A stretch of DNA of 64,000 nucleotides from Trissonchulus latispiculum. Lineage: Eukaryota; Nematoda; Enoplea; Enoplida; Ironidae. Positions 1 through 64,000 of this stretch are shown here, in pieces (positions within the stretch are counted from its first letter, which is position 1; the number at the start of each line of letters is the position of its first letter). The stretch is taken from positions 1 to 64,000 of the forward strand of contig JASAND010000633.1 of assembly GCA_030248195.1 (NCBI GenBank). The letters run 5' to 3'. The translations under genes and the position numbers were made by a program. The notes under the pieces were generated by a model. The model made no database searches. It had not been told where the DNA came from and saw only the letters and a list, made by a program, of their open reading frames with translations.

Positions 1-267
1 GGGGGGGGGTTCAAAATTTTGTAGGTGTGGATTTTCAGAATTTTGGGGGTGGGGAGATTCAGAATTTTGTAGGTGTGGATTTTCAGAATTTTGGGGGTGG
101 GGAGATTCAGAATTTTGTAGTTGTGGATTTTCAGAATTTTGGGGGTGGGGGGGTTCAAAATTCTGTTCAAAATTCTGCGAATTTGGAGGTAATTCTGAAA
201 AAAGGCGAACTGTTTCTTCGCGAATCCGTTTTAAATATCGAGTAAGCGGGCGAGACGAGTCTGACAT
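1..267 (-). pseudogene. 5' end of gag from a second LTR-element copy (runs off the left edge)
   Basis: The minus strand has an ATG at 267, just downstream of an LTR and primer-binding site. The first residues (MSDSSRPLTRYLKRIREE) match the gag start at 24,391 almost exactly. This is therefore the beginning of gag in another copy of the same retroelement family, whose body lies beyond the window. After about 30 codons the frame enters a 48-bp tandem repeat rich in Pro and Asn. The match to the second copy is at DNA level as well and continues through the LTR. I cannot say whether this copy is intact. Confidence 0.7.
10..165. repeat. 48-bp minisatellite inside gag
   Basis: About three copies of a 48-bp unit built from CAGAATTTTGGGGGTGGGGA and related steps. 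Forty-eight is a multiple of three, so on the minus strand it gives a 16-residue protein repeat without shifting frame. A homologous array sits at about 23,955-24,100. Confidence 0.75.
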
Positions 268-276
268 GCTACTCTC

Positions 277-294
277 CTGAAGGAACGGTCGCCA
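277..294 (-). other. Primer-binding site of the left LTR copy
   Basis: On the minus strand the LTR ends TTTACA, then AC, then TGGCGACCGTTCC. A TGG start two bases after the LTR is typical of a site that pairs with a tRNA 3' CCA end. The site at 24,401-24,418 is nearly identical. Confidence 0.6.
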
Positions 295-296
295 GT

Positions 297-875
297 TGTA
301 AAGGGGTTTGATTTGCCTCAACAAAGAAATGAATTTAATTAAAGAAGAGTTGCTAAGTTCGTGAGTGTGCGCATGTCAATCTCATCCCTAAACTTGCTAT
401 CTCCCTAAACGACTACAGCAGACGCCGGCAATCCAAATTCGGTACCGTGAGTTTACTGGGTTTTTATGACAAAATTATAAATTTGACAGAAGTAGAAAGT
501 ATAAACGTTACAGTCCAAAATAAACAAGCACTTTCATAATAATCCAATACGCAAAACAAAATGCACTTCACAAAAATAAAAGAAAGAGGGAATGACCCAA
601 CACCCAACTTAGGAGGGAGCAAAGTCCCCCAACCGAAGACTTACGGAAAAAGGAATTCCCCAACAACGCAGAGATGAGCCCAAGACGCAGCCGCTCCGTG
701 CGAAAGATTTGAGAAGACTGACTTTTGCACCCAGTTTCAATGGCGGACCAATTTAGCTAAGGAACCGAGGTTCCTACACGAGAGTACAATTTTTCATTTA
801 TCGTTCATAAAGATAACACTGCGTTTTGAGTAATTTTAAATGGAAATCAAAGAGAATATCAGAAAATAGTTCACA
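297..875 (-). repeat. LTR shared by two tandem retroelements
   Basis: A 579-bp block starting TG and ending CA that matches 24,421-25,011 along its length with scattered differences and small indels. Its left side carries a primer-binding site and gag start; its right side carries a polypurine tract. It therefore serves as the 5' LTR of the left-hand element and the 3' LTR of the element described here, the arrangement expected after LTR-LTR recombination. Confidence 0.75.
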
Positions 876-880
876 GATTA

Positions 881-891
881 CCCCCTCTTTT
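881..891 (-). other. Polypurine tract
   Basis: Minus strand reads AAAAGAGGGGG followed by TAATC and then the LTR start TGTGAAC. The same tract abuts the related LTR near 43,499. It marks the plus-strand priming site and fixes the element's orientation. Confidence 0.65.
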
Positions 892-3091
892 GAAACGCGC
901 GCCCTCGCCGCGGCCTCCAGGCAAAATTAGTAGCCATAAAATAAGGGTTAACCTACGTAACTTAGGTACTAGTAGAGGTAAAACGTCGTTTTAGTAAGCA
1001 GAAAGAATTAAAATTGTATCTCACTCGAGCCCCTGGCTTTGCCAAATTTTAGGGGTCTGTTTTCGAGACACGGGTAAAGCTACTGCGGCACGTGCCGGAC
1101 AACACACAACCATTAGAGTACATAGACTCAACACAAAAACATAGAACCCTTCGGCCGCGACGGGAGCGCAGGTTCCAAAAGGGAGAGTAACCCGAAAAAA
1201 TTTTAAAGGGCAAAGGGGAAACTCTGTTTCAAACATCACATTACAATAACACAAATTCAAAGCTAGACATTATGGGAACTAGGCGACTATACAGTAAATA
1301 CTATAAATGACTAAACAAAGAAATAAAATTTTAAACCCCAGCTGTATATGAAGAATATAGTATATATAGATGTGCTCCGGGAGAGGCTACACCGGAGGAA
1401 AATTTATAGAAATTTATGAGAAATTGCGCGAAAAGAACGAAAACAGACGCGCACCCAGTCCAGGGAAGCCTCCCCCGGAGTAAACATATTATGCACGAAT
1501 CTGATTAAATGCCGAAATAAAGCTGCATAGAAATAAAGCACACATAGAAATTTAGCTGCACCGACAAAAAATGGCAAAAGTGGCAGACATAAATGGCAGT
1601 ACAAAATTATGCGTAATAAACTCGCGGTACGGTAAACAGTATTAAAAACAAAAACAAAACAGTTAGAAAAAGAGAGTAATATACGACATGTATAGGACGG
1701 ACAAGCCGAACTAGAGGGCACCCGAATAGAAAAATCTCGAAAGAAGTAGAAAGTTTTTCAAAGGCCAATAAAATTTGAAAAGGTGATAATCAAACGAAAC
1801 CCCATGAAGTATAAACTCAAATCAATTCTCCCCCCCCCAACCGGTTAAAGCTAACAGACAAAATAAAGCATAGAAATGGAATGAAAAAACACAACACGAT
1901 TAGAAAAAATGGGAAAGGGGGAGGGGGAGCGGACGAGTAGGGGGAACCGGAATGCACAACTATCACACAATACAGACTGATATAATAAAAGTTATCGAAG
2001 TTTGAAGATAATAGGCCAGGGAGGCCGCCACGAACCATGCCGTCGGGGCGAGACCCCACAGCCACCATCGGACCAACCTCCGGAAGGGGATCGGGCGCCC
2101 CACGGCGCAAGCTGCTCCAGCCCCAAGCCAATCACCAGCCAACCGACTAACCAGGCCCTCCATCACCAATAACCGGGCCAACCCGTACCTCCGGGTCCTT
2201 TTCCAACCACGGAATCCTCCGGGTCCTAACATAAGCATAAGGGACATAAAAATTTCACACAACATATATATAGTAGCAGAAATGGGAACTCGCCGCCAAA
2301 AGGGGACTGGGGGGGAGGGAAGGGGAAGTATGTTATAGTAAACAAAGACAAACAAAAAAGGAGTAAATACGGCATAATATATGGGATTAACATACGGCGC
2401 AGAGGCCTACAGTAGAAAAAATAGCATCATAATATAAGGCACAATGGCCACAGTCACAAATATAAGGCACAGAGGCCATACAGTACAACATAAGGGGCCC
2501 GATTAATTTAAGGAAGAGAGGGCGCGAGCCTACGGCTACTGCAGCCTGGAGAGTATCCAGACAAACAGCGACCGCAGACTGCGCCGAAATCAAGGAAAGC
2601 GAAAAAGATAAACTACGGAATCTAAGATGCCGGTCCGTGGTTGACCGCCCACCCTTGCCCGGCCAGAAGCCAGACACAGGCGACGAGCAACCACGGACCC
2701 GCCGAGATACGGGACGGTAGAACAACCCCAGTACTATTGCAAATAAAAAGTTAAAAATAAAATTTTGATAAAATAGAGTAAGTAGTCATATACGGGATAA
2801 AAAAATAAAAGATGTGTAAGAATTCGCAAAATTTAAATCGCTTTGAAAAGAAGACGCCACTTTTTATTGAAACGTTGAAAACATGAGAATTCAAGTAAGA
2901 GGATACTTTTATCAAAAGCAAGGAAATCGTCTTCAAAAGAAATAATCAAATTTGTTTCAGAAGAATAAATGTTAAACCACACATAAACATAGAGGACAAA
3001 TCCCCCCAATACAGAAATCAATACATAGCAACAATACCCCCCACGTACGGGCCACGCAACTATCCCACCCCACCACATACACAGAAAACAA
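892..3091. other. 3' non-coding region of the retroelement
   Basis: About 2.2 kb, A-rich on the plus strand, between the last gene and the polypurine tract. Short open stretches exist but have no recognisable motifs or shared frame. The part nearest the LTR (about 890-1,000) is alignable with 43,495-43,620, including a shared stretch around CTTAGGTACTAGTA. I see no gene. Confidence 0.55.
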
Positions 3092-3751
3092 TTACACAGG
3101 TGCAGGTACTCTCATAGCCTCCCGGAGGTGTTGCTCAGCCTCGCGGACTGCCAGCTCATGAGGGAGCTGTGGGAAAAGTTCCCGCCGGACGATCATGCAG
3201 ATTTTACCCATCCAATTCTGCCCTTTAGGGTTTTCGGCAGTAAGGACTTCACGGCGGCGGGCCGGTGGCATAGCCTGAAGTTCCAAGGCATCGTAGCCAC
3301 AACTCCAGTAGGAGTCACCAGGCACCGCTTCAATCAAATAGGCCACGCCGGTGTCGTGCAACCAACGGCGAAACTGAGGGCAAGAGGCCGCCTTGGCCCG
3401 GATGACATCAAGCATTATGAGTGCTCGGATCAAGGAACCCGGACCCGTTTTTGCGTGCCACATTTGACGCAAGGCGGATTCTCTCGGAATCCATTTGGCC
3501 ATAAATTCCTCAGCCAAATATTTGGCTTGGAAGGGGCACTCCATGGAGGCCACGACCCGGGCGGGTCCCTTAAGGCCAAAGAAGTCCTCGAACTTGCGCC
3601 AATGGTACAGCTGTTCAGAAGTACCAAATTCGTCCTCACCCCACTGAATGTAGACGGGGTCCTGTGAATTAGACAGAGGATCAGGTTGAACGATCCACAT
3701 ATTGGAGGCCATAGCACCAGGGCCTTTGAACCAGATAACCTGGCGGTTCAT
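3092..3751 (-). CDS. NADAR (YbiA-like) domain protein inside the retroelement
   Basis: A 219-codon frame with its own ATG. What I see: TSEQLYHWRKF with Glu46 in the family's conserved early motif, MAKW around 84-87, TGVAYLIEAVPGDSYW with Glu141, Asp146 and Trp149, Gly152, and NWMGKICMIVRREL with Asn179, Gly182 and Arg189. The order and spacing fit NADAR. Known family members include bacterial YbiA and enzymes that remove ADP-ribose from guanine in DNA. The frame lies directly downstream of a TGA at 3,785, in the same frame as the upstream accessory ORF, so it may once have been the C-terminal domain of a larger protein. Length suits a stand-alone NADAR. Catalytic competence is inferred only. 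An anti-host-defence role is speculation. Confidence 0.75.
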   Translation of the reverse strand: MNRQVIWFKGPGAMASNMWIVQPDPLSNSQDPVYIQWGEDEFGTSEQLYHWRKFEDFFGLKGPARVVASMECPFQAKYLAEEFMAKWIPRESALRQMWHAKTGPGSLIRALIMLDVIRAKAASCPQFRRWLHDTGVAYLIEAVPGDSYWSCGYDALELQAMPPARRREVLTAENPKGQNWMGKICMIVRRELFPQLPHELAVREAEQHLREAMRVPAPV

Positions 3752-3784
3752 CGCAGCTTTATGAGCCTGATTATGCGAATGGGC

Positions 3785-4969
3785 TCAAACTTTGTTGACC
3801 GTGTCCTCCGCCAGAGTAGCAAGGTCTTTGGTGATCTTAACGATAAATTTAACATATTTAGAGGGCGGACCGCGAGCCGTGAGATACAAAGGATAGATGT
3901 TGATGAACGGAAAGATTTTAGCCGCTGCAGAAGCCGTGGCAGCCCACAGATTGCCAGCCTGCCCTACCAGTCGGAAAGAGTCAAATTCTAACACACCCCG
4001 ACGGTAGATCGGAGGAAAGTCCAGGTGAACTGTCCAACGATAGCGGTCCAAAGTTGGATAGGGAGAGCCATCTGAAGTGACGAACTTGTGCTCCGTAGGG
4101 GTGCAATGCACCTCGGCCCCCGGAAAAAGATTTTTGATGCGCTGTAAAAAGTTGTCATAGACATTATCCGTCACTGCGAAAGGAATTTCATTGCGACGAA
4201 AAACATCATCCCAGAAATTGTAGATGGCAATAAAATATGGGTTCAAGGAGGACCCGTCGATCTTGGACTGGAGGTCCGGGAGATGAGCTATCTGCCAGTA
4301 AGGCTCCGAGTGAATCCGAAAGGGAACCATGTTCGGGTAATGGTGGATCAAATAATGAACACCTGGCCAAAAGGCCTCATCGACCTTCTGAGGCCCCGTG
4401 TACGGCTGAGTGCCACACGGCAGCTGCGTGTCCGAATCAGCAAAGTTGGGAGGGCATTCATTGAACTTTTCCAAACCCGGAGGAATTTTGGCCAAGCCAC
4501 GTTCACGGATGATCTTAGTAGCCTTATACGGACCTGCCAAGGGTGCAACAATATACTGCGGACGCTGATCAACGAGAACTGTAGGAACTGCCCCAGATAA
4601 AAGAGAGCCCGCCACCAGGCCTGTCAAATCCAAAACCAATTTCGGTGGAAACAGAAAAAGAGATTCAGGCCAAACAACTTGTCTGTCCAGCGGAAGACCC
4701 TCAAATGGTGAAACCGCATATGGAGAAACCTGCAGAGGCGGAGGCTGTGGAGGCGGTACATGCAGCTGAACCACCGGCTCCTCCTGCATAGTAATATCCA
4801 AAACCGCAGGAATATCTGGGCGATGGGATGGCCCAGGTTGATCCAAGACGCCCACGACCTGCACCACCGGAGCGGACGGGAGCTCGGAACCGGGGGTAGA
4901 CCGCAGAGGGCCCAAACCCGGAGCCGCAGCGTCCGACCCACCAGATAGCCCAGACAGATTCAAATTCAA
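3785..4969 (-). pseudogene. Accessory reading frame, segment 4 (unknown)
   Basis: About 394 codons between a TAG at 4,970 and a TGA at 3,785, in the same frame as segments 2 and 3 upstream and the NADAR frame downstream. The N-terminal 110 residues are Pro-rich. The rest looks globular, with aromatic stretches such as FWPGVHYLIHHYP and YNFWDDVFRRNEIPF. I recognise no family. No ATG follows the TAG closely, so it is best read as a continuation of the preceding segment, separated by a nonsense mutation or by readthrough. Confidence 0.5.
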
Positions 4970-5728
4970 CTAAGAGGACAGGCCTCCGGCCGACGTATCC
5001 AGTAAGGGGTTAACCGGGGGTTTGGGATAAAAGATTTTGAATAAATTTGGCATGTGAGCATTATCAATTTGAAGAACAGCATGAATGAAAACCAAAGGTT
5101 TCCAGGGAGGTGGTATTCCCAATTTGTTAAAAATTTGGAGTTGAGTCAACCCATACTGTTCTAAGGCAAAAAGCTGTTGCGGCGTACCAATATTTGGTAA
5201 AAGCTGAAAAAATGAATCTTGGGCAAGGCGACGAAGAACGTCGTCAAGCCCGGAAACTGCAATAGACATATCCAAAGCCGGAGAAAGGCCAATTGGAGGA
5301 GGGCGGTGGGGAGTAGAGAAACGTAAGGGTGGAAGAGGAGTAGAAACGGGCGGAAGGGGGGGAGTCAACCCCTCCTGTCGGAGCCAGAGACCCGGAGCCT
5401 GAGCTGTAGACACAGGAAGTAGTGGGGGCTGGACCACCGGAGCCATCCGCACCAAAGTTTGAGAAACAGGAGCCTGCTGCGGAGGAAGCTTCGCTCTAAC
5501 CGGAGTAGAACTCGGAAGAGAAGTCGTCAAAGGTGGCGCAGGAGTAGGAAACAAACTAGAGGTCGTGACCCCAGGAGTACCGGGACTACGATCGACATAA
5601 TAGCCACCACCCGGAAGGAGATTAAAATCCAAGGTAGACGACTCAGACTGTCCAGAGACATGTGGCGGACAGTGAGTGAGCGATTCTTGGCTGCTAGATG
5701 CACTCATGCCTGAAGTCGATGGAACAGG
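4970..5728 (-). pseudogene. Accessory reading frame, segment 3 (Pro/Ser-rich linker)
   Basis: About 245 codons from the ATG at 5,707 to a TAG at 4,970. The first 150 residues are low-complexity Pro, Ser and Thr. The C-terminal part (DVLRRLAQDSFFQLLPN onward) is more ordered, with predicted helices. It is in frame with segments on both sides. It resembles a disordered linker in a polyprotein; I recognise no domain. Confidence 0.45.
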
Positions 5729-6736
5729 CTACGCAATAGAAACCTCCCCTGTGGAAGTCTGAACCACAGTTTTGCGAAGTTTGGTGGTCTTGACCGGAAT
5801 AGATACTGAAGCCGGCGGTAGCAGGATCGGAGCAGGCTGCTCCGGGAGCGGCGAAGCAGCAGTAGTAGCCGACGCAACAGAAACAGCGGCAGCAGCCGAA
5901 GCAACAGAAGCAGCGGCCGAAGCAGCAGTCCGGGCGGCCATCCGCTCATAATATTTGCGTGAAGCTTCAGCAGCCTCCGGAGCCGTAGGTTTTTTAGGCG
6001 TATCTGCATACATGCCCAGTAGGTCATCCATGTGTAGGGTGAGACCGGAGCGCGTAGGAACGGAGCGATTCCTGAAGTGAGGAGACCGCCCAGAACCGAC
6101 CGCACCCGCACCCGACCGCGGAGGTGACCTAGATCGAGCGCGCGGACGTTCGTCAATTAACAGACGCCCAACAGACGTGTCCATAGATAAAGGCGGAGAA
6201 TGAGGAGGGGTTCCCGGAGGAATAGTCGGAAAACTTGCCAAATTCAGCTGATTTGGCTGATGATCTACCGGTAGTTCCTCCGGAATCTCACCCTCCTCGA
6301 CCGTCCGGTAATCCTGCTCCTCCTGCTGTGCCTCCTTGGCACGCTTCGCAGCTCCCGGAACCTTTTCCGCCTTAGAACCTACCACAGGCGGGTTCACCCG
6401 GAGAGGGGCAGAGACAAAAATTTCTAAATCCCGGACTTCAACCCCAGGAATCCGAGGATTCTGTGCAGTAGGGACCGTAAGATCCGGGCGAAGGTGTGCC
6501 GAGATTTTGTCACCCTTACTTCTACCCTTATTAGGCTCAAACTTGAGAAAGAGCATCTGTGTAGGGTCGAAAGGAGGATCCGTAACCGGAACAGGTCTAG
6601 AATCGCCGACAGCCAGGCTTGACAGTTCACGTAGCGCCTTTGGCAGACCTTTCTGACCATAGGCTCGGGTTTTCCTAAGCACCAAAAAATCCTGTTCAAG
6701 AAGAGGGGAATAAAGGCACAACATGTGGACAGACAT
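5729..6736 (-). pseudogene. Accessory reading frame, segment 2 (Ala- and Arg/Ser-rich)
   Basis: About 335 codons ending at a TAG (5,729-5,731). It contains an RARSRSPPRSG-type basic stretch, a short acidic patch and an Ala/Val-rich run near residues 268-295. Its first codons overlap the previous segment at an ATA triplet run near 6,736-6,745, where the frame changes by one. The same sense continues across that point, so I infer one original protein with a frameshift. Function unknown. Confidence 0.45.
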
Positions 6737-6739
6737 ATT

Positions 6740-7995
6740 ATTATGTCATATCCGTATTCGAGGACAGCTTCTTCCTGTAAAGGGGTGACAGAATTATCAG
6801 AAAGATAGGCACGACGAATTTTGTCCGGAGGATACTGCAAAAGGGTCTCTTGAAACCACTTAAAAGGCCGGTCCAACCGTGTGCCAGGAGACGGCGGTTT
6901 CGTCAGAAACGAAGAAATGCCCTTTGAGGGATCACCCTTAGTGTTCCAAATGTGAGGGCCTTTTCGATGAAAAGGACCCCGCTGGCGAAGACCTGAGGAT
7001 AGAGGGCGTTCCGCAATATAGTCGGCAAGGTGATTCAGATCAACGATGGAATTTCTGGCATCAATGCCTAGGGTCGTATAGAGAATCCGAACCGTATCCA
7101 CGGCACCCACTGCAAAAATTGGAAAAGGCGTATTATACAGAATGGGCTGTAGCCCATATCTGATGAGAGACCAGGAGGGAGTATCCATGTAGATTCGAGG
7201 AATCAAAAACATAAAAACCTTAAAATTTGGATCATGCGTACATTGACGAGGAGCATGATGACAGAGCGGATCAATTTCAGTGTAAAATTTAAGCGGATGT
7301 TCCGGAACTGCAAACAACAAGACGGAAAGGGCTGACCCAGTCGAGGATTCCGGAAAAGAGCCTTGATGTTTTACATAAGAAAGAGTCAAAAAACGAGCCT
7401 TATCTGCCTTTTCATAGATCTTCTGAACTTTAGCGTAGAGCTGTTGGAGACTGGTGACTACAGTAATAGTGTCACGGGAATCTCGAGGTTTCAGACTACT
7501 CGGCTCCCTTGCCCATTTCTGCACAGAATCCTCCCAATTTCGGAGTTCCTGGGATTCAATGAAAGCCGGAATTGTCACAGGATGAATGTCCCTATGCTTT
7601 AGAATTTCCTCCAGATCGTCCCTGGTGAGGGGAGGATTTGTGTTAGTCTTAGGCTCATTCGAGGACCCAGCTGCTGCCTCTGCTGCGCGACGCAGGACAG
7701 GATCCGCCACTGAACCAGACGAAGAACCATTATCCGCACAACGGCGCAGATGCTGGGTCTTCGACAGGTTAGGTGGAAACGCCTGCGCCAGATTGAGAGT
7801 AGCGTCACTGGCAGCCCGACCCCACGTAGAGCACCCCGGGGAAGCCGAGACTGACGCCTGAGCCCCATCTGGTTCGGTGTCGAGATAAATTTCTACTGTG
7901 GAGGGCTGATCGTCCTCCTCCTGAGCCAATTCGGCCTGCTGAGCATCACCTCCGGGAGCTCTAGACTCCTCCGACTGATCTGATTCCCGCTGCAT
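6740..7995 (-). pseudogene. Accessory reading frame, segment 1 (N-terminal, unknown)
   Basis: Opens at ATG 7,995 with a Gln/Glu-rich, probably disordered first 110 residues, followed by about 300 residues that look folded (for example RDIHPVTIPAFIESQELRNW and RPFKWFQETLLQYPPDKIRR). No gag, protease, RT, RNase H or integrase motif is visible. In this frame the sequence after about 6,736 becomes unlike the rest, consistent with a frameshift into segment 2. With segments 2-4 and NADAR it spans 4.9 kb, which could be a single accessory polyprotein of about 1,600 residues, now broken. Confidence 0.5.
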
Positions 7996-8349
7996 TTCCC
8001 AAAATTTCAGAAAATTTTAAAATACACACAAAATTATCAAAATTTTTGCACAGCGAAAAGAAAATAGAATTCACATAAACGCCCACAATGCAAAACAAAA
8101 CTAAACTACAGACATAAAAACAAATACCACAATTCTCACAGGTGGAATGACATGGGCCCGTAGGAACACAACCAGATTTAACCTAAACGCAAAACAAAAA
8201 TGCATTAGTAACATATATACATGCAGAAAAACAAAATTAGCAAAATTTATACGAAAAATCAATTCGAAAGCCGAAATTTCAACATCCAGTGTTCCTCCGG
8301 TACTGGCTCACCAGGACCGAGGGCGCAGGCACTGGTTACTGATATCCCA

Positions 8350-9048
8350 TCACCAATAAGAAGTGTCCGACCCGAAGGCTGGGTGTAGCGGACGAGGGTT
8401 TCCTGGTACTCCAAATCTGGTGTTAGTGGTGACTCCTGAACCATGATACATCATGGTAAATTCTCCACGGTGAAAGACACGCGGAGCCTGTTGACCACAG
8501 GTTGGACAATTGTCTATTCGAGCAAATTCTGGAGAAATAGGCCTGGAAATATACCCCTGTGGGGTTTGATGCAAGGCAATTATATTTGGGACTCCGGGAG
8601 GTGGCCGTGTGGGCGGCGGTCGTGGCATAACGGGACGAGGCACCAAATAAGGATGCACGCGCCCAACAGGTATTGGGTACCTGACCACAATATGAACCGA
8701 AGTCCCTTGAGGAGGCGCACCCGGACGGACCACTCGCGGAGCAAAGGGCGGCGAAAAATTTTGCATGAAATGTCTTGGAGGGGTAAAGTCCCCGATTGGT
8801 TGTCTCGGTCGAATAGGGATAGGATAGGAATGTTCCTGGAAAAAATTAGGGCGAACATGTGGTGCCCTCTGGAGAATTGGCAAATTTGGCAAGGAAGAAG
8901 ACGCCGAAATCGTGGTAGTGACCACCGGAGCAAAATTTCTTTCTACTGGAAGAGCAGGCGGAGAATTTTGATTTACAACTTCAATAGAAGAATCATGGTC
9001 CGAGACCACCTCAATCGCTCGAGAGACAGATGGAGACTGATCTGACAT
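8350..9048 (-). CDS. CxxC protein, copy 2 (related to copy at 9,336)
   Basis: A 232-codon frame with an ATG at 9,048, preceded about 80 bases upstream on the minus strand by a pyrimidine tract and AG that could be a splice acceptor. The first 165 residues are Pro-rich. The C-terminus has CPTCGQQAPRVFHRGEF and then SDTSYW. The upstream neighbour has the same order: CSQCGQPAARSYQRGD and then SDVSFW. The stop TGA at 8,350 falls where the neighbour has Arg, and the codons beyond still match (WD....CLRP), so it is probably a recent nonsense change. CxxC may bind metal; the role is unknown. Confidence 0.55.
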   Translation of the reverse strand: MSDQSPSVSRAIEVVSDHDSSIEVVNQNSPPALPVERNFAPVVTTTISASSSLPNLPILQRAPHVRPNFFQEHSYPIPIRPRQPIGDFTPPRHFMQNFSPPFAPRVVRPGAPPQGTSVHIVVRYPIPVGRVHPYLVPRPVMPRPPPTRPPPGVPNIIALHQTPQGYISRPISPEFARIDNCPTCGQQAPRVFHRGEFTMMYHGSGVTTNTRFGVPGNPRPLHPAFGSDTSYW

Positions 9049-9335
9049 TTGAAATAATTCCTTGAAAACGTACAGACCGACGGCACTGCTGGGCTCACCA
9101 GAGGAACACTGGAAGGCAATTTGGATTACCTAAACAAAATATAAATTCAGTAAAATTTCATGGAATCTCAGGAAAACATGTTAAACCTTTTCAAATAAAT
9201 TTTTTAGAAATAAGCCCCTGATCATGCGAAATAAACAAATAATACAAATCAATTAGTATAAAAACACAACTTAAGAAAACAATGCGTACGTACTACACAT
9301 AACAAAAACTACAAAACCAAAATTATCTTAACCCT

Positions 9336-9896
9336 TTAGGAGATAGGGTTTTGAGGACGGAGACATCTATCAACAGGGTCCCACCGCCAAAACGAGACAT
9401 CCGAAACTATGGCTTCAGCCAAAATACGAGAGTTTTCTGATGGGTTCGAATACGGTGACCCGGTGAAAGTTTCATCGAGAAAACCAGGGGGGGTTGACAT
9501 GAAAATATCCCCTCTTTGATACGAACGTGCTGCCGGTTGCCCACACTGAGAACAAATACCCGGACGAGCATAACGCGGAGAATCTGCTACTAACCGGTGG
9601 CCCCACGGTAATTGAAACAGAGTAACAGTGCAAGCATTTACGGAGCCTCCCGGTGGTAACAGTGCAGGGAAACGAATAGTGTTAGGAGCAGAGGGTGCAC
9701 CAGCCCGGGGAGCAAGCGGAGGAGGAGCAAGGGGAACCGAAACCGAGGGAACGTAAGTTTGAACTTCTCTTGAAAGTAAGAAAGGATGAAAATTTGATGG
9801 TAAAGAATAACGCGTAGGGGACCTCCTAGCCCCGGTAGGACAACGAGGTTGCACATGCCCATCTTGAAAAAATATTCGAATCCATGTTTTCTTCAT
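9336..9896 (-). CDS. CxxC protein, copy 1
   Basis: Chosen start is the ATG at 9,896, giving about 186 residues; the frame is open further upstream but without an ATG. The start overlaps the 3' end of the protease frame (ends 9,826) in another frame. It has a Pro/Ala-rich N-terminal half, then CSQCGQPAARSYQRGD, a Ser/Pro stretch, SDVSFWRWD and CLRPQNPIS at the end. The tandem copy at 8,350 shares this layout, so one arose by duplication within the element. The single CxxC pair could make half of a zinc site. Function unknown. Confidence 0.55.
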   Translation of the reverse strand: MKKTWIRIFFQDGHVQPRCPTGARRSPTRYSLPSNFHPFLLSREVQTYVPSVSVPLAPPPLAPRAGAPSAPNTIRFPALLPPGGSVNACTVTLFQLPWGHRLVADSPRYARPGICSQCGQPAARSYQRGDIFMSTPPGFLDETFTGSPYSNPSENSRILAEAIVSDVSFWRWDPVDRCLRPQNPIS

Positions 9897-11240
9897 GGCA
9901 CTGAAACACGATTTGCTGGTCGTCTTGAACCTTTTGCTGCAGATATGTGTCGAAGGGAGAACCTTCCCGGAGTGGAGGGTTCCCCATACGTGCGTCAACA
10001 GCAAAAAGCAAATCGCGCGCAAATTCGTCTAAATGAACTTGAGCTGGAGTAAAAATATTGAGGTCACACAAAACAGGTTCCCGGGCGGAATAATCCCGCA
10101 CGGGGGTAACCGACCCAAGTACTGTGGCCTGTGGAATGGTAATTGGAGATGGAGTAGGGTTTACCATTAGAAGTTCGAAGAAATTTTCCAAAATTTGAAC
10201 CACCCCGGCATAAGGTAAAATTTTATGTTCAGACAATAAAGATTCCATAGGGTCGAAAAAGCACAGTGGTCCCCGAACAGCGGAGGAGGTTTGAGCCTGC
10301 GCCCAAACCTCCGAGGTGGGAGGTACCACTACATCCACTGCCATCACAGCCGGAGTTTCGTCACACCAATTTGCTAAACATTCCGCACTAATATCAACCG
10401 CCGAATGTAGGGGGTGGCGTATGCCTTGCATGTTAACCTCATTCGACGAAAATAGCAAATCCCACTGAAACATTTTCATGAAATCGGTGCCAATTAACAT
10501 ATCCCGGTAGAATTCGGGTGCCATATGAAAAGACCAACCGTATTCTTTGCACCCCACAGTGAAAATAACAAAAACTTTGGCTGAAATTTTTAGGGGGGCA
10601 TCGTTTGAAGTAACGGCAGTGATGGGGTCAGGGTGGTCAAAACGAACCTCCGCCCCACTGGCTAAACTTCTTTGTACCGTTCGGGGACTAATGATAGAAA
10701 TTGACGCCCCGTAATCTATAATTGCCAAAATTCTTGCGGCCCCAGATGTTACTAAAATAGCGGGCATATTGTCCGCTGCCGCTAGTACCTGTTCAGATTC
10801 AATTCCCGCGGAGGCCCCCGGAGTCACTGCTACGGAAGCTAAATGGCCAGAAACAGGGTTTTCCTTCTCTTGTACGGTGTCAGTGACGGTCGGCTGTTCC
10901 GTCTCCGTGCCCAATGAGACACTCTGTGCCTGTACTGACTGGGGAGGGGGCATCCCCCCGAGAACCGGAGAAAAACCCGCGGCCCAAGTAGGAGGTGGAT
11001 GTTTTTCAACAAACATGATCGAGTCGTATTCCGATTGGTTAGGACATAAACGTTTTAATAAAAGAGCCATTTCGCGCTTTTGATTAGATAAAGCATAGTG
11101 ATACTCTTGCATAAAGTTATACGTATCTCGATGAATTGCCTGTAGATGGGTCAAATTATGGACTACTTTTGAAAAAAACACTAGACAATTGGGCTTCTGA
11201 CATTGACAAATCGAGATGTCGAGAATCAAGTTCAGTGGAG
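9826..11240 (-). CDS. Retropepsin (gag-pol type protease) region
   Basis: The frame contains ILAIIDYGASISIISPRTV, the retropepsin catalytic loop, and about 90 residues later MLIGTDFMKMF, the second conserved segment. The family motif is D-T/S-G; here it is D-Y-G, which may reduce or abolish activity. The C-terminal 180 residues resemble the spacer that usually links protease to RT in Gypsy elements, but the frame stops and a CxxC gene follows. The frame is +1 relative to gag and overlaps its 3' end around a run of seven T (11,163-11,175 region). The upstream half of the open stretch, to 11,769, is a shadow of gag. Confidence 0.65.
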
Positions 11241-12659
11241 ATTGAAAGTGCCTCCGGACTAGGCCGGAGGGGCCTTTCCCCCCACGGAGCAGGACCGCCA
11301 CCTGGCCGGGCTGACACCATAGAGACTTGAAATTGACTAAACATCTGATTTGCTTGTTGTAGAGTGACTCCGGTGGAAGGGGGAGCTGACCCACCCGAGG
11401 GAGGGGCAGCTTGAGCTCCCACTCCCGAATCCGACGCAGGTACAAAATTTTGTGACAACTCCGGGATACCAGCATTTGCCATGACAATACGCTGATACGG
11501 AGTTGGGGAAGTATTTTGAGTTTGAGCAGGAGTGGGGTGAAAATTTTGAACCGGGGCTTGGGGTGCCTGTTGGCGGGTAGGAGCAAACTGGGGTTGAGGA
11601 GTGGAAGATGGAGCAGAAAATTGAGGTGGTTGGGGGTTGGGCTGAACACGAGCATACTGTGTAGACGGAGGAGGTGGTGTATAATTAACGGGTTGATAAT
11701 ACTGTTGTTGATTCGCTGGTGGCTGATATTGAGAGGAATAACGCGACTGATTGTAAGAAACGTGGTCAATTCGTTCCGGAAGGGGGCGAGTTTTGTAGTC
11801 GGGAGGGGCTTTAGAGGGATATCTTTCCCAGCATTTTTCGGGAGGGTGACCCCGTTTTTTACAATACCTACAGGGGTCGGAAAATTTCTTACGTTTTTCT
11901 TCGTCCCATTTGGCTAAGGTTTCCTGGATGTGTTGCTCGAACCAGTCCTTCATCTCTCGGAAACCAAGGCGGGAGGCAGCGACTTCTAAATTTGCCTGTG
12001 AGGTAGAATCTGAGGTTTTCTGGTTCTGAGATCTATTATCAGAACCGCCTTCTTCAACATAGTAGATAGGCAAATCATATGATAAGGTGTCGCCCTCCGG
12101 AGCCCTGGCTTCGCGAGACTCCAGACGGTCAATGATGCGACGCACATCCTGCATGGTCGGGCGTTCACTCTGGTAGAGGGAGGCCAGTGCAAGGGCGAAC
12201 TTGTCATGGACTCCGGCAAAAAGTTGTTGAACGCATTGTTCTTCCCTTTCCTCCTGGGTGTCCCACAGGTCGAGGGCCATAGCTTGCAGTTCGGAGATAT
12301 AATGACGAACAGATTCATTATGAAGTTGTTTTCGGTGAGCAAAAGCAGAAAATCTGTCACGTAGAGAGAGTTGAGGTTTTGGAAATTGAGATTTTATCAA
12401 TTCAAGAAAACCGGTATATGACTCTACGACCTGTGGGTCACAACGGGAGGCGAAAATTTGAGCTTTTCCGGAGAGTTTGTTCCAGAGAAGACTGGCTCTC
12501 CGGGACCGCATGAACCGCCACGGCCGATTCGAATTGGGGAAGCCAATCCTCAAAATAAGCATATTTTGGGTCGTAGCGAGGTACCTCCCTTAGAACTTCG
12601 AGATAATACCGGAAAAGACTAGTGTCAAATTTGGGGACAGAAATGTCCGTTGGTTGCAT
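11156..12659 (-). pseudogene. Gag capsid-nucleocapsid region
   Basis: Begins at an ATG at 12,659 (MQPTDISVPKFDTSLFRYY) and changes frame once near 12,500. The main 468-codon part has a retrotransposon gag domain (LLWNKLSGKAQIF ... RDRFSAFAHRKQLHNESVRHY ... ALDLW) over about residues 20-150. A zinc knuckle CRYCKKRGHPPEKC follows (Cys231, Cys234, His239, Cys244 of that frame), and then a Gln/Pro-rich tail to the stop at 11,156. Order and motifs fit Ty3/Gypsy gag. The frameshift near 12,500 suggests a non-functional copy. Confidence 0.7.
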
Positions 12660-14145
12660 GGTTTCGGGAGTGGGGTGACGAGAATTTTTGGGTGTTTTTG
12701 ATTTTTTCCCACAGTATGCACCGTATGAGAACTTTGATTTGAAAAAGATGAGGGAGTAGGAGGGGGACCCGGAGGAGGTGGAGAAAGTGATGTTTGGAGG
12801 GGCGGCGGTATATACGTACACATCTGTTGTGGACTAGAAACTGGCGGAGAAGTGGTAGGTGCCGGGTTTTGGGGGGTGTTGCCCCCCGAGGGTTCCTGTC
12901 CAGCAGGGAGGGGGCACTGCGTCCTTGCCCTCCCATAAGGAGGACACAGACGAGTGTTGTCCCCGCTGCTGGGAGGCCTCACTAAGGCTGGGCGGGCGAT
13001 TCTGAGCTACATAATCGGTTACACAAGCATGAGAGGCAACCATATCGGCCAAATAATATGGATTTACAGGGGCCTGTTGGGGTACGTATGGAGGTACCCG
13101 GAGGGGCGGAAGGTTCTGCTGAGACCCCTCCCACAAATTGTTTCTATCTAGTTCGGCGACCACTGGATTCTGAAAAACCTGCTGTTCTAGCCGGTCATAT
13201 TCAAAATTTGCGGGTGTACGTATAAAGTATTGCCCCTCCGGAAACTGTTCGTTAGGGGGTTGGTAGCGGAGTTGGGGGATTTGCTGTTGATGTTGATCAG
13301 GAGCCGCAATTTGGGCACCTTCATAGAGATGTTGCCCATAAGAACGGGGGTGAATCGAAAAATATTGGGGGTCCTGATTATTTATAAAACTATATTGAGA
13401 TTTGGGGAAGCTAAAGGGGGATTTTGAGTGCTGGGGTGGGGGACTTGTAGAGGAGGGGGTGAAGGGGGCCGTGTATGATGTAATTTTGGTGCGGAGGGGC
13501 CCCCGGTGCAAACTGGGGTACAATGAACTGAAATATGAGAAGGAGCCGTAGCTCGATCTGGTAGAGGATTTCCATATTGATCCCGCGGAATGACAAAGCC
13601 GCCCAAATGAGACGACTGGGGGGCTTGTAAATTTATCGGCGGTACATACGTATTTTTCTGAAAATCCGCCACCGAGGCTGCTGGGATGCTATGTGGAATT
13701 TGGGTGTTGGGTAGGTAATTAGGCTCTGGGGGGTGGTGCCCCCCACCAAAATTCTGCTCCAAGTACGATGCGGGGGTGTTATGATTTGAGCCTCCCCCGT
13801 CAGACAAAATGCCCGAATTTTGACTGTGCGCCGAATTGTAAACAGACCCATTTTCTGAATGAGCAACATTTCCCCCGAATTTTGCTGAAAATTTGGTCCC
13901 GTAGAAGGTGGAGGGATCCCATTTTCGCCCCGCCGGGAAAGTGTCCCGACAACATCGGACGGACCCAAAACATTTTGCCCAAAATTTTGTGAAAAATTTG
14001 GGTCCATGGGAGGGGGGCAGGAGCCGTTTCCAACCTGCCGGGAGAGTGTCCCGACAACATCGGGCGGACCCTGAGGAGACCGGAGAGAATACGTACGTTG
14101 GGGGGAAGGGGCTGTAGCCCCACCTTGGGATGTTTGAGGGGGATA
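12660..14145 (-). pseudogene. Gag proline-rich N-terminal region, part 2 (degenerate)
   Basis: Overlapping open stretches in at least two frames encode Pro-, Gln- and Ser-rich sequence (for example QPPNEQFPEGQYF and VPPYVPQQAPVNPYY). They are continuous with the gag part on the far side of the 9.1-kb insertion. Two similar blocks at about 13,897-13,972 and 13,996-14,073, sharing TGTCCCGACAACATCGG, are an internal duplication. Frame changes indicate decay. Confidence 0.5.
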
Positions 14146-14189
14146 ATAATGGGTATGTCACATTATAAGTCGCAACAAGTGCAGAAGGT

Positions 14190-14520
14190 TTCTGAGAAAG
14201 TGGCTAATTTGTCTAGACATATTTCTAGACATTTTTTCATATTTCGAGACAAACTTTCTAGACAAATGTCAACTTTCGAGACATTTTTAAAATATTTCGA
14301 GACATTTTGAAAATATTTCTAGACATTTTAAAAATATTTCGAGACATTTCGAAAATATTTCGAGACATCCAGAACTATTTCGAGACAAAAATGTCTCGAA
14401 AGTTTAGAAAATGTATCGAAACATAAAAGTTTGGAACGTTTTCTCGAAAGTTTGCAATTTTCTCGAAAGATGTCTCGAAAGTCCGAAATGTCTCAGAAGT
14501 TTGAATTTGTCTAACAGTTG
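14190..14520. repeat. Subterminal TTTCGAGACA repeats, left end
   Basis: Dozens of copies of (T)TTCGAGACA/TTCTAGACA and their complements, partly palindromic, with irregular 20-30 bp spacing. The mirror block is at about 22,905-23,230. Such arrays often bind transposase, but nothing here proves it. Confidence 0.65.
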
Positions 14521-15003
14521 CATAAATTATTTCGAAAGTATGATTTATGAAGTATATTAAACTGACTGAAACTTTTAACTGTGTTTGAAACTTTTGGTAC
14601 AACATATTTTATTTATAAAATCTGTATCTAAATTTGGCAATAAACGACATGGTGCAATATCCCTTCCCTTGCACCAGTATTTGCGGCCTCTCCTCACACA
14701 GAAATGTGAGACCGCACCCAGCCCGCACCAGTGCCGCAGCCCGCGCTCACATTTTGGCCCGCACAGGGCAGACCCGCTGCCCGCACTAATAAAACTGTCC
14801 GCGGCTACCCGCAACTAAATTTAACGTTTCAAGTATTACACAGCATTAAATAATTACTACTTTCATTGATTTTCTTTGATTTCCCAAGGAAAACTATCAT
14901 ATAAGAACGTTTGCCGTTTCTTAAAACGTTCATAGCTGCAGTTGTGAGTTTTTAGAATTGTTATTGTATTATTTCTGGGAAACGTTTGTCTGTTTGTACG
15001 CGG

Positions 15004-15293
15004 TAGTGATGTTTCAGACACTGAAACTGAAACTGAAACTAGGTTTCAGTTTGCACAGGTTCTGAAACTGATACTGGAACTGAAACTATTTTGGGAAGAG
15101 ACCTGAAACTTAAACTGAAACTGAATTTTTTCAGGCTGCCGACCGAAACTGAAACTGAGACTTATTTAGAAAAAAACTGAAACTCGGACTGAAACTAGTT
15201 TCAGTCTTTCCGTAAAATGTGAAATTTTGGAGGTTTTGAGCTTCGATTTTGTTAATATTGCTGCAGGGGAGGCCGAATATACATTTAATTGTG

Positions 15294-15371
<78 letters not shown>

Positions 15372-15512
15372 TCTTAAGGCTGGAAACCGTTTTTTATAGT
15401 GAACTAATACTGAAACTGAAACTATTTTGGTCCGCCGACTGAAACTGAAATTATTTCTTTCCGGCGACTGAAACTGAAACTGAAACTAAGATTGGCAACT
15501 GAAACAACACTA
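15004..15512. mobile_element. hAT-like non-autonomous element with TGAAAC repeats
   Basis: Ends read TAGTGATGTTTCA and TGAAACAACACTA, inverted with one mismatch. The 8-bp duplication GTACGCGG precedes the left end (14,996-15,003). On the right it reappears only after a later TRIM insertion is removed (G at 15,513, then 16,300-16,306). TIR form and 8-bp TSD are hAT hallmarks. The interior is mostly CTGAAACTGAAACT repeats plus an AT microsatellite. A longer relative is at 58,652. Confidence 0.8.
15297..15370. repeat. (TA)n microsatellite
   Basis: About 37 uninterrupted TA steps inside the hAT-like element. Confidence 0.95.
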
Positions 15513-15513
15513 G

Positions 15514-15799
15514 TGTAGCGCTTCTACCAGGGCTGGCGGATCAGGAAGAAACCAAGGACAAGCCCGAACGGGAGGCGTCAGGCACCCTCGTACCCACGAA
15601 ACCAGGACCTAGAAGAGAGAAGGGAAGAGGGAGGTTCAGCTTTTCACTCACCATTGAAAGTAAAGAATTGGACCAGCCGGGTTTCGAACCACGGCCCTTC
15701 TGCTCCGGAGTCAGACATGCTAACCAACTACACCACAGGACCATCAGCTGAACTCCCATTGCAGGCTTATCAATCTTTCCTATGCCTGCTTCCCTTACA
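15514..15799 (-). repeat. TRIM 3' LTR
   Basis: 286 bp, TG...CA ends, identical to the other LTR except inside the tRNA-like segment. The polypurine tract GGGGGAGA (minus strand) occupies 15,800-15,807 next to it. Confidence 0.8.
15670..15742 (-). tRNA. tRNA-like segment of the 3' LTR (degenerate, loop CTCCGGA)
   Basis: A 73-nt segment with tRNA layout on the minus strand. Acceptor GGTCCTG against CTGGTCC has two mismatches. The D region is GTGTAGTTGGTTAGCAT, the anticodon loop CTCCGGA would give CCG, and the T loop is TTCGAAA. Similarity to tRNA-Gln body sequence (GGTCC start, GGTTAGCA) suggests origin from a Gln tRNA. Acceptor damage makes a functional tRNA unlikely. Confidence 0.5.
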
Positions 15800-16009
15800 T
15801 CTCCCCCGGGTTTCAATTAAGACGCGTCCCGCGGCTTACTCAACTCGGAATCAAACCGAGAGCGCATCCAGCGCAGGGCATTCTGAGCCCAAGGGATCCG
15901 TGCTCCCCCGACACACGTTCCAGACCCCTTTAGATCCAACCAACCAGAAGCAACTACTGGGGGACCGGATACAGGAGTCCAATCCGGGTCCTGAGGCAGC
16001 CTCGCCACA

Positions 16010-16295
16010 TGTAGCGCTTCTACCAGGGCTGGCGGATCAGGAAGAAACCAAGGACAAGCCCGAACGGGAGGCGTCAGGCACCCTCGTACCCACGAAACCA
16101 GGACCTAGAAGAGAGAAGGGAAGAGGGAGGTTCAGCTTTTCACTCACCATTGAAAGTAAAGAATTGGTCCCGCCGGGGATCGAACCACGGCCCTTCTGCT
16201 CTAGAGTCAGACATGCTAAACCACTACACCACGGGACCATCAGCTGAACTCCCATTGCAGGCTTATCAATCTTTCCTATGCCTGCTTCCCTTACA
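16010..16295 (-). repeat. TRIM 5' LTR
   Basis: 286 bp, TG...CA ends. The primer-site candidate is at 15,995-16,007 on the minus strand. Confidence 0.8.
16166..16238 (-). tRNA. tRNA-like segment of the 5' LTR (anticodon CTA)
   Basis: 73 nt on the minus strand with a perfect 7-bp acceptor (GGTCCCG/CGGGACC), D arm GTGT...GCAT, and anticodon arm TCTGA-CTCTAGA-GCAGA with one A-G mismatch. The T loop TTCGATC sits on a stem that needs a bulged U. The anticodon would be CUA, which reads the UAG stop codon. The body resembles tRNA-Gln. Stem defects mean it may be only a pol III promoter-bearing tRNA relic. Confidence 0.55.
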
Positions 16296-16531
16296 CTAGT
16301 ACGCGGATTTCACGCAATCGGAAAGTTTCATGAGGATTTCTCTGGAGGCTGGCCACGATCCCCATGGTGTTTCCCATGCGTTTTCTAGTCGTCCACGATG
16401 GCAAACAGTGAAGATTTTGGAAAAAACGTTTTAGGAATTTCATAAAGAAATCTCCATGTAAATTCTTGTATTGTGGATTGGCTATAATCATGGCAACAGA
16501 AAAGTGCAGTTATGCAGTTGAAGATTACATC

Positions 16532-17510
16532 TTAAAATGGTGGTTTCCTTTTGTGTAAATTTGACCAGACAAGCTCCAATTCTTTATGAAAGTAGTTGAA
16601 ACTTTCTAAATATACTATGTGGGTGCTCTTTAACATTCTGGGACCAGTCCCGCATTATTATGTAAAAAGATGAGAAACTCAAGGGTTTTTAGCATTATAC
16701 TCTCAGTAGGCAGTCGGAAAAAAGGCACAAAAATGAACATTTTTACTTTTATAACCTTCGAGCTATCGAGCGGTTAAGTCAGTAAACGCCAAAACGATTT
16801 GGGGGGTCAAAAAATGGCCATTTTCGAGGAAGTCAGTTTATTCAAAGTTGCTGCCAAATCGTTCGGACAAGTTTGGTTTATTGATACTAAACTAGATAAC
16901 TAATTGCACATTTTATCGTGCTCATTAGTGGAAGACCGCAGTTTTAAGCTAGAGATTTTGCAGAAAAACCAATTTGGCAAAACTGCGATTGTTTTGTTTT
17001 GAACATCGATTTCTCAAAAACTATCCAATGGATTCGCGTGATTTGGGGCAGGGCAGGAGGAAAATTCGCACTATTACGGAGAGATTATTTCTTTGTTTCA
17101 GCTAAAACATCTCCAGTTGCGAGAAAAGATGCAAAGATGCGAAATTTCGTGTTACCGCACATTTGGCGGATTTTCTGGAGCATTAAGACCTGTTGAGCCA
17201 AATCCGAAAAAATAGCCCTCTTCCCACACGTCCTGCATATCGTAGGACCAAATAAACTTTGGCCGATTCTACAGTTTTGAGAAATCTATGTTCAAAAACT
17301 TTTGCTCTATATTCAGCCTTGTTTCAGAAACGTTCTGCTAAGTTGTTGCTAATTTTGCTATTTTCGTAAGCTCGTGTGAATGTACTGATTTATAAGCTTA
17401 AAAATGGTGTATACAGCCCTTTCCAACTCCCAAAACTGCGAAAACTATAGCGATTCAAAGAATTACCTCAAAAGTAGATACTGCACAAAAGTATACCACC
17501 ACCACCTTAA
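16532..17510. mobile_element. TTAA-flanked repeat, GGTGGT family
   Basis: TTAA at 16,532 and 17,507 bracket about 970 bp whose ends are imperfect inverted repeats (TGGTGGTTTCCTTTTGTG against TGGTGGTATACTTTTGTG). TTAA targets suggest a piggyBac-like MITE. Related partial copies, inverted, are at 27,916-28,103 and 46,400-48,384. No protein gene. Confidence 0.6.
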
Positions 17511-17858
17511 GTTTACGGCAGTAGCCTGTGTCCATGTAAGAAAAATATGATTTTGATTCGTTTTCTGCGACCCAGAAACCCTTACCCTTAAAAAGACTGT
17601 GTAACAAAATCCAGTAACATAATACATAAACTTTACGAATCAAAACTGAATCTCGCTAAATCCAAAACAACTAGAGCGGTCATAAAGAGACGTAATTTGC
17701 CTAAATTTAGTGCACTCGGAAAAGTGAATTTTTCTATATATAAGCATTGGAGAGGATCAAATGATTCAAATGAGAAAGTTGGCTGCCTTATTTATATGCT
17801 AATTAGTTAATTACCTACCGCTACCAGCGAGTTCATTGCTGCAAACTTAGAAAATTGT

Positions 17859-18869
17859 TTAAGGTGCTGGTTCGGGTTCGTGTATTTTTGAACTTTAAAA
17901 GCGCAATTCTTGTTGAAATTTATTCAAATTTGCTACAATTACATTATTTAGCCTGTAAAACATGCTAGAAAAGTCGCGGCTTGAAAATTTGAGTTTTTGA
18001 AAAATTTGCTTTAATCCGCCATAGCTTGCACTGTGGCCACCCTATATGGATGAACTTATAATCATTCGAATCCTCTCACCAAGACCTACAACTTTGCTCT
18101 TGAGCATATTCTTCGATTCCTTAAGGTTTAAGAGATAACAGCGAAAATTGATTTTCGAGGTCCAAAACCGGCCATTTTTCGAAAAATCAAATATTGCAAG
18201 ATTTCGACAGCTTCAACGGCGCTGGTCCGAAGGTCAAGTATTGTCCGTATTCGTAGTCCTAAGGGACATGCTAAGTCCCAAGAAGAGCTCTCTGCGGCTT
18301 CTCTGAATACGTACAGCAGCGAAAATGTGAAATTTTGAAAATCGCAACCAGTTTGCTTTGAACACGGATTTCTCTCAACTCATGCAAGCAATTCGAAAAC
18401 GGCCTTACACCCGCATTTTTGAGACAATTGCCGAGGGCTATTTTTCATGGTTTTTCGTTTTGTCTTTCAGTTCGAGAGAAATAGGCGTCCAAACTTGAAA
18501 ATTTTGACGAAAATCGGACAAAATTTACGTTTTTCTCAAAATCTTGAGCTTCTTTACTTGCTAAACAATTTCAGAAAAATTAGCCCTCGGGAAGACATTT
18601 CCTTTGAAGCCTGAACTGGTCGCTTTTCGCTAGCTTTCCCACACTTCGAGAAATCCATGTTCAAAAATTGTTTTCATGTTATTGCAAGTTGTTGTTCAAA
18701 TTTCATGTTGTTCAAGTCGAAGAGTTGAAATGAGACTGTTATGATGTACCTAGTTGTAACAAGCACATTCTAAGCTTTAAAATGATATAAAAATTATCGT
18801 TGAACTCCAAAAATTGAGCGAATTACAGTCTTTCAAAGTTTGCTGCAAATACCCGAACCAGCACCTTAA
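17859..18869. mobile_element. TTAA-flanked repeat, GGTGCTGG family
   Basis: TTAA at 17,859-17,862 and 18,866-18,869 enclose 1,003 bp with inverted ends GGTGCTGGTTCGGGT / ACCCGAACCAGCACC. The interior shares short blocks with the neighbouring 16,532 element (for example around GAGAAATC.ATGTTCAAAAA), so the two are probably old relatives. No gene. Confidence 0.7.
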
Positions 18870-20417
18870 ACGAAGTTTCGGTTATTTTGTTTGACCATCT
18901 GTATTTCTGCAAAATTATCTAGAGAATTTGTGTTATTTGTGTGGTGGCGAGATTTTAACTACTTCGGTGAACCATCGTTTTTAGTTTGTGATATAAATTC
19001 TGGACTTGCACTCACGAGAAATTTCGTGTTAAAGTGTATTCTAAACACTGCCCGTTTTATGTACAGGCCGCCAAACTCCAAGCTCGGTTTTAAGCACTGA
19101 CCGCCGTATCAAATCTTAGCAATGTCCCTCATCGTACGTGTTTCGTTCTGTGTGTGTTATTTGTTCCATTCCTTTATCTATAAAAATACATTAATTCCTG
19201 TCCTATGGCTACTAGGATTGTTTTTCTGTCCACAGAATAAATTACGAGTATGAAACTTTTACACAATTAGCCCATTTTATACTACCCCCTATTTGTCATT
19301 CATTATGTCGAAAACGTCCATACAGTCCCCACGCAAAGATTGCACATTCTTCACAACGTTGCCATTAAGTCATTGAAGAAAGATACAAAGCTATAGGCAG
19401 TTTGATTTTGCGAAATATATCTTCCCACAAAGACGTCTTGTCATCATAAATGCGTCAAATGAATTTCTAGGGAGTAGTTCTATTCGTATTAAATTACTGC
19501 TTAGTGCTTGTCTTATCACAGCAGTTATTATGTCTGCTACTAAAGTAACCTTTGGCCTCATTCCAAAAGGTCTGAAAGTCTTAGACGAAGGCACTTGCTA
19601 TAAGCATCTCTGTTCGTGTGTTTAGGTCTGTCTTAACCCTTTTCCCAGCTATGTACTTATTACTTAAATTAGATCTAAAGTTTTAGATTTCAGCAAAAAA
19701 TATTAAAAATTTGTGCTACTGTAACATAAGAAAACCGGTTTTCGGAAAAGTGGCCCCGATTTGAGCTGGTGACCCGTGACCCGGTTCCATCGCTGCTGTG
19801 CAATTCCCCACGACCAGGCATACCTCTGAGTGAAACATCATTTTTAGGTATCAAAATGCAGCTTACGTCTGCAATCTTTTCCGGTTCAAATGGAAAATTT
19901 TAGCGAGTTTTTTAAACTGAAGTCGGACGGTTGTTGATGAATTTCGCGTCAAACTGCACAGGGTGCACATGTTAAGGAAACGAATATTTGAAGTATCACA
20001 AACTATTAGTATTTGGTACTTATTTCAATAGACTGCAAATTGTAGGTTTTCAAAAATTCAATGAAAGTTTTTTAAAAATCTAAGTAAAATTCTGATTATT
20101 ACAGATTTCAGTTCGGAAATGCAAGAAAGTTGCAATAGCATAGAATAGCATTCATTCGCTAGAGTTTCTGGGTGCACGCAAAAAATAAATATTATTTGAT
20201 ATGCCTATGCCATGGTGGTGAGTTGGAGACATGAACTGGAATAATGGCGCGAATCTTTCAGATTTTTTGCGGACAGAATAAATTTTTCGCGGGACAGAGG
20301 TTATATGATCCGATACCCCTATCCAATAGCTGGAGCCGTTTTTCTAGTTGCTAGGAAATTCATTCACTCTGTTGCAGAACCGCAACCTGAATTCTCGGTT
20401 TTGTTAATGTCAACTCT
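18870..20417. other. Unassigned AT-rich DNA
   Basis: About 1.5 kb with only short open stretches, no coding motifs and no repeat I can align within the window. Confidence 0.4.
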
Positions 20418-21925
20418 GTAGCTAAAGTCTGACCACAAAATCTTGGTACCGAACGGTGAGCGCCTGTCCTGATTTACAACATTTGAAGGTGGCCCATATA
20501 AAGTTATATTTTTAGAATCCTCAAGAGGAGGAGAATCCGCTAAACCCACAAAAGGTATCTGGTCTGTATCCGGTTAGCGGATACTAAATCGATAAAAACG
20601 CTTCAGATTCGGTAAGAAAATGCTAATTAATCCATACTCTATTATGTTGGTCCTTGGCCAAAAACATTTCAGAAAATCGGATCATCCGGTCCATATCCAG
20701 TAACCTGATGTGTAGGTTACAAAAAACCGCACAGCAATATGGTTTGGTCGTACAGCTTCGCTAATTGGAGTTTTGAATTTCTCGGGTCGAAATTATTCGG
20801 TATACAGAATCTTGTCTAGTTTAGACCAAAACTGCGTGATCTTAGTTGTAGCCGGTTCAAAAAAACGGAAATACTGGTATTTCCAGTCTGGTGCTCGGAT
20901 AAAAATGCTGGTTTTTAGCACAATGAATGCTTGGGAGGCTAATTGGTCTATCAACGATATTTGGTCTATACCTAACAAGTTGCAAAATTCAATTTACTTC
21001 ATATCTGTTTTAATGTTTGAATCATAGCGTTTTAAAGATGATTCAAAAGTAAGTTAGGTATCGTGCATGCGACAAAGATAAGAGTATGGACTGCGCGGTC
21101 CCCTGATTTCGCCTGCGCAATGCGCGGTCCCCCCAGAAATTAGGGTATACCTGCTACATCCCCAGTACACCCCTTGCGCATGTATGTTGAGGTTTAGGCT
21201 TGCTAGGGATAGACCAACTATTAATTTAATGAAATAATTTAATTTACGGACCAACCGGATACTGAGATAATAGTCCATGAAATCTCAAATTTCAAAGCTC
21301 ATGGAAATGAAATGACTGAAAAAAATGAAGCTCATGTAAATGAAATGAAAGAAATTGACTGGACATTCGATTGCTTTAAAACCGGTAAAATGAAAGTAGC
21401 CTCCCAAACATTCAATGTGCCAAAAACTAACATTTTTATCCGCGATTCCCAGCACCAGACAGGAAAAACCAATTTTTCTGGTTTTTTGCGAATCGAATAC
21501 AACCCTAGATCACGCAATTTTGGTCCAAACCCGACGAAATTTTGTATACAGTGTAATTTTGACCAGAGATATTCAAAGTTCCAATTAGCTAAGCTGTACG
21601 ACCAACCGATATTGCTGTGCGGTTTTTGTATCAGGTTACCGGACATGGGACCAGATGTTATCCGATAATCGGAAATGTTTTGGGCCAAGGACCAACATAC
21701 AAGAGTATGCATTATATAGTTAGCTTTTTCTTCCGAATCTGAAACGTTTTTCGATTTAGTATCCGCTATCCGGTTAGCGGATACTATGGGTTTAGCGGAT
21801 TCTCTTCCTCCTGAGGATTCTAAAAATATATACTCGTACTTTATATAGGCTACCTTTAAATGCTAACTCATGACAGGTGCTCACAGTTCGGATCCAAGAT
21901 TCTTTGGTCAGACTTTAGAAAGTAG
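20418..21925. repeat. Foldback element with long inverted arms
   Basis: Arms of about 530 bp (20,418-20,945 and 21,392-21,925) are diverged inverted copies, separated by about 450 bp. Clear matches include GGTTAGCGGATACTA, GATTCT/AGAATC around CCTC.AGGAGGA, and AGTCTGACCA against TGGTCAGACT. A fragment of the right arm recurs at 25,012-25,085. No coding potential. Confidence 0.65.
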
Positions 21926-22184
21926 CGATTGGAGAAACTAAAAAATGTTAAATGAAACCCTTCAGCTTGTACAATGTACAATTTCTAATGATTGTTGTCT
22001 GAATTAACCATTTCAAAGGGCACTCAAAATTGACTCAATCCCAAACCTTCCCCTTTTCTAGTAATTCTGTCTTTGACAGTAAACGCACGTCAATAACTCA
22101 AACCACAAATAACAAGCCTATTTGCATGAACGGATTGCCGCTGCTTTTTTCCTCTACAGAAAGACATATCGTAAGTTGCGTAAG

Positions 22185-22655
22185 CTTTGGCTCTATTACA
22201 ACCTTTTATCTACTCAACGAGAGCTTTCGTACGATACCCATAGCTGCCAATTTCTACAACTTTCAATTTTGACCATTTGCAACATCAACGTGTCGAGTAC
22301 TTCAGCTTGCTGCATCCAGGTAGGCTCCCCAGGTGTTCAAGAGCTTTTCACCCTACACCCCATCCACATGCCAAATTTCAGCCAAATCGGCCAACCATGG
22401 CAGAAGCTAGAGCTTTTGACATCAATTTTGACCCATTTTGACAGGTTTTTGCCATTTTTGACCTCTTCAGGGCTTTCTAACGCATATTTCCTACATTTTG
22501 GTGATTTGGCCTTATTACAACTTTTTATCTACTCAACGACACCTTTCGAATGATACCCATATTGGGCGGTTTCCGCTAGTTTCAGTTTTGACCATTTGCA
22601 GCATCACCATATTGAATACTTTTACCCTGAGTCGTACCGGGTCGCCAATGAGATA
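22185..22655. repeat. Imperfect direct duplication
   Basis: About 160 bp (22,185-22,345) recurs at 22,500-22,655, sharing TTTTATCTACTCAACGA, CGATACCCAT-like and TTTTGACCATTTGCA blocks, with a period near 315 bp. No gene seen. Confidence 0.55.
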
Positions 22656-22904
22656 CGCAAGCCTCCAAGTCAAGCCCTTCAAAATGAGGTATCACCCACC
22701 CCTCTACTCCTTTCCAATCTCGAGATCTGGGTCTGAAACAGAAATCCGGAGAATAAAGAAGAATTATAATAACGGATATAAACAAATTAAAGGGTTGCCT
22801 TTTTTGGTAAAAAAGCGGCAACCCAATAATCATATCAATGAGCAGATAAAAGCTATGATCAAGCAAAGATATGTTTCGAAGATTCCTGTTTGTCTAAAAT
22901 GTTG

Positions 22905-23230
22905 ACTTTTATACACTGCCGAAACTTCAATAGTTTGGACACTTCGCAAATGTCTCGAAAGTTGGCTATGCTTTGAAAGTTTAGAAATGTCTAGAAGTGT
23001 CTCGAAATATGTCTCGAAAGTTGAAATTTGTCTCCAAAGTTTCATAACAGTGTCTAGAAAGTTTTTCAAAATGTCTAGAAAGTTTGATAAACTTTCTAGA
23101 AAGTTTATCAAAATGTCTGGAAAGTTTATGAAACTTTCGAGACAAACTTTCGAGACAACTGTCAATTTTTGAGACATATTTCGAGACAAATTTCCAACTT
23201 TCGAGACAAATTTTTCAACTTTCTCAGAAA
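22905..23230. repeat. Subterminal TTTCGAGACA repeats, right end
   Basis: The right-hand counterpart of the array at 14,190, in inverted orientation. Variants include TGTCTCGAAAG and TGTCTAGAAAG. It stops where the terminal block ending TGACATACCC begins. Confidence 0.65.
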
Positions 23231-23273
23231 CCTTCTGCACTACCTGCGACTTATAATATGACATACCCATAAT

Positions 23274-24391
23274 TTGGAGGAAAGGTGAATTTTGAATTTG
23301 TTGGGAAAGGGAGGGTCCCTCTCCGGCTTGCCCGGACAACGGCCCAGACACACCATTAGGGGCCGCCCCATTTCCCAAAATATTTGAAGGTGGAAGTAAA
23401 TTTTGAGGTTGTTGGGGAAGGGGGGGTCCCTCTCCGGCTTGCCCGGACAACAGCCCAGACACACCATTAGGGGCCGCCCCATTTTGCAACCCCATAGCAG
23501 AAAGAACACTTTGGGTGCTCTGAATAACGTCAAAACGAGGCGAAATAAAATTATCAAAATCCCGACGAAAATTTGAATTTTCCGAATTTTGGTCCGCTGG
23601 ATTTTTGTGGGAGGGGGTGGGTAATTTACCCGCCCCTAAATTGCCCAAATTTTCGTTTGGGGGGGAAGCGAACTGAGAAACGATCTGAGAGGGGCCGGAA
23701 ATTGGTCCCCCCAACACTTGTACTGAGGTTTCTCTCTGGTCCCTATAGGATTCTCCCCCAAAATTTTGTCCCACTGGTTCCCCAACTGCCGGAGAACCCC
23801 AAGTGTTCACTAGGGCCCCCGAAAAATTTATATCCCCCCGAGACATTTCTCCCAACGACCGTCCCCTAGACGCAGAATGACTACGCCTATTCCGGGGTGG
23901 GGTTGTGGGTCGAACAGCACCACGAAAAATTGGTGGGTGGGGGGAGTTCAAAATTTTGTAGATGTGTGTATTCAGAATTTTGGGGCTGGGGAGATTCAGA
24001 ATTTTGTAGGTGTGGGTTTTCAGAATTTTGGGGGTGGGGAGATTCAAAATTCTGTAGGTGTGGATTTTCAGAATTTTGGGGGTGGGGATATTCAGAAAAT
24101 GTACCCCTAAATTTTGTGATGCAGGTGGAGAAGAAACCACAACGTGTGGGGGGGGTTCGCACTGTATGGGGGAGTCGGATTTTGTAGATTTTGGGGGGAG
24201 GCAATCCCCCCGTTCCCCCAAGCTGTCGCCCCCCCCAAGTTTGCAGGAGACTTGTTGAAAAAATGGCGGTTCAAAAAACTGTTCGAAACTTCTGGCGCCT
24301 GCGAATTCGGAGGCAATTCCGAAAAAAGACGGACTGTTTCCTCCCGAATCCTTTTTAAATAGCGAGTAAGCGGGCGAGACGAGTCTGACAT
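23274..24391 (-). pseudogene. Gag 5' end, interrupted
   Basis: Starts at ATG 24,391 immediately after the LTR and primer site. The first 60 residues are basic and charged (MSDSSRPLTRYLKRIREE). The frame changes near 24,200 and continues as Pro/Asn/Gly-rich sequence. It then crosses the 48-bp minisatellite (about 23,955-24,100) and two copies of a PNGVSG-LSGQAGEGP block (23,298-23,372, 23,408-23,487). It is cut at 23,273 by the 9.1-kb element and resumes at 14,145. Confidence 0.6.
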
Positions 24392-24400
24392 GCTACTCTC

Positions 24401-24418
24401 CTGAAAGAACGGTCGCCA
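24401..24418 (-). other. Primer-binding site of the main LTR element
   Basis: Minus strand TGGCGACCGTTC starts two bases after the LTR's terminal TTTACA. Complementary to a tRNA ending GGTCGCCA. Confidence 0.6.
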
Positions 24419-24420
24419 GT

Positions 24421-25011
24421 TGTAAAGGTTTTTATTTGCCTCGGTGAGCGAATGAATTCAAATTAAAAGAAGAGTTGCTAAGTTCGTGAGTGTGTGCATG
24501 TCAAATCTCGTCCCCTAACTCGCTTATTCCCTAAACAACTACAGCAGACGCCGGCAGTCCAATTTCGGTACCGTGAGTTTACTGGGTTTTTTAGACAAAG
24601 TTATAAAATTTGACAAAAAGGCAAAACAATATTCAGTTTCCAAAAATGTAAGAACATACAGTTCACACAACTCGACAAAAATAAGAAGTTTCACAAAATT
24701 ATACACGAATGCTACAAAGCAATCAACTAACCCAACTGGGAAAAGGAACAGAGTTCCCCGAACCAAAGAGAATAAACTAACCCTAAGGCTGACCCAACGG
24801 TGGGAGACGGCAATTACACCTGGCCGGTTGCTAGACAGAAATCCCAAGACTGACTAAACAAGCGCTCAATTTCAATGGCGGACTAGAATTAGCTAAGGAA
24901 CCGGGGTTCCTACACAAGAGTACAATTTTTCATTTATCGTTCATAAAGATAACACTGCATTTTAGATAATTTTAAATGGAAATCAAGAATAATATCCGAA
25001 AATAGTTCACA
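24421..25011 (-). repeat. 5' LTR of the main LTR element
   Basis: 591 bp, TG...CA ends, matching 297-875 throughout with scattered substitutions and small indels, so insertion is not recent. The right flank is a fragment of the foldback family seen at 21,840-21,925, so the retroelement landed in an older repeat. Confidence 0.75.
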
Positions 25012-25400
25012 ATAGGCTACCTTCAAGTGTTAAATCAGGACAAGCGCTCACAGTTCGGTTCCAAGAATTTTTGGTCAGTCTTTAGTCATGGACACTGGAT
25101 ATACGGATTACAGTCATATCCGGATAATATCCTAATTGAGAAAAATATCCGGATATCCGTGTACATTTCAGACAAAGTAGACAAATTTTGACACAATTTC
25201 AAAAATTTTAAAATATTTTTTAAAAATTCCTTTGAAAATATTTTTGAAACCAGGGTTGCAGCTTGGTTGCATGATAGACATTCACAGCCTGCCGAAAAAT
25301 TGACACAAAAATTTGAAAACTTAACAGCAAAATCGAAAGGTTTTCTTGAAGTTAAGTTTGGAATAGGCGGATAACCGGATATCCGGATATCCGTTAACGC
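25012..25400. repeat. Foldback fragment and GGATATCCG-rich repeat
   Basis: 25,012-25,085 matches the outer part of the foldback arm. From 25,090 to 25,160 and 25,365 to 25,400 the palindromic motif GGATATCCGGATATCC recurs, as in subterminal regions of non-autonomous DNA elements. No gene. Confidence 0.5.
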
Positions 25401-25906
25401 AAAATATAGCAAGGTTAATAAAAAATCAAAAATCGAATTTTTGCTGCCATTTTCGCAAATGAAGTCCGATCGAAATAAGTTTGTATGTATCAACTGGTAA
25501 TGACCCCCTCTATATATGCTGCAAATTTCATGCCGGTAGCTCTTGTGTCGCGAGAGTAATAAAAAATTGTGATTTTTTGTTACCGAATTCACAAAACACT
25601 CACGGGTTCGCAAAAAAAATCACCCACGGATGTAATCTCAGGATACAGCTTAGGAAAAATTTCTTTTCTTGCATAAATAGAGCATAGTCCATAGTGTTAT
25701 TGCGTAAAAAATTGGACCTCAAAGTCTTTTTTGGTCGGTTTAACTTCGAATTTCGGTTCTGGGTCCATGGGTCCAAAGTGGCTACCCGGGCATCTCTTAA
25801 CAATGTTTAATGACTCCAGGAAGCTAGGAATCCACTTATTTGGTGTTCTATTGCCCTAGTAAGCACAGCGCAAACAATTTGGCGCAGTAATTTCGCGTCT
25901 GGACTG

Positions 25907-25956
25907 GTCACGTGACTTGGCCCAGGGTCACGTGACCTTGGCCAGGGTCACGTGAC
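25907..25956. promoter_or_regulatory. Three 20-bp repeats each with GTCACGTGAC
   Basis: The 10-bp palindrome GTCACGTGAC occurs at 25,907, 25,927 and 25,947, exactly 20 bp apart, in a (G)GTCACGTGAC..TGGCC.AG repeat. CACGTG is the core E-box for bHLH-zip factors, and GTCACGTGAC fits the CLEAR element bound by TFEB/MITF relatives. No gene is visible next to it. Confidence 0.55.
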
Positions 25957-26149
25957 TGGTCAAAAATTTTATTTCAAGCTCCAGGAAGCCTAAAAACTCG
26001 CCTATATAGGATTTCGGGGCGTTGAATTCAAATTTAGCATTAGTTTTCATGTAGCTTTAGCCCACATATATACAGTATATGATCCTGACCATCCGTCCAT
26101 CCTAAGCCCAGACAAAACGCTGGCGGCAATCCTTCAATAACAGTTGGGG

Positions 26150-27672
26150 ATGTATAAAATCCGGCCCGGCCCGGCCTGGCCCAGGGCCGGGCCAAAACTA
26201 TATAAAACCCGGCCGGGCCGGAAACTATATAAAACCCGGCCGGGCCGGAAGCTATATAAAACCCGGCCGGACCGAAAACTATACAAAACCCGGCCCACTA
26301 TAAAATGCTGTATATATTGGGCCGGAAATAGTATAAAACCCGGCCCGAATTTCAATTTTAATGTTTTGGGCCGGAAATAGTATAAAACCCGGCCCGAATT
26401 TCAATTTTCATATTTTGGGCCGGAAATAATATAAAACCCGGCCCGAATTTCAATTTTCATATTTTGGGCCGGAAATAGTATAAAACCCTGCCCGAATTTC
26501 AATTTTCATATTTTGGGCCGGAAATAGTATAAAACCCGGCCCGAATTTCAATTTTCATATTTTGGGCCGGAAATAGTATAAAACCCGGCCCGAATTACAT
26601 TTTTAATGTTTTGGGCCGGAAATAGCATAAAACCCCCCCCCGAATTACATTTTTAATGTTTTGGGCCGGAAATTGTATAAAACCCGGCCCGAATTTCAAT
26701 TTTCATATTTTGGACCGGAAATAATATAAAACCCGGCCCGAATTTAAATTTTAATGTTTTGGGCCGGAAATAGTATAAAACCCGGCCCGAATTACATTTT
26801 TAATGTTTTGGGCCGGAAATAGCATAAAACCCCGCCCGAATTACATTTTTAATGTTTTGGGCCGGAAATTGTATAAAACCCGGCCCGAATTTCAATTTTC
26901 ATATTTTGGGCCGGAAATAATATAAAACCCGGCCCGAATTTCAATTTTCATATTTTGGGCCGGAAATAGTATAAAACCCGGCCCGAATTTCAATTTTCAT
27001 ATTTTGGGCCGGAAATAGTATAAAACCCGGCCCGAATTTCAATTTTCATATTTTGGGCCGGAAATAGTATAAAACCCGGCCCGAATTTCAATTTTAATGT
27101 TTTGGGCTGGAAATTGCATAAAATCCGGCCCGAATTTCATTTTTAATGTTTTGGACCGGAAATAGCATAAAACCCCGCCCGAATTACATTTTTAATGTTT
27201 TGGGCCGGAAATTGTATAAAACCCAGCCCGAATTACATTTTTAATGTTTTGGACCGGAAATAGCATAAAACCCCGCCCGAATTACATTTTTAATGTTTTG
27301 GGCCGGAAATTGTATAAAACCCGGCCCGAATTTTAATTTTCATATTTGGGCCGGAAATAGTATAAAACCCGGCCCGAATTTCAATTTTCATATTTTGGGC
27401 CGGAAATAGTATAAAACCCGGCCCGAATTTCAATTTTCATATTTTGGGCCGGAAATAGTATAAAACCCGGCCCGAATTTCAATTTTCATATTTTGGGCCG
27501 GAAATAGTATAAAACCAGGCCCGAATTTAAATTTTACTATTTTGGGCCGGAAATAGTATAAAACCCGGCCCGAATTTCAATTTTAATGTTTTGGGCTGGA
27601 AATTGTATAAAACCCGGCCCGAATTTCATTTTTAACGTTTTGGGCCGGAAATAGTATAAAACCCGGTCCGAA
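26150..27672. repeat. 49-bp satellite array
   Basis: About 28 units of GGGCCGGAAATAGTATAAAA-CCCGGCCC-AATTTCAATTTTCATATTTT, preceded by a few shorter about 30-bp variants (26,160-26,290). Each unit has a GGGCCGG/CCGGCCC inverted pair around TATAAAA, so every unit can fold. Subfamilies alternate (TTTCATATTTT against TTTAATGTTTT), suggesting higher-order amplification. Confidence 0.9.
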
Positions 27673-27739
27673 TTAGCAGATTCTAGTAAAAGGGATGAAC
27701 ATTTTTCAAGGATCAACCACATTATAATTTATGTGGAAT

Positions 27740-27915
27740 AGGGTTGTATTGATTCAGCTATATCATTTTCGATTCGATTCAGTTCAGTTTTTCTATTTAT
27801 CAAATATATACGATTCGATTCAGTTCGATTTATTTTCCTTAAAATTTGAAACGATTCGATGCAGTTCGATTTTTGCCTTTCTGAACAAACTGCGATTCGA
27901 TTCAGATTTCCAAGA
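27740..27915. repeat. CGATTCGATTC-rich element
   Basis: Short repeats GATTCGATTCAGTT and variants. A relative with the same motif, mostly inverted, is at 42,066-42,312. Boundaries are approximate and I cannot define TIRs. Confidence 0.5.
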
Positions 27916-28103
27916 TGTATCGACTACTACTGAGAGTATAATGCCAAAACCCTAAAATTTCTTATCTGTTCACCTAAAAATGTGGGACTGGTACCAGAAT
28001 TTTAAAGAACACCAGAATAGCATATTTCGAAAATTTCGTCTACTTTCATAAAGAATTGAAGCCTATAGGGTCAAATTTACACGAAAGGAAACCACCACCT
28101 TAA
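27916..28103 (-). repeat. End fragment of the GGTGGT/TTAA family
   Basis: Inverted relative of 16,532-16,720. It shares CTGAGAGTATAATGCC, CTACTTTCATAAAGAATTGA and GGAAACCACCACCTTAA, ending at TTAA. Confidence 0.6.
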
Positions 28104-28258
28104 GGGGAGTCCATTGTTTGGTCATTTTTCTGAACCTGAATTTTTCTTTCTATGTAGATATTTTATACTCCAATCCAAACGGCACATTTGAATGCGTTTT
28201 TAAAATTAAAGTAACATCTCATATGGAATTTGAGAAAATTCACCTCAAAGTAGTGGGC

Positions 28259-28264
28259 TACATA
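28259..28264. repeat. Polinton target-site duplication, left
   Basis: TACATA immediately before the left TIR; identical TACATA at 41,771-41,776. Six base pairs is the normal Polinton TSD. Confidence 0.9.
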
Positions 28265-28330
28265 AGTAGTATAAAAAGGGGCGTTCTGGCGCAGAGGCAC
28301 AGGAGGCATCGGAGGCACCATTACAGTCTG
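28265..28330 (+). repeat. Polinton left terminal inverted repeat
   Basis: The first about 63 bp match the right end in inverted orientation with one mismatch, after which similarity decays over about 20 bp. Contains AGAGGCACAGGAGGCATCGG. Confidence 0.9.
28270..28279 (+). promoter_or_regulatory. TATA box inside the left TIR
   Basis: TATAAAAAGG lies five bases from the element's tip and points inward. Being in the TIR, it is repeated at the other end (41,756-41,765) on the opposite strand. It would start transcripts near 28,300 toward the gene at 28,482. Confidence 0.6.
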
Positions 28331-28481
28331 CGTTACGTCACAGTTTTGTTACGTTCTTCTGTGATTCCACCCTAGTTAGACTGGTATATTCCAGTTTATC
28401 ACATTCTTAACCTACTTTTCTACATTCTTAACCTATTTTCCATCCTACTTAAGAGCTGTACACAACCAATTTCAATCAGTT

Positions 28482-29006
28482 ATGGCTGTTGCATTTATTG
28501 CGGTTAGGTGTATTGGTGTTCCCAAACTTGGGGATGTACCGTTGGAGGTCACTGTGTTAATTTTTCATTCGGAGTCCTCTCAACCTGAGATTTGTCATTT
28601 ATTTGTGCGAGCCCCACATGATCTGGAGGAACTGAACGCCAAACAACTAGCTACCATCCAATATGTGACAATGGAAACCTGTCTGGATTCGGATACAAGT
28701 CCACATCTTTGCAACCGGGAGGAAGCGATGGATCGCATCTCCAATTTCCTGAGGGAATCCCATGTGTCGGAGATTATTACCAAAGGAACTGCTCAGTGGA
28801 ATTTAATCAAGACTGGACTGACTAAAAGAAATAATTTGGTCAAAGTTAAGGAAGGTGGTGCCATTGGTCTTCCAAGTTATAATCATCTACCCATCAACGA
28901 AGGAAAAGGCTGTTGTCCTGATCATATGCTAAAAGATTCGGCAAAGTACTGTTCTGCTCATCGGGCATATCAACTGATGAACTTTTTCTTGAAGAAGAGG
29001 TACTAA
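28482..29006 (+). CDS. Polinton left-end gene, unknown function
   Basis: 174 residues from an ATG 180 bp inside the element, downstream of the TIR TATA box and followed by AATAAA at 29,039. No family recognised with confidence. Visible features are KGTAQWNLIKTGL in the middle and a C-terminal CCPDHMLKDSAKYCSAHR, a Cys/His cluster that could bind metal. Predicted soluble. It converges on PolB, leaving about 60 bp between the two stops. Frame intact. Confidence 0.6.
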   Translation: MAVAFIAVRCIGVPKLGDVPLEVTVLIFHSESSQPEICHLFVRAPHDLEELNAKQLATIQYVTMETCLDSDTSPHLCNREEAMDRISNFLRESHVSEIITKGTAQWNLIKTGLTKRNNLVKVKEGGAIGLPSYNHLPINEGKGCCPDHMLKDSAKYCSAHRAYQLMNFFLKKRY

Positions 29007-29038
29007 TGTTTACTTACTGTATCTTCTATATTTTACTT

Positions 29039-29071
29039 AATAAATACATACGCGTTTAGTGCTGTTTTATT
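29039..29071. terminator. Back-to-back polyadenylation signals
   Basis: AATAAA at 29,039-29,044 serves the left-end gene. On the minus strand AATAAA (plus TTTATT, 29,066-29,071) overlaps the PolB stop codon. Confidence 0.5.
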
Positions 29072-32000
29072 GATTTACAATATTACAATGACCATAAGCA
29101 TAGGAAGTAATCCCATCATCCAAAATGTAACGCCTATCATCAAAAGCTGACAAGCTAATTTTGTTAGAAGTTAGGGAAAAGAGTTGGTGCCTGTCGCTTC
29201 TGATCATATTCATTACATTTCGACGATGAGATTTATCAAACAAAGTTTGTACATAATCAGACTGATTCAGATGCTTTTTCACAACATACTTTTTAATACC
29301 CTTTGCCCGCTTTTTAGCCACACCCCCACATAAAATGCTGTACATTTTAGCCCTCAACCCACAAAACTCAGATATTGGACTACCATTCGTCTCATCTTTC
29401 ATTTTCCCCATAACCTTTTAATTAGTAGTGGAAAACAAAAGATGATCAAAAGGATAGTCACTGAAATCAAACAAATTAGAATCAACATGCATATCTTTAT
29501 ACACATCTTCACATTCTATATAATAGCACAAGCTGTCAGTGTCAGTAAACAACAATTTACATTTTGAACCATATTTAGGCACAATATAATTATAGTGGAA
29601 ATTGTACATGAGCGGTTTAGACAAATCGAGCACACTAAACCCAACATATATAGGCTTATTGAGCTCGACTGTCGGACGACTCAAACAAACTGCCACCAAG
29701 TCCTCATTAAAAACGGTTGCCTGCCCGTTCAAAACGAGGATTTGATACCAGCTTGCTGAATCGCGACTGGTCACTTACAAGTTCCACATTAATATATTGG
29801 CGGACATTTTCCATGGTTTTGCCAAATACTGAATTATTTAACAATTTAAACAAGTTCTTTTCAAAGTCACTTTTTGCTGCCTTGCGCATCTCAGTGTTAA
29901 AGTTTATATACTTCTGCATCCAAGCAGATTGACGAAATGCCAGGACGCGGTGCACTCGCTCTAATTTTAAGCCCAATGATAAGTATAACTTTAGATTACG
30001 AAAATGAATTATATATTTTTGTTTGTTATAAAGATTGGGCACAAGCTTATGCACCTTAGAACCAGTAACACTGAGATCCGTCTTCAACTGTTTACAATAA
30101 GGAGATAACATATCATCTGAAATGACAAGGTTTTCAGGGGCCAGAGGATAACTGTTGTGCAAATGATGAAGCTCTTTTGGGTACCCCAAATCAACCTCTA
30201 AAATATAACCCTCCTCCCCGTCTACATCAATTGTAGACCAATTAAATTTTGAAATTTCGGTATGTGAAAGCCAACGGAATTTAGAACATGGTTGCTTTTG
30301 ACTCATGGCCCAACCATACAAGTTATTAGCATCAAGATACATAATATACGATAGTTGTAAGGTGGGATCAAACGAATCTAAATAGGGGTTGTTCGCTTTG
30401 GCATAGCGATGAGAAATCATAGCCACACCTCCACGAATCCCCTGTTCAAAGAACATATACTGGTCGCTATCTTTGAGAAGCTCCAGCTTAATGCCAGTCA
30501 ACTTTAGACAAGCATCCCATCCAAAACTAGGTAATGTTTTGTAATGAATGGGATCCAAGTCATAGTGTTGAAGACAGAAAGCTCTGAAGTTCTCAAAAAC
30601 ATCTGCCAACAACAACACATCAGTCAGCAAATACAAATCATGGTATTCACCAAGAGTTTGCACATTAAAGTTTTCCCACACCGAAATGGCATGCTGATAA
30701 TCAGAGTCGGAAATGTCTTCCTCAGTAAGTTGGCTATAGAACACTGATTTAGGAGGAAGTCGATCTTCATCGAATCGCTGCCAGCAGTCCATATAGTCGT
30801 AAGGGTAAACACCCTTTCGAGTCATGTTCAGGGAAGTTAGCAGAGAGTACTTGAAGCTGGCTGGTCTGTAGGTTGCTAACTAAAGTGTCCAGAGATGCCA
30901 TTAGGAACTGATAACTATCAATGAAGCGAATTCGCCATGGAGTAGGCTCTCGACCGTACCCACCAATGACTTTTTCCTCCTCTGTTTCATCTTCAACTTC
31001 TTCATCATTGTTTTGACATGGTTTTGATACTGAGAAACTTAGGTAATCCTCCATTCCTTTTGCAACCGCATTCATTTTCAACTTTTTTGCGTTGCAAATT
31101 TTTCCAATTTCTTGCATTATTAGATGTCCATCATATCGTCGCAGATTGTGGAAGACCACTGTAATGTTTCTATTCAACCGATGCTGCTGGTTGCATCTGT
31201 TGTGAGCAGCACCGCGAAAGGCCCCACACAAATGGCAATGGTCTCTGACTCTATCTTCGTGAAGCTGCTTTCCATACAGATGACAAACATTTGATTTCTG
31301 AAAACCCGCCTCTTCTGATGAATCCAATTGCAGAGGAAGAGGACTGTTCAATGATGCACTATGACACTCAGCAATGTCGATCAATTCATCAAGAAACTTT
31401 TGAATGCAGTCGTTTCCTCGGTACACTATTGGTTTCCCAATAACCTTTGTGGAATCTCCACAGCATTGTTTGATGGAAATGAGACCATAACCACAAGGTG
31501 TGTGACGTTGATAGGCCATGGAGTATGATTTAGAGTCAGGTGGCTGGCAGGATTCTATCTTCTCAGTGAGGCACTCAAAGTCTGCGTAAACAACAATTGG
31601 ACTACGTAGATGGTTCTTAAATTTCAAAATGTCATTTTCAGGCATAATAGTTTTGATGAATAGCAAGGTTGTAGACATCGACGACAAAAATACTTCTTCT
31701 TGTGACCGCCACGTTGATCACTTAAGAGGCGATCGAGATCCTTGATCCAACTGTAATGGTTTTCATAAAGAAGCAAATCGACATGTTGACTGTAGTTTTT
31801 CTTCGATAGGTATAGAGGAAAAAAGGCCTTTCCTTCAACACCAAAAACGTTGATGCTGATGTTGTTGAGCTTTTTAAATTTGTGAACATCCTGAAGCTTC
31901 ATAGGCATTTCTAGACCAGCAATAGCAAGTTCATTGATGTACGACACGTATTTGGAGACTCGCTGAGAGTCTTGCTCAACAGGATGAATAGCTGCTAGAA

Positions 32001-32877
32001 TGCTCCAAAGAAAGCACAGATTATCCTTATTTTGCACGTTAACGACTGCCTTTTTTGCTTGAATCCATCTTGGTAGGGGTTTGTATGAGGATCCAGCAAG
32101 AGGATGATGACGAGCAATCTGTACATCCATATGCAAGATTTGATCCACAACCCAGTTGGAACCCAATTTAAGGAAAGTTTCCAAGTTCCTTTTAATGTCC
32201 TCCTCCGCCAGACTAATTTCTTCACCCAAGGGGGAACCAAGCTGTACGTCTTTAGCTTTACAACAGAAATGAGCATCAGTCACTTCAGTCTTATCCGTAG
32301 CCCGCCGAAGACGGGTCTTGACGCACAGCCAAAACTTTAATCCCATTAAACGTTCCCTTTCCCGAGTCAACAGTTGCATTAACTTATCTCGTACATCTCC
32401 AAGAAATACCACCATATCAGCCTCAAAGTCCCTTGGTACTACTCGGTACCCACACAACCAACCATAAAAGGCCTGTTGAGTAGGGATTACATCGTATGTT
32501 GGTCTTTGGGGTGGTTCTGGCGAAGGCAGTGGCATCTCTAGCAATTCATTATCAGATTCTGTCGAGGGCAAGGGCATCTCAAGCAATTCGTTATCAGAAT
32601 CCGTCAGCGGTAGCGGCATCTCCAGCAGTTCATCGTCAGATTTGGTATTTGATTCAAAATTAATCCTCTTAGAAGGTCCTGCATCATCATCATCTAATTG
32701 TCGCTTTCGGAGATGAATTCTCAAATCTCGTTCTAGATTGTCTTTCCTCGAAAAATCAGTCCCACATTGATGACAATGCCAGCTCTTGTTATCATGAACT
32801 GTCCGCTGATGACGTCTCATATAAGATTTCTTTTTGAAAGATTTACCGCAAATCTCACATAGGTAATCCTGAGACAT
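29067..32877 (-). pseudogene. PolB: Protein-primed DNA polymerase B (PolB), broken
   Basis: The Polinton replication polymerase. Two C2H2 fingers open it (CEICGKSF...H, CHQCGTDF...H), then an acidic linker. The 3'-5' exonuclease start is VVYADFEC, and the palm follows: motif A YLDANNLYGWAMS, motif B KLLNNSVFGKT, motif C FTDTDSLCYY. Four breaks: a deletion plus frameshift near 31,650 at a Cys-rich segment, a frameshift near 30,820, another near 29,720, and an in-frame TAA near 29,412. All catalytic motifs remain readable, so inactivation is fairly recent, or some breaks are assembly errors. A splice-acceptor-like TTATTTTTAG precedes the ATG. Confidence 0.9.
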
Positions 32878-32976
32878 GTCCTAAAAATAATTACGTATTA
32901 CGTTGATGATGTCACAATCATAGTCAGTAACCTCATAATCATATTTAACCAGGTTTCTTTTGTTTTAGAAAAGAAA
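32878..32976. promoter_or_regulatory. Divergent intergenic region of the Polinton
   Basis: 99 bp between PolB (left) and the plus-strand block. Contains TGATGTCA (CRE-like), and acceptor-like tracts ending in AG face both ATGs: TTTTGTTTTAG on plus, TTATTTTTAG on minus. It may be a bidirectional promoter, or simply two splice acceptors. Confidence 0.45.
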
Positions 32977-33438
32977 ATGAATAAGATCATGCTTGTACTG
33001 GTTATTGCAGCAGTAAGTGCTGCAATATATTTCTCTTGTAAAACTTGTCCTGGTACAGACAAATGCTACATAAACACCACTTTACCCTATGTTAATGAAT
33101 CTTGGGACATTGATCTTGGCTATAGAATGGCCGTTGATAGAAGAACATACGAAGAAGAAGTTGAATTGAGGGCAGTCATTGAAACTGCGACAAATCCTCA
33201 CGCAGTATGCGGAGAACGTCTTTTAATGTTAGAAGATATTTGTGCAGATATTTTCCTACGACTAAACTTTAATGGATCTGTGGTTGGACAATGTCAGGTT
33301 GGTCCAAATATTAGACATTTCTATTGGAAAACACCCACTACGACAGACTTGATTCATGCATTGTTGAGACTCGACATTGAGAAAGTATTTGACGATGACT
33401 CATCGATTGTTTGCGTCTTCTTTGACCTACTAACCTAA
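32977..33438 (+). CDS. Small membrane-anchored Polinton protein
   Basis: 153 residues. An N-terminal hydrophobic segment (about residues 4-20) fits a signal anchor or signal peptide, followed by six or more Cys (KTCPGTDKC, CGER, DICAD, GQCQ), suggesting a disulfide-bonded luminal or extracellular part. No family recognised. First gene of the rightward block. Intact frame. Confidence 0.6.
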   Translation: MNKIMLVLVIAAVSAAIYFSCKTCPGTDKCYINTTLPYVNESWDIDLGYRMAVDRRTYEEEVELRAVIETATNPHAVCGERLLMLEDICADIFLRLNFNGSVVGQCQVGPNIRHFYWKTPTTTDLIHALLRLDIEKVFDDDSSIVCVFFDLLT

Positions 33439-33446
33439 ATATTTAA

Positions 33447-34138
33447 ATGGATATAAATGGATTTACTGGGAGACCAATCAGTTTGTATGGATTCTGTGGT
33501 ACGTGTTGCGGCTTCCGAGTTATGTCGGGGTTCAAATTCAAGGCTTTTACGCAACAGAATGAGGGGTTGGCGTGGAGGAAGACGGATCAAACTGCTGATC
33601 ACGGTTCCAGCTCTCAATATGAAGGTGATAAGCCTCGTGCCTACTGGCCTCCTTCTGCGGCACCGTGGGCACCGCCACCACCACCACAGGAAAATCTTTA
33701 CGAGTCCTTTGTTGCGGAGATGATGGCTGTCAGCAGATCTGAACCCGAGCAGGAATGGGAGAGGCACTATCTTCTTGCTTTTGCTAAGGAAGTTGAGAGA
33801 TTGGCAAGATACTATGCCAAAAACAACTTTGAATGTCTTGGATGCCTCCTTACTTGTCTATCACAGCAGGATCATACGCATATCGTACGCTTGATGCGTA
33901 TCGAAATTACTTGGATACCCATTTTCAATATTTGGTTGAAGAAGCTGTTGATATGGAAGATGCGTTGAAGAGAACGAACGTACCTATTGACATGAATGTA
34001 CCTGACCAATGGAATGTTTGCTCTGTTGACTATAAATGCAGGACTGTATGGCGTCCTTTGGTATATGAAGCAATACTTAATGACTATAAAATGTTCCCAA
34101 CTGACAGGATAAAAGCTGTTGATACTGTATATAAATGA
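33447..34138 (+). pseudogene. Polinton protein of unknown function, frameshifted
   Basis: An open frame from ATG 33,447 runs through a Pro-rich stretch and a helix (EWERHYLLAFAKEVERLARYY), then loses sense near 33,830. A second frame, from 33,833 to 34,138, continues in similar style (LDAYRNYLDTHFQYLVEEA, DQWNVCSVDYKCRTVWRP). I read one gene with a single frameshift near 33,830; two overlapping genes is the alternative. Family not recognised. Confidence 0.55.
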
Positions 34139-34165
34139 CGTGTGTGTACCTTAATGTCAATTAAA

Positions 34166-34764
34166 ATGGACGTCCGTCTCAAGTGCCTTTTAGTATGCTA
34201 GTAGTAGGGCCTTCTGGTAGTGGCAAGTCTCAGTTTACTTCAAAGCTGCTAGAGAACAGATACCTAATGAAAGATTGTCCTAAACGGACGATTTGGTGCT
34301 ACAGTGTTTGGCAACCTCTTTACAACAAACTAGACTATGAATTTAATCAAGGATTGCCAGCAGAGGAACTGCTGAAAGAAGGAAACATGGTTCTAATCCT
34401 AGATGATCTAATGAGCGAGATGCCCGAGGTGTTGGCAAACATTTTCACAAAGTATAGCCATCACTACAACATAAGTTGCATCGCGCTGCTTCAAAACCTG
34501 TTTCCCAAAAATTATCGGACTATATCACTCAATGCAAACTATATTGTTCTAATGAAAAATACTCGAGACAGAGCACAAATTGGACATTTATCGAGGCAGG
34601 TGTTTCCGGGGAAAGGAAAGTTTTTGATTGAAGCTTTCGAAGATGCTACTAAAGAACCCTATTCTTATTTACTGTTAGACTTTAAACCAGAGTCTCATGA
34701 CCAAACACGCGTTATCAGCGGTATTCTACCTGGAGAAGAACCTGTAGCCTATATAAGCAAGTGA
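34166..34764 (+). CDS. A32-like (FtsK/HerA) DNA-packaging ATPase, 5' end disturbed
   Basis: Walker A GPSGSGKS and Walker B MVLILDD, then a QNLF sensor-like region, in the order typical of Polinton packaging ATPases, which drive DNA into capsids. The long frame has no ATG upstream of codon 34,192, only a few residues before Walker A. An ATG at 34,166 lies in another frame, and a one-base slip near 34,182 would link it. The N-terminus is therefore probably frameshifted, or translation starts at 34,192. About 190 residues, normal for the family. Confidence 0.85.
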
Positions 34765-34786
34765 AAACTTGTCAGACTTTAGTACA

Positions 34787-35116
34787 ATGGGTCTATACCG
34801 TCTCCAGAAACACTATAAAAAGCTACAGTCTGTGGCTGGAACACATCTCAGACACCGCAAGCCTCTATTGAATAATGCCAGCGATGATTTTCACCGTTGT
34901 ATTTGTGAATGCGCCCTGAACGTATTAAAAGGAAATGTTCCAATCACAGCAGCTCAGAAGAAACGTTTAGCTCGTCACAAGAAAATTCTCAGAAAGATAA
35001 GCACTCCTGGAAGTGATATAAAGCACAAACGTCGGCTTATTGTTCAAAGTGGAGGAAACTTTCTGCTTGCTCTCATACCAGCAATTGCAGCCATTGGTTC
35101 ACTACTAGGAAGATGA
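34787..35116 (+). CDS. Small basic Polinton virion-type protein
   Basis: About 109 residues from the ATG at 34,787, which has CAGACTTTAG just before it. Many Lys/Arg (AAQKKRLARHKKILRK) and a hydrophobic, Gly-rich C-terminus (FLLALIPAIAAIGSLLG). Similar short basic proteins with a hydrophobic tail occur in many Polintons and are presumed virion core or membrane-active parts. That role is inference. The stop overlaps the next ATG by ATGA. Confidence 0.65.
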   Translation: MGLYRLQKHYKKLQSVAGTHLRHRKPLLNNASDDFHRCICECALNVLKGNVPITAAQKKRLARHKKILRKISTPGSDIKHKRRLIVQSGGNFLLALIPAIAAIGSLLGR

Positions 35117-36315
35117 CCAGCTTCAGGAAAATGAAACTTGTACCATATGACAGTAACTGGAAAAAGCCAATTACTAGCAAGTTGACAGGACTAAGAAACG
35201 ATATGGATAATATTTTATCTCATCAAGGAAACGATCAAGCCTTGAAGAAGTTTCAAGAGCTGTTGTCTCAGTATAAACATTATCAAGAGTGCATAATTGC
35301 ACTATTATTAAGAAAACTCCGAGCACCGCCCCGGGGGGGGGGGGGGACCCTTTGCATACCCCCCACCAAACGGGGCGGCAAAAACCCAGGATCACCTGCC
35401 TACCCCCCCGACGGGGAGGGGGTTTCTGCATCTGATTGGCTGTTGCCTACCCCCCACGGGGAGGGGGTATGATGGGACCCCCCCCAAACGGGGGAACATT
35501 CGCGTATTGTGGTCGGAGCACCGTTACGCAATGCCAAGGTGAATCCTCAGCCTGAAGCAATTGTGTCGAAAGAATTTGATGATGTTGACTTTGCTAGTTT
35601 CTCTGATGATATGGAACCCATGATTAACGAACAGGAGCTGACAACAGTAACAGAACAACTCGCTCGCAATCCAAACATTCTCACATGGAATGATTCTGGT
35701 GAAATAATCTTTCACAACGTTAGAGTTCCAAATACAAATATAGTGAATCTTGTGGAATCTCATTTAACTGGAACTACAGGAGAACCTGGTCAAACTATAT
35801 TCGAAGCTGCTCTTCAAGAAATGCAAGTCGATGAGCCATCTCGAAAACGTGAAGCTATTCCAACATCTGATGATACTATAAAAAGGCAGCGTCGTGGAAA
35901 AGAGCTGACGAATATTCAGAAGAGCTTACACAGACGTTGGAAAGAGAAACAACTAGCAGCAAGACAGCACTTTAAGAAAAGGCGTTTGATTGCAAAGCAA
36001 TTGGTTAGACCAAAGTATCTTGGTAAACGAAGGTTAGATCCTGAAGAATATCCAACAAAGAGGGCTACTACTGAACACAGATTCTATACAAGTCATCAAC
36101 CTAAATGGATTGGTCAACATCAGGTAGAAGGAAAGCGCAGCAGGTTTAAAGGAGGTCCCTTGACAAAGCATGCAAAGATTGTCAACTTTGCAAAACGTAA
36201 AAGAAAGGACGACTGGCCAGAACGACTTGAGCCCAAGTCAAAAGGGTTTAGATGGATGCAACTTTGGATCATTTGTATTACACACCTGGGTTACCTACTG
36301 CCTATTCTGGAATAG
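35113..36315 (+). pseudogene. Polinton basic protein interrupted by a 187-bp insertion
   Basis: Starts at the ATG overlapping the previous stop. The first 75 residues form a helical segment (KLVPYDSNWKKPITSKL..). A GC-rich insert (35,329-35,515) then introduces a TGA at 35,470. The same frame resumes after the insert with an acidic region and then a long Lys/Arg-rich part (KRQRRGKEL, HFKKRRLIAKQLV) resembling a nuclear or DNA-binding protein. The tail overlaps integrase in another frame. Insert plus TSD is 195 bp, a multiple of three, so the frame is kept. Function unknown. Confidence 0.7.
35329..35515. mobile_element. 187-bp GC-rich insertion with 8-bp TSD
   Basis: GAGCACCG flanks it on both sides (35,321-35,328 and 35,516-35,523). 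The insert has long G and C runs and repeats CGGGGAGGGGGT twice. I see no terminal inverted repeats. Its composition is unlike the AT-rich element around it. Confidence 0.7.
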
Positions 36316-37316
36316 CTCGTCTTGTAAAAGCTGTAAAAGATAAAGATAGAGTCGAACGATGGCTACGTCGTCAAGATCCATATACTTTACACAAGCAAGC
36401 AAGAAAAAAGCTAAGTGTAGAACCTAGAGTCTATGTGCCTGGAATTGATGCACAATGGGCTGCTGATCTTTGTGAAATGGGCAATATAGCTAAGTATAAT
36501 GATGGATTCCGCTATATGCTGACAGTGATTGATGTATTTTCCAAGTATGCGTGGGCAATACCTGTGAGAACTAAGCATGGAAAAGACGTTACAGCAGCTT
36601 TCGAGAAAATTCTCATCAATACTACTCGAAGACCTGAAAAGTTGGAAACTGACCGTGGCAAGGAATTTTACAACCATCATTTCCAGCATATGCTCAGGCT
36701 TTACAATATAGATCACTTTTCAACGTACAGTGTTCATAAAAGCGCTACAGTAGAACGATTCAACAGAACCTTAAAGAATTTGTTGTACAGGTGCTTTACT
36801 GCAAAGAATACATATAGATGGTTGGAAGTGCTACCAGACATGTTGCAAACGTACAATTCCTGTTTCCACAGAAGTATACAGATGGCACCTAATGATGTGA
36901 ACAACTCAAACGAAGCAATCGTATACAGTAATCTGTACACGAAAAAGAAGAAGAAGGTGAAAGAGAATGCTAACTTGTCTGAAGATAAACTGGTTAGAAT
37001 GAGTAACGTGAAGGCTATGTTTGAGAAAGGTTATTTACCAAACTATACTGAAGAACTGTTCAAGATTGACGAGGCTATACCAGGAAATCCAAATCGTTAT
37101 GTTCTAAAAGACCTGATGGATGAAACTATAAAAGGGAAATTTGTTGCTCAAGAACTTCAACCAGTTGACAAAGACTTTGACGACATCTGGAAGATTGAGA
37201 AGATTTTACGTACAAGAAAAGGCCCTCAAGGCATTGAGTACTTGGTTAAGTGGCAAGGATATCCAACAAAGTTTAATTCATACGTCAAAGAAGGTGATAT
37301 TGTCAGCCTAGCATGA
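36252..37316 (+). CDS. INT: Polinton integrase with chromodomain
   Basis: 354 residues. Retroviral-type DDE core: Asp72 (AQWAADL), Asp134 (ETDRGKEF) and Glu168 (SATVERFNRTLK), with 33 residues between the last two. A C-terminal chromodomain covers about 315-350 (IEKIL.....GIEYLVKWQGYP). This enzyme inserts the element and makes the 6-bp TSD; the chromodomain may target chromatin. The ATG at 36,252 sits directly after GGGTTTAG. The frame is intact with all catalytic residues, and the stop overlaps the next ATG (ATGA). Confidence 0.93.
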   Translation: MDATLDHLYYTPGLPTAYSGIARLVKAVKDKDRVERWLRRQDPYTLHKQARKKLSVEPRVYVPGIDAQWAADLCEMGNIAKYNDGFRYMLTVIDVFSKYAWAIPVRTKHGKDVTAAFEKILINTTRRPEKLETDRGKEFYNHHFQHMLRLYNIDHFSTYSVHKSATVERFNRTLKNLLYRCFTAKNTYRWLEVLPDMLQTYNSCFHRSIQMAPNDVNNSNEAIVYSNLYTKKKKKVKENANLSEDKLVRMSNVKAMFEKGYLPNYTEELFKIDEAIPGNPNRYVLKDLMDETIKGKFVAQELQPVDKDFDDIWKIEKILRTRKGPQGIEYLVKWQGYPTKFNSYVKEGDIVSLA

Positions 37317-38074
37317 TGTATCTGTTTCTACCATCAAATAGCTCAATGGATCACTTTCCTGATAACACGTTGGCAAACTTCCGAGTGAAATTGGCCAAAC
37401 CTCTTATTCTGCATGGACAACATGAAGTGGCGCTAGTGGAATTGATTTATCCAAACTCTTTCTTGACATTTCAATCGTCTGATGCTACAATATATTTTCA
37501 TGATGACAAAGAATCTAATTACAAAGTTACGGGCAAGATTGTCCTTCGATCTGGTCATTACTCCTCTCCAGAAGAACTTGTCGATCAATTACAGCAGTTT
37601 AGCAGTACGGGAGCTCACATTGACTGGATGCCGGAAAAGAAGCGTTACCGAGTCAAATATAGTGAGACAAAGGCGTTTGACCACATATCGCTAAGCCCAG
37701 TGCTTTCCTATATTCTTGGTTTCAATTCTGGCTCCAACTATTACCACTTTTATGCTGAGTCAACCTATGCAGACTTCCCTCCAAATTTTGGAAGTGTTCA
37801 GAATAGCATGTTTGTGTACTCAGATTTGGTTGATTATCAAAGAGTAGGTGATACTATGGCACCACTACTTCGTGTAGTTAACACATCTAGCAATAATCCA
37901 GGGACAACTATATCTGAAAAGTATATAAAGCCGTACTATCTGGATATGTCAAAGTCATCAATCGAAGTTGTTCATATTCAAATCAGAACAGCAGGTGGTC
38001 TGCCGTTTCCATTTATAAGCAGCAGTCCCTTAATTTTAAAGCTCCATATTAGACCGAAACTACTGGCGTCATAA
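37313..38074 (+). CDS. Minor capsid (penton) protein
   Basis: 253 residues. The start LFLPSNSSMDHFPDNTLANF is the recognisable Polinton minor-capsid opening, followed by β-rich sequence (LILHGQHEVALVELIYPNSF). The family folds as a single jelly roll at capsid vertices. Overlaps integrase by ATGA and the next gene by one base (TAATG). Frame intact. Confidence 0.88.
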   Translation: MMYLFLPSNSSMDHFPDNTLANFRVKLAKPLILHGQHEVALVELIYPNSFLTFQSSDATIYFHDDKESNYKVTGKIVLRSGHYSSPEELVDQLQQFSSTGAHIDWMPEKKRYRVKYSETKAFDHISLSPVLSYILGFNSGSNYYHFYAESTYADFPPNFGSVQNSMFVYSDLVDYQRVGDTMAPLLRVVNTSSNNPGTTISEKYIKPYYLDMSKSSIEVVHIQIRTAGGLPFPFISSSPLILKLHIRPKLLAS

Positions 38075-38490
38075 TGTATAATCACGACCAACAGATGTTG
38101 AATGACTATTATACAAATCAAGCATCTGGAAATCTTGCCTATTTTTCTGGTCCATCTATTCAACAAGGTCATGGATTGGGAGGACTGTTTGGTAGCTTAT
38201 TCCGAGGCGTGGTACCATTTTTTACTAAAACTGTTGCTCCTCTCCTAAAGTCAGGTGCCAAAGCTGTCGGGCAAGAAGCACTAAGAACAGGAGTCAATGT
38301 TGCATACGATATTGTTAGGGGAGAAGATCCGCTAGAGTCCTTAGAAGCTAGAGGAAGACAGGCTGGTCGTAGGCTAATGCACAAAGGTGTAGACAAGCTT
38401 TTGGGTCAAAGAAAACCATCTCGACAAGGTATAAAAGGAGCAAAAAGACAAATATATCAAGACACATTCAGCAATGGCAATGATACATGA
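38074..38490 (+). CDS. pVI-like small virion protein
   Basis: 138 residues with a GHGLGGLFGSLFRGVVPFF segment, then amphipathic helices and a basic C-terminus. Polintons regularly have such a Gly/hydrophobic plus basic protein beside the capsid genes, compared by others to adenovirus membrane-active or core proteins. The assignment rests on position and composition. Overlaps MCP by 17 bp. Confidence 0.65.
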   Translation: MYNHDQQMLNDYYTNQASGNLAYFSGPSIQQGHGLGGLFGSLFRGVVPFFTKTVAPLLKSGAKAVGQEALRTGVNVAYDIVRGEDPLESLEARGRQAGRRLMHKGVDKLLGQRKPSRQGIKGAKRQIYQDTFSNGNDT

Positions 38491-39775
38491 GCAATCTTGT
38501 CCTTGTGTATCTACACAATTGGATCTATTCAAATTGCCAGGAACCCAAACAAGTCAGGAGAAGAGCAATTATGTACCCTACTATCCTTTGGCTAATACAA
38601 CAGATGGTGGACCGATAGAGTTTGACATAAAACCATCTCCTCACTATACGGATTTGTCTGATACTCAACTCTATATGGCTGCAAAGATTGTACTAGCAGG
38701 TAGTGGAAATGCATTTGCTAATGATGTAAAAGTAGCACCAGTTAACATGCTGCTACATGCATTGTTTTCTAAAGTGGATGTGCATGTGTGCAATCGTATG
38801 ATAACTCAGAGCACAGGAACATATCCGTGGAAGGCTGCGTTTGAAACTCTGTTAAACTTTGGTAGTGACGCAAAAGGAAGTCAGCTAACCTCAATCCTAT
38901 ACTACAAAAATACAGAGGTGGAAGATGTAAATGCAGCAGCCTCGGCGAGTAATACTGGTCTGGCAAAACGCTGGGTTCGAACAGCAGGCAGTAGGCTATT
39001 TGAGCTATACGGACCTCTTCACGTGGATCTGTTCTTCCAAGAAAAGTATCTTTTAGGCAATGTGCCTGTTCGGATCAAACTCATTAGAAGTTGTCCTGAG
39101 TTCTGTCTAATGTCTGGAGAAGATATAACACAAAAGTTTAAAATTGAAATCACTGAAGCAATACTGTGGGTGCGACATGTACAAATTGCTCCGTCTATTT
39201 CGCTGGCTCATGAAAAAGCATTATCTATTGGAAATGCCCTGTATCCAATCAACAGAACAGAAATTGAGGTGCTAACCATCCCGTACAACTCCCGATCAGC
39301 TTCAAGGGATAATTTCTTTGCTGGACGCATACCGAAGAAGTTGGTATTTGCCATGATTACGAATAATGCGATGAATGGTCGCTATACCAGCAATCCATTC
39401 AACTTTCAGCTATTTCATCTGGAGAATTTGGAGCTGACTATAGATGGGGAACCTGTTGCCGGTTGCCCTATGATGCTAAGTGATAAACGTCTGATTAGAG
39501 CTTATGCCAACCTGTTTAACGTAAAGAACAAATCCTATTCCGATTCTGGAACCGATATAAGCTATCCAAACTTTCAAAATGGTTATGCTCTGTTCTGCTT
39601 TGACTTAACTCCAGACGGATGTGGTAATACTTCTCACCACTTGGAATTAAGTAAACAAGGAAATCTACGACTCAGTCTTCAATTTGCCAACAACTTGATA
39701 CAGACGATCAATGTAATTGTCTACGGCGAATTCGAGAGTGTTATCGAAATAACACTAGATCACGTGAGCTGTTGA
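38474..39775 (+). CDS. MCP: Major capsid protein (double jelly roll)
   Basis: 433 residues, intact. Features of Polinton MCP: an early DLFKLPGTQ/YVPYYPLA region, many β-strand segments, IPYNSRSASRDNFF in the middle and VIVYGEFESVIEI near the end. It would form the icosahedral shell, indicating capacity to make particles. Somewhat short for the family but with both ends recognisable. The ATG at 38,474 lies inside the previous gene, preceded by ATTCAGCA. Confidence 0.92.
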   Translation: MAMIHEQSCPCVSTQLDLFKLPGTQTSQEKSNYVPYYPLANTTDGGPIEFDIKPSPHYTDLSDTQLYMAAKIVLAGSGNAFANDVKVAPVNMLLHALFSKVDVHVCNRMITQSTGTYPWKAAFETLLNFGSDAKGSQLTSILYYKNTEVEDVNAAASASNTGLAKRWVRTAGSRLFELYGPLHVDLFFQEKYLLGNVPVRIKLIRSCPEFCLMSGEDITQKFKIEITEAILWVRHVQIAPSISLAHEKALSIGNALYPINRTEIEVLTIPYNSRSASRDNFFAGRIPKKLVFAMITNNAMNGRYTSNPFNFQLFHLENLELTIDGEPVAGCPMMLSDKRLIRAYANLFNVKNKSYSDSGTDISYPNFQNGYALFCFDLTPDGCGNTSHHLELSKQGNLRLSLQFANNLIQTINVIVYGEFESVIEITLDHVSC

Positions 39776-39791
39776 TGGACTACAAGGCTTA

Positions 39792-40202
39792 ATGAACACT
39801 CTGCAGATACAACGGTTGCTTGAAAGAGTTCCTAACTTCAAGGGTGTCTTTGCGAAAGATGAACTAGTGGTGAATGGTCCTGGCTGTATGGTGGTGAATA
39901 CGGCTCCCTCGTCTGATCCTGGTCAACACTGGGTGGCAGTCTATGTGCCTAACGACGGACAAACGGAGTTCTTTTGTTCTTACGGAATGAACCCTTCAGT
40001 TTATGGACTTAATCTGACTGACTATGTGTATAATTGTTTACCATTGCAGTGCATTGCTAGTAGTGAATGTGGTTTCTATGCCGTTGCATTTTTGTTGTGG
40101 AGGTGTGGGGGATATGGAACTTTTAAGCAATTTTTAAAAATTTTTGGTAACGATTGTTCTGAAAATGATAAAATTGTGAAACGTTTGGTGGAGTTGTTGT
40201 GA
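39792..40202 (+). CDS. PRO: Adenain-like cysteine protease, acidic residue replaced
   Basis: 136 residues. His46 (GQHWVAVYV), Gln86 (LPLQCIA) and Cys93 (SSECGFYAVAF) fit the Ulp1/adenain triad order, and Gln-to-Cys spacing is seven as in adenain. The usual acidic residue lies in FFDSYG-type sequence; here it reads FFCSYG, with Cys62. Virion maturation protease by family. Activity is doubtful unless a nearby acid (Glu59) substitutes. Last gene of the rightward block. Confidence 0.88.
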   Translation: MNTLQIQRLLERVPNFKGVFAKDELVVNGPGCMVVNTAPSSDPGQHWVAVYVPNDGQTEFFCSYGMNPSVYGLNLTDYVYNCLPLQCIASSECGFYAVAFLLWRCGGYGTFKQFLKIFGNDCSENDKIVKRLVELL

Positions 40203-40730
40203 GTGTCTGTGGGGAGTTATATTATTAATGCAAATGTGATACTTACCATCAGTCTTTGTGGAACTCTTCTTTTGGATGCTTCGTCTCGGTCTTTCTGATT
40301 ATCGTCTCGGTGGAGGGAGGTGTTCTTCTGGAATTTTATTCTTTGATCGAGATATGGGTTTGCAGACAATCTGAATTTGGATCTAAAATGCAAAACATAT
40401 TTTGTTGAAATTAGTTATAGACATGATTGACGGTGTATATTTGTACTTTGTAGTTACAATGTGGTAATGCTTGTGTGTATTAAATAACTGTTGTAAAACT
40501 GGTAGTTGGTTAGGCTTAACAAGTAAGTTGTACTTACCAATTAATAATGTTTTTCCAGTGCTGGTGTTCTTCCTTTCAGTGAGAATACCTAAAAAGAAAA
40601 ATATTATAAGTATTTGATACTTTAGCTACTACTAAGTCAACAAATTTTGAAAATTTAGAGAATAGGTTGCTCCAGCATAAGCTCAGGTTAATGTGCATAC
40701 TCATAAGCAGCCCCTGTCTCTACAACCTGA

Positions 40731-40851
40731 CTCCTGGCGACATGCCCTTTCGGGGAGTTACCTGTCGTTATTGCCACTAGCGGTTGCCCTGTCTTGCGAC
40801 ACTGGTCTTCTTATCCGCTAGTATTAGTGGCACGACAACATGTCCAGGGAG
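40731..40851. ncRNA. Candidate large structured RNA in the Polinton right end
   Basis: Hand folding gives nested helices. 40,731-40,737 CTCCTGG pairs with CCAGGGAG ending 40,851 (one bulge). ACATG 40,740 pairs with CATGT 40,839, TGTCG 40,763 with CGACA 40,833, GCCACT 40,773 with AGTGGC 40,826, and AGCGG 40,779 with CCGCT 40,815. A side hairpin CCCTTTCGGGG lies between. That is 28 pairs in 121 nt without a coding frame. Strand is unknown because pairing is symmetric. No known RNA family recognised. Confidence 0.5.
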
Positions 40852-40948
40852 CGGTCCATTACTGGAGAGAGACAGTCTTTGCGTAGTGCAAAATCGAGGA
40901 CTTAAACGAGAGCTTGCACATAAAGCTGAACCTACACTGAGGTAACCA

Positions 40949-41227
40949 TTTGACAGCCCGATGCCAGACTCAGCACCGCGAAGCAAAAACTGTCTTAAGT
41001 GCGATTGTCAAGAAGCAGCCCGGTACCAGACTCAGCACCGCGAAGCAAGATGTCTTAAGTGCGACTGCTCAAAATTTAAATTTAAAGTTTAATTAAATAA
41101 AATTAAAGCAGCCCGATGCCAGACTCAGCACCGCAAAGCAATAAATGTCTTAAGTGCGGCTGCCTAGAGCAGTCCGATGCCAGACTCAGCACCGCGAAGC
41201 AAGATGTCTTAAGTGCGACTGCTCAAA
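40949..41227. ncRNA. Four tandem hairpin/pseudoknot units
   Basis: Units begin near 40,950, 41,013, 41,107 and 41,167. All share CCAGACTCAGCACCGC.AAGC and GTCTTAAGTGCG. Outer stems differ in sequence but stay complementary: TTGACA/TGTCAA, AGCAG/CTGCT, GCAGCC/GGCTGC, GAGCAGTC/GACTGCTC. Inside, AGAC pairs with GTCT and GCAC with GTGC in crossing order, the pattern of an H-type pseudoknot. An AT-rich spacer separates units 2 and 3. Confidence 0.6.
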
Positions 41228-41366
41228 TTTTTTAATAAAGTAAATCAAAATTAAAATTAAAACTTACTTTGTTTCGATGTTCCAATGCAGAGCAGTAACC
41301 GTGTGCAATAGATTGACAATTTAACGCGTAAAGTAAACGAGTAAACACAGAGTATTGAGAGGTTTG

Positions 41367-41375
41367 CCTTTTATA
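41367..41375 (-). promoter_or_regulatory. TATA box for the minus-strand leader
   Basis: TATAAAAGG on the minus strand within CCTATAAAAGGC, about 30 bp before the predicted exon 1. A second inward TATA box lies in the right TIR (41,756-41,765). Confidence 0.5.
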
Positions 41376-41704
41376 GGCAAAATTTAGGTTAAGAATTTGG
41401 GTGGAGTTGGGATAAACATTTTGAAACTGTGTCGAAAATTCCTATATTCACATGTAAATCTGAAGTGTTTGGTATGCGAACAGATCATGCTAAACAACAA
41501 CGAAACTATGACGTCACGCATATTGTTTTAAACACACACAGCGAGTAAACAACTTTTGTTTTAAAGTGAACATTTTAAACTCAGCATGCATTGTTTTGAA
41601 GTGAGTACAACTTTTGTTCCCGTAGTTTCTCGAACATAGTAGTTAGGTATTTAAGTGAAGTAACGCAATAAGATTTCAACAGTAATGTAAACTGTAACAC
41701 AACA

Positions 41705-41770
41705 TACACTGTAATGATGCCTCCGATGCCTCCTGTGCCTCTGCGCCAGAACGCCCCTTTTTATACTACT
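41705..41770 (-). repeat. Polinton right terminal inverted repeat
   Basis: Inverted match to the left end, followed by the TSD copy TACATA at 41,771-41,776. Confidence 0.9.
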
Positions 41771-41776
41771 TACATA

Positions 41777-42065
41777 CACATGCAAAACCTTGGAAATTAA
41801 AAAGTTAGTGCTTTAACACTAATGTCATAAGAATCTGGAACATGGACAAAGATCGCTGACATCGCTCGCCATCTTCAGACAAGCATGGAAAAGGACTTTA
41901 ATTTGGTTTCCAAAAATTCTCCTTCCAAAAGTCGCGCAAATATATATACTATGTGTGAAAAATTTTAAAGGCACAAATGAAAAGTCAAACTAATACAACT
42001 TTTCGTCTCTCCGTCTCCTGTCCGCCTGCGGTCCACGGAGAGGCAGCATAAGGTGCCTATTAATG
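41777..42065. other. Polinton right flank
   Basis: AT-rich DNA with no gene or alignable repeat. The original locus is 28,258 joined to 41,777 through one copy of TACATA. Confidence 0.5.
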
Positions 42066-42312
42066 CTAGTTCCCGTGAATCAAAATTTGAATCAAAATGA
42101 ATCAAAAATCAAAAATAACGATTCAACCTAAATATTTTTGATTTGATGCAGTTCGATTTTGCCATGAAAAGAGTAGCAGAGATTAGATGCAGTTGGATTT
42201 TCTGCACTGCAGATTCGATTCGATTCGATGCATCAAAAATCAAAAGTCGCATCAAAAGTGTTTTGATTCGATTCGAATCAAAAATCAAAAACATCAGTAC
42301 CTTGCACACATT
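42066..42312. repeat. CGATTC/GAATCA-rich element
   Basis: Short repeats ATTCGATTCGA and AAAAATCAAAAA in both orientations, related to 27,740-27,915. Probably a non-autonomous DNA element; ends not resolved. Confidence 0.5.
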
Positions 42313-42865
42313 CTAACATGACCTCTCTTTCTTGTGTCCGATATAGGCATGAGCTTATCCGGGGGGGGGTGTCACAATTAAAGAATGGCAAGGGAACGAC
42401 TGCCAGGCTATTTTTTAATATGCATTATTACTTTGCATTTCACAAACAATGTTGAAAGTTCAGTCTTAAAAATGTTAACGGAAAAATTTTTAAAAGTAGC
42501 ACACTTTCAGTTCTATTTGCGAATTTTGGCGAAGCTTTTCAGTTTCATTAGCAATAGCATTCATTCTCTTTGTAATATACGAGGTGGCCATTTGACCTCA
42601 GACGACGGCAGGAATATGTAGACAAGGAGACAGCTGTTAATTCAATGCAGCAAGGAAGAACTTAAGAAGAGTAATTTTTACGAGTAAGAATGAGACAGGG
42701 CTATGTTGTTTCAAATTAATACGCTTTGTGTGAGATTTTCAGACATTTTGGATAGATGCCAAAGGTTTCGTTCGCTCTTTCATTTCATACTAAACAAAAG
42801 AACTGCTACCATAAGACAAGCAATAACTTTACACTAAGTAAAGAGAAGTAGGATGGACCATCTTA

Positions 42866-42947
42866 TATATGATATATATATTATATACATATTATATATG
42901 ATATGAAATGATGATATATATATTATATACATATTATATATTGTGAA
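42866..42947. repeat. AT-rich tandem repeat
   Basis: Two copies of a TGATATATATATTATATACATATTATAT-like unit about 40 bp long. The region 42,313-42,865 before it has no recognisable feature. Confidence 0.7.
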
Positions 42948-43089
42948 GTTTGACTATACTGATCTTAGTAAAAATGCTGCTGTCTGACTTTTACTCTCTA
43001 GGATAAGGCTAAACTACAGGTAACAACAGTGGTGAGTGATGCTGGAGAATTGCCCGGTCCTGACCAACTGAGAGACGACGAAATAATTA

Positions 43090-43494
43090 CAACGGTTTAT
43101 TTAATTTCAACAAGAACTCGATGACCAAATTAGAATGAAACATTAATTTCAAACACCAAACTATGAACTTGACAAAATACTAAACTAAACGCAAAAACGC
43201 CCGGCAAAAGCCGGCAGAGCGACAAGAGCAGAAACCTAACCCAACAACCAATTATACTAGCCCCAAAGATTCGAACCTAAAAGATCGTACCTGACCACTC
43301 ACTATAGAACTTATACCCACACTGTTCCCAACCAAAACCAATATGGAGCACTACAACTATTAGCTATCCGGACCTACGAATTTAGACAAGAGTAAAGCGA
43401 AATGATTGAACGTTTGTCAAATGAAATGTTAATTTCACTTAGGTTTAGCAGCTCGAGTATAATTTATATCTTTTCCGCTGGTGCTAACTTCACA
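43090..43494 (-). repeat. LTR fragment related to the 297-875 LTR
   Basis: The right end (CTTCACA) and the adjacent polypurine tract match the main element. The left end GGTTTATTTAATTTCAACAA is only roughly similar to the other LTR starts, so the left border is approximate. Confidence 0.5.
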
Positions 43495-44309
43495 TAATAC
43501 CCCCTCTTTTGGCCCCGGGCGGCCTCGGACGGGTCCACTAAGTTAGAAAACTTGGTAAAAAAGGAACAGGTACCTTAGGTACTAGTAAAGATAAAACGTT
43601 TGTAAAAATTACGTAAAGATAAAAAGAAAAGACAGCGGTGAACATACACCATACCACGGTTGAGCACACGACTTTTCTAACATGCTAACCGGCCGACGAT
43701 AAAACTACTCGCAACTCAATCGAGACATTTTCGACAAACTACTGCAAAAACTTACTTACCTACTTCAAAACCTACGTAAAATTTTAAATTCCCGCCCGAG
43801 CACACCCAGGTACCAAAAGAGTAGGGAGCACCGACAGGAAACAACAGCAAAACAAGGGCAAAAACCCAATATTATGAATATATCTAAGTGACAAGAGAAA
43901 TTATTATGCATAGAAATATCAAACAAAGGCAAGAAGCGTGTAACCGTGTAACCATATTTAGTAGAAAAACAAAAGAGACAGAAAAGTGATAGAGAAAAAC
44001 TAGCTATACCGACACCGACATTTACAACGGATATACCGAGGTGGCGGGCACCCTAACGAAAAATGCGAGAAAATGTAGTCAACTGAACCCCAATTTTAAA
44101 ATTTCAATCCCTGCGGCTCCCTCCCTACAAATCACAACCAAATACTAGAACCCGAAAAAGATACCAATCACCTAGACATTGATTAAACAACAGCAAAAAA
44201 AATCACACAAGATTTGGGTGGGGGGACAGTGTCACAGGTGTGCAGAAGATGGGACACTTGCGGTTTACTCCCCAGCACCGCAAACGAGGCAATTCCAGAC
44301 CGTAGACTG
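43495..44309. other. 3' non-coding region of a third related LTR element
   Basis: Begins with the polypurine tract (plus CCCCCTCTTTT at 43,500) and aligns over about 120 bp with 880-1,000, including CTTAGGTACTAGTA. The rest is A-rich and non-coding. The element's body would lie to the right but soon becomes unrecognisable. Confidence 0.5.
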
Positions 44310-44672
44310 TCACTGAGCCAAATGCCCGTACATCCGGACCCTGACAGGACAGCTAGCATCGAATTCGGAAGATTTAGACACTTTTCGTTTTTTCGAAATT
44401 TGTTCCTCGTCTGAGCTTGACACGGCTTCGGCTTCTGAACTATCGCGTGCTGGCTGTCGTGGAAAACTTTCACGGGGTTCTTCATTTTTCACGGCTTCGA
44501 TACACTGAATAAAGGACTCCTTAAAGCTTGGGTCTGCAATTGCACAAAGCACCTCGCGTTTATTTTGTTCGCTTTGCTCTCGAGCGAAGGCATCCATTTT
44601 TGTCATTGGACTCTCCACAAAGTCAATGAAAGTGCTCCATCGGTCAATCCAAGCGTGCTCACTTCTGGCCAT
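44310..44672 (-). CDS. Short unknown ORF, possible accessory-gene remnant
   Basis: 120 residues from an ATG at 44,672. Highly charged: an N-terminal helical part (WIDRWSTFIDFVESPMTKMDAFAREQ), then an acidic SSSDEEQISKKRKV segment with a possible nuclear signal. No family recognised. It sits where the last gene of the LTR element at 43,090 should be, so it may be that element's accessory gene. It is unrelated to NADAR. Confidence 0.4.
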   Translation of the reverse strand: MARSEHAWIDRWSTFIDFVESPMTKMDAFAREQSEQNKREVLCAIADPSFKESFIQCIEAVKNEEPRESFPRQPARDSSEAEAVSSSDEEQISKKRKVSKSSEFDASCPVRVRMYGHLAQ

Positions 44673-46399
44673 AAGCCTGAAACAAATCAGTATGGTAAAT
44701 TGTACACGAAAACGACAAGCGTATTTTTAACAAGTGCTGGCTTAGTCCTGATACACTTACCGAACACAACAAATCTCTTGAACTGTGAGATTAATTAGAT
44801 GCAAATGTTTGACAAAGCTACTATTTCTTGCCGTTTTCAAAATGTTCCAAAACCGCTCACACAGCAGTCAGTCTCAAAAATTGCCAGAAATAGGTGTCGG
44901 GACCAAACGGTTTAGGTTTAGGTTTCGGTTTAGGATGGAGTATTCTAGCTTATTAAGCTCCTCCAGACATTACTCGAATTTTTACGTTTCTTCCAATAAT
45001 ATGTAAAAAGTTCAGTCAAACGCGAAACCATCCACGAAACTCATCAAAACAAGCTATAAAACTAGGGTTAAATTGGTAAATTTTTTAAAGCCCAAAAATG
45101 TAGTTTTGCTAAAACATTAATGCTTATTAGTATAAATAGGGAAACTTTTAGTAACAAGATCACTTCTATAAGGAGTATCCAATTCGGATTTCACAAAAAT
45201 CAATTAAATTTGACATTCAGTTCAGGGTTATTGTGACCAAAAAAGCGCAAAAAATCTTCTTGGGCTGGTATTCCGCACATTTAAGAAGCTTTAAGAAATT
45301 AAACAAATTGAACAAAACTTCTAACTTCTATGGTACCTGACGTAAGCAACAACAGCAATGATTAGCGCAGGCCAAACTAGCTTGCTCAGCATAAGAAGCC
45401 TTCCAACATGAGCACATTTACAGCTTTCAGCTGGTAAACAACAACCACCAGAACCGTCAAAACCAGAAGCTTCGGCAAAACCGATTCAAGCGAAGCAATT
45501 CAGAACCATAGCTATATTTCAGATAGTTTTGGTAAAATCTATTAACACTTGACTTGCTAATGCCAATTGCTCGAGCCAATAATGTACTATTCAATCAATA
45601 TTTGAATCTGAAAATACAAAGCCTACGTAGATTTACACCAAAGTGAATTTTTGCTTACTCTTGCGAATACTAACGCACATTTAGCTTATTAAGCTTAAGC
45701 TAAGTGGGTAAAAGTTCGAAAAGGTAAAGGTAAAAGTCGAAACTCTGAAACTCCTTGATCCCTAAAATCAGGGTCGAAATGCTTTTCTGGCATTCACACT
45801 TTCAAGGCATTCGCATCTGAAATTTTTATTCAAACCTATTCAATTGCTATCAGAGCATTTAATTTCCACAGGCATCTTAAGATTCAAGTTCGCACACGTT
45901 TCGATGCTCTGAAGCTTTTATGCCCTGTTCAAAACAAAAGTCGACACTCTAAAACTCGCTCGTACCTCGAAATCAGGGTCGAACTTTTTTTGGCTTTGCT
46001 GGCAATCCCTTTTGGGCAAAAAGGGAACATAAGCAAGCTTAGACTATATTGTAAGCAGACTTTCTAGTCATTACACTATTGGAAGTTAAGCCACTTCGTC
46101 ATCGTTCGATTTAAATCAAAAGTCGAAACTCCAAAACTCGCTCGTACCTCGAAATCAGGGTCGAAATGGCCCTCCTATACTACTTATATACTGAAAAGAC
46201 CTGGCCCAAAACGGATTACAGTTTCACAGAGGATATGTCTCGAACTTCACGATGGTGTATGCAATTTGGATCTAGTACCTGTGGTGCGACCTGGGGGTTA
46301 CCTAGACTTGGCGGGAAAAAACCCATGTGCGGGAAAAACCCAAATTTCAAAGTCAAAATTTTTTCTAACCATTCGCAGCAAAGGAAAAATTCATGCATT
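44673..46399. other. Unassigned DNA with three dispersed 58-bp repeats
   Basis: Copies at about 45,731-45,790, 45,938-45,995 and 46,117-46,172 share AAAAGTCGA.ACTC and AATCAGGGTCGAA. Spacing is about 200 bp and the stretches between are less alike. No gene seen. Confidence 0.5.
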
Positions 46400-48384
46400 T
46401 CTTAGCTCAGTAGAGCCTCCTGATTAATTTGTTATAGTTTTTACCTAGGTTCGACCTTCTATGTGTGGTCCAGGTGGCCAAAATCTGAGATGGTGCCATT
46501 CCAAGCCAAATTTTCAAATTTCGTCAAAAATCGCTATTTTTCACTACAATAGATCGGGTTTGGCTTTAAATGCGATAAAAACACGTTTTCTACGTAATAG
46601 GATGCTTAAACTGCAGAAAATAAATAAATTTCAAAAATGTGCCTATGTTTACGTGTTAAACAATATATTAAACAAACATACGAAATTTTCAAAAGTCAAT
46701 TTTACATGAATTTTTGCAAACATATTGATATTTTTGATTCAGATGTACTAAAAATGACAATGACTAAAAAAATTCACAAATTCGCATTGAGTTTTTTACT
46801 ACTCGATACGTTTTAGCCCAAACCAAGAAAAACGTCCCTCCGCAGAATTACGAACTTTAATTCTGCCAAAAATCTCCGGAATCTGTCGAGTATTTTTTGA
46901 GAAATCGATGTTCGAAACAAAATAATCGCAGTTTTGCCAAATGGTTTTTCGGCCAAATCTCTAGCTTAAAGCCATAAAGTTCGGCTAATAGGCATTCATG
47001 AAATGGGGGCATTTGGACGCTGCATCGATTGAGTATAAATAAGCAAACTTTGTCCTTAACATGTGGCAGTACTTTTGAAAAAACTGATTTCCTCAAAGAT
47101 GACCATTTTTTGACCCTAAAAACAGTTTTTTGCTTATACTGACATAACCACAGAAGATAGCTAAAAAGGTTGTACAAGCAAAAATGTTCATTTTTGGGCC
47201 GATCGAACCTGCCGGGCCGGCCGGGCCGGGCCTGGCCCGGCCCGGGCCCGGCCTTAAGCCCCGGGCCCGCTTTACGGCCCGACCCATGCCCGGAGCCGGT
47301 TTCACGGCCAGGCTCGGGCCGGGAGGCCGTTTCATGGCCCGGTCGATGCTTGGCGTTCGCTCCACGGTCCGGTTCGGGTTTGGGGCCCGTTACACGGCGT
47401 GAACCTGCCGAGCCGGGCCTGTTAGGATTTCGAGCTGTGATGTGCGCTAACCGGGTATATTGGTATATATGTATTGAAATTTCTCGACTTTGAGCTGCAA
47501 GGCTTTTCTAAAACCGCAGAAACAGTTCATGGAGACTAACCTACACACTGTCAGAATCCTATCTTACCTTATGCATTTCACAGCAATTACCAAGAATTAA
47601 GAAACGCAAAGAAGTGAAGTAAAAACAAATAAACCATCGGGAAGGAACAAACTTCGCAAATTATCCCAAGTCGCTGAAATCAGAAAGCTTTGAAACTGGC
47701 TTGACTACAGGATAACTGTAGTAAGCATTGAGGGCATTCTACAAATTATGCTTTTGTTATGTACAAGGCTGGCTGCTGATGTCTCAACAGGGTGAGAAAA
47801 CAATGCAATGCTCAATTGAACTTTGCATCTAAGTCTCTAGCTTTAGCTTACACGAACACTGTATTGTAACACTAAGTGGTCACATATTCATTGTGTATTA
47901 ATATGCATTTATAATATACCTATGTGTATGCATATGTATGTGCATACACTACACGCACATAAATGAATTACAGCTTAAGAAACCGACGGCCCCGACGGCC
48001 CCGCTGGCCCTGCTGGCCCGGCAGGCCCGGTCGGCCCCGTCGGCCCGGCGGGCCTTGAAGCTGGGCCGGGCTTTGCAGGGTAGACGGGCCGGGCCCGGGC
48101 CGGGCCGCACTCTATAAAATCGGGGACGGACCGGCCCGGGGCCGGCCCGGGCCCGCTTCACGGCCCGGTGACAGCCCTAGCCATAACAACCATCCCGTGT
48201 CTTGTTGTCCTACTGGGAGCCTAAGACCAAAAACCAAAACTGTCTTATCTTTTGGCCTAAGAATACGAGACTGGTCCCAGAATGTTCAAGAGTACGGAAA
48301 TAAGTTATTTTTTAAGTTTTCGCCATTTACGTAAAGGATTAAAGCAGTATGAGTCAAAAATACCCGAAAGGAAACCAGCACCTT
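46400..48384 (-). mobile_element. Inverted GGTGGT/TTAA-family copy split by a GC-rich element
   Basis: 46,875-47,195 is an inverted relative of 16,720-17,040 (AACATCGATTTCTCAAAAA, AAACTGCGAT). 48,190-48,384 matches the family's outer end and finishes CCAGCACCTTAA. Between them lies GC-rich DNA. The left border is approximate. Confidence 0.5.
47196..48180. mobile_element. GC-rich insertion with GGCCCGG repeats
   Basis: Two blocks of overlapping GGGCCCGG/CCGGGCC motifs (47,196-47,460, 47,985-48,175) flank AT-rich DNA. The right end GTGACAGCCCTA resembles a hAT terminus (TAGGGCTGTCA inverted), but I cannot find its partner at the left or an 8-bp TSD. Confidence 0.45.
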
Positions 48385-48874
48385 AAAACAAGGTCGGACT
48401 GACGTAACCATTGAAGATACCATTTCTACAAATAAACTCCCTTTGCTGCGGTGCTGAACCAACAAAAAACTAATCAACTTGTCGGGTTGACGACTTGACT
48501 AGAGTTACAGTTGGCTTGTCCCAAACAAAAACTGATGAGCAGTATAAGGCGTAGTAATTTTGTATTCAGTTGTACTGCATCTGCTGGCCGATTTCAGTAA
48601 ATACAGTTTGTTTCTAGTAAACATGGTATTTTCTTTAAATTTTGTCACACTTAAATACCATTTGTACTGAAACTCGCCATATTTCCTGGTATATTCTGTA
48701 ATTTAGGATAAACGTCTTTGTCTGTTGCGCGTGGCTAGAGATACAAGGGACATGCCTACGTCATTATTCTAAGTCAAAGGACGAGGTCATGCATAATCAT
48801 ATAATGTATAAAAGGGGGTGCCTGGAAATAAACTTCTGAAGTTAAATAAACTAAATTACAAAATTACAGATACC
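48385..48874. other. Unassigned DNA before the plus-strand LTR element
   Basis: No gene or alignable repeat. Ends with the TTAG target site. Confidence 0.4.
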
Positions 48875-48878
48875 TTAG

Positions 48879-49785
48879 TGTACAGTAGGGCGGGGATGCC
48901 CTACTGTGCATAAATATTTTATTATTTTAAAAGATGTATTTCAATATGCTAAGCATTTTGTAGGTTCTAGTTTTCTCTAAAAGTCTACTTACAATTTGTT
49001 ATCTTAATATGAAAATGTCAAAATTAGGTTGTAATCTCTGTCTGCAAAGATAGAGCATGCATATTCTAGTCTGATTGGAAAATTTTGTTTCGAAACTCTG
49101 TTCGCTTCTCATTGGCTGGGCAGAAGTCACGTGTGATCGCGTGATTTCACGTTTCTTTTGATGACTTTCGGCCCAGTCAGTCTGGTGGTCGTGCTGAGCA
49201 GTCGGTTATAAAGTTTAAGTTTGTTTTCAAATTTCTGTCTACAATCATTTCTTTATTACTTTCCTTTGCTTCGGTGCCCCCCTATGCTATCGAAATTCGG
49301 GGATGGAGAGTAGATAGCTACCCAACCTGGGATAGGTTGAGTGGGGTCACCCGATATTTAAGAACCGGGGCTCAGCCAGTATTTATTATTTGTGCGTGTA
49401 ATTCTATTTCTGCCATTATACCTGATATTTGGATTCTTATTTTGTAAGTCTACTATAAGCATAATTGTCTTCTTTTATACACTCCCCCTTCTGTAACCAG
49501 TAGATTTGTATCACGGCCGCTTGGCCTAGCGTAATCCAGCTAAGTTTAGTTTGTTTAGTTGGGTAGGTAGGAGCTCCCTAGGGTACATTGGGGTTAGACT
49601 CCGGCCGTAGTGGGGTTTGAGCCTAGGTGTCACGTATATTTCTGGCATTATCTTGTTGGCGAGGCTTGCCATTAGGCCGACCTGGAAATATCTCCAGTCC
49701 AGGTTGCGTACCCAGCTCTCGCGCACAGCACCCCCGTAAAGGTCTTTGGCTGTCCTTACCCAGTCTCTGGGGCCAAAACTTTACA
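48879..49785 (+). repeat. 5' LTR
   Basis: 907 bp, TG...CA. Near-identical to the 3' LTR outside its insertion, with a few point differences and small indels. No clear TGG primer site follows directly. Confidence 0.88.
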
Positions 49786-50126
49786 ATAGGCTGCCAGTTT
49801 CGGCCTCCCCCTTGCCAATTTTGCTGAATTCTAGGTACGTTTTGTGTTATTTGTGGGGAAAATATTTTCCGGAGTCTTTGAAATACTTTCTATTTTTCTG
49901 GAATTTAGAAAAATCTAGGCCCACTAGGTATTTTTCCGGGCTAGGAAAAATTCTGAGCTAGTGCCGGCCCTTAGGCTGCGCACACAAGGCCTGTCGGTCG
50001 GGTCGGCCTGGTCAGTCACTACCCATTGCAGGGCCTCAACCTCGCCGGCATAATTCAGAGCCAGATCCAACCTAGCCGATTCTGGATCAGAATCAGGCTG
50101 AACGACCAGGCTCGGACGAGACTTTC

Positions 50127-51573
50127 TTGTGGGATGATGAAGAAGGTACCCAGCTAGGAGCTAGCAGGGAACCACCCCCACAGCAGGAGCCTAAGCTATC
50201 TCCTGCTCGTAGCTACAGGAGCTCAGCTCATACACAGCTGACTCCACCACCTGGTGGCCCTGTTCAGCCACCATTTGAGCCGAAGGAACCTATTCGGGTC
50301 AAGGCTATGGTGGATATGGGCACACACCCCATGCCACCACCCGATAATAGGGTGTTACCATGGGTCAATCCACGGGCTCGCCTGGTCAAAGTCCCGCAAA
50401 CCAGGATTATGTCCCCGGCGGAGTACCAGGTCTGCTGGGCCCTCATAACTCAGTGGTTGGCTTACTTGCCGGAAGTCACATGGGGAGCACTCGACGAGTA
50501 CTACCCGGAATTGCTTGCTCAGCTCAGACTTGCTCAGCCTGTGGCCCTCTGAAGCTGAGGAACTACATGCTGGACCTCCACCCTTCCAGCAATATGGGAT
50601 TCAACAATAGTTTCAGCACCAGAAGCAGATAAAGCAGGGTTGGCTAATCTGCCATTCCAGCAACAGCCTGTTTATTGGCCACCAAGACCTAGGGCTAGGT
50701 CGGTGCCAACTCGGGCCGAAGCTGAGGCTAAACCCGGGCGGTCGGTCCCCACTCAACATTGAACCGGCATCTTTGGAGTAATCAACTTCTCCACCCATAG
50801 GCCGACATTGGCCAGTGGCTCGTAGGAAAGAACCTCGACGGGAGGTTCCTGCCTCCAAATGGTTAGACCCCATAATGCCGTGGCCCTCGCCAAACCTACC
50901 CCATTTGATCTCACCCGGCAACTGGGTGAGTATTTGAAAGGCTTCAAGGGCATGAAGCTCTTTCAGGGATCTCAAAGCCCAATCAAGTTCACGAGTTGAC
51001 TAAATAACTTTGTGGCCACGGCCAACATGCATCAAGTACCGGGTGAGCTGTGGCACACGCTATTGTGAACCATGGTAGATGATAACGTCAAGGAGGCGCT
51101 TAGCCCGCAACCGCCTTCCACCTACGAAGAATTTATCGTGGTGCTCCGGCAGCTGTATGAGCCGCTACAAACGACAGTAGAACAGTACGCAGAAGAGTTC
51201 TACAGGAATCAGCAGCAGCCTTTGTGGCTGCTACGAGAAGGCACACGGCTTTGTCGCGGCTTTGCGACTGCTCGCTGCTAAGGCTTTCCCACTCGAGTTG
51301 TCCTTCGAGAGAGAAAAGAAGCGGTGCACCCAGTTCTGCCGGGGGCTGCGGCGGAACCTCAGACAACGGATTGGCGGAGCTTTAGCCGATCTCCAGTTTT
51401 GGCCTCATGCTCGGGAGAATGAGCTAGTCAACCGTGCCCTGCATATAGCTGAGACGGTAGAAACTGAGATGGCTGAGGAGGTTCCGGTCCAAGCTTTCGC
51501 GGTACAGCAGCCGCAACAGCAGCAGCGTGCGGTTATGCACCAACCTGCAGGGGCCAAGCTCAGGCTCCACTAA
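50127..51573 (+). pseudogene. Gag remnants
   Basis: Three open stretches in different frames. The first (50,127-50,552) is Pro-rich. The next two (51,072-51,281, 51,262-51,573) include a gag-like helical part (YEEFIVVLRQLYEPL, RGLRRNLRQRIGGAL, ENELVNRALHIAETVE). No intact zinc knuckle is seen. Region 50,552-51,072 has lost frame. Clearly a decayed copy. Confidence 0.55.
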
Positions 51574-52332
51574 ACCAGGGGGCATACAACCAAGGACAGG
51601 AATTGTGTTTCCTGTATACGCAACCAGGTCATTGGTTGAGTCAATGGCGGGTGTGCACATATTAGGCCCGGACCACCCACAAAGGCAAAGGATCTTTGCT
51701 CGTTTGGGGGGCAATGTAAACAGACCTGCTTCGGCCGCTCCAGCAGCGAATAACGGTGGTAATAACCGTTATAATAATAACAACCAGCAAGTTGGACGGG
51801 GCCGATGGTGGGGCCGTGGTATCATAGGCCCATAGCGTTATGAGGGTTTGCCGGACCAGGGAAACTCCCAGCAGGGGCACGGGCAGTAAATACTGACTCG
51901 TGTCCCTCCCAACCTACGGCCTTTGTTAATATGATTGTTGCCCCCACTCCACCTGTCGGGTCGATGGGTCCCTCCCCCTTTAACCACCACCATACCCAGA
52001 ACCCCGATTCTGGGATAGTGATGATTCGGACGGGTGGCCAGCGAGGTTCGGCAACCCTGAAGTGGCTGCAAAGGACGGGTGTGTCCTGCAGCCCGAGGCA
52101 TATACTAGACCCGGAACCCAACCCATGACCCACCCGTTTGTGTTGGATACGTATGTTTGAACCTGTAAGGAAGTGCAAAAAGAAACTCCAGAGGCAGAAG
52201 AATAAAGAGAACTGGATTCCTCCACCGCAGGTTGTGCTGGATAACGGAGGCTTTCCAGGGGGCGGAGTCCTCTTCTTTGATGGCAACGGGATACCTCGGC
52301 CCCATTAATTCTGGAACCGCTGGCGAAAGACG

Positions 52333-53496
52333 GTGAAGCCCTTCGGTGACGGGGGTTGGAACCCAGGTCAAGGGCTACCTCGTAGTGATACGAGACCCCT
52401 TAATCCAGGGTGGAAAAACCCCAGTACGTACAGACGCTTTGGAGTGTCTGGTACCCAGTGGAATCAGATCGCAGCGGTCACTCAGACTTTGAGTGACACG
52501 GAAGATGCCGAAACATGTGCGGTGCAGAAACGCCAAAAACGGGCTACTTCAGCCGCCGGACAGGCGACTAAGCCCTCAGTACCCTCTAAGGAGGTACACG
52601 TTGACCTGATTACTTCTGCGCCGCCTCTCTTGCCTTTTAAGAGGCGGACCCAGCAGCCATCAAGGCGACCTGTGACATCAGGTTCAAGCCCTGGGGATGC
52701 TCCACCAGAATCTAGTGGGGCTTCAGCTATAAGCCCTGGGGACCGACAGACTCCGGATACTGGGGTTTCTGTCTTGTGCCCTGTGGATAAGACTCCTGCT
52801 GATCGGAATTCGACTAGTACATTCCCAGCTGCGGAAGAGGTGATACCAGACTCCCAGGTGGTACCCCCTACTCCACCTCAAAGGCGAGGCCCGCTTTCAG
52901 TGGTGGTTACTAAACCGACGCCACCTCAAAAGCTCCACCGTCGGAAGTTGCGGGACCCTAGCAACTACCGAACATTTAGGGAGCTTACCCAACCAGAGGA
53001 CACCTCGGATGAAGAGGGTCCTGGTGGCGTTTCTACCCAAACTAGAGCTCAGATAACGCCACCGCCACGTAATGTCCTATCCACCTCGGATGAGGAGGAC
53101 TCCGACGGTGCCCCACTGCAAACTGAAGCTCCGGTGGCGCTCCATCAGCGTATAGTTCCACCTGCCCGCCTACGTCGGGACGACGAAGGCCTGTGGGAAC
53201 AGGTTACGGAACGGTCACGGTGTAGTGACTCGGCCCCAGATATCCCTGTTCCCACCCACAACCGGTTTGCAGTGCTCCAGGATACGGAGATGGAGCTGCT
53301 AGAGCAGGGTTGGCTCGAACTCCAGTCGGCTCTGACCACTCTGGATGATCAGAAAGGTCAGGTAGCCTATAAGATCCGAGCTATGGCTTCCCACTTTGAG
53401 AATACAGTGGATTATGTGAAGCGCCAAGCAGCAGAATTCGACCGACTCCTGGCTGAATTCGCTCAAAAAAACCAAGACCGCTTGAAGCAGGTGTAG
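52333..53496 (+). CDS. Gag-pol linker ORF with C-terminal coiled coil
   Basis: 387 residues. Low-complexity Pro/Ser/Thr and acidic patches (EDTSDEEGPG, TSDEEDSDG) over the first 290, then a helical stretch (MELLEQGWLELQSALTTLDD ... KRQAAEFDRLLAEFAQKNQ) that looks like a coiled coil. It ends at a single TAG (53,494-53,496), beyond which the protease continues in the same frame. No enzyme motif. Confidence 0.5.
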   Translation: MKPFGDGGWNPGQGLPRSDTRPLNPGWKNPSTYRRFGVSGTQWNQIAAVTQTLSDTEDAETCAVQKRQKRATSAAGQATKPSVPSKEVHVDLITSAPPLLPFKRRTQQPSRRPVTSGSSPGDAPPESSGASAISPGDRQTPDTGVSVLCPVDKTPADRNSTSTFPAAEEVIPDSQVVPPTPPQRRGPLSVVVTKPTPPQKLHRRKLRDPSNYRTFRELTQPEDTSDEEGPGGVSTQTRAQITPPPRNVLSTSDEEDSDGAPLQTEAPVALHQRIVPPARLRRDDEGLWEQVTERSRCSDSAPDIPVPTHNRFAVLQDTEMELLEQGWLELQSALTTLDDQKGQVAYKIRAMASHFENTVDYVKRQAAEFDRLLAEFAQKNQDRLKQV

Positions 53497-53508
53497 GAAT
53501 CGCGGTCT

Positions 53509-54084
53509 TTGCGATACCCTAACCAACCCATCTGGAGTGAGGATCCACCACAACCCAAGCGGTCTCAACGGCCAGCACCCGCGGTGCTCAGCTCTGAACC
53601 AATAGCTTCAAAGGAGCAGCCTCATGAACAACACCGGGTTGGTGTTCCAGCAGAGGCCGTACCGTCTACCTGTCTTGGACCAGAGACCGGTGAATCGGGA
53701 GGCGACTCTGACGCCTCTGACGCTGCCGGCGCTGACGGCCACTTGAGTCGAGCTGTCCGCGCGGTTGTGCAAGGGCGTTCTCGCTTCTTCGTGTCACAGT
53801 GTACAAAGATAGCAATGAGGAAGAGCCCTTACCTCATCATCGAGGTCCAAGGCGTCAAGACATTGGCCCTCCTGGAAACGGGAGCGAACATCTCACTGAT
53901 GTCTAGGCAGCTATTTGACCAAATCAACCAAAGTGGCAAGCTTTTGGTGGATTTAACCAGAGCTTTTAAGCCTCAGAAGAGTCACAACTCGAGCTCATTG
54001 GCGAGTGCCAAGCGGAGTTCAAGCTACAAGGGACGTCGTATGTGCACACCTTCCACGCAGCTTATGGCCTTCACCAAGACCTAA
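53509..54084 (+). pseudogene. Retropepsin region
   Basis: In frame with the preceding ORF across one TAG. The motif LALLETGANISLMS is the retropepsin loop with the catalytic Asp replaced by Glu. The frame is lost near 53,990-54,084, where the second conserved segment is readable only in another frame (LHQDLILGYDL). Inactive as it stands. Confidence 0.6.
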
Positions 54085-54875
54085 TCTTGGGATACGACTT
54101 ACAGGCCGAGAACCACTGGGTGGTAAATCACAGCGATCCTCGGTAAGGAATGGTAGCCTTAAGATTTCCCTCCTTACCCCATATGATTTGCTGGCGCTTG
54201 CAAATTGGTTTAGTATTGCCACGTCCCTGAACAACCTGTACTGTGTCCGAAAAACGCGCCAGATACCACCATGAGCGGAAACTTTCGTGGGCGTGCGCTG
54301 TCTCATTGACGGTGCTCGGCGGGCGCCGGGTCACTTCAATCGCCCGGTCTACTTCGAACCTTCTGAGGCAATCATGGAGAGTACGAAGTATACCCTATAC
54401 CGGGTGTGCTCCAAGCCTCAGAGAAAGTGGACTATCTTCAGATATATAATCCACTGGATGTATCTGTCGAGCTACCCAAAGGACTACCACTGGGCAAAGC
54501 GGAGCCAATTATTCTGATTACCTCGGCACAGGGGTACCGGTTTGTAGCTGAGTGGGGTGCTCACTCAGTCCAATTGCATCGGCAACTTGACGCATAGATT
54601 GAGCACCCAGCAGCCAAGGTGGCGTCCGTAGAGCTGAGGCAGTCACTCAAACAGTATCAGCAAGTGGACCCAGGTAATATGGCTCCACAAACATCTACTG
54701 ACAACCAGAAATAGTGGTGTTGGGTGGACCCAATAGTCTGCCTTACCCAGCTCAAGGACACGGCTCCGAACCAAGAGCCGCCCGCCTTGAACGAAGAAGT
54801 CCTCAATGTCTTCAATGACATGCACTACTCGGCCGATGAGATGGTGCAGCAACCACGGCTCCAATAGAGGAGAGG

Positions 54876-55510
54876 TTGCAGTTCATTGAAGAAAATGTAG
54901 ACTTTGAGGCTACTATCCTGGACGAGGACGGCCTGGACCAGTTGAAGGACCTTCTGGTGGAATACTATGATGTTGTGGCTCGACCTCGGAGCCCGGGTCG
55001 AACCAAGGTACATCAACACATCGTTGACACCGGTAAGGAGGGTCCTATCAAACGCCGGTATTACATGACCAATCCAAAGGATAAAGCCGAGATAGAGAAG
55101 CATATCAAGGCAATGCTGGACGAGGGAGTGTGTTCTCTCGACTAGTCCCTGGACCTCGCCCTGTATACTGGTGGGCAAGAAGGATGGGACCACACGCCTT
55201 GTTATCGACTATCGTCGGCTCAACCGAATTACCAAGAAGGACAGCTACCCCTTGCCCAAGATTGATGAGATCATGGACCAACTAAAAGGGGCGGCTGTCT
55301 TCTCTACCACGACTTGGCCGCCGGCTATTGGCATGTCGAAGTCTATCCGGGACACCGGGAAAAGACGGCATTCGTCTCTCATATGGGGCTTTTCTATATG
55401 AACGTAATGCCGTTCGGTCTCTGTAATGCGCCAGCGACCTTCCAGCGCGTTATGGAGAAGGTCTGACCGACTTGCCGGTGTACATTAATGACGTCCTGAT
55501 ACCAACTTAA
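54876..55510 (+). pseudogene. Reverse transcriptase, N-terminal part, broken
   Basis: Recognisable Gypsy RT: HIVDTG..GPIKRRYY.., [38 protein letters not shown], motif [23 protein letters not shown] and a YIND where YxDD is expected. The pieces lie in different frames, with breaks near 55,150 and 55,310 and a TGA near 55,466. The sequence ends soon after YIND, with no RNase H or integrase following. Confidence 0.75.
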
Positions 55511-57984
55511 TTTACCTTTCATTACACAAAAGGATCCTACAATGGGTTTTTCCTTTTACAGGAGGGATGTAAGTTACACCCTTCTCCCCTACCGCTCTCA
55601 TGCACTCTTAGTTAGGTTTCTTACTTAGGTTTTTTACCCTTAGTTAGGTTCTACACATGCACCTTCAAGTCCCTGCACTGGTCTTCGTACCACCCGTAGT
55701 CGTTTTATTCGTACCTATCACACATCAACCATGCTTACAGCTATTCTGCTGTTTGGCAATCCTTTCGTTTTTCCCTTTTCTTACATAGTTGGTACTCAAC
55801 GTTGGGTGTGGGGACACACCCTATCTCACCTGAGGAGGCGGTTTATGCTGACCCTACCTGTTCGGCAGTAACTGCGGGGAGCGCCTGCCGATGTCCAAGG
55901 CTGTTCTGCAGTTTTTGAGCACGGTAATGTATTTTCATCTATGTATAGCTCTTGACTCCCTGGATAGCGGTACGTTGCACCTATACTGACTAGTACAAGT
56001 AGTCAGGTTCCGGAGACATACTTGACTTTACCCTTAAATGTGAGGTACCGTGGGTAGCTAGTTAGATGGTAACCTGTGGACGGAGTTATTCCTCTGCTTC
56101 AAATAAGCCAGTCTGTCTATAGAGACTGGACGTGGGAATAGCCACGGCCCACAGAGCACGTGGATTTATTGCAGTGATCCGGCAATAATTAGTGGTCGCA
56201 GTAGATGGACGGCCCATGTTCTCCCTGCGAAATGCATAAGTGCGGGCGGAGCTTCGCCTCTACACCAGTAGAATTGGCAATTAACTATATTGCCAGAATA
56301 GAATAACCAGGCAAAATATATCATCCATGTGCCGGTGTGTCAACACTATAATCCGGCGTATTCAGAGAAGTCCAAATCCCGGCTATGCATGGATAAGACC
56401 AGGCTTACCTTCAGTAAGTACTACGTATGGCGAAGCCTACTCTCCCCTCCTGCCCGGGATGGGATGGGAGTGCCCGGTGAACGGTAGGATAAGGTCCGAA
56501 ACGGCGATATTTTGTTGACCAGCTGGCGCCTTCCTATGGTAAAAATCTTCGACGGAAGAATCTCCTAGCCTCAACATCGGCGGTGACTACAACCCAAACG
56601 GTGTCTCAATGAAGCAACAACGGCGGATGTTGTCCCAAATCATTGGTTGGTACCTACCAGTCCCCAACATACTATTATCCTTCCCTCCTGATCTTATGGT
56701 CCATGACTATTCTACTTCTATGACTACATTTATGATCCATTATTACTCTACTATGACTTGCCATATTTTGATTATACTTTAGCTGAGTCTCAATTATGAT
56801 CCTCAACTTGGGCTTATATACCTCGATTATGAGTATTTCCCCACTCTGCCGTTCCCTATTAATGATTGCCATTACATGACTGATACTCATTTCCCGATCA
56901 GTGACTTTTTACTTACCCCAGAAGAAAGAAGACATCGAAGAATAAGTTGTGTGCGGTAGAGACGCTAGATGTTTATATTATGTATGAAACTGGTATTTTG
57001 TGTAGTTTTAGTCAGTTTTAGTCATCTTTTAAGTCATAATATTATTGTTTTAATCATTTATTACAAAAAACTCAGATTTCTTATTTAAATCTCTAACTTT
57101 TTTAAACATCAAATTTCTTACCTAACTACTGGTTTTCTAACTAAATTCTAGTTCTAATATATTCGGATAATTCCATGTGTCTTATGTATACGATATAATA
57201 TGTATCCTGTTCAGTGTTTGAATGTTGTTTTGTATCTTGCGTATTTGCCAAAATTCTTAAAAAGCTAACCAAAAGTTTAACCAAAAACTTAACCAAAATT
57301 TTCTTAGTTACTAAAATTTTTTGTTATTAGTACAGTGAGGCGTCCGGGGATGGACTCAAAATGTCTCTATTAATTCCCTTTAGTACGGTCACCACACTTT
57401 AGCTTTAAAATTCTACTTTTGCGGGCGCAAACGGTAGTTGTCTCAACGAACCCTCCCCCAAAATTCTTCTTACCAAACTGGAAGGGTCGGCGTCATTTGC
57501 CTCCTTTGCCGCCTGATAGTTGCGTCGTCATGGGCACTGTAACGGCATCGTGAGCCTGCGCCTAACATCGAAGTAATTTGATGTCGTGAGGCGAGCGCTC
57601 CCCTATCTCAGGGTGATCTCGCTATGCTGCGCAATGACACCCTATCCGGTTCTTTTTACTCAAAAATCTTTTCGCTCTAATTCCAGCTGATTACATAGCT
57701 GACGGTCCCCCGGCGCTCCACCCATGGTTAACATTAGTCCAGGCGCCTTCTAGTTGGATCCGGAGATGGTTCCATACGTGCATCATTGCCTCGCAAAATT
57801 TCTTTTGTTTACGTTTCTACTACTACAGTTTTGATTAGCATTTCCTCTTGGCATTTTTATACTGGGTTTTTACTTATGTATGGCTGTATGCTATTTTCTA
57901 TTTACCTAAATTCTCTTTCTGATCTAAATTTAGGGTTTTCCGTCCATTCCCTCACAGGAGCTCGGGCGGTAAGCCCTGGGGACA
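55511..57984. other. Non-coding interior of the Gypsy-like element
   Basis: No RNase H, integrase or other gene motif in any frame. Short duplicated blocks (ACTTAGTTAGGTT-like near 55,605-55,650) are minor. Either a deletion filled by unrelated DNA or an unrecognisably decayed 3' half of pol. Confidence 0.45.
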
Positions 57985-60138
57985 TGTACAGTAGGGCGGG
58001 GGTGCTCTACCGTGCATAATTATTTTATTATATTAAAAGATGTATTTCAATATGCTAAGCATTTTGTAGGTTCTAGTTTTCTCTAAAAGTCTACTTACAA
58101 TTTGTTATTTTAATATGAAAATGTCAAAATTATGTTGTAATCACTGTCTGCAAAGATAGAGCATGCATATTCTAGTCTGATTGGAAAATTTTGTTTCGAA
58201 ACTCTGTTCGCTTCTCATTGGCTGGGCAGAAGTCACGTGTGATCGCGTGACTGCACGTTTCTTTTGATGACTTTCGGCCCAGTCAGTCAGTATTAGCAAG
58301 GTGGTCGTGCTGAGCAGTCGGTTATAAAGTTTAAGTTTGTTTTCAAATTTCCGTCTACAATCATTTCTTTAATACTTTCCTTTGCTTTGGGGCCCTCTAT
58401 GCTATCGAAATTCGGAGATGGAGAGTAGATAGCTACCCAACCTGGGAATATGTTGAGTGGGGTTACCCGATATTTAAGAACCGGGGCTCAGCCAGTATTT
58501 ATTATTTGTGCGTGTAATTCTATTTCTGCCATTATACCTGATATTTGGATTCTTCATTTTGTAAGTCTACTATAAGCATAATTGTCATATTGTCATATTG
58601 GCCCAGTGTAATCTAGCTAAGTTTAGTTTGTTTAGTTCGGTAGGTAGGAGCTAGTGATGTTTCACCACCTGAAACTGAAACTGAAGATATTTTCAGTCAG
58701 TACATATTTCAGTTTCAGCACCTAAAACTTTAAACTGAAACTGAAAATAATAGAGCTCGACGTCTGAAACTGAAACTGAAAATGCAAAACATCGAAGACT
58801 GAAACTGAAACTGAAATTATGTTGATTTGCCGGTTGAAACTGAAACTCAGATTCTGAAGGAAACAGGCCTGAAGCTGAAACTGAAATAATTTCAGTCGAC
58901 CATTGAATCTGAAAATAATTTCAGCTCTTGCTTGACCTGAAAGTATCAATCGATTTAGTTCTACGCTTAGACTGAAAATTGTAATTTCAGACAACGCCTA
59001 CCCTGAAACTTGTAATTTCAGACTACGCTCAGCCTGAAAATACCATTTTCCAATGATGTGTTGTCTGAAATTACATGCAATGCATTATATGCATTTGAAA
59101 ATATTACAAGCAATGATAATGTTGTGTTGTTGTATGAAACAAAATAAATTTCTACTTTCTAGTAGATTATGCATGCATACCTGGATATATTCCATTCTCG
59201 CAAAACCGACCATTTCAGTCATAAATTTTTATCAGATGTTTTTACAGGTAAACACTTTTAGTTTTACTGTTGAATATTGAATTTTTTCTGAAGTTTTATT
59301 GATTATACCACAACCTAACAAAAATAATTTGTTTTAAGACGTATATGGGTATATTAGCGTCCTGGGATAGGAGGTGTGGAAGGTAGGAGATACCCTCAAC
59401 GCATCAGGCGACCTCGGCTGTTTTATGATGCTCATACCGGAGGGTATCTTTAGGCTATGGAGTTTTTCTACAAAGACAGGAAGAAGTGTTACGTGTTGGA
59501 CTTTATATAGATAGTTTTCGGAAATATGTGTAGTTGTGATTTGATACTGCGTTGTATAGAATTTTGAGATTACAAATCAGTTTGTCTGTACTCTCCAAGC
59601 TCAAGACCACGGTTTCACATAGTTACAATTTTGCTAGTCAAAACTATGAAAATAAAATTTTAGTCTAGGCCTGAAACTGAAACTGAAAATAATTTTAGTG
59701 AGGCCTGAAACTGAAACTGAAACTGAATCTGAAATTCCAACGAGCAACCGCCTGAAACTGAAACTGAAAATCAGATAAAATGAGACCTGAAACTGAAACT
59801 GAAGCTGAATCTAAAATTCCGACGAGCAACCGCCTGAAACTGAAACTCCAAATCCTCAATTAGCAGACCTGAAGCTGAATCTGAAACTGAAAATAAATGA
59901 CGCGCCTGAAACATCACTAGTAGGAGCTCCCTATGGCACATTGGGGTTAGACTCTGGCTGTAGTGAGATTTGAGCCTAGGTGTCACGTATATTTCTGGCA
60001 TTATCTTGTTGGCGAGGCTTGTCATTAGGCCGACCTGGAACTATCTGCAGTCCAGGTTGCGTATCAAGCCCTCGCGCACAGCACCCCCGTAAAGGTCTTT
60101 GGCTGCCCTTATCCAGTCTCTGGGGCCACAACTTTACA
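57985..60138 (+). repeat. 3' LTR, split by a hAT-like insertion
   Basis: 57,985-58,651 and 59,928-60,138 together match the 5' LTR; the 1.27 kb between is a later insertion. Ends ACTTTACA, followed by the TSD TTAG. Confidence 0.85.
58652..59919. mobile_element. hAT-like non-autonomous element with TGAAAC repeats
   Basis: Perfect inverted ends TAGTGATGTTTCA / TGAAACATCACTA and a perfect 8-bp TSD GTAGGAGC (58,644-58,651; 59,920-59,927). CTGAAACTGAAACT repeats fill both subterminal regions; the middle 700 bp is AT-rich without a transposase. Same family as 15,004-15,512. Confidence 0.9.
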
Positions 60139-60142
60139 TTAG

Positions 60143-60895
60143 TGTTAACACAGTAAAAACCAGCTTTGCTGATATCTTGATTAAAAATAAACTATAAGCT
60201 AAAAATTTTTACCTCTATTTGCGGTGTTTAGCTTAGGAAAAGTAAGCACGTTATTATACACCTGTTTTGAAATATTGTAATATGTAATTTAGTAAACTAA
60301 TTTTAGCTTCAGAAGTTTATTTTCATGCACCCCCTATTGCACATTATGTGATTATGTGTCACCTATTCTTTGACTTTAAATATGAAGTCGTCATGCCCTT
60401 TGAATCCCCAGCCACACACAATGGACAAAGGCGTTTAACATAAAATACAGAATTATTAGAAAATGTTATATTTACCGGACGAGTTTCAGTAGGTTGGTAT
60501 TTACGTGTAAGGATAGGAAGTTTAAGGAAAATGCCATTACATTATTTACAGTACAGTATTTACTGAATACAGAAATTACTACGACATATCATATATACTT
60601 ACCTTAATTAATTAAGTAAGTATTAATAAATTAATTTGCTATTAAGTTGTCTCCGATATTTGTTTGCATATGCAATGTTCACAATTTTGTGGACTTTATG
60701 GGACACCTAAGTTGAAAGTAAAAGTGCTCTTGAAAAGATTAACATTTAAGGCTGTTAAGGCTTTGACATCTATTTTCGGATAACATGAATAAATAATGAA
60801 GATCAGATTTCTTATTTAACTCATCAGGTTGATGAATTTTACGAAAGTAAATTGTTTATTGGTTTCTCTAACAATTGAGGCTTTCAACATCAACA
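60143..60895. other. Upstream region of the DEG/ENaC gene
   Basis: AT-rich, no repeats or ORFs recognised. It may hold the promoter, but I see no clear TATA box at the right distance. Confidence 0.4.
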
Positions 60896-62158
60896 ATGCA
60901 GGAGTTTGCCAACAGCACTAGCTTACACGGTATCAAGAATTTGCTTAACATAGAATCCCGCCCACTCAAATTCCTTTGGTCCGCATTACTGTTAATTCCG
61001 GCAGTAGCTGCGGGCCTTCAGTTGTTTCAAGCGATTTTCGAATACGCCAGTTATCCCACTTCAGTTCGCTTCAAATCGGAGTTTCTGTATCAACTGCCTG
61101 ATATTCACTTATGCTCCGAGTACTGGTACAAAGCAAAGAAGGCTCAACAATTGGGGCTTTCTGAAACCGCTGTTAAGATTATTGTTACCTCTCTAAATGC
61201 CGAAAGGCGACTACTGAACACGATTAATGATGACGAGTTGGAAGGAGCATGGAAACAACTGGAGAACTACAAAAGCACGTCAGTTCAAACTATATTAGAT
61301 TTGATAAGCTTTGAAGCGGCGGAACTGCTAGATACAGAAATTCTACAATTCAGAATTCCATTCAATAGTAGCAAAATCAGCTACACCGTTGCAGGAATTT
61401 GTTACGTCTTACAAAGCCAAAATTATCGAGACTGTTTTTCTACAAAAGAGGAAACGCCCAGTAAGCAGTATCATGCCTTTTTGCGATATCAGGGCAAATT
61501 GCGAGATACTAACTATGTGGGTATAAAATATCCGTTCCCACTTTAACAAGATGTCACATTTATTGATATTTTATTTGGCGATAATATAGCCTACTTTGAG
61601 CCCATACCTATCAACATGTTACCCCTTTACGAGGCAGCCGTGATCACACTTCGCATAAAAAAATTTGTTCAATTAAATCGCCCTCCTGCACACAGGTGCT
61701 TGCAAAATGTTACTAAACGCGACTATCGTTGTGAAGAAAATTGTGACACAAAGTCAGTGTTTTGTGAAATCGGCTGCTATTTGTTTCTTCCGTCGGCACA
61801 AATCAGTTTGTCGGAATTTTGTTTAGCCAGAAGCTTTAACGATCTACACAGAAATATTACATGTAAACAGGTACACGATGAATGCTTGACGGCTTGTGTA
61901 CCATCTTGTACGGTATGGAATTATGGCGTTGATGTGTTTTACGTGGCTGGTCGCCACCTTTCCAACAATACGTTTGTACTTAATTTCAAGATGAGTAACG
62001 GCAAACGTGAGTACGAACACTACGAGGAATATATACGTTTTACCTTTCCCATGCTACTTGGTCAACTAGGCGGCACTCTGTCTTTATTCACTGGAGCATC
62101 AGTGGTTACGCTAATGGAGTTGGTATATTACTGCTTCACCAAAGTAATTCCAGCTTGA
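60896..62158 (+). pseudogene. DEG/ENaC (amiloride-sensitive) sodium channel with one in-frame stop
   Basis: About 420 codons in one frame without introns. N-terminal FANSTSLHGI contains the His-Gly gating motif. TM1 (about FLWSALLLIPAVAAGLQLF) is followed by YPTSVRF and LPDIHLC. A Cys-rich extracellular domain ends CVPSCTVWNYGV. TM2 LLGQLGGTLSLFTGASVVTLMEL has the G-x-S selectivity filter. A TAA at 61,544-61,546 splits it; reading resumes at once in frame. The extracellular part is shorter than in most family members. Start: ATG 60,896. One stop suggests a recent null allele or an error. No poly(A) tail marks a retrocopy. Confidence 0.88.
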
Positions 62159-62694
62159 GCAACTATTGATCTGAAAAGCTGCTAAAAATGACAGAATTGT
62201 TTCATCAAATTGAATTGACTGCAGGCTCACTCTCTGCGTAATTCACTACACTATAATACACAGTAAAAAGCGTGTTGTTCGGAAATTCGGGTGCCTTCCT
62301 AAAAGGCGAGCTGTAATTTCACAATTCAAATATACCATTATGACGCTGGCACTTTGGTCCTTAGCGGATCATCGAAGAACTCTCTGACACGTACTACAGA
62401 ACCGGTCCTGTAAAAGGACCGGTGACCTCACCTTTGTAAATATTAATCGACTGAAACCATTTTACGAACGAGCAAGACTTTGGCAAAAGCTCAAGTTTCT
62501 ACTGAACATTTTCAGTAATTGTATACCTGCTGCGCAGCTAATTTTTTTTTAACGGAACCCTTTTTGATTACTTCAGGAAATACACGTGCAAGACGTTGTT
62601 TGAATAATTTTACCAATGTTTGAGGAATTTAATTTAATACTGTAATAAAACGAAACAAAGACGTGACAGCACAGCTTCATGGTTCGAAAAATTT

Positions 62695-62766
62695 GTCCCA
62701 GGTGGAGAACGAACGCAGAACCATTGGTTATCTAGACCAACGCAATATCCATTGAGTCACTGGAAC
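62695..62766 (-). tRNA. tRNA-like segment (probably a tRNA relic or SINE head)
   Basis: 72 nt on the minus strand: 7-bp acceptor GTTCCAG/CTGGGAC (one G-T), D region CTCAATGGATATTGC, a perfect 5-bp anticodon stem TTGGT/ACCAA with loop CTAGATA (anticodon AGA), and a TTCGTTC loop on a poorly paired T stem. The weak T arm argues against a working tRNA. Confidence 0.4.
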
Positions 62767-63206
62767 TTAATCGAAATAAGCATAAGTTTAAATTCGAACC
62801 AAGACTGTGCCTGCTTTTTGGAGGACACTTCCGCGGTGCGCTTTTGCTACATATCACTTTCTGAGGACGCTTTTGTACATTAAGTTAAGTTAATTAAGAA
62901 AATTAAGCTTTAATATAATACAGGTATTTGTTCATGTGCTTCATGTATTCTAAGAATCTTTGCTGTGCGGTTACTGTCAAAAGTTGATTATGAGTCATCA
63001 AGTAGAATGAAGAATACATGTTTCCAGTTTTCAAATTGCCATTATTACAAAAGCATATAAGCGAAGCTATTTGAAAAGGAAAACAGGATTATACACACAA
63101 ATCATGCTGGTCCTATCTTAAACCACTGGTCACACGCATTTACGCGCAAAAGCATCTTTATCAAGCAGACCACGTGTGAGGGCCCGGGCTAAGCAAAATT
63201 AAGAGA

Positions 63207-63378
63207 CCTGCTGCGCTGAGACGCAGCAGGAAAAACAATCCATAACTGCTGTACCGATGTAGTTTTCGGAGTTATGTTGGATAACTCCAAGGTCTTGTTA
63301 AGCATGACCCTACCCCTTAATTTTTATCAGGGTTACGCTACGTGGTAACTCAAAAAGGGTCTTGAGTAATAGACCCTT
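63207..63378. ncRNA. Run of perfect hairpins, possible structured RNA
   Basis: CCTGCTGCG/CGCAGCAGG (63,207-63,230), GGAGTTAT/ATAACTCC (63,268-63,288), GTTAC/GTAAC (63,332-63,349) and AAGGGTCT/AGACCCTT (63,355-63,378), with loops of 5-8 nt. A further TCACACG/CGTGTGA pair lies just upstream. Strand and identity unknown. Confidence 0.35.
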
Positions 63379-64000
63379 CACCTTGCCCGACATGGTATAC
63401 TCACCACCCATTCACCCTTTTATTTCTTGTCCCTCCCCCTCTTTTGGTATTTTCTTGACGTAGCGCTACACCAATATCTAATAAATCAGAGCTCTGTATA
63501 AATACGTAAGTAGGGTGTTTTGACTGTATGATAGTATATGTGTTTGTTTGTGGTATAAATGTATGTATACGTGTCTAACCTTGTAGAAGTGTTTCTAGGG
63601 TCAAAAATCGTAGGCCCCTAATTTTGAATTTGATTCTAATTTCTAAATTTTTGGGTTTTTTTCTCTTTTAATTCAAAATGGAGTTTTTTTCTTAGTATAA
63701 CTATACTTTTTGTATACTAGAACAATAAAGAGTCAAAGCAGACACCAGTCGACAGGCTCGGGAGACAGAGAGGCACGTGGGGAACTTCCGGGAGGAAGGG
63801 GGGCAGGTTGGGCACTTGGAAGTTGGGCCGTGCCCCATCTCGAGCAAATTCGCCTCATTTTTACCATAGGTCGAAATATTTAGAAAACACGTAAACACTG
63901 GACATGTATACATTTGCATACGTAGGAGCGCCCGGACCCTGCGGTCCTGGGTTGCGAGGTACTACTTACCTTCAATCTTGCTTGTATGTATGCTAGACAC

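What the first reader, a model, noticed from the sequence alone, without database searches (positions are those of the whole stretch)
3092..3751. NADAR (ADP-ribosyl-guanine hydrolase-like) domain carried by an LTR retroelement
Seen: a complete NADAR motif set (Glu46, Glu141, Asp146, Trp149, Asn179/Gly182/Arg189) at the 3' end of an element bounded by LTRs, primer site and polypurine tract. Known: NADAR proteins related to YbiA can reverse guanine ADP-ribosylation, and RNA viruses use macrodomains to counter host PARPs. Inference: a retroelement may use NADAR to erase host ADP-ribosylation of its nucleic acid. I know of no described retrotransposon with this gene.
Basis: partly seen in the sequence, partly recalled or inferred. 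Interest (0 to 1): 0.88.

Follow-up and report, generated by a model that had tools for sequence, protein, structure and literature searches.

The report
NADAR-carrying giant Gypsy retroelement
A very large virus-like jumping element in an animal genome carries, in many copies, a conserved enzyme-like domain whose relatives strip ADP-ribose tags off DNA and RNA, so it may help the element erase a chemical mark put on its genes by the host.

Summary
The window copy is old and broken. Other copies in this 734-Mb genome show the design: a ~21-kb Ty3/Gypsy element (RT closest to Ty3) with gag-pol, four or five small unknown ORFs, and a 1,599-1,671-aa last ORF ending in NADAR. One copy has 99.5% identical LTRs. 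150 of 1,082 candidate places were scored; all matched, and 118 lack stops in the matched stretch. Median dN/dS of NADAR is 0.07-0.09 in 40 copies, chosen with a bias to intact ones. So it is a maintained gene, not a chance capture. The novelty claim fails: NADAR in Gypsy elements (Ectocarpus) and Tx1 LINEs (oyster) was printed in 2025 (PMC12477816, passages). What appears new is a giant animal Gypsy with NADAR in a separate 3' ORF, in a genome with many other NADARs. Removing guanosine ADP-ribosylation is the best mechanism, untested; substrate and host writer are unknown.

The parts
3095..3784 (-). NADAR domain, C-terminal end of the last long ORF (Pfam match at about 3176-3685)
   Evidence: Pfam PF08719 E=1.3e-14; catalytic residues
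3092..7995 (-). Last long ORF (about 1,640 aa in intact copies), here interrupted by three in-frame stops and a frame change
   Evidence: nucleotide match to copies C15541 and C3457 at 82-83%
8350..9129 (-). Small ORF of unknown function, upstream of the long ORF
   Evidence: counterpart ORFs in L022 and L025; no Pfam match
9336..9864 (-). Remnant of another small ORF of unknown function, fused to the pol deletion junction
9864..14142 (-). gag (CCHC knuckle) and protease part of gag-pol; RT, RNase H and integrase are missing from this copy
   Evidence: match to L021 4902-594, 87%; gag and protease matches below Pfam cut-offs
14143..23270 (.). Later insertion(s) splitting gag of this copy
   Evidence: flanking halves are contiguous in copy C15541 (L021 586/594)
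23271..24392 (-). Start of gag, with a tandem-repeat-coded N-terminal part
24409..24418 (-). Primer binding site TGGCGACCGT (tRNA-Arg-type; the tRNA name is recalled)
24421..25011 (-). 5' LTR (TGTGAAC...TTTACA)
881..892 (-). Polypurine tract just before the 3' LTR
297..875 (-). 3' LTR, shared with a following copy
1..296 (-). Primer binding site and gag start of the next copy, cut by the contig end

Best explanation
This is a broken copy of an abundant, diversified family of giant Ty3/Gypsy-type retroelements (~21 kb) in an animal genome, with at least one recent insertion. Their last ORF (1,599-1,671 aa) ends in a NADAR domain of the YbiA type. SHOWN by sequence: element anatomy, many copies, presence of the domain in at least three lineages, a strongly purifying codon pattern, and near-complete conservation of catalytic and ligand-binding residues in the sampled copies. 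INFERRED: the NADAR is an active ADP-ribosyl N-glycosidase, delivered as the C-terminal domain of a large accessory protein, that removes ADP-ribose from guanosines of the element's own RNA or cDNA (or of host RNA it needs), undoing a host guanosine ADP-ribosyltransferase that would block reverse transcription, translation or integration. Confidence is about 0.95 for the anatomy and selection, about 0.75 for an active enzyme, and about 0.45 for the counter-defence role as stated.
For: Copy C3457: LTRs 99.5% identical (2 mismatches and 1 gap in 597 columns), apparent 4-bp target duplication ACAG, and a 1,641-aa frame ending in NADAR. In one search, 150 of 1,082 candidates were scored, all 150 matched, and 118 of 150 were free of stops in the matched stretch. 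The C6724 copy has one 2,289-aa gag-pol frame with RVT_1 1.7e-28, two RNase H models, Integrase_H2C2 1.8e-13 and rve 3.5e-13; its RT is nearest Ty3 in the PDB (4ol8, 1.8e-87). dN/dS of NADAR within the two sampled lineages has medians 0.069 and 0.085 (190 pairs each); ten disjoint pairs per lineage give 63 nonsynonymous to 228 synonymous and 93 to 358 single-change codons. NADAR has lower dN/dS (0.01-0.08) than the rest of its ORF taken together (0.08-0.16) in 4 of 4 within-lineage pairs. E57, E152, D157 and N190 are kept in 42 of 42 sampled copies. NADARs are reported to reverse guanosine ADP-ribosylation of DNA (PMC11543638) and RNA (PMC11833690).
Against: No activity was measured. The lineage typified by C1925/C6945 has Met in place of the phosphate-binding Lys in 2 of 2 copies, and the one copy scored falls just below the Pfam cut-off (31.8 versus 35.1). 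The NADAR scores 49-56 bits in the other lineages, against 124-150 for the other NADARs of this genome scored, so it is divergent. No DarT was found in the genome, and searches for PARPs never got an answer, so no host writer is known. Intact copies were favoured in sampling for dN/dS. The lower dN/dS of NADAR than of the rest of the ORF comes partly from higher synonymous divergence there: pN itself is lower in NADAR in only 2 of 4 pairs, and some upstream blocks of the ORF are as constrained. Noncoding sequence just after the ORF differs less between copies (median 15.7%, 19 copies) than NADAR synonymous sites (33.6%), unexplained. LTR pairs of three copies with intact long ORFs are only 71-84% alike, unexplained. 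The young copy C3457 has its gag-pol in several frames, so whether it is complete is open.
Confidence: 0.45

Rival explanations
1. The NADAR is active but serves RNA processing or small-molecule clean-up instead of counter-defence: for example hydrolysis of soluble ADP-ribose derivatives, or processing of the element's RNA intermediate, as proposed for the Ectocarpus elements.
For: Authors of PMC12477816 suggest RNA-intermediate processing (passages). PMC9503650 (passages) proposes soluble substrates for viral NADARs in general and phage ones in particular. YbiA is an N-glycosidase on riboflavin intermediates (PMC11543638, passages).
Against: PMC9503650 itself favours macromolecular ADP-ribosylation as the target of NADARs in eukaryotic RNA viruses, the nearer analogue. 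NCBIfam's riboflavin N-glycosidase equivalog cut-off is not reached (51.0 versus 73.7). NADARs tested in PMC11833690 were inactive on RNA phosphate-end ADP-ribose.
Confidence: 0.27
2. The domain is a binder or scaffold: it reads ADP-ribosylated partners or RNA, or engages host RNA machinery (cap complex, spliced-leader machinery) as the three-NADAR protein SNA-3 does in nematodes, without needing hydrolysis.
For: SNA-3 is a NADAR protein of trans-splicing in C. elegans (PMC9303266, abstract and passages). One lineage has lost the phosphate-binding Lys. The multi-ORF 3' half needs some way of being expressed.
Against: The catalytic residues are kept (E57, E152, D157 in 42 of 42; W160 in 41 of 42). 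Mutating such residues impairs SNA-3 too (PMC9303266). Whether this host trans-splices was not tested (the SL1 search, got no answer).
Confidence: 0.2
3. A cellular NADAR gene was trapped by chance in one element, or lies beside it, and has no role in its life.
For: The window copy alone is broken and old (LTRs 74-76% alike).
Against: 150 matching places of 150 scored, 11 of them in stop-free frames of 1,599-1,671 aa; lineages at 53-63% identity to the window domain; domain inside LTRs with an apparent target duplication; dN/dS 0.07-0.09.
Confidence: 0.02
4. The apparent purifying selection and LTR mismatch reflect gene conversion, recombination among copies, or assembly smoothing of a repeat family, so that age and constraint of single copies cannot be read.
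For: C6724 and C6316 interiors are 91-95% alike while LTR comparisons between and within them are 71-81%. Synonymous divergence is higher in NADAR than in the rest of the ORF in 3 of 4 pairs, as a mosaic would give.
Against: This does not by itself produce a codon-specific pattern: synonymous sites differ at 34-42% while nonsynonymous differ at 3-5% within the two sampled lineages.
Confidence: 0.06

Closest known systems
Ectocarpus Gypsy lineage with NADAR (Gypsy-12_Ec32 and kin; PMC12477816, passages read)
   Same: Gypsy retroelement lineage in which all families keep a YbiA-type NADAR domain.
   Different: [quoted passage not shown] here it is the C-terminus of a separate long last ORF of a ~21-kb element in an animal. 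Sequence relationship between the two NADARs was not tested.
Tx1 LINE elements of Crassostrea gigas (ORF1; PMC12477816, passages read)
   Same: Animal retrotransposons with what appears to be a NADAR domain in a non-RT ORF.
   Different: Non-LTR elements; the domain is in ORF1 (that ORF1 lies upstream of RT is recalled).
Burro giant Gypsy elements of planarians (PMC6431247, passages read)
   Same: Gypsy-type, thousands of copies, internal region over 20 kb, host-interaction domains beyond gag-pol.
   Different: Burro extra domains (BIR, BCL2-like, ankyrin, dUTPase-like, env-like) sit largely in one giant ORF1; no NADAR is mentioned in the passages read. Here there are four to five small ORFs plus a long NADAR ORF after pol.
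NADARs of animal plus-strand RNA viruses (nidoviruses, hepe-like, picornaviruses; PMC9503650, passages read)
   Same: RNA-based replicons with an embedded NADAR proposed to counter host ADP-ribosylation.
   Different: No reverse transcription or integration; NADAR tends to be in the polyprotein with the RNA polymerase.
E. coli YbiA and DarT1-linked NADARs (PMC11543638, section 12 and passages; PMC11125620, passages)
   Same: Same catalytic residues; 27% identity to YbiA for the window domain.
   Different: Bacterial proteins of about 160 aa or in toxin-antitoxin operons; here a domain with an insertion of about 20 residues before the N-x-x-G motif, at the end of a 1,600-aa protein.

Membership tests
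Ty3/Gypsy LTR retrotransposon | Paired LTRs (TG...CA) with short target duplication | tested here: met
   C3457: 597-column LTR match at 99.5% and ACAG on both sides if the LTR ends at TTTACA; target duplication read for that one copy only, not evident for C6316 or C6724 in the same output
Ty3/Gypsy LTR retrotransposon | Primer binding site after 5' LTR and polypurine tract before 3' LTR | tested here: met
   TGGCGACCGT after the 5' LTR of C3457, C15541, C6724, C6316 and the window copy; AAAAGAGGGGG before the 3' LTR of C3457, C6724, C6316 and the window copy
Ty3/Gypsy LTR retrotransposon | gag-PR-RT-RNaseH-IN order, RT of the Ty3 type | tested here: met
   C6724 copy; RT best PDB match Ty3 4ol8 1.8e-87; PR and gag matches are below Pfam cut-offs
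Endogenous retrovirus / errantivirus | env glycoprotein | tested here: inconclusive
   No Pfam match to an env in the ORFs after pol; no strongly hydrophobic segment in 12 of 13 ORFs checked; in the exception (L021 8769-9983) both segments lie before the Met I take as the likely start
Giant retrotransposon (internal region over 20 kb, PMC6431247) | Length | tested here: met
   C3457:26638-47880, internal ~20,050 bases (computed)
NADAR superfamily (PF08719) | Profile score above curated cut-off | tested here: met
   Window 55.2 bits; three further copies 49.3, 55.4 and 55.7; one copy of a third lineage 31.8, below 35.1
NADAR superfamily (PF08719) | Catalytic/ligand residues (E, K at +7, W, E, D, W, N, G) | tested here: met
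   42 copies; exceptions: K is M in 2 of 2 copies of the third lineage; one copy each departs at W109, W160 and R200, three at G193
YbiA subfamily of NADAR | Glu (not Asp or His) in the last strand | tested here: met
   E152 in 42 of 42, aligned to YbiA E125
Riboflavin-intermediate N-glycosidase (TIGR02464 equivalog) | Equivalog cut-off | tested here: not met
   51.0 versus 73.7
Guanosine-ADP-ribose hydrolase | Activity on ADP-ribosylated guanosine | not testable with these tools
   needs protein

The most novel reading that the evidence does not exclude
In this animal, several unrelated classes of mobile element have each taken up NADAR because the host attacks retroelement RNA or cDNA by ADP-ribosylating guanosines, an anti-transposon defence not yet described in animals as far as I know; the Gypsy NADAR is one side of that arms race, seen as strong constraint within lineages and faster change between lineages than in RT.
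Probability: 0.17. Interest if true: 0.92.

Novelty: new variant of a known kind. Interest (0 to 1): 0.6.

Why it matters
It shows that a retroelement family in an animal has kept an ADP-ribose-processing domain, with its catalytic residues, in many copies and at least three lineages. With the algal and oyster cases in print this makes NADAR a recurrent retroelement accessory, parallel to macrodomains and NADARs of RNA viruses. It makes a sharp question testable: do animal hosts mark retroelement RNA or cDNA by guanosine ADP-ribosylation? The genome's many other NADARs offer a natural system for it.

Tried and rejected
Rejected: chance capture of a cellular gene. Rejected: an independent 220-aa gene; it is the end of a long ORF. 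Led nowhere: single-sequence AlphaFold2 model of the window domain (pLDDT 37.8, not used). Protein searches of 5.8 billion proteins gave no match: the domain (193 candidates, E<=0.001), the long ORF of C6724 (7,984 candidates sharing most words scored, E<=0.01), a 12-copy alignment (5,824 candidates, E<=0.01). Viral contigs gave none (4 pattern matches, none confirmed). PDB sequence search with the domain, the long ORF or the 12-copy profile gave none, although YbiA finds two NADAR entries. DarT was not found in the genome at E<=0.001. Not answered because the machine was busy: PARP, COX1 for naming the host (30, 40, 54, 58, 65, 72, 78, 80, 86), SL1 RNA (87), the ORF of L066 (74); two searches were also busy, and their questions were answered later. 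So host species and host ADP-ribosyltransferases stay unknown. One search had five of 42 sequences in the wrong orientation and ended in an error; one search replaces it.

Sampling told: dN/dS used 42 of the 150 scored places. They were the 20 best matches (four of them with one stop), 20 stop-free full-length copies that I chose from the group at 58-63% identity, and 2 of the group at 53-57%; the group near 75% was not sampled. Gapped codons and stop codons were skipped. C6316 was left out of my reading of the RT comparison because of a frame change.

Full report
WHAT WAS CLAIMED.

THE DOMAIN. The frame 3092-3784(-) matches Pfam PF08719 (NADAR) with 55.2 bits, E=1.3e-14. NCBIfam's riboflavin N-glycosidase model matches at 1.8e-13 but under its equivalog cut-off (51.0 of 73.7). 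The unnamed phage family phrog_1017 matches at 1.5e-16. A profile of 12 copies aligns to E. coli YbiA with probability 92, and the window domain is 27% identical to YbiA in the alignment. It is divergent: neither the domain nor the profile finds a NADAR chain in the PDB by sequence. The glutamates, lysine (+7), tryptophans and aspartate that bind ADP-ribose or act in catalysis in studied NADARs (PMC11543638, section 12 read) are all present. In 42 sampled copies: E57 42, E152 42, D157 42, N190 42, W109 41, W160 41, R200 41, G193 39, and K64 39 plus one Arg; the two copies of a third lineage have Met there. E152 marks it as YbiA type by the criterion quoted in PMC11543638 and PMC11125620.

THE ELEMENT IN THE WINDOW. 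On the minus strand: a 5' LTR (25011-~24421), primer site TGGCGACCGT, gag start (24392-23271), a 9.1-kb insertion (23270-14143), the rest of gag and protease (14142-9864), a deletion junction that removes RT, RNase H, integrase and the first small ORFs (about 4.5 kb relative to copy C15541, 5.9 kb relative to C3457), two small ORFs, the long ORF (~7995-3092) ending in NADAR, a polypurine tract (892-881) and the 3' LTR (875-297), followed at once by the primer site and gag start of another copy. The long ORF of this copy is interrupted by three in-frame stops and a frame change. LTR-to-LTR identity is 74-76%, so by itself it looks like an old insertion.

OTHER COPIES. The host genome (unnamed, 733.8 Mb in 21,732 contigs) is taken to be an animal's on the evidence of a degenerin/ENaC-type gene at 60872-62158 (Pfam ASC; that this family is animal-specific is recalled). 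A protein search with the domain found 1,082 candidates, of which 150 were scored; all 150 matched, 118 had no stop in the matched stretch, and 11 stop-free ones lie in frames of 1,599-1,671 aa (my count from the listing; some matches are partial). Stretches around seven copies were read in some depth. In C3457 two LTRs match over 597 columns at 99.5% with 2 mismatches and 1 gap, flanked by ACAG on both sides if the LTR ends at TTTACA; the element spans C3457:26638-47880 (about 21.2 kb, internal 20.05 kb). Its gag-pol falls in several frames, so I do not claim that it is complete. In C6724 one 2,289-aa frame carries RT, RNase H, zinc-binding integrase and integrase core, and the RT-RNase H is nearest Ty3 among solved structures (4ol8, 1.8e-87). 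After pol come four (C3457) or five (C6724) small ORFs, mostly about 180-250 aa from the likely Met, without Pfam matches where tested, then the long ORF. The long ORF gives no Pfam match other than NADAR at E<=1 (apart from a sub-threshold DUF3291 match in C15541), and the C6724 version gives no match at E<=0.01 among the 7,984 best candidates of 5.8 billion proteins.

SELECTION. Pairwise dN/dS (Nei-Gojobori) of the NADAR has median 0.069 within the main lineage (190 pairs of 20 copies, median dS 0.45) and 0.085 within the second (190 pairs of 20, median dS 0.61); between these two lineages 44 of 400 pairs had unsaturated dS, with median 0.128. Pairs share sequences, so one search used ten disjoint pairs per lineage: 63 nonsynonymous to 228 synonymous single-change codons in the main lineage and 93 to 358 in the second, against about 78% nonsynonymous expected without selection. 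Sampling favoured intact copies (20 best matches; 20 chosen stop-free), which can make the estimate lower than for all copies. In four within-lineage pairs the NADAR (0.05, 0.08, 0.05, 0.01) has lower dN/dS than the rest of its ORF (0.13, 0.16, 0.13, 0.08). This must be read with care: synonymous divergence is higher in NADAR in 3 of these 4 pairs, and pN itself is lower in NADAR in only 2 of 4; blocks elsewhere in the ORF are as constrained. Also, the 600 bases after the ORF differ by a median 15.7% between 19 copies while NADAR synonymous sites differ by 33.6%, which I cannot explain; constraint in the 3' region or mosaic copies would do. RT has dN/dS 0.033 for C15541-C3457 and is 91-94% identical between lineages, where NADAR is 53-63% identical to the window domain: the NADAR keeps its core but changes faster between lineages.

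HOW IT MOST LIKELY WORKS. Shown: a Gypsy-type element with a recent insertion keeps an intact NADAR as the C-terminal domain of a large accessory protein. From the literature: NADARs remove ADP-ribose from guanosine in DNA (PMC11543638) and are reported as the only hydrolase family that does so on RNA, YbiA included, while inactive on phosphate ends (PMC11833690, passages). Guanosine-modifying transferases exist in animals (pierisins of butterflies, CARP-1 of a clam; PMC11543638, passages and reference titles). Inference: the domain cleans guanosine ADP-ribose from the element's RNA or cDNA, or from host RNA it needs. Against it: no activity data, no known writer in this host (DarT not found; PARP search unanswered), and loss of the phosphate-binding Lys in one lineage. 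Rivals are RNA or metabolite processing and a binding role like that of nematode SNA-3 (PMC9303266, abstract and passages).

NOVELTY. [quoted passage not shown] Literature searches on NADAR with retrotransposon (20 of 104 rows seen), NADAR domain (15 of 15), DUF1768 (6 of 6), two of six NADAR/YbiA/transposon terms (10 of 6,686) and NADAR with Gypsy (2 of 2) showed no other retroelement case by title or start of abstract. The library is open-access only. A giant Gypsy in an animal with NADAR in a separate 3' ORF is therefore filed as a new variant of a known kind. Burro elements (PMC6431247, passages) are the nearest that I found in size and in carrying host-interaction domains.

THE WIDER GENOME. 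A search with the Pfam profile gave 2,478 candidates; the 150 scored have 124-150 bits, in frames of about 140-300 or about 550-730 aa, many with identical scores. The Gypsy NADARs (49-56 bits, or 32 in the third lineage) cannot be among them. So this genome holds many other NADARs, probably in repeat families. I read only 731 bases beside one of them (L066, a further 205-aa frame), so what carries them is unknown. If they are other mobile elements, NADAR uptake was repeated here, and the bold reading (a host defence by guanosine ADP-ribosylation) gains weight.

UNEXPLAINED. Three copies with intact long ORFs (C15541, C6724, C6316) have LTR pairs only 84%, 71% and 78% alike, although C6724 and C6316 are 91-95% alike inside. 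Recombination between copies, fast LTR turnover or assembly joins could do this; I could not decide.

Confidence in anatomy and selection was lowered from 0.97 to 0.95 because the pN/pS detail and the 3' comparison had been left out.

Noticed in passing
whole genome G000: 150 scored NADARs of other kinds (124-150 bits) in frames near 140-300 and 550-730 aa, many with identical scores, suggest further NADAR-carrying repeat families.
   Followed up: partly
L036/L025, L035/L022, L037/L029, L038/L031: LTR pairs 99.5% alike in one copy but 71-84% in three others whose long ORFs are intact; interiors of two of these are 91-95% alike.
   Followed up: partly
L032 4231-4896 and L033 4809-5474: A third lineage has Met in place of the ADP-ribose phosphate-binding Lys of NADAR.
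   Followed up: partly
L001-L020, 3' side of NADAR: Noncoding sequence after the ORF differs less between copies (15.7%) than synonymous sites of NADAR (33.6%).
   Followed up: no
window 29707-39775: Polinton-like element: DNA polymerase B, integrase with chromodomain, A32-like ATPase.
   Followed up: no
window 15514-16295: Two 97% identical ~286-bp units 496 bp apart, each with a tRNA-like sequence (Arg CCG and a CTA anticodon), inside the insertion that splits gag.
   Followed up: no
window 1-170 and 23928-24097: 24-base tandem repeat units code a proline/asparagine-rich N-terminal part of gag.
   Followed up: no
L028 7325-7945 and 8064-8663: Two small ORFs after pol share a WWTIK-SK-DP motif and look like duplicates; two later small ORFs (window 8350-9129 and 9336-10028) share a C-x2-C and an SDxSxW motif.
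   Followed up: no
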